This document shows positions 1 through 64,000 of a DNA stretch of 64,000 bases, piece after piece (the stretch's first letter is position 1; each line of letters opens with the position of its first letter). Where the stretch lies: positions 22,577,714 to 22,641,713 of the forward strand of contig CM049320.1 of assembly GCA_026874595.1 (NCBI GenBank), in the 5' to 3' direction. The notes beneath the pieces were generated by a model. The model saw only the letters and a program-made list of their open reading frames with translations, was not told the origin of the DNA and did no database searches. This DNA is from Sipunculus nudus (taxonomy: Eukaryota; Annelida; Sipuncula; Golfingiida; Sipunculidae). A program made the translations under genes and the position numbers.

Positions 1-909
1 TTTTGAGATTTATTATGGTTAACAGTAAACAAAACTTATCTTCATTAAAAAAAAATGAAAAATCTTATAACAGGTTACAGAAAATATGTCAGGCCAGGAG
101 GTGCCTGTAATTGCATAGAACATTTATTTTAATGGTCAATATTGTTACGGAACCTAATGACAACGGATCATGTAATCGCAACGAGCATAAATTTTGTCAT
201 GGAGATTAAAAAAAATCAGATTGTGTAACACTAGGCAGAGTGAAATGTCTAGGGGAATGAATAAAGAAGTCAGTGTTTTTTGTTAACAAATAATTAAAAT
301 TTATTCTTAAAACAATCTTAACATTACAATATACTAAATCAATACAATTACACAGTATAAAAACACAGTATAATAAATAAAGTGTACATTACCTGGATAC
401 CACCACTGTCACAGCGACAACAAGTCCTTTAAAACGTATAATCAAGATGATCAGTTCACATAAATCTTCTAGAGAATAATAGTACAATTCAATCACAAAA
501 TTAATCTGTTGTAATTCAAAAGTGAAGTTCTTGTAATAATCCCGAAAACAAACTGGAGACAGGCGCTACTTAACCTGCATAAAGTTCGTAGAATCTAGAG
601 AACATAACAATACATAATACACACGCCCAAAGAACATTACAAGACACTCCCTAATAGAGCGCGACCAGCACAGAAAGTTCCAGATTAGTATGGCCGCTGT
701 GTTTCTACACTTCAGACCCACTCGTGGGCCGGCCAGCTGCACGTCTCCCATGGCAACGGACAATGCTAGCGTCACACAGACTCATGTAATACTGCTGCAC
801 ACAATAAAAGAGACACCTGTAACAATATGTATAACAAAATTCAAGTTGATCACTGGTTGAAGAAAAAACTTGCTAATGCTGTCCAAATGGCCATAATTGC
901 AAGTATAAA
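1..909. other. No gene recognised
   Basis: AT-rich for about 540 bases, then GC-richer. No splice-bounded coding segment with recognisable homology seen on either strand. Confidence 0.5.
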
Positions 910-1053
910 ATGGCACTCGTCTCGATGCTCTGTCGTTTTACAGATCGAGTTCAGCTCTCGATTGGCATGGCAGGGTCTTCGCTGCTGGGATTGGTGAAGG
1001 GAATGTATGCAGCTTTTGCCTTTGTGACTGTGGGTGCTGTATCTTTTCTTTAA
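910..1053 (+). CDS. Possible 47-residue small membrane protein ORF
   Basis: ATG at 910 (context AAAATGG, A at -3 and G at +4) opens a 47-codon frame ending TAA. After MALVSMLCRFTDRVQLSIG comes a long hydrophobic run (MAGSSLLGLVKGMYAAFAFV, then TVGAVSFL) that would form one membrane helix. Not recognised. It lies in a GC-richer island (about 700-1150). The same bases are open on the minus strand (850-1134), so chance is quite possible. Confidence 0.2.
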   Translation: MALVSMLCRFTDRVQLSIGMAGSSLLGLVKGMYAAFAFVTVGAVSFL

Positions 1054-1412
1054 AGTCACCGGTGCGGGAAAAACGGTGGCGGTCTCTGGCGGCTTTCTGC
1101 TCGGCTTGGTGGCATCACGTTTATTGGCTCTCAAAATTATGCTTAAGGGGCGTTCAGGGCTCGGGTCTTTACCACAGCAACCTGTAGCTGCTCGACAAAG
1201 CGAAAAACATTTTCAGTCAGTCAGACTGGCACTTTGGAATAACCGTAGTTTAAAGGGGCCCAATCACCTATCTGACCTTTACAAACTTAAGGTAATCCCT
1301 TGGAGCTTTCATAAAAATAGGCCAGAAAACGTGGATATCACTGCACACAGATTGCTTGTTTTGTTAATATCAACATGTTAATAATATGTGGGGGCCCGCC
1401 AAAATAATAAAA

Positions 1413-4386
1413 AAACAAGGCCTACAGGCCTAATGCGAACCTGTGCATTGGGAAAAACACCAGGTATTATGCTTCAATGCTGGACCATTACTTTTCATGT
1501 ATATGAACAATGCAGGTACTAAACATTTTGAATAAGAAACAATTACACAAACATCACTGCTGAAATTCTGGCATGGGTGCACACAACACTAAAAAGATTG
1601 TAGCTGGCACCACCAGTCTTGTATACAACGTAGCTATCAGAGATATATACATATGCCCAATTTCAGACTGATATATCAAACCCCTCCTGAGAAAAACGCA
1701 GGGACACACACTGTGCAAAAGTCATTGTAGGTGGCGACACCTATCTTGTGAGCGAGAAAGCCATCAAAGACACATAGACAGGTCAAAATATTAGGCCAAT
1801 ACATCAAGTTTACCTTGAGTCTGATGCATGGGGCTGAACAGGCTTAGTGGAGAAAGGCTGTTGCCCCGAGTGAACTGTGACAAATTGCTTGCTCAGGTTA
1901 CTGCACTGAGTGAACTCATGACCTGCACCTGGCTAGACTGAGTGAACTTTTGACCTGTACCTGGCTGCACTGAGTGAACTCTTGACCTGTTGCATAATCT
2001 GACACAGTTAACAGTCTGCCAAAGCTATAAATAGAATGCAGCTACTGCACTGAGTAAACTCTTGACCATACCTGGCTGCACTGAGTGAACTCTTGACCTG
2101 TTGCCTAATCTGATACAGTTGGCAGTCTGCCAAAGCTATAATTAGATCCAGACTGACCTCTAGCCTGTTGCCAAATCTGAAATAGTAGCCACACCATTGC
2201 ATAAACTCATGCAGGTGCCCTGCCTTGAGGGGCTTGACACCCATGAAGTGATCACATGGTGCCCATGAGGTGTTCACATGTCACCCATGAGGTGATCACA
2301 TGCCTTGTACTTGGCTGCACTGAATGGAATCTTGACCTATATCTGGCTGCACTTAACGAACTCTTGATCTGTTGCCAAATCTGAAAGAGTTGACAGTTTC
2401 TCAACCTATTTAAAGATACGGATTCAATCTTGGCCTGTTGGTATATCTGTTAACACATACTGAAAGACTTTGGCTAAAATTTTTTTATTATTCATATTTA
2501 TAAACTTTTTTTATCAAAATATCTAGAATAATAAAAGATGACCAATGACCCCCGTACAAAAAAAGATTAATATAGGTGGCACCACCAATACCTGAATTTC
2601 ATATATGACTCATGTGACCAACAATGGCAAAAAAATAGGTGATGATAGCTCCGGCCGTTTCTGAGACTGTCATTTTAGTATGCTTTTTTGGACAGACAGT
2701 TCAACTTCCTGTAACTCGGCCAAAATTCAACAAACATGAACCATTGGAACAAAATTGAGGGAGATGGTATAAAAGATTATTTCTGTGAAATATTGAACAA
2801 TTTGGCTTGAGTGTTTCGGAGGAGAAGGTTTTAAAGTTTTTTATAGCTTTTTCTCTATAAAATTTAAGAAAATGCAGAGTTTTTGAGATGGCTAATTTTT
2901 TGCATTAAATTTCATTAGCTAGCTCCAATAATTTTCAAAATAAAATAGGTTATCGTACAGAAGACAAATGCCGCCACACCATCGCATTAGCTCACAGGTC
3001 CCCTAAAAATTATTAATAATGCAAATGAATGCAAAATTGTGATACAGATACATCTCACTGATGGCAAAATCTTGAATTAATTTGACTATGGATACCAATT
3101 ATTTATAATCCATGTACAGCCGTCTTTATATACCCATAGAAAGCTATATACCTGTAATTGTAAACATTGCCTGGCATGAGGAATATCTAAAAATCATAAA
3201 TCTACATTTTTTAAAAGCTTTTAAAAAACATTCTTTTCAATATTAACCATAGATAACTTGAAATCTAAATGTCTGGTGGCATGATGTAATAAATGCTGAT
3301 AAACTGGTGCCAGTCTAGATGTATCTGCTTCACACAGCTAACATATATGGTAAAATGACTCAATTCAATCTTTATAATTCAGCCAAAATTAATTCTTTGG
3401 AACCATAAAAGACAATTATTATAAGAATTTTTCAGGGGATTATTCTTGTAAAATATTAAACAAACTGGCCTCAGTAGCGTTAGTCAAAAAATGTTTTACA
3501 GGTTTATAACTCATATGGGAAAATACAGCAAAATGGCTAAGTTAAGCTTCCCATAACTCAGCCAAAAATCACTGAACCAAAACCATTTGAACAAACTTGA
3601 ATTTACAACATCTAAGAACAATTAATTTGTGAGATTTAAGAATTTGGTCCAGTGGTTTTTGAGGAGAAGATCTTTGTAGCCACTGAGCTAAAATGGGCTG
3701 TTACAGCATATGACTAAATTTAGCTTCCCATAACTCAGCCAAAAGTCACTAAACTGAGACCATTTGAACAAACTTCAGAAAGCACTACCCTAGAATCATT
3801 TCTGTGCGATATTAAACTATTTGGCCATATGGTTTCAGAGAAGAAGTTTTTTGTAGCCATCAGTATGATACAGGCACTGATGACCCCCGTACAAAAAAGG
3901 CCGATGCAGGTGGCGCCACCAATACCTAAATTTCAGATATGTCTTATGTCAACAACATTGGCATATAATTTGGTGATGATAGCTCCAGCCATTTCTGAGA
4001 CTGTAATTTTAGTATGCTTTTTTGGACAGATGACAAAGTTTAACTTCCTGTAACTCGGCCAAAAATCACCGAACTTAAACCATTCGAACAAACTTGAGAA
4101 AGATTGTTCCAGGGATCATTTCTGTGAAATATTGGACAATTTGGCTGAACAGTTTCAGAGAAGAAGATTTTTAAAGCTTTTTTAGCTTTTTCCCTATAAA
4201 ATCTAAGAAAATGCAGTTAGCCAAAAAATAAGCAAAATCCGATATAGTTTTTTAGATGACTAATTTTTTGCATAAAATTTTGTGATGCTACCTCTTGCCG
4301 TTTTAAAGATAGTATGGGTTAACGTACAGACGACGGACGCCGGACGACGCCACACCATCGCATAAGCTCACAGGTTCGCTAAAAAT
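1413..4386 (+). mobile_element. Helentron/pearl-like non-coding element, copy 1
   Basis: Starts ACAAGGCCTACAGGCCTAAT (ACAAG plus an AGGCCT..AGGCCT palindrome) and ends CATAAGCTCACAGGTTCGCT followed by A's. GCGAACCTGTG at 1435-1445 is repeated inverted as CACAGGTTCGC at 4369-4379 (subterminal inverted repeat). ACGG-rich sequence precedes the 3' end. The body shows no ORF. Another 3'-end-like sequence at about 2974-3008 suggests a nested or tandem structure. The second copy is at 7083-11153. Confidence 0.7.
1890..2140 (+). repeat. Tandem repeat, subunits of about 33 bp in a unit of about 112 bp
   Basis: Repeats of CACTGAGTGAACTCTTGACC followed by TGTACCTGGCTG, at 1902, 1935, 1968, 2047 and 2078. 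They alternate with a longer block containing AGTCTGCCAAAGCTATAA. Inside element copy 1. Confidence 0.7.
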
Positions 4387-6941
4387 TCAACATGGGCATC
4401 TGGAAGCAAGTCAGATAATTCGGAGCTATGCAAATGGTGTTTTGCAACAAGTCACCTTTCTGCCTCGGCATATATGCAACCTACCACCTTAGGTTACATG
4501 TTTTTTTACATTTGTCAACATTGCTGTGTTTACAAACATGTTGTTGATAAACTAGTTTAGACATCCTTTACAAAGGCCTTATAAGAACTTTTTGCAACCA
4601 AAAGTACCCTTAGAACATTAATATATACACAAAAGAAGCCATAAATCACATACATTTCTTTTCTAAAAGGTAGGTGATTTTGCACCTTTAAGAAAAATTC
4701 AGATTATGAATTAAAATTGCTTTGTTTTCGCCAAAACAGATATATGTCTCCCCATGAGCTAAATCAAAACATAAGGGTTTAAAAATACGTTCTCCGATCA
4801 AGAATGGCTGAGATTTCGGTAGAAAGAACTGGTGTGTAATGAAGGAGAAAAAAGTATTTAATACTTCAAAAGGTACGGTGCTACTCAATAATCCTAGAAT
4901 TGCACAGATCTGACCATGAAGATCAAGGTCAAGATCATCAGTGCCCATAATACTTTGAGAACTAAGTGGAAACAACTTGTGTGTTGAATCTGGCAGCAAA
5001 ATATGCAATACTTCGTAAGTTAATGTGTTCACAAAACAATCACTATAATTCGACTTATTTGACCTTGAAAGTCCAGGTCAAGGTTGTCATATATCAAACT
5101 GTTCAGAGAACTGCATTGAAACAAGAGGTGTAACTAAATGGATGAAAAAATGTGAAATACTAAAGTTATGGGGTTCACAAAAATGTTATAAATTATCAAA
5201 TTTGACCTTGAATTAGTACGTCGTCATGAATTTTCAAACTCGTCCAAGATTTTGGTAGAAACAATTTGTTTTCAAAAGTTATCGCATTCACAAGGTATCC
5301 TACAGACAACATCGACAACATTGGATGACAGATGATGGCACTGAAAAAAACGTGTCGCCTGGTGTGTGTGTGTGTGCGTGGGAGGGGGGGGGGGACATAA
5401 TGATAAGACCATGTTCATTTGATGATGTACTACAACATACAGACTAATAGTCCAACAATCAAATTTCGCAGAAATAATATGTCTTTTGATTTTGGCTCTC
5501 GTTGTCTTTCACGCTTGATAAGCAACCAAAATTATGACGTGGAGTAAATCTTGAGGGCACATGAAAACTTAAAACAGATGGACTATGACATGTGGAGACA
5601 TCTGCAGGGGAATATTAAAACTAAAATACACTGAGAAATTTGACCAAAATTTTAGAATTTTGACCTGGAGAGAAACATTTTTCAGATAGACACTCCAAAA
5701 CCTATCCAAACCAAGGTATGTATGAGAGCAATCACTGGTCCAAATTTGAATGAAATCTGATAAAATTTAGGAACGTTATCTAACGAAAGTGAAAAAAAAA
5801 CTTGACAGACAGACAGAGGGACAGACAGACAAACCCAAATCAATGTCACCTGCATCTGTGGAGCGGGGGACAAAAAAATGAAGTTAACTCAATCTATCAT
5901 CAGTACTTTTATTCTGAAATTGATCCATATTAACTGGCCACATTGTGAGTCCACATGATCCAACTACTTTAGCTTATTACCGAATACATAGTAGCCCCAT
6001 CTACACTCAAAATCTAAACCTCTCTAGATTCCCAAAACATGCTAGATCCAGGCCAAATGAGCTGAATTCAGTTTGGAGTGGCCTAAACTAGACCAGCTTT
6101 GTGAGATGGGTCTAGATTCTAGCATACACTAGACAGTGTTTGGAGCGCTCTGAATTTTGTGCATATACATAACTAAAGCCACATGCTAAAAACTGGAGAG
6201 ACCCATTCCAGATCCGGTGCAGTCCACCACTACTTGCTCTTTCCAAGCACGCTTAATATCAACCCAAAATTTCCTAGTGTAAACTCAATGCAAGGTTCAG
6301 ACCCATGGTCACTTGGCCAATCACAGTGTAAAAACCAGATGATATATATGGAACAAGCTAGGTTTGGTTATATTCAGCCACATCTTTCTGATGTAAATGT
6401 GCCTTTAAATGTCTCACTGATAACTCAACCTACCAGTTGTACATGTATATTATGGCCATGCAATGGGTAAAGATCCATAGTTTTTTTCTTATGCTTGTCG
6501 TGACTGTAGTTAATTTTTTCTCTATACACAGTCATCCTGCCCATTTTCTGCAACACAGAGAATCTTCCAAAATGTGTGCCTTGTCCTTGAGATTAGCTCA
6601 TGCCACATCTTTGATATTTCTTAATACACACATATCTGATATTACTAAGTCAGCTCATTACCCATAAATTAGGTCACCCTGACCTATTTTTCTTTAATTC
6701 TATGTAGGTAATAATCTCAAGAGATAAAATGTGTATATTGTCCAATAAAGTTTTGCTTCATGATCTACTGAATATATTCTCTATTTTGAAAATTCAATGC
6801 TAGACAATGCACCATTTAAATGTTTTTAAGCCAGTTGGAAGTAGATATGCAGGATGGTCATGTTTTTGGTCCTTCCCTTTCATCAATTCATCTTCTGGTT
6901 ATTCCATATAAAATATGTATATCCTTTATTGATGTGTCCTG
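4387..6941. other. Intergenic; contains a repeat 3' end, no gene recognised
   Basis: From about 4690 to 5877 the sequence has the character of a bivalve-type repeat. It includes runs of TGACCTTGA and ends with an ACAGACAG microsatellite (5805-5830) and GGAGCGGGGGACAAAAAAA. The GCGGGGG near its end is the inverse of CCCCCGC at the start of the element at 62857. The remainder (5878-6924) is unremarkable and would include any MRPS22 downstream sequence. Confidence 0.5.
6925..6930 (-). promoter_or_regulatory. Candidate polyadenylation signal of MRPS22
   Basis: AATAAA on the minus strand just after the MRPS22 stop codon. If used, the 3' UTR would be only a few tens of bases long. Transcript data are not available, and a more distal signal may be used instead. 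Confidence 0.4.
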
Positions 6942-7046
6942 TCACGACCCTGTCATGGCCGACCCTTCAACTGTATCTCCAGCTTTTAATGCCTGTAATG
7001 CCAGTTCAATTTTGCCCAACTGTTTGGCATCTTCATTCATAAATAC
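6942..7046 (-). CDS. MRPS22: MRPS22 exon 8 (last, with stop)
   Basis: Acceptor TTTTCCAG, phase 0, then VFMNEDAKQLGKIELALQAL and TGA after ...SAMTGS. It corresponds to the family's C-terminal VFAKTEAQKGAYIELTLQ. It lies 9.4 kb from exon 7 but the phase and alignment are continuous. An AATAAA on the minus strand (6930-6925) starts only 11 nt past the stop. Confidence 0.9.
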   Translation of the reverse strand, partial: VFMNEDAKQLGKIELALQALKAGDTVEGSAMTGS

Positions 7047-10000
7047 CTGGAAAACACAGGAAAAATAAATTCAAATATAGAAACAAGGCCTTCAGGCCTA
7101 ATGCGAACCTGTGCATTGGGAAATACACCAGGTATAATGCTGCAATGCTGGACCATGACTTCTCATGTATATGAACAATGCAGGTACTAAACATTTTGAA
7201 TAAGAAACAATTACACACACATCACTGCTGAAATTCTGGCATGGGTGCACACAACACAACTAGGGACCCATGGGTCTCAACACTCAGTTGAATTTGTCTA
7301 TAAGGATATTTTGAAAGAAATTTTTCAGAATGACAGTCCTGTGACCTTAACCAATGACCCTGTGACCAAAAAATCTTAGAACTTAATATCCTTGAACTTG
7401 CAGGATTAGGATTATTGTAACAATCTTTTAAAAAGTGACCTTGACCTCTGACCAGATAACCTCTACAGGTTTCCTCACTTTGGGCAAGTAAGCCATATGA
7501 ACATTGGAAAGTTCAGGATGAAAAGTTTGATTTACAGTGCATCCACAATCTTTTTAAAGATGTGGCTTCTGTGACCTTCAACTTAGATCGCTGGACCCTG
7601 AAAATCAAAATGAATTTACATATGTGGTTGGTCATTATTAAATCAAATTTGAAGCTAGTCTGTCTATCCAAAGCAGAATTATCATCCATAAACTAATTTG
7701 AAAATGGATGGGCCCTGTGACCTTGATCTTTGACCTATGACCCAAAAATCAAACAGAATCTTCCCCTAGTGGCAGGTTAGCAATATCTTGAAGATGGAAG
7801 GTTTGCGATGAAATGTTTGGCTTCAAATGCATACACATTCCATTTAAAGAAATGGGTCCTGTGACCTTGACCTTGGACGTTGGACCCCAAAATCAACATG
7901 GTTCTTACTTTAGTGGTGGGCCATTTATAAGTTAAGTTTGAAACCAATATCAAACTTAACTGGAGTTATCATCTGGAAACTAATTTGTGTGGATGGACGG
8001 ATTGACAGACAGACAGACATACAAACAGACAGACTGACACACAGGGTCAGGGTGATTAGTATAGGGCATCCACTTGTGATCAATAAACACACCAGGTTTT
8101 GGGACACCAGTTGTAATGACAGCTGAGAAACTGACATGATTGTTGTCATTTTATAGTAAATAAATAGAAAAATATTTGTTAAAATAGGAAAACCACCATG
8201 TTTCAGGAACTGACAAAACTAGTCATGGTTAATATTCAAGGCAAGATTCATGACAAACCATGCATTAATTATCAAGATATTGGTGGTTTTGTATCAAATT
8301 TTTTACTATTCTGGGGGGTACTTTCAAGCCCCATAACTCGAAGGAAAAAGGTTGCAGTGACCTAATTTCAGGTTTCCAAGGAAATTTTTAACTGACCTCC
8401 CTGTATGTTCACTTAGAAGTTTCTAGGACCAGCTGGTATGATTTGAGGTGATCACATGGTACCCATGAGGTGTTCACATGTCATCCATGAGGGGATCTCA
8501 TGCCTTGTGCTTGGCTGCACTGACTGAACTCTTGACCTATATCTGGCTGCACTGAATGAACTCTTGATCTATTGCCAAATCTGAAACAGTTGGCAGTTTC
8601 TTAACTTATGTAAATATACAGACACAATCTTGGCCTGTTGGCAAATCTGTTTACACATACTGAAAGACTTTGGCTAAAATGCTTTTTTTCAAGCTGAAAT
8701 ATTCATAAACTTTTTATCAAAATATCTAGAAAAATAAAAGATTCAGTTCTTTCATTGTTAAAGGTTCAATAATTCTGCCAAAAATCATTAAAGTAAACTT
8801 GAACAAAGGCCACCTTAGAATATTTTTTCTGCCATGTAACAGAAGTTATAATTGAAACAATAATTTTGTAGAAGAACAGTTTTGCAGTCCTCAGTTTGAG
8901 TTAGACATAATAATGGCCATAAGACCAACTTAAGTTTTTCTGATATTATTGAAAGAACCATGTCCTACGATAATTCTTTTGAAAAATTGAACGATTCAAC
9001 TTGACAGTTTGATCATATACATTTTAAGCTGAAAGAGGCTAAAATCATGAGGTTTATTGCCCATAAAAAACAGGTCAATTTAGGTGGCACATCAAAATCT
9101 GCAACCTCAAATATGAGTCATGTGACCAACATTTGCACAATACTTGGTAATGCTAGCTTCTGTCATTTCTGAGATAACTATGTCAGTATGCTTACTTGGC
9201 CAAATGACTGTTCAAATTTGTGTAACACCACTAAAATTCATCAAATGCAAACCATTTGAACATACGGGAGAGCTTGCCTCTCGGATCATTACTGTAAAAT
9301 CTGAACAATTTGGCTGGACCGTTTACAAGAAGACTTTTAAAGGTTTTTCAGCTTTTCCCCTATAAAATCTAAGTAAATGCAGAAAAAGCAAAAAACATAA
9401 GCTGAATCCCACAACATTTGATATGTTACAGATAATTGCATAAAATCTGGGGATGGTAGCTCCTGCAATTCCTGAGAAATTATGGGTTGATATACACATG
9501 ACCAATGACCCCTGTACAAAAAAAGGTCAATGCAGGTGGCGCCACCAATACCTGAATTTCATATATGACTCATGTGACCAACACTGGCATAAAATCTGGT
9601 GATGATAGCTCCAGCCTTTTCTGAGATCGTCATTTTAGTATGCTTTTTTGGACAGATGACTAAGTTCAACTTCCTGTAATTCAGCCAAAATTCACAGAAC
9701 TTGAACCATTTGAACAAACTTGAGAGAGATGGTATAAAAGATTATTTCTGTGAAATATTGAACAAATTGGCTTGACCGTTTCAGAGGAGGAGATTTTTAA
9801 GGGTTTTTTAGCTTCTTCTCTATAAAATCTGAAAAAATGCAGATTTTTTCAGATGGCTAATTTTTTGCATTAAATTTCATGATGTTAGCTCCAATCATTT
9901 TCGAAATAGTATGGGTTAACGTATACCTGTGATTGTAAACATTGCCTGGCATGAGGAATATCTAAAATCATAAATCTACATTTTTTAAAAGTTTTAAAAA

Positions 10001-13000
10001 AACATTCTTGTCAATATTAACCAAAGATAACCTGAAATCTAAATGTCTGGAGGCATGATGTAACGGATGCTGATAAACTGGTTCCAGGCTAGATGCATCT
10101 TCTTCACACAGCTAACATATATGGTAAAATGCCTCAATTCAATCTTTATTATTCAGCCAAAATTCATTCTTTGGAACCATAAAAAAACAATTATTATAAG
10201 AATTATTCAGGGGATTATTCTTGTAAAATATTAAACAAATTGGCCTCAGTGGCGTCAGTCAAAAAGCATTTTGCAGTTTTATAACTCATATGGGAATATA
10301 AAGCAAAATGGCAAAGTTAAGCTTCCAATAACTCAGCCAAAAATCACTGAACCAAAACCATTTGAACAAACTTGAATTATCAACATCTAAGGATAATTAC
10401 TGTGTGAGATTTAAGAATGGGCCCAGTGGTTTTTGAGAAGAAGATCTTTGTAGCAACTGAGCTAAAATGGGCTGTTATGGCATATGACTAAATTCAGCTT
10501 CCCATAACTCAGCAAAAATTCACTGAACTGAGACCATTTGAACAAACTTCAGAAAGCACTATCCTAGGATCATTTCTGTGCGATATTAAACAATTTGGCC
10601 AAATGGTTTCAGAGAAGAAGTTTTTTGTAGCTGTCAGTATGATACGGGCACTGATGACCCCCATTCAGAAAAGGCCAATGCAGGTGGCGCCACCAATACC
10701 TGAATTTCAGACATGTGACCAACATTGGCATAAAATTTGGTGATGACAGCTCCAGCCGTTTCTAAGATTGTAATTTTAGTATGCTTTTTTGGACAGATGA
10801 CTAAATTCAACTAGCTGTAACTCGGCCAAAAATTACCGAACTTAAACCATTCAAACAAATTTGAGAGAGATTGTTCCAGGGATCATTTCTGTGAAATACT
10901 GGACAATTTGGCTGAATAGTTTGGGAGAAGAAGATTTTTAAAGTTTTTTTTACCTTTTTCTCTATAAAATCTAAGAAAATGCAGTTAGCCAAAAAATAAG
11001 CAAAATCCAATAGAGTGTTTGAGATGACTAATTTTTTGCAGAAAATTTCTTGATGCTAACTCTTGCTGTTTTTAAGATAGTATGGGTTAACATACAGACG
11101 CCGGACGCTGGACAACTCCACACCATCGCATAAGCTCACAGGTTCGCTAAAAAGAAAACAAGAGACCAACAGGTCATGGTGCTCAGCTGAATTTTAAAAA
11201 TTTTAGCTAATGCTTAATACATGTATACTTCTTTCTGTTGTTTTTTTATACATAAATTATCACTGTTTATATAACATCATTGTTTAATCAACTGAAGACA
11301 CTGAGATGGTAGCACAAGCTATCTAGTTCAGATCTATTCTAGTTAAAGCAGGTCTACATACCTTTCCTACCAGTACTTTTTCATTTTCATCTGCTAGTTA
11401 AACTACCACTTTCCATAAGTAAGACAAAAATTCATTATTCTGTTGGAAAGATAATAAATATTACATTCACAGTTGACTTATGTGTATTATCAATAACTAG
11501 GCTGCATTTACTTCAAAACATCTTGTCAGCAGAAACTGAGGTAGCCGAAACTGATTCAAACTGAGTTCTGGCTGACAGGGTAACCACAAGAAATTTATGT
11601 AATATTTTTTCTTCATTAATTAGCAAATAAACCATGACTATATAAGCCTATGATGCCTCTGACTGTAAACTGGAAAAGCACTTTACTTCAGTTTATTGTG
11701 CATTTTGGTCTAAGAAGACATGGGCTGTACTGCTTATAACCTATATGACATAAGCAGTATGAACGTATTTGTGTAATATTCCTGTTTTATAAGGGATATA
11801 ATTTAAACTGTGAATTTATGCAATTGCTTTACTGTAACAGAAATTTGTTTTAATTAATTGAGATATTCATGATTGTGATGGGTTTTATCCATTTACAAGA
11901 CACAGATCATATGGGGCAAAGAATCCTACCTAAGTGCATACATGGGGTGGTAACTAAAATGTACTCTCACATATATTGCAGTTGGCTCTATTGCACGCTC
12001 CATAAGCAGTGGCTACACTACCTGCTGCATTAAACGGCCGCTGTCTCAGTGGAATTCCCCCTGCGTTATATTTAACCAAACACATTGCAGATGTCACCAG
12101 CACAAACAGATGTTCTTCGAGGTAAAGTTCACTTTTGCTGTGGAAAGCACTTGGTAGCACAGACTTTTTCACCCCCATTAGAATACACATGATGCAATTG
12201 ATGCTTTCAACACAGTCTGTATACTGACTTGCCTGAGGTCAGTTATCCCCTACTGTCTGCATATTTCCTGTATTGCATGCTACGTAGGCTTGCCCCGAGC
12301 ATAGCTATGTTTGTTTATTCACTAAGCCAATCAGATTTCTTCTACCAGTTCTGCAGATTTGTTTAAATGCAGAGCCAATCAGATTTTACTTTATCCAGCG
12401 CAAACTGACTGGGTGTGCCAAACCTGAAGAATCCTGCTATTTCTCACAGCATGTGGGTGGAAGGTCACCGGGCCGGGAAGTAATGCGCTGTGTTCAGAGC
12501 GTAGCTCTATTGGTGGGGATATAATTTTGTGATTTTCATGTTTGTATAGTTTCATGAGGGTTTAATTTCCGTGACCATACTAAACAGTGGCAATGTAAAG
12601 TATAAAGGCCTAACATATTGACAAACTAACCATCAGGTGCCAAAAACCTTAATAGTTTCACATGGACTCTAGGGTAAAATCTAATAGTTTAGGACCTGGG
12701 GCAAAATCTAATAGTGGAAATTAATAATGTTTATTATTGGCAAATAATACACTAATATTTAGTTTAATTATACTGATATTAATTATGATTTTAATATTCA
12801 ATTTCAGGGGCAGATCCAGGATTTCGAAAAGGGAAGGGTCATGCCTAAGAAGACTGAAACAAAACCAAAAAAAAAAAACAAGGGACCTATGGGTCACGGC
12901 GCTCAGCTGATCGTGATTGGACTATAAATGTTTCTCCACTGTGATACTATATCAAGTTGATAAAGCTTATGAATATCATGGACATGTTGGGCTATTATAA

Positions 13001-16000
13001 AGGAATGTAATGTAATATGTGAGTAAATGATAAATAAAATTACCTGACTGATGGATTAATAGAGTCAAATATAGTGGTTTATATTTTATTTATTTAGGAG
13101 GGGTTGAAAATTGTGATATATTTGAGCAAATATGAATGCAATGACAGCAGTAATAAGCAGTAGTAGAATGATGATATGGCTATTTGTTGAAGGATCTAAA
13201 GTGTATGGTGGTCTGCAAGCTTTCAATTTGACAGATATGATGTTATGATTAACTATGCTGATGAAGTGATTTATGAATTTGTGACTGTATGACACAATAT
13301 CTCTTTAGTCTTGACAAGGTGCATAATTGTGATGCCCACTATGTCTACATATTACACAATATTGACATAATTTCTGGCATGTACATAGGTACCTATGGAC
13401 GAATAGTTTTACAAAATATTAAAGTATGAATATATCTGATTCATCTTGTTCTTGCTTACTGAGGCTGACTTTGGGATGGGGTTCGGAGAAGGGAAAAGTG
13501 AGGGCAGCACGAAGGTGGATGTAGAAATATTCTATTGTAATGTTTTTCATTTATATAAGAATATGAAAATCTAAGAGGAAAGGGCCCCTCCTACTTGGTT
13601 ATAGTAAAGTTCTAAATATATGATTGCAAACTAATACTCTGACAAGACTGTCATGAAGAAAAACAGTAAAAGTTTTGAGATACTGTGATGCATATGAAAA
13701 TTTACAGATGGACAGGCAAGTGGACAGAATGGACTAATACCTTTATTTCACTTTCAAGGGAATAATCCATTTAAGTTTATATATAATCCTATTTTTTTAA
13801 GCATATCCACTTTTTCCATTAAAAAGTTTTTATCTGAATCATTTTTTTATTTACAGGTTTCATAAATTTTTAATAAAAAAAACTGAAAATATAAGTTAGA
13901 ATTGTTGCAAAAGTTGCAATCATTATATATCCAGAGTGTAGCTCATATTGGGTCATATTATGCATACACATATATTTTATTATTTTTAAATCATAAATGT
14001 TTAAACTGAATTTAAAAGAATATAATGCCGCAACATGGCATCTACAAGAATATTCCTTAAATCACTATTAAAAAGTTTTGCACATTGGAGTTTTCAGTAC
14101 ATGCTTAATTTTATTCACCAAAATAAAATAAAAGATTCAGTAAATTTGATAAAATAAAACATCTTTTCAAATAAAGTATACACACTGTTGGTTGAATGAG
14201 GGACAAACAATATCATTGTGCTAATTACTATCCCAGTTTTAATTTATTACTGGAATTAAAAGTCAATTTCACACCTGGTGAAGTTTTTACTCTTCTGAAG
14301 TAAGGAATTACTTATCTCATGAACATCCACACTTTCATAGCAATACACCACTTTGTGGACACAATTAAATGTACACTTTAATCATTGTAACCCTAGTGGT
14401 ACAATACAAAATCTAAAATGTAGCATAGCCTAGAATAAGAATGAATCAAATACAGAAAATAATAACATTCATCTAGTTTATGCACCATGGGGGGGGGGTG
14501 TAGGGCAGAGGGGAAGCCTGCTGGTAGTGGCCAAGCTGACCCAAGGCAAGCTGCCTGGGGTGGGTTACATAATGCAAGTGAAGGCTGTACTACTAGGTGG
14601 GCTAGATGTAAACAACACTTGACATGGACTATGAAAACATGAATTAAAGCTATTCTTTCCAATCAATTTCTTTGAATTTCAGATTTTAAAAGATTAAATC
14701 CTTATGTATATATGTTGTGAAAATTAAATCAACAGTGCCAAAGTTGGACAACATTTAAGGTATTGATTTTTTATTTATGCTAATAACTTGAAAAATTTGC
14801 AAAATTCAGATCTAATTTTGGGTAAACAATTGAATCTTGATTAAATAAAGTTATATTCCTGAAAAAAAGTCTCTAGGTTCAGCAATTCTCATGTTAGGTG
14901 AGTAAATATATTTCCTGATTTTTTTAAAAATTGCATTATGTTTTGGCCCATAACTTCAAAATAATACCCAATACTGACCTAATTTTTGGTATGTTCATAG
15001 AAAATGTATGAAAGAATGTGAATACTAATTATGATCAATAACAGATCAGTGGTTTTGATATTAGGCAGCCTTGAAGTGTAACAATGGCTTTTTTTTATGG
15101 AAAACAGAGTTTTTTTTCCTTAATATCTCGAAGGAACAAAGTCTTTATGACCCAATTTTCGGTATGGTAGGAGATTTTGGGGACATCTAAAATTATGCAA
15201 ACAGCCTGGGGAGCATAGAGATGTGCACTGAATGACCTACAGTCATCAAAGTGGACTGCTTGACAATGTAAGGGAATACAACAAGAGCCTCCAAAAAAAT
15301 TCAGTAACTAGCCTAATTTTGCAGCTTTTATTTTCAAATTTCAGATTTTAACAGATTAAATCCTTATGTATACATGCTGTGAAAATTAAATCCACAGTAC
15401 TTACAGGAAAAAAACGTGCCATGGCCAAAGTTGGGCAAAATTTAAGGTACCAATTTTATATTTTTTGCCAATATTTAAAAAAAATTAACAGATTTTGATC
15501 TAATTTTTGGTATACAATGAAATTTTGATTAATTTAAGTTGTATTACTGATAAAAAGTCCCTACCTTTAACACTTTTGGTCTTAAGTGACCAAATATCTT
15601 CCTGATTTTTTTACAAAGTCCATTATGTTTGGGCCCATAACTTCTTTAAATTATAAAATACTGACACAATATCTGGCATGTACATAGGAACTATATAGAG
15701 GAATATTTATGGTAAATATGAAGAAAACCAGATGAGTGGTTTTGATATTAGGCAGTCCTGAAGTGTGAAAATAGATTTCTAATAAAAAATTGAGGTTTTT
15801 CCTTAATATCTCGAAGGAACGAAGTCCTATTGACCCAATTTTCGGCATGGTAGGAGATTTTTGGGACATCTAACTGTATGCCAAATTGCAAATTCGTAGG
15901 TCCAACGGTGTCGAAACACGCCAGTCTTATGGACGGACATCCAGACGGACGGACAGACAGACGGACGACGGACAATGGACCGCGACTATAGCTCAGATGA

Positions 16001-16955
16001 CTTATAGTCAGCTGAGCTAAAAAGTCCTCTGGTCCAGGAAGGAGGTGGTCAGGATCGCAAAATTTGGGTTTGAAACCCTAAAAAAGAGGTTGTTTTGGCT
16101 TGAAAAGGGGGGGGGGGGGGGGTAAGGACCCCATTGACCAACCCTCTTAATCTGCCACTAGATTTATGGAAACAATTAAAGATCTGTTAAAATTCATAAT
16201 ATCTTTCTTTTTGCCTTTCATTTTCAGACATCAGAGGCATGGAAAACATATATGAAATGCCAAAGAGGCAACACTAAAATTTCAGATGGGGGATCAAATT
16301 TACGATGGTTTGATTTCCACGATTATTTTACTTTCATGAATATCGTAGATTTGAAACCCTTGCAAACAAAAATACATTCACAGTATTGAACATTTTAGTT
16401 AGCCTCTCACATCTTACCTGTAGAGTGCTGATGGGGTCCTGACTTGTCTGCTGCTGCAGCTTCTTGGCTGTCTGACTGTCAGGATGGATGATACTGTACA
16501 GTCTGACAGTGGCTGCAGCATCTTCTAACCTACAATATTACCATCTTTAATATCAATATATTAATTATAAAAAAAATTGTGTGTGATACAATACCTCCTA
16601 TTAATACATGATTTTAATCATTTTTCCATTACTTATACCAATAAACATTCTATTCCATCGAAATGTTTGACACAAGCATCACTACTGCCTTCAATTATTG
16701 TAAAACTTTTTGATTAAGTTATAAGCATTAAAAATAATTAAGTTATTTTAATGCTGAGGTGTTTTGCTCAGACAACATAGGTTAATCATCATTTAAATTT
16801 TTTCAAAACTTTATTAGGATCGTAAATTTGCAGATTCTGATACCACTCTCTTCCCAAAAGTATATGTATAATCCATTATTACACATCCAATTCTACATAT
16901 GACATTTTGATTATTTATATATATATATATATATGTATTTATGTATGTATATATG

Positions 16956-17017
<62 letters not shown>

Positions 17018-20000
17018 CAATTTGGATATATTTCAGTGTGATTAGAAAAATAACTGTCTCAGAACAGATTTAAATGAATAAGTGTTTTAAATACAATTAC
17101 TAGGTCAAACATAAAGATGAAATATATAACAGTACCAAGGAAAATGTGATAAAACTTCATGTAAGATGAAATGTAGAAAATTTGAATGAAATTTAGTGAA
17201 ATGGATGGAAATGGCAACAAAGATAATGGTAAAACTAATACAACAAAAGTTACTTTTTTCCTAATTAACAGATAAGATTATGAAATTTCAACTTCATTGA
17301 AATTGCAAACAGGCTAAACTGTAAGTTTTTAAGCCTGTTAGTGTTTAAACCTGTGAGAGTTTAAACCTGTCAGTTTTTAAACATAGATGTATTTATGAAA
17401 TGTGTAAAGTGCAGTAAACCTATTGATAAAATGTAACTCGTAACAAAAAAAATATTTAAAATGTACACGTGACACACCTGTTTCGTTGTAATTGCTCTGC
17501 AAGTAGCCCATCTATTTTCTTATTCCTGACAAGGTAAAATGTCATCACACCAAAATGTCTCGTTGACCACAGCTCGTCGTAATGGCCATTTGCATCAATG
17601 TGTTCATATGTCTGATTAGTCACCTGTAACAGATAAATAACCAGAGTTATAGCCAACAAAAAATAATCTTCTAACTACATTTTAACCTTTGGGTGGAACA
17701 TATTCTGTTAAACTACAGTATACCCTTGGTGAGGAACATGTTCTGCAAAACTACATTAAACCCTTATGGTGGAACAATGTAGTGAATACATGACATAGTA
17801 GGTCTTAAAACTTGACATAAACTATACCAGGGTAATGCAATACAAAATCTATTCATCCTGTTGCATCAATATTGTGGTTAGCAGGCAATAATTTTTACAT
17901 TAGGCTACAAGTGATGAATTAACACAAAATAATACAGGAAAACTCACAAATCAAAGCAAAATCATTCTGTTTGGTAATGAGTCATTCCCTAATATGCTAA
18001 CAGTTAATGGCTTGAAAAAAATAAATAAATCCTAAACAATACATATCTTTTAATGAGTTATCTATATTGAGAAGTCACTGGTATTGACAGCTGAAAATCT
18101 TATTTACTATTGATTATTTACAAAAAAAAACACAAAACATTTTCTTCAGTTTTGAGTTCTATGACATGCATGGTCTTCATGGGAGTAAACCCTTATATAC
18201 TACTGTATTGTTGATATTAATGTGTGACATTGTGCAGGAGTTAAATATATATAAGCCATTCTTACCTTCACATATAGAGGGTCATCAGGTTCAAACTGTA
18301 AACAGGCTCTGTCTAATATATACTGGTACTTCTTGTTACTGAGGAGAAGCTGGAATAATAAAACAAATTTACATTAGTGCTGTTGATATTATAAATGTTT
18401 TATTATGATTATCATTATTATTATTATTTTACATACAAGACCAGTTTAGTTTTACCCCGATAAGACAAATGGTGCAGTGGCAGCACCTGCTGTCTGCTAA
18501 ACAGACTGCCACTGGATACAATTTTGAGGTTGAAGATAGATCCAGGACCTGAGATATCAGTGAGATAAGCAATTTGAAAAATAATTTGAAATATCTTGGG
18601 ATTCACAAGGAAATATGGAAAATTACCCCCTTAGGACACACATGGCATAGATATTGAAAGTTCCAGGATAAATACATTCATATATAATACATGTCCACAG
18701 AGGAGCTTGAACATATTAAAAATTATATTTCGTATCTAATGCATGGCCACAGAGGAGCGTGAACATATTAAAAATTATATTTCATATCTAATGCATGGCC
18801 ACAGAGGAGCTTGAACATATTAAAAATGATATTACTTTGTGGAAATACATTGAGTGTACATAGTTGTGCTGATAACATGTGGCCATTTAATACAAATTTT
18901 ATGAACCATTAATGAAAATATGAAATATTGTAAAATTCAAATATCAAGCAGCATCATTATATTTGTCTTGGATTATAAAAAATACCATGTATAAGCTATG
19001 TTAGTACAAGTACCTCTAAGTTTTCGTCTTGAAACATATCTGGTGTTTTGTACATGCGGCCTTCTCTTGGGAAGTATATATTCACCATGCGGTCCTGCTC
19101 GGCAGCAGTAGCTGTCCTCAAGGTCCCATTTGGCTCTCTTATCACACAAGTTCTCTCCTGAAATTGATAATGCAAAGAAAATTATATCATTTGAAAATGT
19201 GCTTAAAAAAAGGAATTCCCAATAAACAGCTGACACCCAGAGTTGGACAAAAGTGTCCAGAGCAATCTTTTTTAGTGACAAAGAAAAATTTTTGTTTGGT
19301 TGTAAGTAAATGCTTCCATGTTTTATTCTGTCTTAACTAATTCATAATCTAAGCACAGCTGAACCTCTCCTTACAAACACCTCTGTACCAAAGACCCCTC
19401 CTATTTATGGCCAATTATGGACAGTCCCTTGAAAGTAGGTCTGGAAATCTATTCCCCCCCCCCCTACTTAGGACACCTCTCTATTGTGGAACCCTTGGCA
19501 AAATGCCTGGTCCCTTCGGTGACCTTGATTTAGAGGTTCTACTGTATGTACATCTGCAGAGTTATAATTCAGTTTCGGACTATGTTACAGGACACAGCAC
19601 TCGCTTCATGTCATATTATTTTGTATCCTAGTGATGCCAAGCCTGGTATCTGCAACACCTGCGGACCTGGGGTGTGTAATCAACCCAATTCCTGGGTCAT
19701 AACACTGAGGGACCCCCCAAAACACAAGTTCATCTGGGAGTGTTACACAGCTGTGGGGCATAGTCTTCCCATAAAGCCTGCGTTTGGTCCAGGGTAGCTT
19801 AATTTACAGACCTATGAATAATATATATTAAACCTATATAACAAAAATCCGACATACACAATTCAAATTGAGAAAAAAAATGTTTCTTGATATCCTCTTG
19901 TTCAGAAGGCAGCAACAATTCTTTTAACACATGGCTCCAACTGCTATATTTTGTAATTTAAAATTGTTTCAACTGCTGACTGTGAACATGAGCATTTTCT

Positions 20001-23000
20001 TGTTGCATCTTAAAGTTATTTAACCTTATCATTCAGGCATTCACATTACTCCAAGGTGGCCAAATAGTGTATCTTGAACAACTACAGTTAACTGGGCAGT
20101 GCTTGCTCCCCATTGACTCCTTCAGTGGATACTGCACCCGGCTGAATGAAGGCGGTTGATGTGGTGGATTTTGGGTCAGTCTCTGATATCTACAGTGGCT
20201 GAAATGGACCTATAAATACAACTTTTTCCTTTGCTTACAATGTAATAATGTAATAATAATATTTGTTTACAAAAGGTCAGGCATTATCCCATATACTTGA
20301 TTATATAAACCTTGTGCCTAATAATACTAAGGAATGTTTAAGCTAGAATCATCAACTGCTACCCAATAAATTCCAAAACATTATTGCTCATGCCCTAAAA
20401 TCAGAAACTTCCCAGCCCTTATTACTTACCAAACGAGGTACACCATGTGAAATGTCTGTGAAAACGTAATCACAGCCACTTGGATCCCAGGATGTAATTT
20501 CTGGATCTTCTGAGAGGATCTCTGATTCATCGCTCCACGGATCTAGCACCGGGGGCATCTGGAGTCGCTTCATACCTCGTCTTATGGCATCATCTTGCAG
20601 CTATTCAAATAGATGGAGAATATTTAAGTAGGTGTGTTATAGTGCATCAAGTAAAGTATTTAATTGCAAATACTGAGCAAAACTGTAATTCACTGCAAGC
20701 CTCAAAATCAATTTGGCAAAATAGGGGACTGTTCAGGTCTTTCCTGCGCACGTATAGTTAATTTGATGATAATATTCCAGGGTTAGAACTTGTAGTGACT
20801 CAACAAGTTTAAGTAACATTTTCCATGACTAAGTCCTTCGAGGACTAGTATCTGTGTGACACTCTGGGTTGCAATCTTGGCTTCTTGTATTTGTGGCCTT
20901 GGACAATAAATCATAGTGTGACTGTCTCCAAGCTAACGGTGTGTTCTCTTAATAATACTGGCGCTGACAATCTGCAAAATCCCACACATTGTCTCTCAAC
21001 CAATAAATAATAAAAAATAAAAATCTGCCTGCTTGCAACATTTTTTAAATCTGAGAATTATTTGACTCATTTTCTGATATTTTTCTGGAATGGCCTAAGT
21101 TTATCCTATAAATGATATATAATCACCTCTTTGAACTGTTTATCAGTCAGTAGCCTGTATTTGGGTGGTTCAGACTGTCCATGTTGAGTCTTGAAGATCT
21201 TATCCAGTTTGAACCCTGTGACTTGCTTCAGAATGCTCTGTACATCAGGGTTTGTAAAGAGCAGGCCAACATCTTGCCTCCCATCACCTGCGCAGAAGAA
21301 AAAATATAGAAATACAGTACCGTAATGTCTACATCAGTTCGTATCCTTCATTAGTTCGCACACTATAAATTTTCTGAATCATATTTTTCTATATTACATA
21401 TATGAATTCGTACACCAACATACTGTGCCGATATTAGCTATTGCCGGTGACCACCGGTGGTCCGTATGAACAGAAATTGTAGCTATGATTAAAACGGCTT
21501 TGCATGCGGAGATGAATCAAATGTCTACACTGTTCACCTGATAACAACACATCTTTATGTCTTAGTGCGAGGAAGTAACATGATAATTTATCGGAACAAT
21601 TTTATCAGATTTGCAACTTCATGTATGTGAATAGGAAAAACTGTCGCTTAACTGATACCGATGGGCCATCTTTGCTTCAGACTTGTTACAGCATGAATGT
21701 GATTTGAACAATAGAACTCGAGGTAAAAAATGTGTCTTAATTGATAATATTTTGTTTACTTAATAATAAAATAAGAAGGATTTGTAAGTGGGACAAAAAT
21801 CACATTAGCTGATGATCATATACTTGTAATCCACTTGGGACAAACCTCGCACAGACCGCTGATCACAGGCATGACCTGGTGCTACAAGACATCAAAGGTT
21901 AAATGGAGATCGTCAGAGTGCTTTGAACCGCAGCTACAAAGGATATACCGCTGTCTTCAAGGGTTTTAATTTGATAAAACCCGGTTATGTCTGTGAAATA
22001 ATATATTTTTTTCCCCACTGTATAAATCTTATTAGAATCTCCCAAATAAAAACTTCCATGTAATTCGTTGGTTACTGTGGCCATTTGGTTAAAGGCGCAT
22101 GAACTGCTTCAGTGTGAACTAAGTGCCCCTGGTTCAAACCTACCAATTTTTTTCCACTTTATGTTACTCCCCCGTCCCAGGTTAAAAATATGATAAACAT
22201 ATATTTTTTTCATTTATTTCTTTCCACTGAAATTACCAAACGGGTAAAATAAACAATTTATTGAAATATATAAATAAAAAATATAATCTGCTGAGATTAC
22301 ATATTCACGGCTGTAATAAGTTCACTTGCCGCCAGGTGGCACCCCAAATAAATTTCATTAACGCCCTTAGAAAATCACCATTACCATTTTATAAGGGTGT
22401 ATTCTGCAATCCATACAAATAATGTTTGTAAATGAATTAAATGTTGTCATGAAGTATTACAAAACAATAGCCCATTTTCTTATCACTAAAGATGCTACGC
22501 ACCGCTGTAGGCCGTGAGCACAGGCGCTTGAATCGCTATTTGTGTTGAAATTGGCTTAAATCGTGTTCAATTTACCTTAACAACAATCCCCTACCGTTCA
22601 ATGAGCTGTAAACCATGTTATATCGCTTGCCGGTACTTGTTTATATAATAGATACACAAGGCCGGCATCCAAGTCTGCGGTGGGTTGGCGATAATACAAG
22701 AAATCAATTCAAATTCCCGAATATTTCAAAGATTTTCGAGGGAAGAAACTTACAGTCGTTAAATGGCCAGTTCTCCTTTCTATAAAAGCATTAACAATTC
22801 CAGTACACACAGTGTTCCACTTGTAATGAGCTCTTTTTTGTAACTAGTCTGCATCCATTAAGCAGCTGTTACCCCAAACGAGGAAATCCCCATTTATTTT
22901 GGTCAGCAGTAAGGATTCCCCCCTGGAACCTAACACCTGATTGGTTGATAACGATGGAAATAGTAATCTGGGTTAAATCTGTCTGCTCGTCGCTTAATGG

Positions 23001-23526
23001 ATACAGACTCGTCCGCAGACTTGGATGCCGGCCTTGTGTATCTATTATATAAACAAGTACCGGCAAGCGATATAACATGGTTTACAGCTCATTGAACGGT
23101 AGGGGATTGTTGTTAAGGTAAATTGAACACTATTTAAGCCAATATCAACACAAATAGCGATTCAAGCGCCTGTGCCGTGAGAGACCCCTTGCTGATGATG
23201 TTTTCCTTTCATGTCCAAACTGTGAAACACTTCGTTGCTTGTTTGTTTACCAATAATTTAATTGATGTGTAATATTAAGGTGATCAGTGACTCCTGTCAA
23301 TTTTGTTTGCACCACAGCCGTGATCAAATAAATTTGTTAACATACTAATGAGGTACAAATTTAACAGTTTGGGGTAATGAATTACTGAAGTTCTATTGCC
23401 GGTAGCTGGATTTTTGACGATCTTTATGATCTTTTGTGCCGGTCTGTGGGTTACGAATGTTAAGTTTGTTACGGCCGGCAGTACAGGCCGTCCCGGTTAC
23501 CCCCGACCGGCGCGGCTAAAACCCTG

Positions 23527-23574
<48 letters not shown>

Positions 23575-24238
23575 CCGGTTTATAAAATGCCAGTTACGGG
23601 ATAAACTGGATATCTTTTTCGTCACCAGCAGCGCTCACATATATTCCCGAACAAGTGTTAAATAATAATTAACATGAGAGTTGCCGTACATCATCTATTA
23701 TCGCCCATCGCTGGTTCTCAGGTGTCAAACGATCTTCTCTCCTGCAATATTCTAATTTTTCATATTTTACATATAATAATTCACACACTGAGAAAAATAA
23801 TTATTTTTTCCTGTACGAATTCAAGTAGACATTACGGTAAATCCTTTTATTGAGACCAACATTGAGACTGTCAGTGGCCTTACTGTTTCTCGAATCAGAC
23901 CTATCAGGTTTATAACCAGGGCTTTTAAATACTGCTTGATTGTTTTTTATATGACTGTTCATCCGTTCTAATTGTACTCTCCCCACACAGATTTTATACA
24001 CTACACCCACCTCAGATCTCCTTTCTTTTAACCACTGCTTTGTTTCTGGGTTATTTTTCCCAGGAAAAGCTAGTTTTTCCCGGACAGTGGGAAAAACCCG
24101 GGATTAATTGGGAATAACTGAGGAAAACTGGTTAGTACCGGGAATTACTGGGGAAAATGTCTGATCAAAATTTTTGAGAGAGTATAATGATGTATAGTTA
24201 ATTCATTCTGTTTAATGCTGCATGTTGAAATTATATTA

Positions 24239-24271
<33 letters not shown>

Positions 24272-25049
24272 TTATATATACACATACATATATACATATC
24301 TTGGTTTTGTGATTGAGTATGTTTGTTTAAATATACATATATATATATAAATGTGTGTGTGTGTGTGAGATGATATTTCCTTTTAATTCAGATATCTACT
24401 GGTCTCTCCTTTTATAAGATTATTAGAGGTTTTTCCCATTTTCCAAAAGGCGGTAAATATCAGATTATAATCTGCAGGTGGCACCATCAAATTTAATGAG
24501 TGTCTCATATCCAAAATGGTATATATATAATAAAATTTTATAAATATATATATCCATAAAGGCACGACTGTAGAATAACTAAGGCACCTCACTGAGGCAC
24601 AACACCTCTGTTAACAGAAAATGTTTTTATGGTCACCTGTTTGTACTTTTATTTTGCCCCTTATTTTTATCAGCCTATTACTTCTTCATAACTTGGCAAG
24701 TCCAAAGACACTTTATTCCTATTCACTCTGCTCTGACCCTTTGGAATCACACAGGTGACTTTTAATCTGGTGTCAACATAAATAATTACCTCTTCCTCGC
24801 CTTTGTTCATGGTATGAAACTTTTGATGTGTATCTTAAGCACTGTTTTAGTTTTTTTTGTATTTATTAAAGTTAACCATTGCATGGCCACTTGTACAGAT
24901 CAGGGCCACAACTTATCACAGTTGTTGATTCTGTAACAACTCCATTACATGAATCCTTAACATCATACCCTCCTTCTGTATACACTTAACCAGGTCGAAA
25001 CAGGGTGTGCTTGATCCTCCAGTCACTCTTAATCTTATTATAAATATTA

Positions 25050-25088
<39 letters not shown>

Positions 25089-25360
25089 ACATTAAAAAGT
25101 ATCAGTTTATCCGATCTAAAATCTCGAGATGTTCGGATAAACGGAGTTCCTCTGTATCAATCATTATTCAATAATTCCACTGTATAATTAAGAGGACTGG
25201 AAAACAAATAATCCTAAAGTGTACCTGATTTTCTCTCAGCATTGGATCCACTGCTGCATTTTCGGCATCCATAGCTCGTAAATGCCGTAATACTGCGGGA
25301 TATTTGACAAAATTTATGAATCTGTTGGCAGGCACGAGCTGTCAAGGGCGCTGCCATCAT
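6942..25360 (-). CDS. MRPS22: Mitochondrial small ribosomal subunit protein mS22, complete 8-exon gene
   Basis: Structural component of the mitochondrial 28S ribosomal subunit, imported into the matrix. CDS join, 5' to 3' on the minus strand: 25360-25225, 21287-21127, 20600-20430, 19157-19014, 18349-18266, 17623-17478, 16529-16418, 7046-6942. All introns are GT-AG and all phases agree, giving 352 residues (human about 360). Residues that match the family, as remembered from the vertebrate protein: VQSIL (near residue 60), MPPVL, YVFTDIS, REPNGTLR, IYFPREGR, LQFEPD, STRHFG, NKKIDGLL, then a tail starting VFMNEDAK. The first 41 residues hold no acidic residue and several Arg/Lys, as expected of a mitochondrial presequence. 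Introns of about 9.4 kb (last) and 3.9 kb (first) are inflated by mobile elements. The start is the first of two adjacent ATGs. Family identity is established knowledge; the exon joins are read from sequence. Confidence 0.95.
7083..11153 (+). mobile_element. Helentron/pearl-like non-coding element, copy 2, in MRPS22 intron 7
   Basis: Same start (ACAAGGCCTTCAGGCCTAAT) and end (CACAGGTTCGCTAAAA) as copy 1. Subterminal inverted repeats at 7103-7113 and 11137-11147. The first 170 bp match 1415-1592 closely; 8450-8740 matches 2240-2520 and 9490-11153 matches 2535-4386. The block 7257-8446 is not in copy 1: it starts like a second family (GGGACCCATGGGTC) and carries GACAGACA repeats at about 8005-8045, so it is probably an insertion. 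Confidence 0.7.
11154..12875. other. MRPS22 intron 7 segment with a truncated element start
   Basis: Opens with ACAAGAGACCAACAGGTCAT and GCTCAGCTGA, the 5' end of the second element family, directly abutting the end of copy 2; no matching 3' end follows. The rest is AT-rich with a GC-richer stretch at 11950-12500 that I cannot identify. Confidence 0.45.
12876..16022 (+). mobile_element. Second-family Helentron/pearl-like element, long copy
   Basis: Starts ACAAGGGACCTATGGGTCAC and GCTCAGCTGA, ends CAGCTGAGCTAAAAAG. A 31-nt hairpin at 15989-16019 (stem TAGCTCAG/CTGAGCTA with an inner TGACT/AGTCA) precedes the end, and GACGGACAGACGG microsatellite lies at about 15930-15975. Internal tandem duplication: the block starting 14681 recurs from 15343 (period about 662 bp). 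No protein-coding frame recognised. Lies in MRPS22 intron 7. Confidence 0.65.
16418..16529 (-). CDS. MRPS22: MRPS22 exon 7
   Basis: One base plus residues 282-318. Acceptor ATTGTAG, donor GTAAGAT. Contains LEDAAATVRLYSIIHPDSQ, matching the family's DDATNLVQLYHVLHPDGQ. It is followed by the 9.4-kb last intron. Confidence 0.93.
16914..17013 (+). repeat. Microsatellite (AT)n then (TG)n
   Basis: AT/TATG-rich run followed by about 24 TG units, in MRPS22 intron 6. A Thr-His frame across it on the minus strand is an artefact of the repeat. Confidence 0.95.
17478..17623 (-). CDS. MRPS22: MRPS22 exon 6
   Basis: Residues 233-280 plus two bases. Acceptor CTGTTACAG, donor GTGTGT. Reads VTNQTYEHIDANGHYDELWS, then STRHFGVMTFYLVRNKKIDG; this is the best conserved block of mS22. 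The last AG pairs with the first G of exon 7 to form Arg. Confidence 0.96.
18266..18349 (-). CDS. MRPS22: MRPS22 exon 5
   Basis: Residues 205-232, 28 codons, phase 0 at both ends. Acceptor TATTCCAG, donor GTAAGAAT. Contains ILDRACLQFEPDDPLYVK, corresponding to the family's LNLCFAQFEPDS segment. Found by homology and splice sites because it is too short to appear as a long ORF. Confidence 0.93.
18676..18830 (+). repeat. 52-bp tandem repeat, about three copies
   Basis: CCACAGAGGAGC starts at 18695, 18747 and 18799, each followed by TTGAACATATTAAAAAT or a close variant. Copies differ by only a few bases. In MRPS22 intron 4. Confidence 0.9.
19014..19157 (-). CDS. MRPS22: MRPS22 exon 4
   Basis: Residues 157-204, 48 codons, phase 0 at both ends. 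Acceptor ATTTCAG, donor GTACTT. Contains VIREPNGTLRTA and MVNIYFPREGR, matching the family's V-REPSGTLR and VYFPKEGR blocks. Confidence 0.95.
19355..19546 (+). mobile_element. pogo/Tigger-like MITE in MRPS22 intron 3
   Basis: Begins CAGCTGAACCTCTCC and ends AGAGGTTCTACTGTA, an inverted pair typical of pogo-type elements. It shares internal text (AGTCCCTTGAAAGTAGGTCT) and both ends with the copy at 27659-27844. No coding capacity. Confidence 0.7.
20430..20600 (-). CDS. MRPS22: MRPS22 exon 3
   Basis: Residues 100-156, 57 codons, phase 0 at both ends. Acceptor TTTGAATAG, donor GTAAGT. Contains RLQMPPVLDP and DYVFTDISHGVP, two of the most recognisable blocks of the family. The middle is rich in Glu/Asp. 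Confidence 0.95.
21127..21287 (-). CDS. MRPS22: MRPS22 exon 2
   Basis: Residues 46-99. Acceptor TTCTGCGCAG; reads GDGRQDVGLLFTNPDVQSIL and ends ...LLTDKQFKE in phase 0 before a GTGATT donor. The VQSIL..VTG.. segment matches the conserved N-terminal part of MRPS22. A TIR element begins only 32 bp upstream of the acceptor, inside intron 1. Confidence 0.92.
22519..23174. mobile_element. Foldback element with 162-bp terminal inverted repeats and 7-bp TSD
   Basis: Left arm 22519-22680 (CACAGGCGCTTGAATCGC... to ...AAGTCTGCGG) is nearly identical to the reverse complement of 23013-23174. CCGTGAG flanks both ends (22512-22518 and 23175-23181), consistent with a target-site duplication. The 330-bp centre has no ORF. 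Long TIRs fit a Mutator-like or foldback MITE, but the class is not certain. Confidence 0.85.
23530..23569 (+). repeat. (AT)n microsatellite
   Basis: About 20 AT units in MRPS22 intron 1. Confidence 0.95.
25054..25084 (+). repeat. (AT)n microsatellite
   Basis: About 15 AT units about 140 bp downstream of MRPS22 exon 1 in transcript order. Confidence 0.95.
25225..25360 (-). CDS. MRPS22: MRPS22 exon 1 (residues 1-45, presequence)
   Basis: Opens with two consecutive ATG codons at 25360, reads MMAAPLTARACQQIHKF and ends ...NAERKS plus one base before the donor GGTACACT. That single G joins the GT opening exon 2 to make Gly, which fixes the splice. The peptide is basic and nearly free of acidic residues, fitting a cleavable mitochondrial targeting sequence. 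This exon was found by phase matching and composition, since presequences are not conserved. Confidence 0.85.
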
Positions 25361-25753
25361 GTAAACGGGAAAATATTGAGGCGTTCAAAATACGGGTGTA
25401 CTTGGATAACCAAGACTTGCTATCATTAACCGAGAAGAAAAAAGTCCCATAGCAACTGACCAGTGAAAAGATTAATGCGCTAATAAATAAACCATACATT
25501 TTCATGATAATCTGAAACCTATACGAGCGTAATCCAACTTTACCAAGAAAATATATATGTCATTGGAGAATAAGGCTTATTCTTATCCGATTAACTTCAA
25601 TTGAATATTTGAATTTATGTGAAGATCTTATACCGGAATGCGGAGGCGTACTCATTTACAAGACTTAATCCGCCCCTTGATGCGTACTGGGCAACAGACT
25701 GATTAAAACCCATTTTGGCTGTTTACTACTCAGAATTACCCTGAATTTCCAAG
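25361..25753. promoter_or_regulatory. Divergent promoter region between MRPS22 and CFAP107
   Basis: The 393 bp between two opposed start codons must hold both 5' UTRs and both promoters unless there are upstream non-coding exons. No TATA box is obvious near either start. A GGGCAAC (25689-25695) upstream of CFAP107 looks like one half of an RFX X-box, the usual ciliary-gene element, but a good second half is not seen. Confidence 0.6.
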
Positions 25754-25858
25754 ATGTCACACGGAGACCCTACAAAATGGCATTTGCCCGGCTGGAGAAT
25801 TGAACAGCGTTATTCTCCGGGCGTTCTCATCGGTAACTGGGGAGAGGAGCGGTACAGT
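25754..25858 (+). CDS. CFAP107: CFAP107 exon 1
   Basis: Residues 1-35. Starts MSHGDPTKWHLPGWRIEQRY and ends ...GEERYS, then donor GTGAGT. Phase 0 fits the next exon. The block from WRIE to GEER is the signature that identifies the family. Confidence 0.9.
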
Positions 25859-28800
25859 GTGAGTTAACTTCTTCAGAAAAAGGCATCATAGTACTCAAAG
25901 GCCTATAAAAATAGGCTATTAAGTATTATTATAGGTGTGATGGAAAATTAACATTTCTGAAAACAAAAAAAATACCGTAACCATGACAGCTGAAATAATT
26001 GAATATAAATTTCAATTTGTAGGTACAGTGTAACACTGTTTTGAGGTTAATATTTTGGTTCATTCAAATGTATGAAATGAACCAGCATTCTCCCATCAAA
26101 ACAAAAGTGAAAAGAGTGCATGTTTAACGCCTGCAGTCCATCCCAGGGACAGGGCCCTTGACCGCATGTTTTATTAAGGATGTTTTGGTAAGGCAAGTAA
26201 TGGTGCATTTCGTGGGACTGAACTTCAGGGGGCTAAAACAGCAACTCAACACACATTTTCGTTTATAAAAAAAAATGATGGCTTAATGCTAACACAAAGT
26301 ATAAGGCTTCATATTTACCTTACTATCAATAATATATTAATATTTTGTAATTAGTATACAACTGAGTAATATATCAAGGAAAAATAAGCATCACTTCTTG
26401 ACTTATTACCTTGACCTGTTATGTGACATGGTTGATGGACATCATATTTACAAAACTACCAAAGTGAGTTCACTTTGCACAAAATAAATGTGGGTAAACA
26501 ATTAACTGGGTCATTTTTTACTTATTTCTCTTGACTTGATACACATGCGCAACATCAGTGACAAATATATACCAAATGTTGGTTCATCATATTTAAACAT
26601 ACATGTATGTACAAGTCAGCCAGAACATGAAATGAGCTTTCATTGTCTCACCAGAATAAGGGTTCAACATCTAATAGTCTTCTACTTTAAACTGCAGTGA
26701 TATGAATAATATATAATACTATTCTATAATTGAGATAGAACTGGGGGTTTCTCTGAGATTGATATTTCTTGCCACTTTGTGGATATTGTAAACATGGCAT
26801 CAGTGTAAGAGGTACACATAAAAGATGATTAACACAAAAACACATATTCACTAATAATTCATATATATATATATATATATGTTCTATAAATGTAGTTTTA
26901 ACACAATGGTCAGTGCAAATATGTGCCTCTGTATCAAAGTGTAGGTAAATTAGCAATACAAATGCATTAAAAACTAAAAACAAAAATGGTTATTTTCACG
27001 CCATATTGGATTAATTTGGTTGATTTATTGTCATGACAACTGGTAATTTCATTACACTGTCAAGACACACATTTCCCATATACAGCCCTTTGTTGTTATG
27101 CAATGCATGCCTAATTATTTTTATTTATTGAAGTGAAATAATTTCATTCGAAAGTAGAAGGCTGAAACACATTTGTTTTTATTATTTCATAATTTTTTTT
27201 ATGAACCACAAATAAGTGATCCCTACTATAACTGGGGTGAATGATATGTTTTAGTTTGCTTTCTAATAGGGGTGGGGGGTGTAATTTGATAAGACATTAT
27301 CTTTGAACATAACCTTTAGAAATACAGCAGCACTATTTGACTGCAATGTAATTAAATCTCAAATTATCAAAATGCATTATTTTTATGTAAGTTAATTGTT
27401 ACAGTAAAAGGGACATACCTGGGCTGGTAACATGACCTCTGTTTAAAACAGGTGACAGGTACAGCCTAAGTCTACCCTCCATTCTTTTGCACTGTTCCAA
27501 GAAAGGCTAGGGTCTAGTGTCTGTCAATTTTTTCACCGAGGTGAGAGAAAAATAGAGAAAAGTTACAATGTTTATAATTCTATTTATATTTGCTTCTTAG
27601 TTTTTGTCACTCATATTAGGATAAACCAAGCATACACCCTCAAACTGTTTTTTCTACATACAGTTGAGCCTCTGTTTATGGGCACCTCTTTACTAAGGTC
27701 ACCAGCACTTGATTGCCACTTAATTATGGGTAGTCCCTTGAAAGTAGGTCTCAGAATCTATAACCTTGCTACAAAGGGCACCTCTCTATTGCGGGGAAAA
27801 ATGTCTGGTCCTGACAATGTCTGTAATTTGGAGGTTCTACTGTATTATGAGTCTGTATATTAGTTTATATTGATATAAATAATATCAGTTTTTATTGATA
27901 TATTGATCCAACCTAGTAAGTCAAGTCTGCGTTAGAATATTTTATTTTATCTATCTAACTCGTTCATCTTTCAGTAGATTTGTACAGAATAATAACACAT
28001 GATTACATTTACATTTCAGTTTCAAAAAGGTAACCAAAGGCACAATAGCACCCACAGGACAGATTTTAAAAACTTTGGCAGTCATCGTCCAGATGTCATC
28101 ATCCGCCGCAAAGCTCAGCTTGAAAATGATGGACTGAGCAAAGATTTCCTCTTCACTCACCATGGCAACCGTTACTCTAACAACATGATCTCCTGGTATG
28201 ATGAACACTACAACAAACGAGAGCGTGACCCAGTGGACCAACTACCTGAGCTTAGACACTGGGACAGCCATCAGTTGGCGTGGGTCCCAGAACGTTCAGA
28301 TCATCCAATCCAAGGTAACTTTGAAAAGCGTGAGGTAAACACCACATACATCGCAACCTGTGAAATAGGGTTTGCCTGTTTCACCTAACACCTGGATGTA
28401 CCCTGCATTTTACCCATGTAATACCCAACTCGGGTGTAATAGGTTTTATTCAGATATTACCAATAATTCCTGAGTTTTACTCCTTAGTCCCAGTTGTTTG
28501 GAGTGATGGGCTCTGCATAGCAAAACACAAGTTAAAGTGGGAATGGTAAGTGCTTTCTTTAGACATGGGTGATGTGGTCAGTGCCACTTGACATACTATA
28601 ATATTCATTAAATTTGTGTATAACTTCTGCTGACCAATGAGAAAGACACTAAGTTTTGAGTCCTGCTTGATGTAAGGCTTTTGGGGGGGGGGCTTTGGTA
28701 ATAAACTGGGTAAAACACAAGTAAAACAAGGGTCCTTAGTCTTATCCACAGGGTTTAGTAAAATAGGCTTTACCCAGGTCAAACGTGAACCCTGCTATGA

Positions 28801-30252
28801 ACCTATCTAAGTGGTAATATTATCTTGATAGATAAGTGGGACATCTGTAAATGATCATGGCATTTTACCTTGACACTAAAATGTAGTTATAATTGCCAAT
28901 TATTTCCAGGGTTTTTTTTGTTATATATAACTTGCTCATTACTGGTTCATTATTTTGCACTAGAGGATTTTTATTCATGAATTTTATTCATAAGGTCAAT
29001 TATTTTGCACTACATTATAGATGAAATCTTGAGGAGTGCACAAAATAGTTGCATTATAATGACTGAATGCCACCCTCCTTGTATATAATATAGCTATGAG
29101 GGCTTCTCAGGTGCTTTTTTTTTTACATCTGTGCATGAAGGAGATTGTTTGTAATTTTTTTAACCTTTTTTGTACGTTTCCATAAAAATTTCACATGATC
29201 AGGGAAAGCATGATAATAACTGAATTGTTTTACTAAACAATAAAAGCACTACATATCCAAAGAAATTTTTTTCAAGACTGTATTATTTTATCTTCTTGAA
29301 AGAAATGTCCATGTGGCTGGAGCCCAGAATCATTATCAGGTCATCTACCAAATGTTATAACCAACATTTATCTACCTGGGAATGCTTATCAATAGCACTT
29401 TTATTGAATAAAGAATATAAAGATACTTATTATCAGGGGTCCCTAGCATAAAACATTCCTTTATTTTTTCTTATTGTTAATAGTATTTATACTATAATAT
29501 TAACTTCAAATTTGTCTCTCGGTCCTGACTAAATAAAAAATAACATTGAGAGTAAGCCACAATTGTTTACATTTACATTATATTTATCAGGCATAAAATA
29601 TATTTCTCAGGCCCTTTTTTTTCATAAACAAGTGTTGGATGGGTGATTTTTTTCACCTTTTAATTTTCTTAGTTTCTTTTCATAAGATTTTATATTTTAT
29701 TATTCTATTATTTGAATTTGTTAACTGGTGTCCAAGCAGCTTGAGCTTAAAATTGGTAAATTTCTTCTGAAAATAAATTTTTTTTTTATTTGGGGGAGGG
29801 GTCAAAATTTATGCACAATGCCTGAGAAACCTATCTGTGTTTTTTTTTGTTTTTTTGGGTTTTTTTTTGCTTAATGTTAAATGTGTGCCAAATCATATTC
29901 ATATACCTTTGTAATTAAATAATGTCTAAAGGGAAAAGCTATAACTGATAAATGTATATTTGTTGCAGGACGCCCCACTAACTTTAATCTCAAGAGTGCT
30001 CATGAGAAGAAATGGTCACAACAGATTGCTGATGAGACGCATGGAGACTACAACACCACATACAGAGTGTCATTTACACCCAGCGCCAATGAAGCTTTCG
30101 TTCGTATGCGCTATGCCATGCCAAAAGAACAATCAACATCTCTACACACCTTCAACAAAACAAACAAGGACTTAAACCTCCGTGGCGCCACCTTCTTTAG
30201 ATCACCAGAACAGCTGCCATCTCAAAATCCGGTGTCAGCACAAGTGAATTAA
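25754..30252 (+). CDS. CFAP107: Cilia- and flagella-associated protein 107 homologue, complete 3-exon gene
   Basis: Probable microtubule inner protein of axonemal doublets, related to human C1orf158/CFAP107. CDS join: 25754-25858, 28020-28314, 29969-30252; GT-AG introns, phases 0 and 1, 227 residues (human 193). Family matches, as remembered: WRIEQRYSPGVLIGNWGEER (residues 14-33; human WQIETKYSTKVLTGNWMEER), SHRPDVI, MISWYDEHYNKR, LRHWDSHQLAWVPERSDHPI (human LRTWNGQKLLWLPEKSDFPL). The C-terminal third (exon 3) is more divergent and longer than in human. No signal peptide or membrane segment, as expected of an axonemal protein. ATG context AAGATGT. It shares a divergent promoter with MRPS22. 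Confidence 0.92.
27659..27844 (+). mobile_element. pogo/Tigger-like MITE in CFAP107 intron 1
   Basis: TACAGTTGAGCCTC at the left and GGAGGTTCTACTGTA at the right form terminal inverted repeats with TA at each edge. Same family as 19355-19546. Confidence 0.75.
28020..28314 (+). CDS. CFAP107: CFAP107 exon 2
   Basis: Residues 36-133 plus one base. Acceptor TTACATTTCAG, donor GTAACT. Begins FQKGNQRHNSTHRTDFKNFG and carries the conserved SWYDEHYNKR, LRHWDSH and WVPERSDHP motifs. The open frame runs on into the intron to 28388, but family alignment and phase favour the donor at 28315. Confidence 0.92.
29969..30252 (+). CDS. CFAP107: CFAP107 exon 3 (last, with stop)
   Basis: Acceptor TTTGTTGCAG; the two leading bases complete a Gly codon, then RPTNFNLKSAHEKKWSQQ, ...GDYNTTYRVSF..., stop TAA. 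The YNTTY segment resembles the short repeated S/T-Y motifs of human CFAP107's C-terminus. A polyadenylation signal AATAAA lies at 30854-30859. Confidence 0.88.
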
Positions 30253-30853
30253 CAATTTACAGTTTTGCTCGACTGGTCCCCAATTTAGTTTGGAACATGT
30301 GACCTTATGGTCCCTGCCTGATGTATTTACAAATGGTAGTTAATTTTAAAACATATTGGAAGTATTGTTCATATGCATGTAAAGGTACAGGGTTTACAGT
30401 ATAATTGCCATATGTTTTTACCTTAGGTTTGCACCTGTGGGGTTACAATTGAAGAAGGGCCCAATCTTAAAAGTTGATAAGATTTTGCAAGAGACATTTC
30501 ATGAAATTTAGTTGTCCTGTTTAGGTTTTGCAATAGCCAAAATTTGAGTGGGTAGCCAATCAAAGATCTGGGTTATTTATTTAAGGAAAATCTTTGTACG
30601 CTCTGAAATTGCAAGATTTTATATTTTTATCTTGACAACTGCTTCTTTCTTTTCCCAGTGTTTCTGTCTTTACAAGTGTCCTGTGTTTTGATTTATTTCA
30701 TGACTAGAGATGATAAAAATTTACTTTTAGCTCCTTCATCGTGATATTCCACAGTTACATGATTGGAGATAAATTCTGATTTATTGTTATCCTTCTCTTG
30801 AGGGTAGTAAATTTTCTTAACTTGATTATTTTCTGGTTTATAAAAAAAAGAAT

Positions 30854-30859
30854 AATAAA
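30854..30859 (+). promoter_or_regulatory. Candidate polyadenylation signal of CFAP107
   Basis: AATAAA about 600 bp after the CFAP107 stop codon, the first good match seen downstream on the plus strand. Confidence 0.4.
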
Positions 30860-33700
30860 AGCACCTGGTATCATTTAAGTAAGGTAATTCTGACCCTGTA
30901 TCTTGGGATGTAAAAACAAGTTATCTAACTATACATAGTAAAGTGACACAATTGTATTTTTTAATCAGTTTCGTGCCAAGTTGGCCAGCCTCTTCTAACT
31001 CCTGTGAACAGACATTTTAGAAGTTTTGGGTAATTCTCGAGATTTAATACTTAAAACTTCTACAGAAGTAGATAAGACCTAATATGTGTTAGGAGTTGCA
31101 GACTTGGTATATTTAAGTATTATAAAAAGGGTACATTTATTAAAAGAATTTGAGAACATCATGATGTTACTATGGTTCTAGAATTTTATAGCCAACATGC
31201 TAAAAAGCAAATTTTATATGGTTGACAATTATATATTTGCTAATCCTTTATTAAATGCACAGGAGTGTGTTTGAACTTTGATTTTAAGGATATATACCTT
31301 TACCATAACACTTTATTATATACATTTGTGTGTGTCTGGTTGATTTCTATGAACATTCCTTTGTCATTGGTAATCTGGTCGTTTCCAAATAACTGTGATC
31401 TGTTATATCTTTATGCATGTAGTACATTTTATGATGATCTTTACAATCTATACATTTTAAAATATATATGTCATTTAGAGAGTTGATAATTGTAACTCAG
31501 AGGAATCATTACAAGAGAAAGTAGTCCTAACTAGAGTATTACTAACATGATTACTTTTTATGTATTACTTTTTATGTATATTTTACAATACAATGAAAAG
31601 GCTACATGAGGAATAGGAAAGGCATGATATTAGAGATAAGGAATTCATTCAACACTCAGGCTTTTTGAATTATGCAAGAACCAGTATTAATAGATATCAT
31701 TATTCTTAAGATGATAAATAATTTAAAACTGAATGTTTTACATAATGAAGTCCCAAGCGACCTTCATTAAACACTCGAATCATCAAGAATATTTAACATC
31801 CTTGAATTATCAACTTGCTCAGGGTTTAGCAGCTCCCAATCAGGTCAAAGATAATTGAGTATACAATAATAATATCTTTTCTAGATATTATCTATGTTTT
31901 ATATTTACAAGAATGCTTGTATATAATAATCTGTGAAGCAACCCTCTAAAAAGGGACTTCTGCTTGGCATTCGATAACTGAACCACGTGTGGCAGGTTAT
32001 TTTATTATCTTCAACATATTACACTTCAAAGAGTGATCATATGGTAAATAAACCCTTGATTGGATCCAATACACCTTGTTTCAAAATGAAGCTAGCCCTG
32101 TCCTTGATGGCAGATGCTATAATATAATTGATTGTAACTTCTGTAAATGTATTTCCCAATATTAGCATATAATTTGAATATAATATAAACCCTCAACAAC
32201 AACTGGGCCTCTGACATAAACCCTTCTACTGAAGCTGTTTTTGTTTGAAAGGTCATATTTCATTACTGATATCACCAACTTAAGTATATACCTTTAATGG
32301 AAAACCATTTTTCCTGTTTTTAATCATACCATGTACTTATTGACGAGCTGTTTCAGTATTTAGATAATAGTTCAGTAACTTGCATTGAAAAAATGTACAT
32401 TGACATATTTCCTTACTATTTACCTTAAATATGTACCTTTTGTGTATCTTTATGTGATGTATATGGACCAGTAATTTCCTTTTTCACTTTTTCCTGCATT
32501 TATGCCACAGTATTATATACGTTTCAGGCCATAATATTTCATTGTATAAATCATGTCTTTGATAACCATGAATAATTTTACAGAGAGCAGATTATGTAAC
32601 AATGCATTTTCCTTTGGTTTTCATGTCTTAGATGTGTTAATGTATTATAGTTTAGAAATGCTTCTACAAAGCTTTATACTGTGATGTCAATCAAAGCTTT
32701 ACATGTGGTTTTAGTAGTACATTTACATTTAATCATCATGTGAGAGGTTTATCTTTACACTGACTATATATTGTATAAATGTGATATTACCATATCTCTG
32801 TGATACCAGTGTATTTCCGTTTCAGTATTTCCAGCACATTAAAAGTATTATGGTGCACAGCATCACATATGTATTGTTAACATTTCATATACCGTATTTC
32901 CTTGAATAAGCCCGGGCGTTTATGTTTTTTTTTTCAGACCATGCTTTTACCCGGCGTCTAAATAAGGCAGGCTTCTATTTAAAGCCGGCGTTTATTAATT
33001 AAAAAGCTATTTCATTATACCAAGGGCTTACCTTGATTTATCAGGTACACTGCTGATCAATTTCGTTGATTAAATATGAAGTCATTGTGTTTCTTGCGAA
33101 TGAATAAAATATATATATTACCTAATCAAATATGGTTCTGTTTGTATATACTTGAAAAAAAAAACACTGGTTGTTATTATTCAAACCAAGGTTAGGTACA
33201 CACGTGCCATGCTGAAATTACGCAGGTTCGGATCTGTCATTTCGACATCTCCTCTGCGTGGCAAGAACGCCATACAGTAATAACCCAGGAGTCGTTTCAA
33301 ATTAAACTATATAAATCACATAGATGTCTTGTGTTCTTTCTGGTGATATATGTATTGACAAAGTTTTCAATTTCCTATGCTATAGGTGCACGATCTTAAA
33401 GGGACCTATTCCGATATATAACGCGTCTGTTGTCTCAAGATATTCTTCGAACCTTTTATGAAAATAGGCCCGTAAACAGGCTGTTTAATCTGTGTATATC
33501 CAGATGTTTTATAACTGGTGGGGGGATGTAAAAAATAACCCAATCACATTCAACAAGGATATCTGGCGGCAAGTAATCTTTGCAAAGATTTTTTTTTTTT
33601 GCGCAACTAATGACCTTTCAACTTTAGCACGTGCAACTAACCATCTAATGTTATGTTTTTTTTCTGTTTATCAACAATGCTATATTTACTAATAAATTAA
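30860..33700. other. Intergenic, no gene recognised
   Basis: AT-rich. At 32888 a CCGTATTTCCTTGAATAAGC segment looks like the terminus of a common invertebrate MITE, but I could not place the partner end. No coding exon recognised. Confidence 0.5.
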
Positions 33701-33727
33701 AGAGAAGCAAGCTCATACATGCAAGAT

Positions 33728-33809
33728 CATGGACCTCTTTGTCCTATGATAAATTCTGCTGGACGTAATGTCCGTCCACCAGAAGTGTTATAGGACATAG
33801 AGGTCCATG
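33728..33809. other. Near-perfect 82-nt hairpin
   Basis: CATGGACCTCTTTGTCCTAT (33728-33747) pairs with ATAGGACATAGAGGTCCATG (33790-33809) with one mismatch. The inner parts CTGCTGGACG and CGTCCACCAG also pair, leaving a loop of a few bases. Looks like a pre-miRNA-sized stem or a short palindromic MITE. Strand not known. Confidence 0.75.
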
Positions 33810-35549
33810 TATGAACTACATCCATTACAGAGGCGTTATAAGAATTTGTTAACGACCGGTGAAAGCTAGATTGAAGCACCAAGTAGGGGCGTGTGTAATG
33901 TATACACCAGAACCTCATCTGCCACACTCTAACCACGGTTTGGAACCCTAAAAGCAGTCAAGTTATGTTCAGGGAGCATCCAGAACGGATACTGTTGACT
34001 AATGTGATACGCTTATGCAAAGTGTGACGTCACATAAAAAAATTGAGAAATGATTTTAATCTTGAAATGCATGTTCTTTTTATTTTTCCCTGAAAATTTA
34101 GGGCTGACTGTGTGAAATACTAAACCTTTGATGACAGTATGAATTTTTAGATTTCCCAGTGTGTTGCGTCACTGCCGAGTTGACAGGGCTCATAGCGGTG
34201 CCAATAGTTTTGGAACAAATCACACAACCTCATGTTTTTTTTTTTTTTTTTTTGAAAAACAATTAGAAAAAAAATGTTATATGATAATTCATTAGCATGT
34301 GACACAATTGCCTATGAAAAAAAAATATTATAATGAGATTTGGAATAGATTTGTTTGACCTATAGATGGCCACAAACATACTCATTGTAAACCAGTCTCG
34401 GTGCATGCATTATTTGACATGCCCGGGTTTATCTTTAGGACTTGCATATCTCTACAAATATCTTTATTTTTAAACAGATCGAATTCTAAATTTGAGGTAG
34501 AAGACTTATAGGTGCTGTGGGAAAACGGGGTTTTCTATAGTACAGGAAACACCTTTTTATTCTAATGAGTTGATTTGGTCTTGAAGGGACGTCTACACTC
34601 TTAAAAATCTGTACAAGTCAACAGTAAACGCATAAGTTACTCCGTATACTATTGACAAAATTAAATCACTATTCTTACATGGTAGGTCTATATGGATCCG
34701 ATGCAATCCCCTATTTCTATGTACTAGAAGCATACAGGTCAGCCCTGATACTTCATTTATTTGGGACAATTGTATTTCCGCAAACTTGAAAATATAAATT
34801 TTGGGTTTACTTGGGTTTTTTTGTGAGGACAAGTGATATAGTTGCTCCTACCTAGACGAGTTTGACATTCCTGCCAACGCTGCATGATCCCTGGACATAA
34901 TACACCTGTCGCGGGGGGGGGGGGGGGGGGGTTCTGTTACGTGAACTAGTTGTTAATAACGCTTGCAGGTCATGGATAGTGGTTCAGGCGCTGTTAATTT
35001 TTTTTTTTTTTATATATAAACGCTACCCTTGCAAATTGTATACATATACTGAAGGTTGCTCATTTTCTTTTTAAAATATATTATCCTACGGGGTCAAGGA
35101 TGGACCCTGAACATAAGATTCGTCAAGAAAACAGCAGAGGACAGGTAACAGTGGAGATCTTTGGAAGCGGCCTTATGTGCTCAGTAGCACGAAAAGAATA
35201 AAGTAAGTAGGTAAGGCCAAAAAATAAATAAAAGTTATGGTTCTCAGGCACCGCCCGCGTCAAATTTAACCTCCCGCATCAAAAATTGTTATTTTAATTT
35301 TTAACTTCCAAGAAAATATTCAATACAATTTATGTAGTGCTTTTACTTGTATAGCAAACCAAATGGTTATTTTCATGCTTTTACCTGATCATATGACCCT
35401 TATTGAAACATACAAAAAAGGTCAAAAGTAAAATACCAATAGCCCGCACTGATTTATGAAAAAAAGTGCCTGAGAACCATACCTTTAATTTTTTGCATAA
35501 TACGCAGGAAAACATAATATTTTGTCTGTTTTCGTGTCAGATATATTGT

Positions 35550-35860
35550 TGGTACGCGGAGACTTGGCGAGGGTGGTGTATTGTTCTCGTGAGTCGAGAG
35601 GGAGCGACACCTGTTGCCCTGCGTTTATGCGTAGCTAACATATACACCGTGCGCCGTATGATTTTTTTTTTCAACCTGGCGGCTTGCCGTGGGTTTTCGA
35701 GACCGTACATTCACCATGTTATTTCCCCCCGTTGTTTTGCACTCACAAATCTACGGCCGAAATTGGTTGGTAAGGGGGCCGTCCGGGAACCGATATGGTG
35801 ACCGAGCGGGTTCTATGCATGAAGCTAGTACGTCGTGCGAAGGCTCCGTGCAGCCTCTTA
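35550..35860. other. CpG-rich segment without recognised gene
   Basis: Many CG dinucleotides in an otherwise AT-rich desert. Open frames on the plus strand (35466-35801, 35689-35898) show no recognisable domain. It could be an unmethylated promoter or a young insertion. Confidence 0.35.
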
Positions 35861-36184
35861 AGGTTATTTCCTGCATTATATATTTAGCTGCTTTTTAAAC
35901 AACAGTAATTTGTTCAACATGATGCGAAAGAAGAGAAAGGAAAGAAAAGTAAATTAAGAGCAAGTCGATTAGTAAACATCGAGCTACGAAGATGTGGATA
36001 GGACGGAATCAAAACAAAATGAAACAAGAGAATCTTATCGTTGACCTGTTTGAGCGGCATTTAATAACAAGTATTGTATTATCATGCGCAGATTGTCATA
36101 AAAGATTTGAGCCTATATTCCTCGCCCTGTCTTATTTTGACATAGATAAATGAAACGGGTATAAATAGTCCTTTAACAACAATA

Positions 36185-36334
36185 TACAGTTAAACCTCAA
36201 TTAATGACCACCTCAGTAAAGCGACCACCTGAAATGACCACCTTTCCACGTTCCCAGTTCTATTAAGCTCTATATATTAGCTCTATATATATCGAGCTCC
36301 CGCCGATGGTCGTAGTTTCGAGTTTTTACTGTAC
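36185..36334 (+). mobile_element. Short pogo-like MITE
   Basis: TACAGTTAAACCTCAATTAA and ...CGAGTTTTTACTGTA at the ends, TA-flanked, with the GACCACCT repeats seen in this type of element. Confidence 0.6.
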
Positions 36335-36437
36335 TATGATGATATTTTATTTTTCAGATCAATATAAATTAATTAAGGGCACTTGGATTTTTCGTTCAGA
36401 AAAATGCTGTATCTATGTATCCGACAGCTCAGATTCA

Positions 36438-36870
36438 GGGCACCGTGAGGACACCGCAAGGGCAAATTTTACATTGCAAGGGAGCCAATGGGACCCTCAC
36501 GGCAGCCATTCGACTTTTCACATATCGCACACGGCCCTTACGGGGACCGTAAGGTTATCGCGTTGTGCCCGTACGGCAACGTTAGACACCGCTGGGCGCC
36601 CGTGCGAGAAAATTACCCAGAAAATTGTACTGATGCAGCCGGTGCCCGTAAGGCGAATGTACGGGCTGTCTACGGCCTTTCTACGTTCTTACGGTGAGTT
36701 GAAAACGCCGGTAGAATTGAGCGCAACGTGCACAGCACCACGGCGCCCGTACGGCGAGTAAAAATTGAAACGGCGCCCGTGAAAATCGTCCTGTTATCTT
36801 CCGGGCACCGTGCAAATAGACAAAAATGCTGATTTTACTCATCGTATGCATGGTCCCCGTAGGCTACATG
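36438..36870. repeat. Patch packed with GCCCGTACGG / GCCCGTAAGG motifs
   Basis: GCCCGTACGGC (36567), GCCCGTAAGGCG (36644), GCCCGTACGGCG (36745), GGCGCCCGTG and related boxes in both orientations. Very rich in CpG. A 151-codon open frame crosses it but reads as low-complexity repeat. Confidence 0.6.
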
Positions 36871-37659
36871 TGATAGCGGCTATTTGGCATTTTTGAGCTT
36901 TGTATTGACAGTAGTTTACCAATAATTTTTTATGTTTAGACAATTAGGATTTTTATTGTGGTCATAATTATGTTGATGTATGATATGTACTAAGTTATGT
37001 TTGTATATAGAATGTAATCGTCAAACATAATTGTTGGTTATTTTATTTGATTGTTATTTTGTTTAAGGTTGCACTGCTGGTAACTTGTGTCATGTTATTG
37101 TTGTGTATTAATTATAGAGGTACCAGCCACCCTTTTTTTCTACCAACTCTTCTTGGTATGGACTTGTCAACTGTCATCTATTGTATGCACACTTTTTGTG
37201 CACTACTGTAATTTGGAAGAATAAAACGTGTTTTCCTGGAAGCATGGATCCCTATTTTTGTTTGTTGTCGACCGCACCCGGTCAGAAAAATATTAACACA
37301 AGATGTTCCCTTGAAATGTAACAAATTTTGATTGTAAGTTTGGCAGTTGGCAAGTAGTCCCGGCTGTTCTACAGTGCCTACCAGGAAAAGGTTCGTTATG
37401 AGTAGAAAAGACCTCTGGTGGAAGGGTGCGAATTAGCCTGTGAATATAGGACGAATAAGTGAATCTAAACACGGTTTCTGGAATATACTTCAGTAGGAAC
37501 CCTCCTATTGACAGAGGCTTTCATTCTTTAGAATGCACATTACTGAATAATAGTATATATATGTCAGACACGAAAACTCTGGATCGCCTACAAATATAGA
37601 GTATGACATGTAATAGAACTGGATATTTACGACGTATATACATTTATCATCATGTGTTC

Positions 37660-37725
<66 letters not shown>

Positions 37726-38950
37726 CTTTGATACAAGACGCCTAAAACATGAACATGAACAAAATCGGTAGTTTCCTGACCTAGACACTTGATACAATGT
37801 CTTAACTGTCCCGAATAACACATGCCGCAGTGTAATAAAGGAGCCCTCTCTCTCTTTTTTATAATCGCATTGGATTTTCTTCAGGACTACGAGGATTAAA
37901 GCCTGGAAAAAAAATATAACATTATCAATCCCAGAATGCCTCAAACTGTATAGATAATATTCCAGTCCTTCATTTCGAAGCTACTAATCCAGGGCAGGGA
38001 GACCTGCGTTAATGGGCGCTGCGGTATTCAGCAGTTAAACGCAGTATATAGAATACGATATAAAATGATATGGAGCATTCACTTTGTGGGAGAGAAAACA
38101 CTGCGATATTGGCCCCGTGACGTCAAAACCTGCTATCGATCGCGGTGCATCCTGTCAACCATATATAACCAGATCCAATGAGCGCTATTTCGCGCGCGGT
38201 ATATGCACGCGGTTTTCCTTTTTACCGCATGTCTCATACCGCATCAGTGATAGTAAACACAAAAACCAGGTTTGGCAAGTTCTATCAGGAAGATTTTAAG
38301 CATAGGTTATAACCTATAAAAAAAAACATTTTTAAGGTAGATGTTTGGCACCAAAAGTGCCTAAAACATATTTTTTTGTTTAAATTTATGACTTTTTTAT
38401 TTATAAAACTACAAAAATTGCTTGGGTGATGCAATCAAAATTCTTTTCTGGGCTTCTATATGGTTTCAGGAATCACAGGTGCATGCGTCGATACTGGAAG
38501 TCTTGCTTCAACTCAACTCTCACATTTATCCTCTGTTTTGGTGGAAATGCGTTCTATTTTCAACGAACTCTAGAGTCACTATAGAACGCGGGCTTCAGAG
38601 CGAATGTAGGATCACTCACGCACTGTTTCAACAAGGTTATGAGTGTATACGGACGGACGTGATGATGTTTAGGATTTATGTTATCGAGGAGAGTGTAAGT
38701 GGCTGATAAAATAAGTGCAAAATTAAGATGCAAGCAGCAGTATCCTATAGTTGTTGGGCTTAACCCGGGCTGAAGCCCGCGTTCTATAGTAGCACCCAGA
38801 CTTTTTAAATGAACTCCGCTAAAGAACTCAGCGCCAGGGTGAGTTTAATACCACAATATGTTACAGAAACTAAACAATTTAGATGATCATATCGCCGATT
38901 GGCGATTCAGTTGCTGTCTATTTATGGGTCCCTATTGTCACCTGGATTAT
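36871..38950. other. Intergenic, no gene recognised
   Basis: Apart from the AT microsatellite, only short open frames. At 38108-38225 there is a CpG-rich stretch with GTGACGTCA and GCGCGCG palindromes, not otherwise explained. Confidence 0.45.
37662..37721 (+). repeat. (AT)n microsatellite
   Basis: About 30 TA units; the open frame across it is an artefact. Confidence 0.95.
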
Positions 38951-39004
38951 CTCTTCTGACCCATTCTTACCTGAGACGCCAGTGATGCTGGCTTAGAACT
39001 CGTT

Positions 39005-40070
39005 CCTTGATTGCCTGGCAAGAGTGACGCACTAGTTAAAGCTGCCAATCTAAACAGGGGAACCACAAACGCTTCATTGTTACAGGCCCAAAACAAACTT
39101 TGTAAACAACTAAAAACAAACTGGTCAGATCTTGTCTCAAATATGTCACACGATGAGGCGGCCACATTCACCAAATCCAAATGCCTGCAGTATATAGCCT
39201 ACGCAACAAGTTGGCATCACAAAGTCAAGTATCGCAGGACATAAATTAATGTGGCATTTGGTTTATCGCAAATGGAGTATACAGCTCGGTTCAAGAAAAG
39301 CTCAAAGAACTTAGAAAATCATCAAACAAACCATCTGCAAGTAGTCCAACCCGTGCCAAAAACTGTGAACACAAAACAGAAACTACTTACTGCTCCACAA
39401 ACTGTAAGTACAACCATAAGTACAATAACAAACATATGGTACAATGTACCCTCTGTGTCGCATGGCTTCACTGGTCATGCATTGGTCATTTCCCCACAGT
39501 GTGGACCTGCATAAAATGTCGCTTTCTTCCAAAGAACTGTTGAACTCATGAACCAAAAACTTAATAAACTCTTGCAACTACACCCTGATCTAGTAGGGGT
39601 TGTGTCAAACAAATGTTATGAGTGTGACAAACATAAAAGAGAAAATGCTCAACTCAGACAGGAACTGTTTAACATTACTCACACATCTGAAGACCTTAAT
39701 TCCTCAGTCTCCTATGTTGCGATAGACTCTGAATCACATAGTTCTAAACAGTCTGAATCTGATATTTGTGTCAAGGAGTCTTCAACCATGGAAACTGACC
39801 AAATCAGTATTTCTGACACTACTGAATATAAAGCTGACATAAAGGTATTGATTCCTCTGCATCTGATGTTGAGGATCTGAATGAATCCAAGGTTTCACCT
39901 GTCAATCATGATTCTTACAGCATACACAATACTGTCACACCTAAAGACAACCCATCCAATAAAAGACAAACACTTGGCGTTATGATACATGGTGTTTCTA
40001 TGACAAAAAGACGATGTTGCTGCACTAGAGGCAACAACAAAAATTTCTATCACCAAAAAAAACTCAAACC
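39005..40070 (+). pseudogene. Broken PHD-finger ORF, probable retroelement ORF1 relic
   Basis: Coding-like text spread over shifted frames. Frame 1 (39011-39244) reads AQNKLCKQLKTNWSDL...YRRT then stop. A second frame reads KLKELRKSSNKPSASSPTRA, then a Cys/His cluster CEHK...YCSTNC...QCTLCVAWLHWSCIG...VWTCIKC (about 39360-39535), which fits the C-x2-C, H-x2-C, W-x-C-x2-C pattern of a PHD finger. After another shift, 39548-39880 reads KCYECDKHKRENAQLRQEL (coiled coil) and a Ser/Glu-rich tail. At least two frameshifts and a stop. PHD fingers occur in ORF1 of some CR1/L2-type LINEs, but no reverse transcriptase is seen here. Confidence 0.6.
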
Positions 40071-40079
40071 TACTTAATC

Positions 40080-40600
40080 ATGTATTTTCTTTATTCGACA
40101 GGAAAACTGATAATTCTTCAGTTTATAATCAACCAATCAGATGCATAAACAATATGACAAAAGAAAGCTTCAGGATATGTTAAAACATTAATAATTGTAG
40201 AAGGCTAGATATGACATGTATAATCTTATTATGAACAATTGTAAAAACGATTAAGTGAATGGTGGTGACAAAAATCTACTGACTAACACATTGTACTATT
40301 TGACAGAAATACTAATAATTATTCAGGTTATGATTAGCCAATCAGATGCATATAAACATCAAGACAAAATAAAGCTCCAGGATATGTTAAAACATTCATA
40401 ATTGTAGAAGGCTTGATATGGTATGTATATTCTTATTCTGATCAATTGTAAAACCGATTAAGTGAATGATGATGACAAGAATCTACTAACTAATACATTT
40501 TATCTATTCGAAAGAAATACTGATAATTATTCAGGTCATGATTAGCCAATCAGATACATAAACATCAAGACAAAAATAAAGCTCCAGGAATAAGTTTTGG
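40080..40600 (+). repeat. Tandem repeat of about 207 bp, 2.5 copies
   Basis: CCAATCAGATGCATA recurs at 40133, 40338 and (with one change) 40546, along with AAGCTCCAGGATATGTTAAA and ATTGTAGAAGGCT. Directly follows the PHD relic. Confidence 0.9.
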
Positions 40601-41120
40601 CCTTTTTGCGCCTGAAAATACAAGTAGTCTGCTGTCTCCCATTTTATTTCTTCCAGGATATGAGACTTCTCAACCTTGATTGGACCAGAAAATGAGACTT
40701 CTCAACCTTGATTAGACATACATTCATTTGTAAAATATCAAATAAGGTAGCAAAAACAAAACATAATTTAAAATCAATCTAAATCTGTTTCAAAAGCATA
40801 TTAAACCCTACAAAGTAAATATCATTTTATTCCTAGTATAGAGCTCTTTCTAATGGCATCATGTGTTTTTTCTAATTTAAAAATGAATTTTTCAATTTTA
40901 ATCCAATGAAAAATGTTAATTTTTTTAAACATGAATGAAGCATGATTGAGATAAAAAAAAACGATTTTGAGATATTATCATGCAGTTTGATACGAGTCCA
41001 CAAAAAAGCAGTTTGCCTGTACTGTTTGCTTAACATTGAGCACCATTTAGAAATTTAAAATTTTCAAAAATGTTAAATTTCATATGTAAATGAATGTGAT
41101 TTTCATTTATACATATTACA

Positions 41121-41510
41121 GGGGTAGGACGTAGCCTAGTGGTTTAGTCGTTTAATTTTGGAACTGAAGGTTCCCGGTTCGAACCCCACCGATGTTTCAA
41201 TGGCCTAATAGTGAAATATCACTAGAACCGCAGATATTCCGCTCTAATGTCTCAACGACAGGTTACGCCTTCTGGATTATGCTTAACCCCACGCATATAA
41301 ACACATGTAATCCAAAAGGCTTAATAATAACATTTCATCCTCATCGTATCAATTCTCATCCTCATTTAATAGACAGTGCCACTAATATACCATGGACCTA
41401 TCCTGAGATAAATGCTTTTAAATTTATTTTTTTTTTTTTTGCCAGGGATTCTATCTTAAGCCAAAGAACTAGGTACCTTGACACAAGCAACAAACAAAAA
41501 CAACCTGCGT
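41121..41510 (+). mobile_element. tRNA-derived SINE
   Basis: tRNA-like head: A box TAGCCTAGTGG (41132-41142) and B box GGTTCGAACCC (41176-41186) at normal spacing, after GGGTAGGACG. The sequence continues as a non-tRNA body to an A-rich end near 41500. No cloverleaf-quality acceptor stem with discriminator is evident, so a SINE rather than a functional tRNA gene. Confidence 0.75.
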
Positions 41511-41884
41511 AATTCACATGTACCCGTCAATGTGCAAGGGTGCATGTGCATCATACTATGTATTTCTTCGTGAAGAGAAAGCAAATACTTGAAGTATGTG
41601 CCTTAAATATGAAAGATGGTAAATGTAAAAATCTTTAAATAACGTCATCATTAAAAGATACACCACAGCCATTTGAGAAAGTTTGCTAGATTATAAACGA
41701 TCATTTCTCTGTTGTAGTGGTTTCGAGGAATGCATATAGAGAATGTAAAAGTCTATGTTTATTCTTCTGGAGAACTCAATATTTTTCTTTCCTACATCTC
41801 CGGCACCTCAGACGGATGGTGTAACCTCTTGCTGAAGTGAAGAAAAATGTTATGAATAAAGACACGTATATAGACAATTAAAGG

Positions 41885-42105
41885 TATCAAGGTTTTCGGA
41901 CGATTATATTTAGGAAGGTATACGGACGATTAAATTTAGGAAGGTATGCGGACAATTATGGGTTGGAAGGTAAACGGACAATTATGGGTAGCAAGGTATA
42001 CGGACGATTGTAGGTAGGAAGGTATAATGAGGATTAGAGAAAGGGCGGTATACGGGCGGTTATAAATAGGAAGGTTAACTGACGATTAAAGGAAGGAAAC
42101 ATTGC
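41885..42105 (+). repeat. Minisatellite of about 26 bp, about eight copies
   Basis: Variants of AGGAAGGTATACGGACGATT at about 26-bp spacing (CGGAC at 41897, 41923, 41949, 41975, 42001), degenerating to the right. Confidence 0.85.
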
Positions 42106-43152
42106 TACGTGTTATGATTTGATGCACACGACTAAGGCTGAGTGCAAGATTAATTCGTGTAATGGAGAAGTGGTGCAGGAAAAGGAGGAGAAAGTTCTGC
42201 TTTCATCGAGAAAAGTTTGGTAAATAATGTGACAAGAGTGTGATAAAAAAAAGTGTGTAATTTCAACTTATATCACCTCTACATATATTTTGTAGGACTT
42301 CTTTAAATCAGTGCAACGTTCCATATCTGAGAAATATCAGATTCCCTATTTGAGAAGAATGATACCAGACGAGTTTTTTTTTTTTTAAATGACTAGAACA
42401 TACTGTAAATATACACGTCCATCATAGAAGATATCATAGATTATATACAGTGTGAATATTGTAACCGGAGAAGTGTGCAAGATGCAAGCGTTAAAGATGC
42501 CATTACACTTATCTTTTGAAAAAGAAGTTTATGTGATAGCTCTCCTCCTCTGTGTGTTTATAAATGATCTAAGGGTAATTTTGGTTGTGAAAAGTTCTTA
42601 TGAGGCCTTTGTCAAGGATGTATGAACTTGTTTAACAGCAACATTTTTGTAAACACAGCAATGTTGACAAACGGGAAAAAGTATGTAACGTTAGGTGTCA
42701 TATATGCGGGAGTAGAAAGGCAACTTGTTGCAAAACCCAATTTGAAAAGCTCTGGCTTATCTAACATGCTGCCAGATGGCCTTGTTGAATTTGTTTTATT
42801 TTTAAAGGCCCCGCATATATTCAACAGGTTGATATAAACAAATCAAGCATCCTGTGTGCGGTGATATCCACGTTTTCTTGCCTTTTTTTATAAAAGCTCC
42901 ATTGAAAAACTTTTAGTTCATAAAGGTCAGATAGGTGATTTGGCCCCTTTAACTGTTATACGCCAAATCACAGAGTACCTGGGGAATACACACTCGAATG
43001 TGAGAGCCTCAGAGTGTAGGCTTTAACATCATGCACCCAGCAAGGTGTGTCTGTGATATGACCGGAGCTCACAATGATAAATTTAAACTAACATTACACA
43101 ATGAAAAATCAAACATCAGGAAGACACAAAGAAGATGTATAAATATCTGAAT

Positions 43153-43254
43153 TCAAATCACCTTTTTCTTTAAGATGGCACCGTGTTCAACCAATATTTT
43201 TGCAACCCCGGTGTGACCTTCCTGCAGAGCGAACAACAGCGCAGTGAGCTCGTT
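43153..43254 (-). CDS. Ankyrin exon, cassette 8 type B, probably terminal
   Basis: Reads [20 protein letters not shown] and ends [11 protein letters not shown] then TGA. Acceptor ATGTTTCCAG. A GTGATT at 43161-43156 could be a donor (exon then 43162-43254), but no further ankyrin exon is seen for several kilobases and the stop comes two codons later, so a terminal exon is favoured. An AATAAA lies about 350 bp downstream on the minus strand (near 42800). Confidence 0.75.
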   Translation of the reverse strand, partial: NELTALLFALQEGHTGVAKILVEHGAILKKKVI

Positions 43255-43864
43255 CTGGAAACATTAATATAAATTTATATATATATATATATAACATGAT
43301 CCGAAAGAACAAAAGACCAAAGTTTCAAGAGACTGAACATTCTGGCAATTAATGATAATAATTATAATGGCTTGTCCACTTGATATAATTTATTTATATT
43401 GATCTTTCTCTAGTCAAAGAAAGTCTCTTTTTGATATCTTGTTATTGTTATATTGTTCGTATTTCAAAGTACTATACGAAGAACCGCTTCATCAAATGAA
43501 CCCCCACCCCGATAAAAAAAAAAACAAAAACACCTTAGACCATACATGTACGTAATCTCAGACCCCAGATATAAATTACATCGGGGCACATTATTTGAGC
43601 TGTGGAAACGTAATATTGTTTTATCTCGTTGTAATTGTGTTTTACGAAGATAACGTCTTTTGGTGTAAGTTACTTACGTCTGTAGTAATACTGACGTCTG
43701 CTCCGTTCTCGCACAGGAGCCTGACGACTTCATCATGGCCGTTCTGTGCAGCGACTATCAGAGCTGTGCTCCCGGTCTGGGGAAACATGATTTTATTATT
43801 CCAAGCAAATCACTGTTACCCTCCTACTGTTTGCATATTTGAAAATAAACTTTCATGATTGAGC

Positions 43865-43918
<54 letters not shown>

Positions 43919-46900
43919 AGCTGTTTTACTATTGTTTTACTATCTCCTCATGGCATTTCGGTTAACCCAAATTTTAAGAGGTAGCTTTAAAAACAAGATC
44001 CGGGGGAAATGAATTCTGTCTTTACATACCTGGAAAAACAGGGCAACATCAATATTCTGGTATGAGAGCCCAGTGGTTTTAATAGCAAGAAGAAATTACT
44101 ATTAACCCTACGTGTTCAGTCTGAGCATTCTTGTTATTCTTCTGAATAACATACATATGGGCCGTTTAGCTTTATGGAACGGTATTTTCGATTTGCCGAG
44201 ATATATGGCAGAGAGATATAAAAATATCGGAATTCTGGTGTTTATACCGATTCCTCATCGCTGTTCGGCTGAAGGGTAAATCATACAGTGAATATGACAT
44301 GACTATATGTTTTAGTAAAATCCCGTATTCGCACTTTATCACCATTCTGTTTACAATATGAATATGAATATGAACATACACATAGGCATTTTAGCTTTAT
44401 GGAACAGTATGAACAGTATTTTCTTCAGCACTCTAACATTATTGGACGTTGATAAGAGATTAAGTATAACCGAAAACCGTAGCAATGAAAATAACAATCA
44501 TATTAATAAATCATTATAATAATATTATTATTATTATCATTATTATTATTATTATTATGTAAATGCTCAGATTCAGCAGTAAGAAAGCAGGAAACTATTC
44601 ATAAAGAGAATTGTGAAGGCCTACACTGAAACATAATTCATATTAATTGTTTAATTGTAAAAAAAAAAAAAAATTGATTCTCAGTGCATTTGCCACTGAA
44701 AAACAAATATAAGTTTTAAGTATTACTCGTTTAGAGGAAACGGAGTATTAAATGATAATTTTTTTGCAAACAATGGTACTGCTGACCACCTTTATCATCA
44801 ATATTTTCACGAGAAAACGCACATAATCATTTACTGTTAATGTATCTTTCACGACATGTTTCATTGAACGTTCAAAAGAAAGCACTGGGAACATTATTAC
44901 AGTTATACCGTTATAAAAGACATATTTCAAATCACCCACATAGCTACAAGTTTATTCTGGATTTGTCATAACTGAATTTAGCAACCAATACCTTGTCGAT
45001 TTTGTTAACATTCGCTCCGTTGTTTATCAGCGTCGCTGCTGCATCGGCATGACCTTCATATGCAGCTTGCCAAAGAGGTGTTCTACCATCCTACAGCAAA
45101 CCAAGGTTTACGTTCAGTAAACTATGAGAGTTTCTTGTGTTTATTTGTCAGATTTTGTGCAGATTATTGAAAAGTAGTATATTTGCTTCTTAATTTTTCT
45201 TTCGACACACAAATGGGTCTGGATATATAACCATTAAATCAAGAATTGAGGATATGACAATTTAGGTTTTAAACAATGCTCCTTTAGGAGTGAATTCATA
45301 AGTGAGTTGTTATTATCCCTGTCCGTTTGTTCATGTGTGTTTATTGCCCAGTATATATTTTTATTTACATTTGAGAATCAGGATGATGAGGCGGGTCCAC
45401 TAGAATTGATTTGGCTTGGCGAATGTACTGGCTAATCCAAGTTAAAGGAATGTTTAAATATGAAAAAACCGTTCGGGCTGCGTTGCTTTGATATGAATAA
45501 TTTTAACTCGATGCGAGTACGGTTAATTACTCACTACGCTTTCAGAGTCGACAGTGGCTCCTCTCTCGCACAGAATAATGATCGCGTCGTTGTGTCCGCC
45601 GTTGGCAGCCATTCCAAGTGCACACTGTCCTTTCTGTCTCATAATCCCATGATATGTATTCATGTTAGGCATACAGTAACATGAAGTAGGTATAAACAGT
45701 AACTAAAACAAAGCTGATGTATAACTATCTAAAACTCCGAAAGCGCTCAATGACAATTAGATTAATTTCCCTTATTCATATTAAGGTACTTGTGTTATTC
45801 ATTATATTTTTTTACATCCGTAAGTGATCATATTGGTTTGTAAAAGCATAAGCTTTCAGGAAGTTTAAATTGACCAATGTAACAAAACCATTTTAGTCTT
45901 ACTAACCGACGCTTTAGAGGTGATATCGGCCCCGTTGTCAAGTAGATACTTTACAAGGAAAGTGTCACCCTTTTGAGAAGCAATCAGGAGGGGGCTGACT
46001 CCATTCTGTGTAAAATAAACAAAAATGTATTTTTTTTATATTATATTTTAATCAAACCATGATACTACTATCGTAAAAGTTCATGCCAATAAGAAACCAA
46101 TGTTTTTTTAAGGGTGTGTCCATGGCCGGTTGGTGGCACCGTCTACTTAATGTTGATGAAGGTTAAATATACGATAGGAATGATATATATGTTAAATACC
46201 ATCAGAGCGAATATCTAAGGATTTAACGAGATTGCAACATTATGCCATTGAGGCACGGTTTAGAACGGAGGACCTTCCACTCCATGATCCGACTCAGGAT
46301 CTTATGAGAAAAAGCAATTATTCTTACAAGAAAAAAGTATCAAATTGTCATGAAAAGTATGAAAAGCATAAATCAGTGCCAAATGGCGCTGTATTTGTAC
46401 AATTTTACAACATGAGATATTTCTTAACAAGCTTAAGGAATTGAATTTACAGTTATGCAATGAGCTATTGCTATAATTACTCAGTATACTATATATCTAG
46501 TGATATTGTAAAACATTTGCAAGATTACTAAAAAAAATAAGACGCAAATAAATGCCACTTAATAAAAAAATTATTGACAGAGTATGTCAACTGCACTCAA
46601 TAAGTTCATGTTAACAGGCAAAAATCACAACTTGAAGATGATGATTTGAGAAAAAATTATACAGGATTGACCTCTAAAATATGAACAAAAAATAAATAAA
46701 AAGTCCCTAAAAATTGTGTTACTTTACAAAGAGTATGGAGTGGTGGCACTAAGGAACAAAAATGTATGGTGAATGTGAAAATTAATTGTGATTTTTATGA
46801 ATTGGCTATAGGCATTTGGTGGATTAGTGAAACCTAAATGAACATGAATATACCTTATCTTGTTTATTCACGTTGGCCCCGTACTCTACAAGAATTTGCA

Positions 46901-47252
46901 CTATCTCTTTGTTTCTCCGGGCAACTGCCGGCCACATGGCAGTCTGAGAATCCTGCAAACAGAGAAATGTATTTCGGTGTGGTTAAGACCCGCACTTGTC
47001 ATATGTTCATTGTCATAAAGGCCCATGAGAGACTTGAACTGAGAACATTAGGACTTGGCCATCTCCAACAGGCAAAACAAAAACAATAGATTGGAATAAA
47101 AAAGCAAGTCATGTTTGTCTTCTCGTTAATTTATCCCCAGTTTTGTTCAAGTACGAATGGGAATAGTTCCACCTTCATTTGATGCAAGCCTTTGCTCCCA
47201 AGTAAACTCCTTATAGTTTCTACGAACGTAAAAGGCCTTTACGTACACACGA

Positions 47253-47332
<80 letters not shown>

Positions 47333-49512
47333 CTAACGCATGCAACCTGATGCTTTTTCTACATCAGTACAATGTCGGTCTCTATTGGATCTAAGGGTTT
47401 ATTTATACACGATGGTCACGTACTGCCTTGACTCCTACTCACAGTGTCAATACTTCTGAGCAATTTAGGGTGAATCTCCCTTAGATCCATGCCGGTTGGA
47501 GGTGTTATATGTAATTTTTATTCAGTAAGAAAGGAGAATACGTTTGTGAGGATAGTTCTGTGAGTGAATTTGCTAGACTCATAGATAAGACTAGAAATGT
47601 GCTCAGAGAGCGCAGACCTCCGCCAAGGAAGCTCATAACCTCAATATAGCATTGTCAGAAGGTAATTAAATAACAGAATTACCTCGTCTTCATGATTCAC
47701 GTCGGCCCCATTCTGACACAGGAGTGTAACGACATCAATCCGGTCGTTGTTGATTGAAAATATGCTCCTTATTCAGACAAATGATCCATGATACTGCGCA
47801 GGAAACATTACTGTTAAGCAAAATGGAATGTATAGGTATAGATTTTGCCTTTTTTGTACTCTGCCGAAGGTAGAATATTCATGATATTATCATTCAAGTT
47901 TGATAAATGATAACCTTTGAAAAATACTTAAATGTATAAGAAATTTGTTTAAGAGTGTTATCGTTGACGCGGCAGACTAAATTTAGTTGCTCACGTGCGG
48001 GAGAGTAATTTCTTTGGAACTGCTGCAGTATCATATATAGTCTATGGAGAGCACTCTGGAGAGTACCGCTTTTGTCTGGTGAGTGATTTTATGAAAATGT
48101 ATCCTATAACAGCATTTAACATTACGGGATAAGAGAAAGCAGAAAGTGGTTAACTTGATCAATACTTACGATCGATGCTCTGTTTGGGTCTGCTCCTTTA
48201 TCCAAAAGATATTTGACTATATCTTGGTATCCTCCCTGAGACGCAACCATCAGCGGAGTACTTCCGTCCTTACAAAATAATATGACGTAAGTATTTAATA
48301 ATTTCAATGTAGTTTGCTATATGATCTCGAGGGTTTCAATAGGTTATACCTCTTTACTGTCGATCTTCATTAACAATTATAGTAATACCTTTTCTATATT
48401 TTAGGTACTCTATTGAAGTCATCTTGTGTTTCATTCAGATAAATTAATAACTTAGGGGAAGACATTGAAAGTGGATTGTTTCCTTTTTTGTTAACATGTG
48501 GAAAAATTCATTTTTAATATGAATAGCAGTATTTTCACTGCCGTGGGCTTAAGTATGATCCAGACCGTGGTTTAATTAATCATTTAAATTGTTTAATATT
48601 GGAACACTAGACGGTGCTAAAAAAAAACAAAAGGATTATTTCCGTGAATAACAATAGTCGATTTCAAAGGAAACCCATCCACGACTCTCGCAAAGGTGGA
48701 ATTATTTACCACAAAAATCAGAACCACATAAGGTAAGGTAACAGCAAATATTACCGAAGCTGGATATTCCCTTGGGTCATCAACAATTTAAAAAAATTGC
48801 ATCAAATACTTATAATGATGAGTATACCCTGTATAGATTACTGTGTGGTGATACATATAATTAAAATTTTACCTAACGCTCCGAATAAAAAAGTGTAACA
48901 CAAAACATGCAAAAAAATTAACTACCTAATGTTACGATATTACTCAATATGTTGTTTTAGTAAATAATTAATTTTTTTTATTTATATTTTACACCTGAGT
49001 CAGATGAACCTGATAATTAAAACTATTTAAAGGAGCGTTTTGCTGATCAAGTATAAAATATCTATAATAATTTTAGAATCTGACACAACATTATGTAAAC
49101 TGAGCCAGGAGATAAATATTTACCTTCGCGACATGATCTACTTTCGCGCCTTGTGCAATTAACAGTTTTGCAACCTCAAAATGACCCTCAAACGCTGCCT
49201 TCCAAAGTGGAGTACGTCCATCCTTTTGACAGAAAGAGACAGAAAACAAATATAACAAAATTAAGAAAAAAAAAATAAAAAAAAACTGGAAAAAAAATGA
49301 AAGAGAAACAATGCGGATGCACGATCAAGTCCTTTCTCAAACGTAACACATACGCTTCTTTCCTCGTTAACATCGGCTCCTCGGTCACATAGAAACTTCA
49401 CCAGATCTAAGTCACCGTTGTCTGCAGCCAAACAAACCGCCGTTCCACCATCCTGAAATATAAATAATATATATGAAAAAGAATATATTATGAAAATATA
49501 AATATATTATGA

Positions 49513-49550
<38 letters not shown>

Positions 49551-51880
49551 ACTTTATTTTCAATAAATTATGATAAGAGAGAGGCACTCATCGGTATAAA
49601 AAACGCTTGTTCAAGTGCACCCGGTCCTCAGGAACATACTGAAAAACACAGGAGTGTCGGATTTTGATCTTGGCGGGCGTGCTCTCTACAACTACACTTG
49701 TCATTAAACTCAATATAAAATATAATTGTTTCACATTTAATTACTCCACATGAAAATTATGACAGTTAAGGTGCGATAAAGTTGTGTATGGTTCCCTTCG
49801 GGATCGGGTGAGCAAGACGCACCTTTGATTTTGCCGAAACTGCGGCTCCTTTTTCGATAAGATATTTGACGATTACAGAATGTTCTTTGCCACTAGCAAC
49901 CAAGATGGCCGCAGTCCCATCCTTTCAAACCATAAAAAAAAATAATAAAAACAATTATAAAATGAGAAACTGCTCGATGGCATCTTATGTATCGATTTGA
50001 TAAAATAATCGATTATTAAATAATATTGCTTTTTAATGATTAAACATTACTGTTGTCGTTTTAATTCATATATTCATACTGACACTAAATTATAATTGGG
50101 CTATGAGACAGTGCCTAATGTTTAATATATTGCCTAAAACACTTTACTGATCAATAGAATTCAAGAAGAATAGACATCAAGCATGTTGCAAGGTATCGAC
50201 TGTTTACAAAATATTTGAATATTTGCATACAAGGTAATCAAAAGCTGGAAATTAATTCAGATGAATAGCAGATGAAACGCTTGCCTCTGTAGCATGATTC
50301 ACGTCAGCGCCATGTTCGCACAGATATTTAACGATATCAAAGTGCCCGTTCTGAGCTGATACCATCAATGGTGTGCTCCCTTGCTAGAATTAGAAAACTT
50401 TGGTCACATGTGTGTAATCAAATAATAGATACCGATTTCCTTTGCAAATAATAAGGCCATAACTTTTAATAATCCTATCCATATGGGAAACTTTACGTTA
50501 ATCAACAGATGTCAGACACAAGTGGTTATATGTATTCCATATGTTCGTGACTCAGTAATTGATATGTGGATCGTGGTCTCATGTTCCGAATTAATACATT
50601 AAAACATTACTTGGATATAAAAGGGATATTAGATTTTATTTTTTTTTGCTCGATTCGTGCAGCTCATTTTTGTAAACTATATCATGCTTTACTTACGTAT
50701 TTCAATAAATACAATATATTTTCATCAAGTAATAAAAGGATTTTGTGTGTATTCAATGTGCGTATGGGTTTAGGATTAAGGGGGGGGGGGGGATCAACAC
50801 CCCAGAATTAATATCCTGTCCGCAAACAGGCACAAAAATAAATACAAATAAAAATTATTTTTCGCAGTAAATGGAGAGGGTTATTTTCATCACAGTAAAT
50901 GGAGGACGAAGGGCTAAACATAATAAAACACTTTCAGGATTAGATTTAGAATTAGTTAGTATACGGTTTGGTGTGTTCTCGCCACCAAAACCGCTGGCCT
51001 AGGTTTTTACCACGAAGACTCACTCACAATACACGCTGAAGTGATTGTCTAATGGGCATGCATGACATAAAACTTTATTTTCAATACCCACTGACGGTTT
51101 TTATGGCTGTTGCTCACATAAAGTTTTACGTTGTTACAAGAAAAGAAATGCTCCTACCCGTGGGAAGGATTATTACCTATAGATAATGACATCAACACGG
51201 TCTTTCTGTGTTTAGAATTTTCTTTCAAGAATGAAATTGATTTCTATTAACTGAAATGAACATGAAATCCTATACAGACGTAATATTATAATATAAAAAT
51301 AAATGCGTATCGGTATGTTCAAAATGAAAATGTTCGAAATGTTTGACAGAATTTCCTGCTTAGGGGTAGCCTCATAAACATGTCAGAAAATCTGGCAATT
51401 GTGACATGGTTACAGGTGGTGGAGTTCCAGTGCCGGATACTTACATTTCGATATATCAGTGTTTTATAATTAAACATCGCTATAATGTTTGTTTCGTTAT
51501 CATAATATAAGAAAAATGATATCTAACCAAGCCTACTGCCTTATACAATAGTACCTACCATATCAGTATGGTTCACATCCGCACCATGTTCAACCAGGAG
51601 GACGGCAATTTCATAATTCCCTTCATAAGCGGCCTGCCATAATGCACTCCTGCCGATCTGAGACGATATTATTTTTAAACAATTATAGGTATAGGCGTTA
51701 TGCATTAAAAGAGAACCAACATATGGACCAATAAAATGACATGGATGTAATAAATGAAATATAAAACTAAAGCATAACTTGTTGAATGATGTCATTTACG
51801 TCATACCAATACCAGGTTGATAAGGATTTTTCTGAGAAAGTGATAAAGTAATACCAGAATTATTAAATTATAACCATAAA

Positions 51881-51915
<35 letters not shown>

Positions 51916-54900
51916 GAATAAGAATAATAATAATAATAATCTCTTGTATTGAAAAGACTATTTTAACATATATGAAAATATATAATGTACGTCTTTATGT
52001 CGCTTTTTTCAGGTCCAGATATAGTATCTTGAAAAGAAAGAAGAGTCACCCAATCAGATCAAAATAGCAGACTTCCAAAATAAAATCAAAAGTTAATATA
52101 ACACAAACTGACATTTAAAATGGAGAACATGTATGGAACAGATGTATGTTTTCTCACTTTATTTGCAGACATAACATTGGCTCCTTTCTCCAGTAGGTGT
52201 TTCGCGACGTCTAGATGACCGTTGTTCGATGCCAGCGCCAGAATAGACACACCGGACTAAAATGAAATCAATATATAGGAATATATTCAAGAGTAAAACA
52301 GAAATTCATAGAAACTTTTGTTTAATAAAACTTCATATCAGTGGACTTAAAATTAACAACATGAACCATTGGTACAAGTTTATACAAGTTTTTAACGGAA
52401 ATTAACATAATTTTTCGTCCTAAATTTATATCCATTAAAATCATTATAATGAAATTGATATTAGTACATTCGGTATACAATGGTTTTTTTTTTCAAATAA
52501 AAAGATTAAAGAAATCAGACCAATCACGTCTCGAGTCTAGTAAATAGAAAAACTTTAACTAACGTGCATACAGACTATTGACAGAATGTTCAAATTTATT
52601 TATATTGGTCCATATTGAATTCGACCCTTAATGTCCAAATAGAACGGACCTCTAATGAAATAGAACATAACATCAAAGTAAAAGACGAAAATAATTTATA
52701 TATACATGATTATGTCACATTTATATATGATTTATGTAAAGTTATTTAAATTAGAATCGGAATCGCTGTTTGAGTCGATTTATCAAAGACTCTGAAAGGT
52801 ATAATATTAGAATAGAGATTTCGTTCATGGCTGTGTAAGTTTTGTTGTATAGAAAAACACACACACAAACGATGGGGGATGAACGCATGCCGTCTTTCAG
52901 GGGCAATAATAAAATTAATTGATGTCAAATAATAAGAAATAATAAGATACAGGAAGGGTACGTTTGCTGGGTCTGCGGGCAGTACTTAATATACAGAAAA
53001 ACATGGAGCATACAATACATACTACATAATTCCTTTTGTCTTTGTCTTTTTCGCACATAATCATTTATTGTCTGGGATGCTAACCTCTTCATTCTTAATA
53101 ATTTTAAGGTAGCAGAACTGGTCCCCGAGTATGACCTGACTTTGTGTCAGATTTTACTTTATGATGAACAATCTGCTGTTTTGGAACCCCTTAAAATATA
53201 CATTTTCTGAAAGCTTAGAATATTCTCTAAATTGTTGTAAACTTAAACTTTGGTTTGATGGAACATGTTTGAACTTATAAGCGTTTTAATTGAAGTTCCA
53301 GTATTTAACAAAAAAAGCTAGCTGTAAAGTGATTGACATGTCTGTAACAGTGCAGTAGTTAGTTTACAAACTTCCCATCAACACGTACAAAATCACCGTT
53401 TCCCACAAATATGAAACCGTCGATCAAAAAGGGCTTATGTGCATTAAATTTGCCCAATATTCAAGTATATTAAGTATACAATTTTATGAATTTATCCAGT
53501 TCTGCTTCACTTATCCATCAGTTTTATTTATTCTTTGTAGGACGCGAATTACAATTTCAGCAAAGGATGTGTTTATCTGCATGTATAAATCCTTTATTAA
53601 ATATAGGGGCTATCAGCAAGCATTTATTGCTTATCTTTGTACTGATGTTGATATCTCCGCCGTGTTCCAGCAACACCCTGACAACATCAGTATTTCCCTT
53701 ACCAGCTGCCAAAGACAAAGCACTGATTCCTTTCTGAAGGTAGAGTCAACAGTTAATGCATAGTTCATCCTCCTATGAAACTGTCGAAAGTGAATGTCTA
53801 TTTTATCTTCCGAAGAACGGAAAATTTTAATTTGAACGATTAGGTAAAATCGGATGTAGATTTATTTTCTGGAAGTATCCTGAGAAGTTAATGTATATTT
53901 CATCTTCCTGTCTCAATATTCATATCATATGAGGCATGTGAAGCAAATTATGAATGCATATGTACCAAAGTTCAGGTATATTTTCCCATCGAATCACCGG
54001 ATTATTATCATACCTTTATGAAATACCGTGGCTTGAGGAGCCTTAGGTCGGTTAAGGTACTGTATGTAATGCATTTCATTTGTGGATCGGATGTATCATG
54101 CATGGTCTGTCATATATTTCTTGTAGAAATGTTCTGTCCAATTGTACCCGTAGACCGGTCAGACCAGTGTTTATCAAATTATATTTTTACATTGTTTACG
54201 CCATGATAAACCAATGATGGTCTTATGACGGTCTAACAATTCGTATTTGTAAATTGGGTTTGCCAAAAACCGTTTAATGCACTGTAATCATAGCTCAACC
54301 ATGGATTTATAATAACATTTGGTATATCGGATACACCTTGTTCTAAAAATTTGTGTTTTAATTGAACTGACTTATTTTATCTTATGATTGGCTGGTTTAT
54401 GCTCCAACATATTGTAGGTATTGATTGCTCGGACCAAGCTTTAACATTTAACATTACACATTGTTTCTCTGGATAGGATATATCACAGTCTAACAAATGG
54501 TATTTGTAAATTGGTCATGCCATGGTCTTGCGCATTGTGTTTGCTTATTGGTTGGACCAAGGTCTAATATATATATAAATGTGATTCACAGTTGGGTAGC
54601 GCTGCAACACAATGTTTGTATTCCTTGACCTAACGCAATTTTGTCTAGTATTAACCAGGAGCTCTTTATTTTGTAACATTCTATTTATTTAACTTACTTC
54701 GTCGATTGCATTCACCTCCGCTCCCTTCTGTATCAGCAGTTTTACAATCTCTACATATCCGTTCTGCGAGGCCACCATCAGGGGTGTTGACATCTCCTGA
54801 AAGTAACAGTAAAGCATTTTTTCTGGTTTCCCTATTTACTTGGATTTCACTTAATTATAACTGATGTCGTGGATTATTTAATATAGCTTATTACAAGAAC

Positions 54901-55366
54901 CACAAAAAATATAATTACAATTTCTAAGATAAGAAATTGAATATAAACATGTAGTGGGTTTCGGGTTATCACGCAAATGTAACTACAGAAAGGAGAGCGT
55001 CTATGTGATTTTCGCTTTAGTCAATACTTTCAAGACAAACTAAAAAAATAGAGAGAATAGAGAGAATATTCTTGTTTGGAGATAACTGAATAATCAAATA
55101 ACCGTTAAATCTGAAACGCTTCCATCTTCATCACTTACCTTATAAACCGCTGATTTGTATTTTTTTACAGTTCCCTTACCTTGTCTTTGGCATCGACAGT
55201 CGCTCCAGCATCAAGCAAAGCCGTAACCACATCCTGGTGTCCTTCGAATGCTGCTTGCCAGAGTGGTGCCCGTCCTTCCTTTAACGCAAAAGGTAAGGAA
55301 ATTAATTTTTTTTCCGTAATGTCTGAATATACGTATCTGACTAGACGTATCTGACCTATATCAATC

Positions 55367-55445
<79 letters not shown>

Positions 55446-58400
55446 GAAAAGTGAAAGATGACGCCCAATAATGCTATATGTTGTCCTGTGTGCTGAGATA
55501 GACCAACATGCCTGAACATCATAGAAATCATATATGTATGTATGTATATATATATATATAGATATATGTGTGTGTGTGTGTGTGTGTATAAATGTGTGTT
55601 TGGAATGTACGTGCTTACACATAAGTACGATACACCCGTTTGTATTTAATTCGAGCAAGGGAGCACACCTTTTATGCTAGGGATTGGGAATACCCATGCC
55701 CATAAAAGCAGTACTTCGGATTTCTTTAATACCAAGAAGGAACTTATTGAGTTTTTTGTTGTTATCCACCTGATCATATATACCATACCTTGTCCTTATG
55801 GTTCAGAATAGCTCCATTTTTGCACAGCAACGTTACAACTGGCGCATGCCCATTATTAGCAGCAAGTCCGAGGGCCATCACATTCATCTAACAATAAATA
55901 GCAACAATTAAACCTTAAATACTTAGTAAAGCTCAGAACGGCTAGTGCGGGTAAGCGTTTGCTGTCAAATATGATTCCCTTTGCAGACATGGTTTATTTT
56001 GAATACATTCATTTAAACAACATACAGGAAAGTTATGATAAAATAAATAAGTACGCGGATATACGCGGATACTCTTGTATGAATTTCGGTAAGAACCGCA
56101 TTTTTTTCAATATGTTCAATTAAAAAGGCTAGGTGTAAAGTCTTGCGGCATAATAACGTGTTATCGCCAGAGCGGAAAGCATTCACCAAAAAAACCGATG
56201 TCGGAATAATAGTTCGGTAAAGAGAGGTTAAGCATGCCTGCATGGTCACTGTTTAAGAAGTATAGAAAGAAGTAACACACTAAAGACCATTCCACGTGCC
56301 TTTGCGATTCTGTTGACATTAGCCCCAGCTGCTATCAAAGTTTCCACTACCTTGGTTTCGCCTTTCATTGAAGCAACCATCATAGGGGTAACTTTTTTCT
56401 GTGTAAATAACACAAATTATTTAACATATTTCAAATAAATGTATCAAAAATGTTTGCTTATAGATAATTCAGTGCAGAAGAGTAGTTGCTTACAATTTAA
56501 TATATAAGAGTCTTTTTGTTGCATATATTAAACGCATTCTCTATTTGTTGGTTTTCTTACAAGTGGTTTAAATAGTACTGATAACACACGACTGACGCAT
56601 ATTTACTTTTTGCATATATACGTCATTCCCATATAAGTAAGTAACGTAAGATATACACGATATATATCATGATTATCATATGCTAAAAATGTTTACAGCG
56701 TAAATATTTTTGTGTATAAGTGTATCCTTTTCAATGTATAAGGTCACCTCATCAGCACAGTCTATAAATGCTCCTTTCTCCAACAACAGCTTTACAATAT
56801 CGTTGTATCCACCGGCAGCGGCTGTCCAAAGTGCACTCTGCTTGTCCTGTAAAGAATATAAGACCACCCGTGGGATTGATCAGATGTAGTCTTGATGCAC
56901 CGGTTAGTCCAATTAGATAGGGCGACTATGTGAATGCTTTTGGTTCAATCAGACGAAGTCTTTATAGACAGGCGGTCTTTCAGGCAGGTTCAAATGTATG
57001 TATATATATGTGTGTGTGTGTGTTTGTGTGTATGATGTTTTGTGAGGGTGTCTATGTTTGTGTGATTGATATATGCTTAATAATTTATATAATGTGATGG
57101 TTTCACAATATAAGAAACTTCAAATAGTATACATTTCTTACAAATTTATTATATCTTCAAGTCTTATATCCGCATCAATTGCCAAACAAAGGAATTTATA
57201 ATGCTAGTGTTCAAATGATGTAATGAAGGAATTTGCTTGTTATGTTGTCGGACATTAGTCTAAAATTTATTCAGCATTAAGATATACAAATATATACTTA
57301 TTACAGACATAACTTACGCTGTCCTTGTGATCAATATTTGCTCCTTTTTCCAAGAGCAGGGTTGCAATATCTAAGTGGTTGTTATGAGCAGCAAGTATTA
57401 GTGGTGTTATTCCTTTCTGAGAAGCCAGAAAAATGCATGTCAGAACTCTCAGCACATTGGTAGTTGGAATCATATCCGATTTCAAGAATCATGAATTCAT
57501 GAGACAGAACATGAGACAGGAACCATTATATACTGTATAACTGAAGTCTTTTGAATGAAAATGAGAATAATATATACGCCTATAGTTAATAAGAGGGTTT
57601 AAGCCTCTTTTAAGTGATGATGAACAAAGTTTAATATCAATGACACAATGATGTTCTAGCGCTGATTATTAGTCGAAAGCACGATTACGTTTTAAAAGCA
57701 GCACTAAATGTAAATCTATTTATTTGTGATAGCACTAAACATCAACAGATAAAACACAGATATAAAAGATAAAATTTGGGCGTCATACTTAAAAGTAGGA
57801 AATGACAATGGGTACCCAAAGGAGATCCTAGAGATATGCCTTGGCACTAGAATATTTGCTGCTATTAAAAGTCAATATCAAGTCAGTTGTAATGTTATTG
57901 ACTGTTATTAGTGCTGTAGGTAATTTAGTAAACTGTATCAAACAGATTAAGATACATCCCAGTGTACGCATTTAGTGTAAAATGTATCTTACCTCGGTGA
58001 TTAGGTTAACATTGACAATCTGTCCAGCAAAAGGTCTACAACACCATAGTGTCCATTCTGACTTGCATTACATTACAGAGTAGTTCAACGATGACAGATA
58101 AAGAACAATAAGGAAATACTTACCAATCAACTGGCAAGATTTAATATTAACCTTATCTGGGTCTTACCTTCGTTATTTGGTTAACATTGGCTCCATTGTC
58201 CAGCAAAAGAACAACAACTCGGCAGTGTCCATTCTGGCTTCCAACACACAAGGGCGTGGTACCTTGCTGATGGGAAAAGAATAATATAGACCACTAGCGA
58301 CAATCAACCACTAGCGACAATGCGGAAACGTCCACGCAGTGAGAGACCTTGCGCATTAGGTCAAAATTAATATCAGCTTGACGTATGTCACCTCTGACTA

Positions 58401-61400
58401 TTACTTTGTCCGAAGGTTAATTTAAAACAATGGCAATATATGCAATCTAGAGCCTGCACGACTAGAAGAAAGGGGAAAAACAGAAAAGATGGAAATATAT
58501 CCGATGCTTTTCACTCAGGGGACTTTACAAAGTAAACCAGCAGAAAAGCAATATCGATATAGATATAAACTAATTAATCCCATGTAGGGGAGGATGAATA
58601 AATATATTTCACGAAGCGGTCTTACCTCGTCCTCCTTGTTGACGTCGATTCCCTTCTTTATCAGTAAAGCAGCGAAGTCGTACATACCTTCATACGAGGC
58701 CAGCCACAACAGGTTCCTACCATCCTAGAGGTGAAATATCATATGACATATATACAGAATCAATTCAGAACAGTACAAAACATCACATAAACTGGGTCAG
58801 GTCATTGCTTTCCTATAATATCTTTATTATGATCTAATGTGCAAGGACTCTTTATTATATAAATACAACACGGATTTTACGCTGGATCAATTTATTTAAA
58901 CATAACACTTCATGTTTAAACACAGTATGAAATTTATTAATGCAAGGGTTCTCTTTTTGATCTCATTTAGAGTCTCTTTATTATTATCGCCTGTGCTAGA
59001 TCTCTTTATTTAAAAAAAAACACTGAGTATACCCTGGATCCACTTATTTCAATGCAACACTTAATGTTTAAATATTGCATGGATTGTATTACCGCAATTG
59101 TTCTCTTTTCGATCTGATATAGATTCTCGCGATAACCTATGATTTTCTTGTTGGAATATTTGTCAGAAACATAATATGACATTGTATTAAACCATTGTGC
59201 AAAATTTCGTTATACCATTCAAGCATAAACTGGGAGTGTATTATATTTGAAAGAGCACAGGAATTTAAGGAATAATAAACTGAGATAAAGGGTCCAATAT
59301 AGTCCGATACTATGCTTGAAGCATATTATCAAAATAATATTAAATTTTTTATTGGCTAAAAATGTATGCAGTTTTTTTTTCTTGTCCTAATCTATGTTGT
59401 TGATTTATTCAGTCATTGGTTACTCACTGGAGAAACATGGTCAACATCCGCCCCTCTCTGACAAAGCAACATTGCGATGTCGTTATGCTTGTTGGTGACA
59501 GCCGTTCGCAGAGCGTTTGTCCCATTCTGTTTCAAGGGAGAAACTTTGTGATGAGTAAATGAATTGATACACTATTGTTAATATACACTTGTTCACTATC
59601 GTCCTTATCAGTAAAACAGTATAAGAGTTATATTAACATATCAGATTCAGTGTGAAAGGCATTGACGTGAATAGAGCAGACGGCGAAGTAATCTGGTGAA
59701 AATTCTATATAAAACAAGTGACCCATGGGTCATGACGCTCAGCTGACTGGGAAGAGATTCGCAAAAGGAAATTTTTTCATCTGAATGGTAGTATATACCC
59801 ATTCAACTGAAGCATCAAACAGATTAACCAACAGGGCAAAATTGTGTCTGTATTTTTAAAGGTCTCAAAAATAGAGAAAAAAATTCGTAAAAAATCGAAA
59901 AATACAGGTGGCGCCACCAGTCTGCAGGAACTGATGGAATATCTCATGATCAATATGTATGCAAAAAATCATGACCATCAGTGATGTAGTTAATGAGATA
60001 TTGATGTTTTTGTATGAAATTTTTTACTTTTCTGGGGGGTACTTTGGGGCCCCATAGCTCGAAGGATATGGGTAACAGAGACCTAATTTCTGGTTTCCAA
60101 GGAGATTTTCATGGACCTCTCAGAATGCCAAGTTACAAGGTTCTAGGTCCAGCGGTTACGATTTGTGCCTGGTTAACGGACGGACAGACGGACAGACGGA
60201 CGACGGACAAAGAGTGATCGCTATAGCTCAGATGACTTTCAGTCAGCTGAGCTAAAAAAGGGAAAACACAGGCTTGAGGGAGATGGCAGTTATGCCAGAC
60301 CCTGTGTCAAGAAATGATAACAACTAAGTCTTAAGTGGTCGCATGCATAAAATAAACATTTTTTTTCTGTGATGCGAGATTTCTATGCTTTGAATACTGC
60401 GATTTGTTTTATCCCATTTGATAAAGAAAGAATAATTTTATAGAAGAATAAAGATACAACCTGCGTTTAAACATTACTGTGAGGCAGGTAGAAGTGATCG
60501 CCATTTCATGCAACAATACACTAGCTGTTTTCCTGAATGGAATCGGCCTTTATGAATCAAAGTGAATAAAGGAGTACCGCAAGAATGCATAATATGCCCG
60601 TCGTAGGTACTCTATCGTTATGCATTGCTTTTGCGTAAAAAAATAATTCAGGCGAGATACTGTATTAAATTTCATTCACAATGAAACAACTTTTAGGTAG
60701 GTTATTCTGGCGTCACCATAAGGGAGTCTTTTGACCTTAGACCTTACCAGATATATGCAGATTTTGCCTATAATCCAGGTTGACTGAGACACGTTATCAA
60801 TCAATATTCACTGCGAGTTTTGTGAAAAGACATTTTTATGGTAGGTTTCAGCGATGACGCCATATTAATGTGTAGACGGCCGGTCAGATATAAGGAGGAA
60901 TGGGCAGACGCCGCCGCGCCTTAACATGACCCGTCTATAATGATATTAATCATATTGAATAAACATGTACCTTCGCCACTTTCTTCACATCAGCTCCATT
61001 GTTCAGGAGAAATTTTACAACATCTACATGACCGTTTTGGGCTGCTACTATCAAGGCCGTGCTACCTTCCTGTAAATATAGGAAAATAAAAATCATGTAC
61101 AAGAAAACATATTAGCAAATACAGGCAGGCGGTTATACACTGCTGTTATGCACCGAAATCATCCCATATTTCCTTCGTTCTAACTTTGTTCAGCAGGTTT
61201 TTCGAGGCCTCGCCATCAGGTGGCACAGGGCCAAGAATCAAACCGAAGAGAGTGGCGTGTTGCGGATTTAAACTTGGAGCTGGATGCACAAAGCAACGCC
61301 ACGCTCTCATTGGCCTGAAAACAATTCTTGCTGATGGTAAAACAAGGAGAATCTTGCTTTACAAAGCAGCGGCTAAAGCGAACGAGATCTGGATCGACTG

Positions 61401-62479
61401 CAGATCGAACCGCTATATAATGTATGTGATCAGCAAAAAATAGCTGACCTATTTCCATACCTATAATGAAAATTAATTTTTAAGAAGGTAGAAGAAAGCA
61501 TTGCATTTTTTCCCAGATTTTCACAATGCGATTTTTGTACCTAATCTCTCGGCCGCTGCTGTCTGTCTATCCAGGTACTATTTGTCTGAATTCAATAAAA
61601 TTTTTAGCTTTAGGGAATAGTTTTCCAGTTCTTTTGTGTAGTTCACATTGGGAAATGCATAAAAGTTTCATAGTTATTAATACCCTGTTTTTTTAAGATT
61701 TTATGGACTTCTGGGTTCGATTTATGAGATTTGTTGACAACTTCATTTTCAATAAAGCAAGTCTTTATTGAAAAAAAAAAATACACATGATTCGATCGAG
61801 AAAGTTTGTAACTCACGTCTAGTCTGCATTTGGTGAAAAACACATTTTAGTTTGGTTTCTTTAAATTTCAAGCGCAGCCTACGTATAGTTAAATTTCGTA
61901 TATGACATGTTAAGCGCCTCTACTTTAATCCACACCAACTTATGCATTGTGGCTCCTGTTATAGTGTTCATTGCTAACAATATAAAGTGACCATTGCTTT
62001 CATTTAGTCATGATTGTTTCAGTCAAATATTATTGTAAATTAATGAGATTCATAAAAAAAATTTTCCTTTGACATCTTCAGATGACCTATATTCGAAATG
62101 CATTACATTCTACTAAATAAACAGAAAACATTAAGATCACGTTTTGCGCTTTTATCTGAAATATTCCTTTATTATCACAGTTGTTGATTTCAGTATGTAG
62201 TTAGAACAAATTTTCAGAAAATATTTATGGTGTAATTTATGGTTTCTTGTAGTATGGGCGAATACCCCACTGATAAGCCTCGAGGAGCAAAGTTATTGCG
62301 AACTGTATAAAAGGTGTGTATACGTATATGGAACCACAAGAATAATACTTTCGGTATATTTATTGAATCTTTTCAATTACCTGGTCTGTATGGTTTACGT
62401 CTGCACCATTTTCAATCAACAATTTTACAAGGTCTGTCATGCCCTGGTAAGACGCGCTCCACAGTGGTGTTCGGCCATC
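43153..62479 (-). CDS. Large ankyrin-repeat protein gene, 5'-partial, one repeat per exon
   Basis: At least 25 intact exons on the minus strand, each coding one ankyrin repeat (33 codons; one of 32, the last 31 plus two) with phase-0 introns throughout. Together they give about 824 residues of uninterrupted ankyrin solenoid. Each repeat shows the family pattern: xGxTPLxxAAxxGHxxVVxxLLxxGAxVNxxDx. No other domain, signal peptide or membrane segment is visible; the 5' part lies beyond the window. Exons fall into eight A-C-B cassettes, three with an extra exon X. Two further repeat exons (47683-47793 and about 57993-58091) are decayed. Three exons have non-GT donors. No repeat keeps the usual His of TPLH. 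Partner and function are unknown: ankyrin arrays bind proteins, and nothing here says which. The last exon may be 43153-43254, where a stop follows two codons after the repeat. Confidence 0.9.
43678..43776 (-). CDS. Ankyrin exon, cassette 8 type C
   Basis: Reads [20 protein letters not shown] and ends [11 protein letters not shown]. Acceptor TTTCCCCAG, donor GTAAGT. Confidence 0.92.
43867..43913 (+). repeat. (AT)n microsatellite
   Basis: About 23 AT units in an ankyrin-gene intron. Confidence 0.95.
44992..45090 (-). CDS. Ankyrin exon, cassette 8 type A
   Basis: Reads [20 protein letters not shown] and ends [11 protein letters not shown]. Acceptor TTTGCTGTAG, donor GTATTG. Near-consensus type A. 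Confidence 0.93.
45538..45633 (-). CDS. Ankyrin exon, cassette 7 type B, 32 codons
   Basis: Reads [20 protein letters not shown] and ends [10 protein letters not shown]. Acceptor TGAGACAG, donor GTAGTG. One codon shorter than the others, missing from the loop at the repeat boundary. Confidence 0.9.
45907..46005 (-). CDS. Ankyrin exon, cassette 7 type C
   Basis: Reads [20 protein letters not shown] and ends [11 protein letters not shown]. Acceptor TTTTACACAG, donor GTTAGT. Confidence 0.92.
46854..46952 (-). CDS. Ankyrin exon, cassette 7 type A
   Basis: Reads [20 protein letters not shown] and ends [11 protein letters not shown]. Acceptor CTGTTTGCAG, donor GTATAT. Less typical opening but the type A Trp is kept. 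Confidence 0.9.
47254..47330 (+). repeat. (AT)n microsatellite
   Basis: Nearly uninterrupted AT run in an ankyrin-gene intron. Confidence 0.95.
47683..47793 (-). pseudogene. Decayed ankyrin exon, cassette 6 position B
   Basis: The 3' two thirds are a clear type B repeat ([20 protein letters not shown], then HEDE and a GTAATT donor). The 5' third is degenerate: from a good acceptor (CTGCGCAG) the frame reads YHGSFV, then TGA, then IRSIFS. The exon is 111 bp, four codons longer than normal. Unless skipped, it would end the protein here. Length, phase and position show it was once the type B exon of this cassette. Confidence 0.8.
48170..48268 (-). CDS. Ankyrin exon, cassette 6 type C
   Basis: Reads [20 protein letters not shown] and ends [11 protein letters not shown]. 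Acceptor TTTTGTAAG, donor GTAAGT. Confidence 0.92.
49124..49222 (-). CDS. Ankyrin exon, cassette 6 type A
   Basis: Reads [20 protein letters not shown] and ends [11 protein letters not shown]. Acceptor TGTCAAAAG, donor GTAAAT. The intron to the previous exon is only 131 bp. Confidence 0.92.
49354..49452 (-). CDS. Ankyrin exon, cassette 5 type B
   Basis: Reads [20 protein letters not shown] and ends [11 protein letters not shown]. Acceptor ATATTTCAG, donor GTATGT. FLCDRG ending as in other type B exons. Confidence 0.92.
49514..49550 (+). repeat. (AT)n(GT)n microsatellite
   Basis: AT units followed by GT units in an ankyrin-gene intron. Confidence 0.95.
49823..49921 (-). CDS. Ankyrin exon, cassette 5 extra type X
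   Basis: Reads [20 protein letters not shown] and ends [11 protein letters not shown]. Acceptor GGTTTGAAAG, donor GTGCGT. Shares the ASGK/AAGK opening with the other extra exon at 53635-53733. Confidence 0.9.
50285..50383 (-). CDS. Ankyrin exon, cassette 5 type C, GC donor
   Basis: Reads [20 protein letters not shown] and ends [11 protein letters not shown]. Acceptor AATTCTAG, donor GCAAGC. Apart from the C, the donor matches the strong consensus expected of GC-AG introns. Confidence 0.9.
51559..51657 (-). CDS. Ankyrin exon, cassette 5 type A
   Basis: Reads [20 protein letters not shown] and ends [11 protein letters not shown]. Acceptor TCGTCTCAG, donor GTAGGT. Type A Trp present. Confidence 0.92.
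51880..51942 (+). repeat. (AAT)n microsatellite
   Basis: About 20 AAT units with a few AAG interruptions in an ankyrin-gene intron. Confidence 0.95.
52158..52256 (-). CDS. Ankyrin exon, cassette 4 type B
   Basis: Reads [20 protein letters not shown] and ends [11 protein letters not shown]. Acceptor CATTTTAG, donor GTGAGA. Type B by the A.NNGH segment. Confidence 0.9.
53635..53733 (-). CDS. Ankyrin exon, cassette 4 extra type X, damaged donor
   Basis: Reads [20 protein letters not shown] and ends [11 protein letters not shown]. Acceptor TACCTTCAG is good. At the repeat boundary the sequence is AAG-ATAAGC where GTAAGC is expected, i.e. the first donor base (plus position 53634) is A instead of G. 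Read-through reaches a TGA about 25 codons on. The coding part is otherwise intact, so this may be a very recent lesion, an assembly error or an exon spliced at low level. Confidence 0.75.
54698..54796 (-). CDS. Ankyrin exon, cassette 4 type C
   Basis: Reads [20 protein letters not shown] and ends [11 protein letters not shown]. Acceptor TTACTTTCAG, donor GTAAGT. Canonical type C. Confidence 0.92.
55180..55278 (-). CDS. Ankyrin exon, cassette 4 type A
   Basis: Reads [20 protein letters not shown] and ends [11 protein letters not shown]. Acceptor TGCGTTAAAG, donor GTAAGG. A TC/TA microsatellite follows in the upstream intron. Confidence 0.92.
55371..55441 (+). repeat. (TC)n(TA)n microsatellite
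   Basis: TC run followed by a TA run in an ankyrin-gene intron. Confidence 0.95.
55789..55887 (-). CDS. Ankyrin exon, cassette 3 type B
   Basis: Reads [20 protein letters not shown] and ends [11 protein letters not shown]. Acceptor TATTGTTAG, donor GTATGG. Opens with Met but splice sites and phase are those of an internal exon. Confidence 0.9.
56300..56398 (-). CDS. Ankyrin exon, cassette 3 type C, GC donor
   Basis: Reads [20 protein letters not shown] and ends [11 protein letters not shown]. Acceptor ATTTACACAG. The base after the last codon begins GCACGT, not GT. Moving to the next GT would shift the frame and hit a stop at once, so a GC-AG intron is the simplest reading. Confidence 0.85.
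56748..56846 (-). CDS. Ankyrin exon, cassette 3 type A
   Basis: Reads [20 protein letters not shown] and ends [11 protein letters not shown]. Acceptor TCTTTACAG, donor GTGACC. Type A Trp present. Confidence 0.9.
57318..57416 (-). CDS. Ankyrin exon, cassette 2 type B
   Basis: Reads [20 protein letters not shown] and ends [11 protein letters not shown]. Acceptor CTTCTCAG, donor GTAAGT. Canonical ankyrin spacing. Confidence 0.92.
57993..58091 (-). pseudogene. Decayed ankyrin exon, cassette 2 position X
   Basis: Sequence coding [14 protein letters not shown] and ending ...NVNLITE before an intact GTAAGA donor, but broken. A TAA replaces a codon in the 5' half (ACTACTCTGTAATG), one base is missing after CTGGACA, and no AG acceptor is found at the 5' edge. 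Long stretches match the neighbouring exon 58168-58266, so it looks like a tandem copy that has died. It sits where the extra exon X occurs in other cassettes. Confidence 0.8.
58168..58266 (-). CDS. Ankyrin exon, cassette 2 type C
   Basis: Reads [20 protein letters not shown] and ends [11 protein letters not shown]. Acceptor CCCATCAG, donor GTAAGA. Close in DNA sequence to the decayed exon just downstream at about 57993-58091. Confidence 0.9.
58626..58724 (-). CDS. Ankyrin exon, cassette 2 type A
   Basis: Reads [20 protein letters not shown] and ends [11 protein letters not shown]. Acceptor CACCTCTAG, donor GTAAGA. NLL replaces TPL, but the Trp and the SYEGM segment keep it in type A. Confidence 0.88.
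59428..59526 (-). CDS. Ankyrin exon, cassette 1 type B
   Basis: Reads [20 protein letters not shown] and ends [11 protein letters not shown]. Acceptor TTGAAACAG, donor GTGAGT. The LLCQRG end is typical of type B. A 540-bp repeat element sits in the intron between this exon and the one at 60971. Confidence 0.88.
59713..60258 (+). mobile_element. Second-family Helentron/pearl-like element, short copy
   Basis: Starts ACAAGTGACCCATGGGTCAT (TGACCCATGGGTCA is a perfect palindrome, 59719-59732), then GCTCAGCTGACTG. Ends CAGTCAGCTGAGCTAAAAAA, the inverse of that subterminal box. A 31-nt hairpin at 60224-60254 and GACGGACAGACGG microsatellite at 60177-60208 precede the end. About 545 bp, no ORF. In an ankyrin-gene intron. 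Confidence 0.75.
60971..61069 (-). CDS. Ankyrin exon, cassette 1 type C
   Basis: Reads [20 protein letters not shown] and ends [11 protein letters not shown]. Acceptor TATTTACAG, donor GTACAT. Its opening [13 protein letters not shown] is the same as in the exon at 43678-43776, at the far end of the array. Confidence 0.9.
62381..62479 (-). CDS. Ankyrin exon, cassette 1 type A
   Basis: Reads [20 protein letters not shown] and ends [11 protein letters not shown]. Acceptor TACTTGCAG, donor GTAATT. Trp at position 7 marks type A. First exon seen in the window; upstream exons must lie past its end. Confidence 0.9.
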
Positions 62480-62643
62480 CTGCAAGTAAAATAATCTTTA
62501 TTATAATTGACGGTGGTTCCATTAGGTTTTTGTCATTTTAAAGCCAGAAGAAGCGGATTCTTAGCGCGGCTTATTACAGGAAAACTTCACAAATATGTCA
62601 ATTTATTTTATAGATAAATATTTTAATTATATTTTCATGGTGA

Positions 62644-62696
62644 TTGATTGATTGATTAATTGATCGATTGATTCATTGATTCATTGATTGATTATA
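62644..62696 (+). repeat. (GATT)n microsatellite
   Basis: Imperfect GATT units, some changed to CATT. Confidence 0.9.
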
Positions 62697-62856
62697 TAAG
62701 ATAACCATACGAATGATATATGATAAAAGACAATGCTAGTTATGTAGTGTGGATATTATTGGGGATGATTTCATTGTTTGTTTAAATGTTAGCATTTTCG
62801 TTTGGAGAAGCTGCATTATTTATTAAAAACTGTTTTGTGTATTCCAGATGAGAAAA

Positions 62857-64000
62857 AACTAGATGTGTCGGAACGACACGAATGCCCCCGCCTGGGGCAA
62901 ATTAGAAACATTTGTTAAATTTTGTAATTCAGGAGGTGTAATATGGTCAAAAGTAGGTCAACAAGGGCAAAATACAAACTCGATCTGTAACGGATCATTA
63001 TCAAGCAACACACCAAAAATCAGGCCAGTATCTGCAGGCATTGTAAAAAAAGTCCATACATGTGCAAACATTAGGCCAGTATCTGTAAGCATTGCATTGC
63101 AAAACTAGAATATTAGCAAAACCTGATAATCAGTTATAAATTTAAATTGGAGAGGTATGTACCATGTTTCATAACAATCCACCAAATGCTTCCTGAGAAA
63201 TAAGCTCCTAAGTTTTTTTCTATATTAAGCTATGTGACCTTGAAAAGTAGGTCAAGAACACCCATCTTTGAACTTGACCAAGATTTTGTAAATATGATGC
63301 ATTAGCACTGAAGAAATGAAGTTCCTGTGTTGAATACCTATGGAGATATCCTGCACAAAAGGCCAACATTGAAAAATCTGAAAAAAATTCATTAAAAAAT
63401 CAGAAATTGTAGGTGGTGCTTCCAAAATTGTGCAGCTAGCACAGACCGTCATTTCAAATGATCATAGTAAGTTTTGTGAAAATCCACACAATGGTTCCTG
63501 AGATATAAGCTTCTGAGTGTTTTTCTATAATCAGCTCTAAAACGAAGAAAAATAGGTCAAGGTCACCCATCTTTGCACTTGACCAAGATTTTGTTGATAT
63601 ACATCTTCACTGATGAAATTAAATTCCAACGGTGAATCATTTTAGAGATATCCCGCTCACAAGGCCAAAATTGAAAAATCCGATAAAAATTTATTAAAAA
63701 ATCAGAAATTGCAGGTGGCGCCACCAAAATTGTGAAGCCCATACAGACCATCAGTCCCAATGATCATAGTAAGTTTTGTGGAAATTCACACAATGGTTCC
63801 TGAGATATAAGCTTCTGAGTGTTTTTCTATGATCAGCTCTAAAATGTAGAAAAATGGGTCAAGGTCACCCATCTTCGAACTTTACTGAGATTTTATCGAT
63901 ATACATCTTCACTGATGATATAAATTTCCAAGGGTGAATCCTTTTAGACATATCTCGCTCACAAGGTAAAAGTTAACAGACGCGGACGGACGGACGGACA
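62857..64000 (+). mobile_element. Third-family Helentron/pearl-like element, right-truncated by window
   Basis: Start ACTAGATGTGTCGGAACGAC: GTGTCG-GAA-CGACAC hairpin at 62865-62879, then TGCCCCCGC. Body contains tandem copies of about 303 bp, and the window ends inside GGACGGACGGACGG microsatellite. A likely 3' end of the same family is at about 5805-5877. Confidence 0.65.
63180..63970 (+). repeat. Tandem repeat of about 303 bp, about 2.6 copies
   Basis: GGTTCCTGAGATATAAGCTT occurs at about 63493 and 63795, with a diverged match near 63187. Each unit also holds GGTCAAGGTCACCCATCTT and the next unit's ATCTTCACTGATGA. The AGGTGGCGCCACC palindrome is perfect in only one unit. Confidence 0.85.

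Follow-up and report, generated by a model that had tools for sequence, protein, structure and literature searches.

An ordered row of three ankyrin exon types in Sipunculus nudus, told apart mainly at positions of the concave groove

The window analyzed here is a stretch of 64,000 nucleotides from the annelid Sipunculus nudus (GenBank assembly GCA_026874595.1, contig CM049320.1, positions 22,577,714 to 22,641,713), and coordinates below are those of the window. A first-pass annotation made from the letters alone had proposed 27 ankyrin exons between 43153 and 62479, and all 27 sites were located at their positions on the minus strand; at one of them (45538) the site was right and the end coordinate was not, the true end being 45535. 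Each site corresponds to a single 33-residue ankyrin repeat, and 25 of the 27 have an open frame. These 25 exons follow an AG and continue through 33 open codons, and in 24 of them a phase 0 donor comes next (21 GT, two GC and one AT). Since the introns are phase 0 and the open exons are 33 codons long, any gain, loss or skipping of an exon would keep the frame. Searched with a profile of the 25 open exons, the window yielded the same 25 with scores of at least 47 bits, as it must by construction, together with the broken sites at 47683 (33.7 bits) and 57993 (23.7 bits). On both strands of the window the profile search found no ankyrin exons beyond the 27, the next best match reaching 6.8 bits.

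The exons fall into three types on which the annotation had based an ordered cassette. Type A, with Trp at position 7, is found at 62381..62479 (bounded by AG and GT), 58626..58724, 56748..56846, 55180..55278, 51559..51657, 49124..49222, 46854..46952 and 44992..45090. The type C exons lie at 60971..61069, 58168..58266, 56300..56398, 54698..54796, 50285..50383, 48170..48268, 45907..46005 and 43678..43776; those at 56300 and 50285 have the GC donors. Intact type B exons are present at 59428..59526, 57318..57416, 55789..55887, 52158..52256, 49354..49452 and 45535..45633, and a B exon remnant that has lost its 5' third occupies 47683..47751, where the profile matches positions 16-33 and the start at 47751 is our own reading. 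All three types are read as 33-codon open frames apart from this remnant. The last exon of the row (43153..43254) holds the place of a B exon and consists of 33 codons followed by an in-frame TGA at 43155-43153; an alternative reading gives 93 nt and a GT donor. It is probably the terminal exon, judging from the stop codon, and an AATAAA lies past it at 42800-42795. Two extra exons, termed X, have open frames and lie at 53635..53733, with the AT at its donor, and at 49823..49921. The third exon that the annotation had assigned to X, 57993, turned out to be a decayed copy of the adjoining C exon: the stretch 57987..58067 is 78% identical over 83 bp to 58162-58243, and its frame is not open throughout.

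Nine more ankyrin exons were found upstream of the 27, beyond the sequence on which the annotation was based, and the row as a whole, which runs from about 74.3 kb down to 43.15 kb, comprises 36 exon sites, 27 of which are in the window. Thirteen spliced exons matched Pfam Ank_2 at E 1.4e-105 with 346.6 bits (cut-off 27.3), and by this match of 33-residue helix-turn-helix repeats to the profile, above the curated cut-off, they belong to the ankyrin repeats of Pfam Ank / Ank_2; 19 spliced exons matched ankyrin-1 at E 1.5e-127. The histidine of the TPLH motif is almost absent, with His at position 7 in one of 69 exons of three arrays. Ankyrin membership stands despite this because PMC8781854 lists human clusters that have the TPLH histidine in reduced measure or do not conserve it. 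Scoring of splice sites and codons, which was trained on the ankyrin exons of the window and is biased toward such exons, gave at best 17.2 downstream (30-43 kb) and 14.3 upstream (74.3-90 kb). The 14 top-scoring exons of the ankyrin region reached 33-45, so that no exon near the ankyrin-exon level was revealed in these two intervals; the same scoring points to 74669-74583 as a weak candidate first exon. Ten of the 35 minus-strand ORFs of at least 55 aa in 74-90 kb were compared with Pfam and gave no match. The 27 sites in the window would make up the 3' three quarters of a single animal gene. As far as it was followed, the coding part of this gene would consist of a row of ankyrin exons with one repeat each, and we infer that these are spliced as one transcript.

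Once the X exons are removed, the order A-C-B is repeated eight times, just as had been claimed. Similarity along the row of 24 A, C and B exons has a period of three (z = 9.8, p = 0.00005), which persists in the columns remaining outside the diagnostic residues of the annotation (z = 4.6). At lags 3, 6, 9 and 12 the similarity is 2.13, 1.97, 2.12 and 2.25, and the remaining lags between 1 and 11 give 1.37-1.58, so that it peaks at multiples of the block length in the manner of a super-repeat. The period of the whole row is gone when the two readable X exons are kept (z = -0.3). When all droppable pairs among the 26 exons were tested, the best proved to be exactly X53635 and X49823. Could the pattern be a grouping made by eye among ordinary ankyrin repeats? 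The labels had indeed been set from residues seen, and in leave-one-out typing, which recovered the own label of 19 of the 24 exons, the remaining five were mislabelled. Nevertheless, none of 1500 shuffles, each allowed its own best pair to drop, reached the observed period. The unseen upstream exons also speak against such a grouping: typed blind with models of the window exons, the nine include two A exons, which outscore the next type by 29 and 19 bits, and two C exons, which do so by 23 and 24 bits, and both A exons directly precede a C, which extends the A-C order out of sample. As the A group moreover recurs in other arrays of the genome, we reject chance grouping, to which we assign next to no probability.

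Trees bear out the types in part. In a tree of 35 exons all ten A exons, each of which has Trp at position 7, formed one group (support 65), as did all ten C exons together with X49823 (support 56); supports are modest and the alignment has only 33 columns. A larger tree, of 70 exons taken from three places, united all 18 Trp exons with three others in one group (support 90), and C was not clean in it, with C45907 outside and u65577 and u74305 inside; C was not a clean clade in a tree of 26 exons either. Among the types, A formed a group of its own and C nearly did, and B and X did not. As judged from the trees, B is a leftover grade and not a clade. Exon 43162, although in the place of a B exon, does not group with the B exons as a set; its partners in the trees are a C exon or the B-like exons found upstream. 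Nor is X one class, since 57993 is a broken copy of a C exon and X49823 falls together with C45907. The exons X53635 and X49823 and the chromosome-8 exon 13120847 have Gly-Lys at positions 11-12 in common and all lie between C and B; the 70-exon tree did not recover the three as a clade.

Trp-exon arrays are also present on contigs C3, C8 and C15. In arrays outside this locus, too, Trp exons are paired with C exons, at looser spacing: their Trp exons recur at distances of two, four or seven exons, and some lack a C directly after them. The overall period of three is absent from the chromosome-8 array (z = -0.7). In 16 intronless ankyrin arrays of the same assembly, which served as controls of less power because they are short (7-13 repeats) and several are near-copies, the z values for period 3 ranged from -1.5 to 1.5; Trp occupies position 7 in none of their 136 repeats and His in 93.

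Which residues distinguish the types? According to PMC8781854, positions 1, 2, 3, 7, 8, 11, 12, 32 and 33 make up the concave interaction surface of ankyrin repeats. The columns with a type signal at p < 0.01 were 1, 3, 7, 8, 11, 12 and 32, position 7 being the strongest, and all seven belong to these nine (chance 8e-6); at p < 0.05 seven of eight columns are concave (chance 6e-5). Type separation reached z = 10.8 for the nine concave positions and z = 2.9 for the other 24. Because the labels A, C, B and X were first set by eye from residues, testing positions 4-16 and 21-23 involves some circularity; among the other columns only 1, 3 and 32 passed, and all three are concave (p = 0.015). A residual signal exists off the groove, in the 24 other columns (p = 0.005) and at positions 17-31 (p = 0.027), and it fades at positions 13-31 once column 22 is left out (p = 0.08). 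It was also detected at second codon positions of the second exon half (p = 0.0003) and at third codon positions of the first exon half (p = 0.003), and a comparison of A with C across the three places flagged columns 5, 22 and 29 too. The first-pass annotation had predicted a solenoid surface that repeats every three units, and the period together with the concave-face columns makes it likely that the binding surface does so. In ankyrin G, hydrophobic groove residues have been mutated, and a change of the site-1 pair weakened binding of Nav1.2 and not of neurofascin (PMC4358367). By their letters and their 33-residue spacing against the ankyrin-1 alignment, the mutated residues seem to correspond to position 3.

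The types might instead serve folding. A, C and B would then be a stacking code in which residue 7 replaces the TPLH histidine and must fit the adjoining repeat, and their order would be kept for stability. The strength of column 7, the constant Trp of the A exons and the near loss of His at this position agree with such a role, as does the structural nature of TPLH (PMC8781854). However, the pattern is also carried by columns 3 and 12, which the same source describes as highly variable, and by column 11, concave in that source, and in other arrays the distance from one Trp exon to another is two, four or seven exons. We regard folding as an unlikely basis for the types, though one of some weight.

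The cassettes must be old, since fourfold sites are saturated and introns cannot be aligned. Fourfold identity within types is 0.259 against 0.291, with no within-type excess, and a search for likeness between introns of different cassettes brought up nothing but the decayed exon copy, a weak match between two exons, and repeats of simple or tandem kind. Adjacent cassettes are no more similar than distant ones. This last observation would suit ongoing homogenization, in which gene conversion among exons of the same type keeps them alike, but fourfold identity is not raised within types and the flanking introns lack any clear likeness; contradicted by both comparisons, gene conversion was rejected as very improbable. 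Growth by duplication of blocks of three or four exons, as proposed in the annotation, remains the simplest explanation of the array, while its record is largely erased: A-A and C-C distances correlate across cassettes (r = 0.69, p = 0.006), and B distances agree with neither. Block duplication could also be the whole story, the period being a neutral residue and the types having no present role. The agreement of A-A with C-C distances and the small type signal off the concave face favor this reading, and so does the mode of ankyrin expansion described by Bjorklund et al. (2006; PMC1553488), in which repeats are gained mainly in blocks of two, three or four, and most commonly of four. Against it, fourfold sites and introns hold no type signal and yet the concave positions do, far beyond the others; what is left of a neutral past should be distributed evenly along the exon, so that this concentration counts against history alone, which we consider improbable but a serious contender. 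Selection on groove residues accounts better than recent duplication does for the types having stayed distinct.

Our favored explanation, which we hold to be reasonably probable, is that an ancient, already differentiated run of exons was multiplied in blocks and that selection, acting mainly on the binding groove, afterwards preserved the differences between its types. An ancestral run of A, C and B-like exons would have been multiplied most simply by unequal crossing-over between introns, and the copies would then have diverged until introns and synonymous sites lost all trace, with selection holding the residues that separate A, C and B, mainly the concave positions 32, 1, 3, 7, 8, 11 and 12. 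The product would be a long solenoid with groove stripes of Arg3-Trp7-Tyr/Phe11, then Ser3-Met/Ile7-Gln11, then smaller or variable residues, for about ten rounds. It could act as a scaffold for an extended or repetitive partner, or for many copies of one short motif, in a three-unit register. This predicts, in a form that can be tested, a ligand with a three-unit period and the Arg-Trp-Tyr stripe as its contact. A bolder version, which we rate as doubtful, is that of a dispersed family of ankyrin-only solenoids whose groove code (Arg-Trp-Tyr, Ser-Met-Gln, small-Asn) has been selected through saturating divergence across chromosomes and serves as a periodic ruler for a partner that repeats about every three ankyrin units; if so, the number of cassettes and the optional fourth exons would set length and register. 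On our favored explanation the locus would be a natural experiment in which the periodic binding face of a repeat protein has outlasted nearly all other traces of duplication, offering a way of separating selection from duplication history in solenoid proteins. It would likewise mark a group of ankyrins that have abandoned the TPLH histidine almost throughout and put a position-dependent set in its place.

Among open-licence papers we found no ordered array of three ankyrin exon types. In the canonical ankyrins AnkR/B/G, 24 ANK repeats precede the ZU5, UPA and death domains. The row described here has 36 sites, a three-unit pattern and a stop codon at its end, and it nearly lacks His at position 7, whereas TPLH is largely kept in the aligned stretch of ankyrin-1. 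The scans described above revealed no further domain in it. Common to both is a long row of ANK repeats. Its inner groove, which finger loops and A helices line, has several binding sites for extended peptides in AnkR/B/G (PMC4358367) and, as we infer, would bind partners here. For exons that each cover whole repeat units, PMC3995336 cites Street, Rose and Barrick (2006). The super-repeats of nebulin, as described in PMC1553488, resemble the array in that a fixed block of modules is repeated in order with a matching exon pattern; they differ in fold, in a block of seven modules with four exons per block and in exon junctions that are rare in linkers, whereas one exon is one module here. In the block-duplicated ankyrin arrays of the same source, similarity also peaks several repeats apart and not between neighbors. 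They differ from the present array in that its unit is laid out exon by exon, with three types told apart mainly by groove residues, and in the age of its copies, from which synonymous and intron traces have vanished. Block expansion of ankyrins is known, and what is new is a groove pattern of three types that almost lacks the histidine of TPLH.

All 27 ankyrin exon sites listed by the first-pass annotation were present at their places on the minus strand of the window (C15:22577714-22641713 of the 1.43 Gb assembly). At 25 of them an open frame of 33 codons followed an AG, and in 24 of these 25 exons a phase 0 donor came next (21 GT, GC at 56300 and 50285, AT at 53635). A profile built from the 25 open exons, which match it by construction, recovered the 27 sites, and everything else in the window scored at most 6.8 bits. 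An in-frame TGA (43155-43153) comes directly after the last ankyrin exon (43254-43156, minus), with AATAAA further on at 42800; the gene therefore probably ends there. A tandem array of a 302-base unit (63176-63966, 2.6 copies) lies between the A exon at 62381 and the upstream exon at 65577. Among six open reading frames scanned in the window, the sole recognisable neighbour was a frame at 27996-28388 (+) matching the ciliary protein CFAP107 (Pfam PF22595, E 1.4e-39). This match and the presence of introns agree with an animal source. Two overlapping frames at 39250-39880 (+) are perhaps a mobile element; one carries a Cys/His row, by eye a candidate PHD-type finger, and the second is without a Pfam match. 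Upstream of the ankyrin gene, at window coordinates ~137600-164000 (loci L016-L019), two frames recur almost unchanged, one of 105-117 codons with three copies and one of 148-154 codons with four; a tandem segmental duplication is the probable origin.

The exons had been sorted into types A (Trp at position 7), C and B, recurring eight times in that order, with extra exons designated X. Across the 24 exons of types A, C and B, mean BLOSUM62 scores were 2.13, 1.97, 2.12 and 2.25 at lags 3, 6, 9 and 12, whereas the remaining lags from 1 to 11 scored 1.37 to 1.58. The z value was 9.8 for period 3 and 5.7 for its multiple, period 6; periods 2, 4 and 5 gave no signal. Period 3 was also found (z = 4.6) using only columns outside the diagnostic residues of the first-pass annotation. 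When X53635 and X49823 were kept, period 3 was absent over the whole row (z = -0.3), and the dropping of exons was therefore itself tested. Among all pairs of 26 exons, the best pair to drop was X53635 and X49823, and none of 1500 shuffled rows, each given its own best pair, matched that score. The nearest relative carried the same label for 22 of 24 exons and leave-one-out typing was correct for 19 of 24, types A and C being sharper than B.

Sixteen intronless ankyrin arrays of 7-13 repeats from the same assembly served for comparison; several of them are near-copies of each other. Their z for period 3 was -1.5 to 1.5, and among their 136 repeats position 7 was His in 93 and Trp in none. Intronless ankyrin frames of up to 486 codons, with TPLH largely kept, are near-identical over many small contigs (L001-L008 and L023-L034; C61, C62, C66, C72, C74, C77, C83, C89 and C90, with a second kind on C92 and C94). 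They may derive from a symbiont, a contaminant or a recently copied element, whereas the arrays on large contigs are exon-split.

As a test outside the original sample, 140 kb of upstream sequence was retrieved. It held nine more ankyrin exons at ~74.3-65.5 kb in window coordinates, all of which can be read as 33 codons with a splice signal on either side. Typed with models from the window exons alone, they read, 5' to 3', 74305 (first repeat, undecided), 73771 (A), 73270 (C), 69861 and 69307 (both undecided), 68463 (B), 66987 (A), 66000 (C) and 65577 (B); for 69861 and 69307, C led B by 1.9 and 0.4 bits, respectively. Throughout the gene, each of the ten A exons has a C exon directly after it, and one to three other exons come after that C. 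The expectation that the types would group in a tree held for A, nearly held for C and failed for B and X. With 26 window exons, the eight A exons were set apart from the rest (support 51), seven of eight B exons clustered with X53635, and C was split; with 35 exons (57993 omitted), the ten A exons formed one group (support 65) and the ten C exons plus X49823 another (support 56), B being what was left between.

The columns separating the types at p < 0.01 were 1, 3, 7, 8, 11, 12 and 32, followed by column 22 (p = 0.0135). All seven lie on the concave interaction surface (1, 2, 3, 7, 8, 11, 12, 32 and 33, same numbering) given in PMC8781854, with a chance of 8e-6; at p < 0.05 the share was 7/8, and outside the diagnostic columns 3/3 (1, 3 and 32; p = 0.015). 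Jointly, the nine concave positions gave a separation between types of 1.84 BLOSUM units (z = 10.8), compared with 0.15 for the remaining 24 (z = 2.9, p = 0.005) and 0.20 for the nine published as convex (p = 0.02). Exon positions 17-33 alone held a weak type signal (p = 0.003-0.004), as did second codon positions in the last half of the exon. Hence the type signal lies mainly on the groove but extends beyond it. For A versus C over three places, six of nine columns at p <= 0.01 were concave (p = 0.005), the exceptions being 5, 22 and 29. In this gene, A exons carry Arg at position 3 (8/10, otherwise Gln), Trp at 7 (10/10), Tyr/Phe at 11 (8/10), Glu at 12 (6/10) and Asp at 32 (8/10); C exons carry Ser at 3 (6/10), Met, Ile, Leu or Cys at 7 (10/10), Val at 8 (8/10), Gln at 11 (9/10) and Asn at 12 (7/10). 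Given their spacing of four, with 7 and 11 inside helix 1 (positions 5-11 in PMC8781854), positions 3, 7 and 11 would form a stripe on one face.

Genome-wide, an acceptor followed by Asp-Gly-Arg-Thr-Pro/Ala-Leu-Trp gave 11 matches (reversed control, 1): one on contig C3, four on C8 and six on C15, of which four fall in this array, one near 2.07 Mb and one near 27.07 Mb. In the C8 array (fetched range 13.096-13.124 Mb), four of four Trp exons were followed by a C-typed exon and a fifth by a damaged C-like exon; this array contains extra exons, and overall period 3 was absent (z = -0.7). An extra exon there, between C and B (C8:13120847; L037:5848-5946), has Gly-Lys at 11-12, as do X53635 and X49823. 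This hints at a genuine fourth exon type, a question that 33-column trees do not settle. The array at C15:27.055-27.065 Mb showed period 3 (17 exons, z = 4.0, p = 0.0016), and the exon after its first three Trp exons was C in 3/3 cases by tree and 2/3 by window models. The exon next seen after the fourth, 27064795, was not C, ~300 intervening bases lying outside the fetched sequence. Further along (L051), Trp exons stand two apart and C follows one of the two whose next exon is visible. C followed 1/2 Trp exons on C3 and 0/1 near C15 2.07 Mb, where the models include relatives. Ankyrin exons in the 10 kb fetched at C9 and at C15:27.84 Mb had no Trp at 7. Judged from these sequences, the A type predates the spread to these places and the A-C pairing probably does so too, whereas among the fetched arrays the strict triplet is a feature of this gene and of a section of one other array.

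Fourfold sites were identical in 25.9% of 621 within-type and 29.1% of 1318 between-type comparisons. Introns near the exons showed no clear within-type excess over between-type (upstream 35.2 versus 34.2%, p = 0.17; downstream flanks 27.1 versus 29.4%). Self-comparison of 42-64 kb returned one exon copy (57993 from 58168, the similarity being intron-free), one weak exon pair (50285/43678) and otherwise simple or tandem repeats. The flat fourfold sites, dissimilar introns and sparse self-matches thus indicate that the duplications are old and are not undergoing homogenisation, whereas the seven amino-acid columns named above still separate the types.

Ankyrin block expansion by two to four repeats per event is already published (PMC1553488), and PMC8781854 describes the position-7 histidine as weakly conserved in some human clusters. 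Searches of the open-licence literature yielded no description of exon types that stand in order and differ in groove-specific residues. According to PMC4358367, extended targets of ankyrins bind in a groove built from finger loops and A helices, where hydrophobic residues with a spacing of 33 proved important for one or another target. By our own matching to the ankyrin-1 alignment, these residues (Phe, Phe; Ile, Leu; Leu, Phe, Leu) correspond to position 3 of successive repeats. By analogy, the predicted protein would present the same groove, bearing three alternating stripes.
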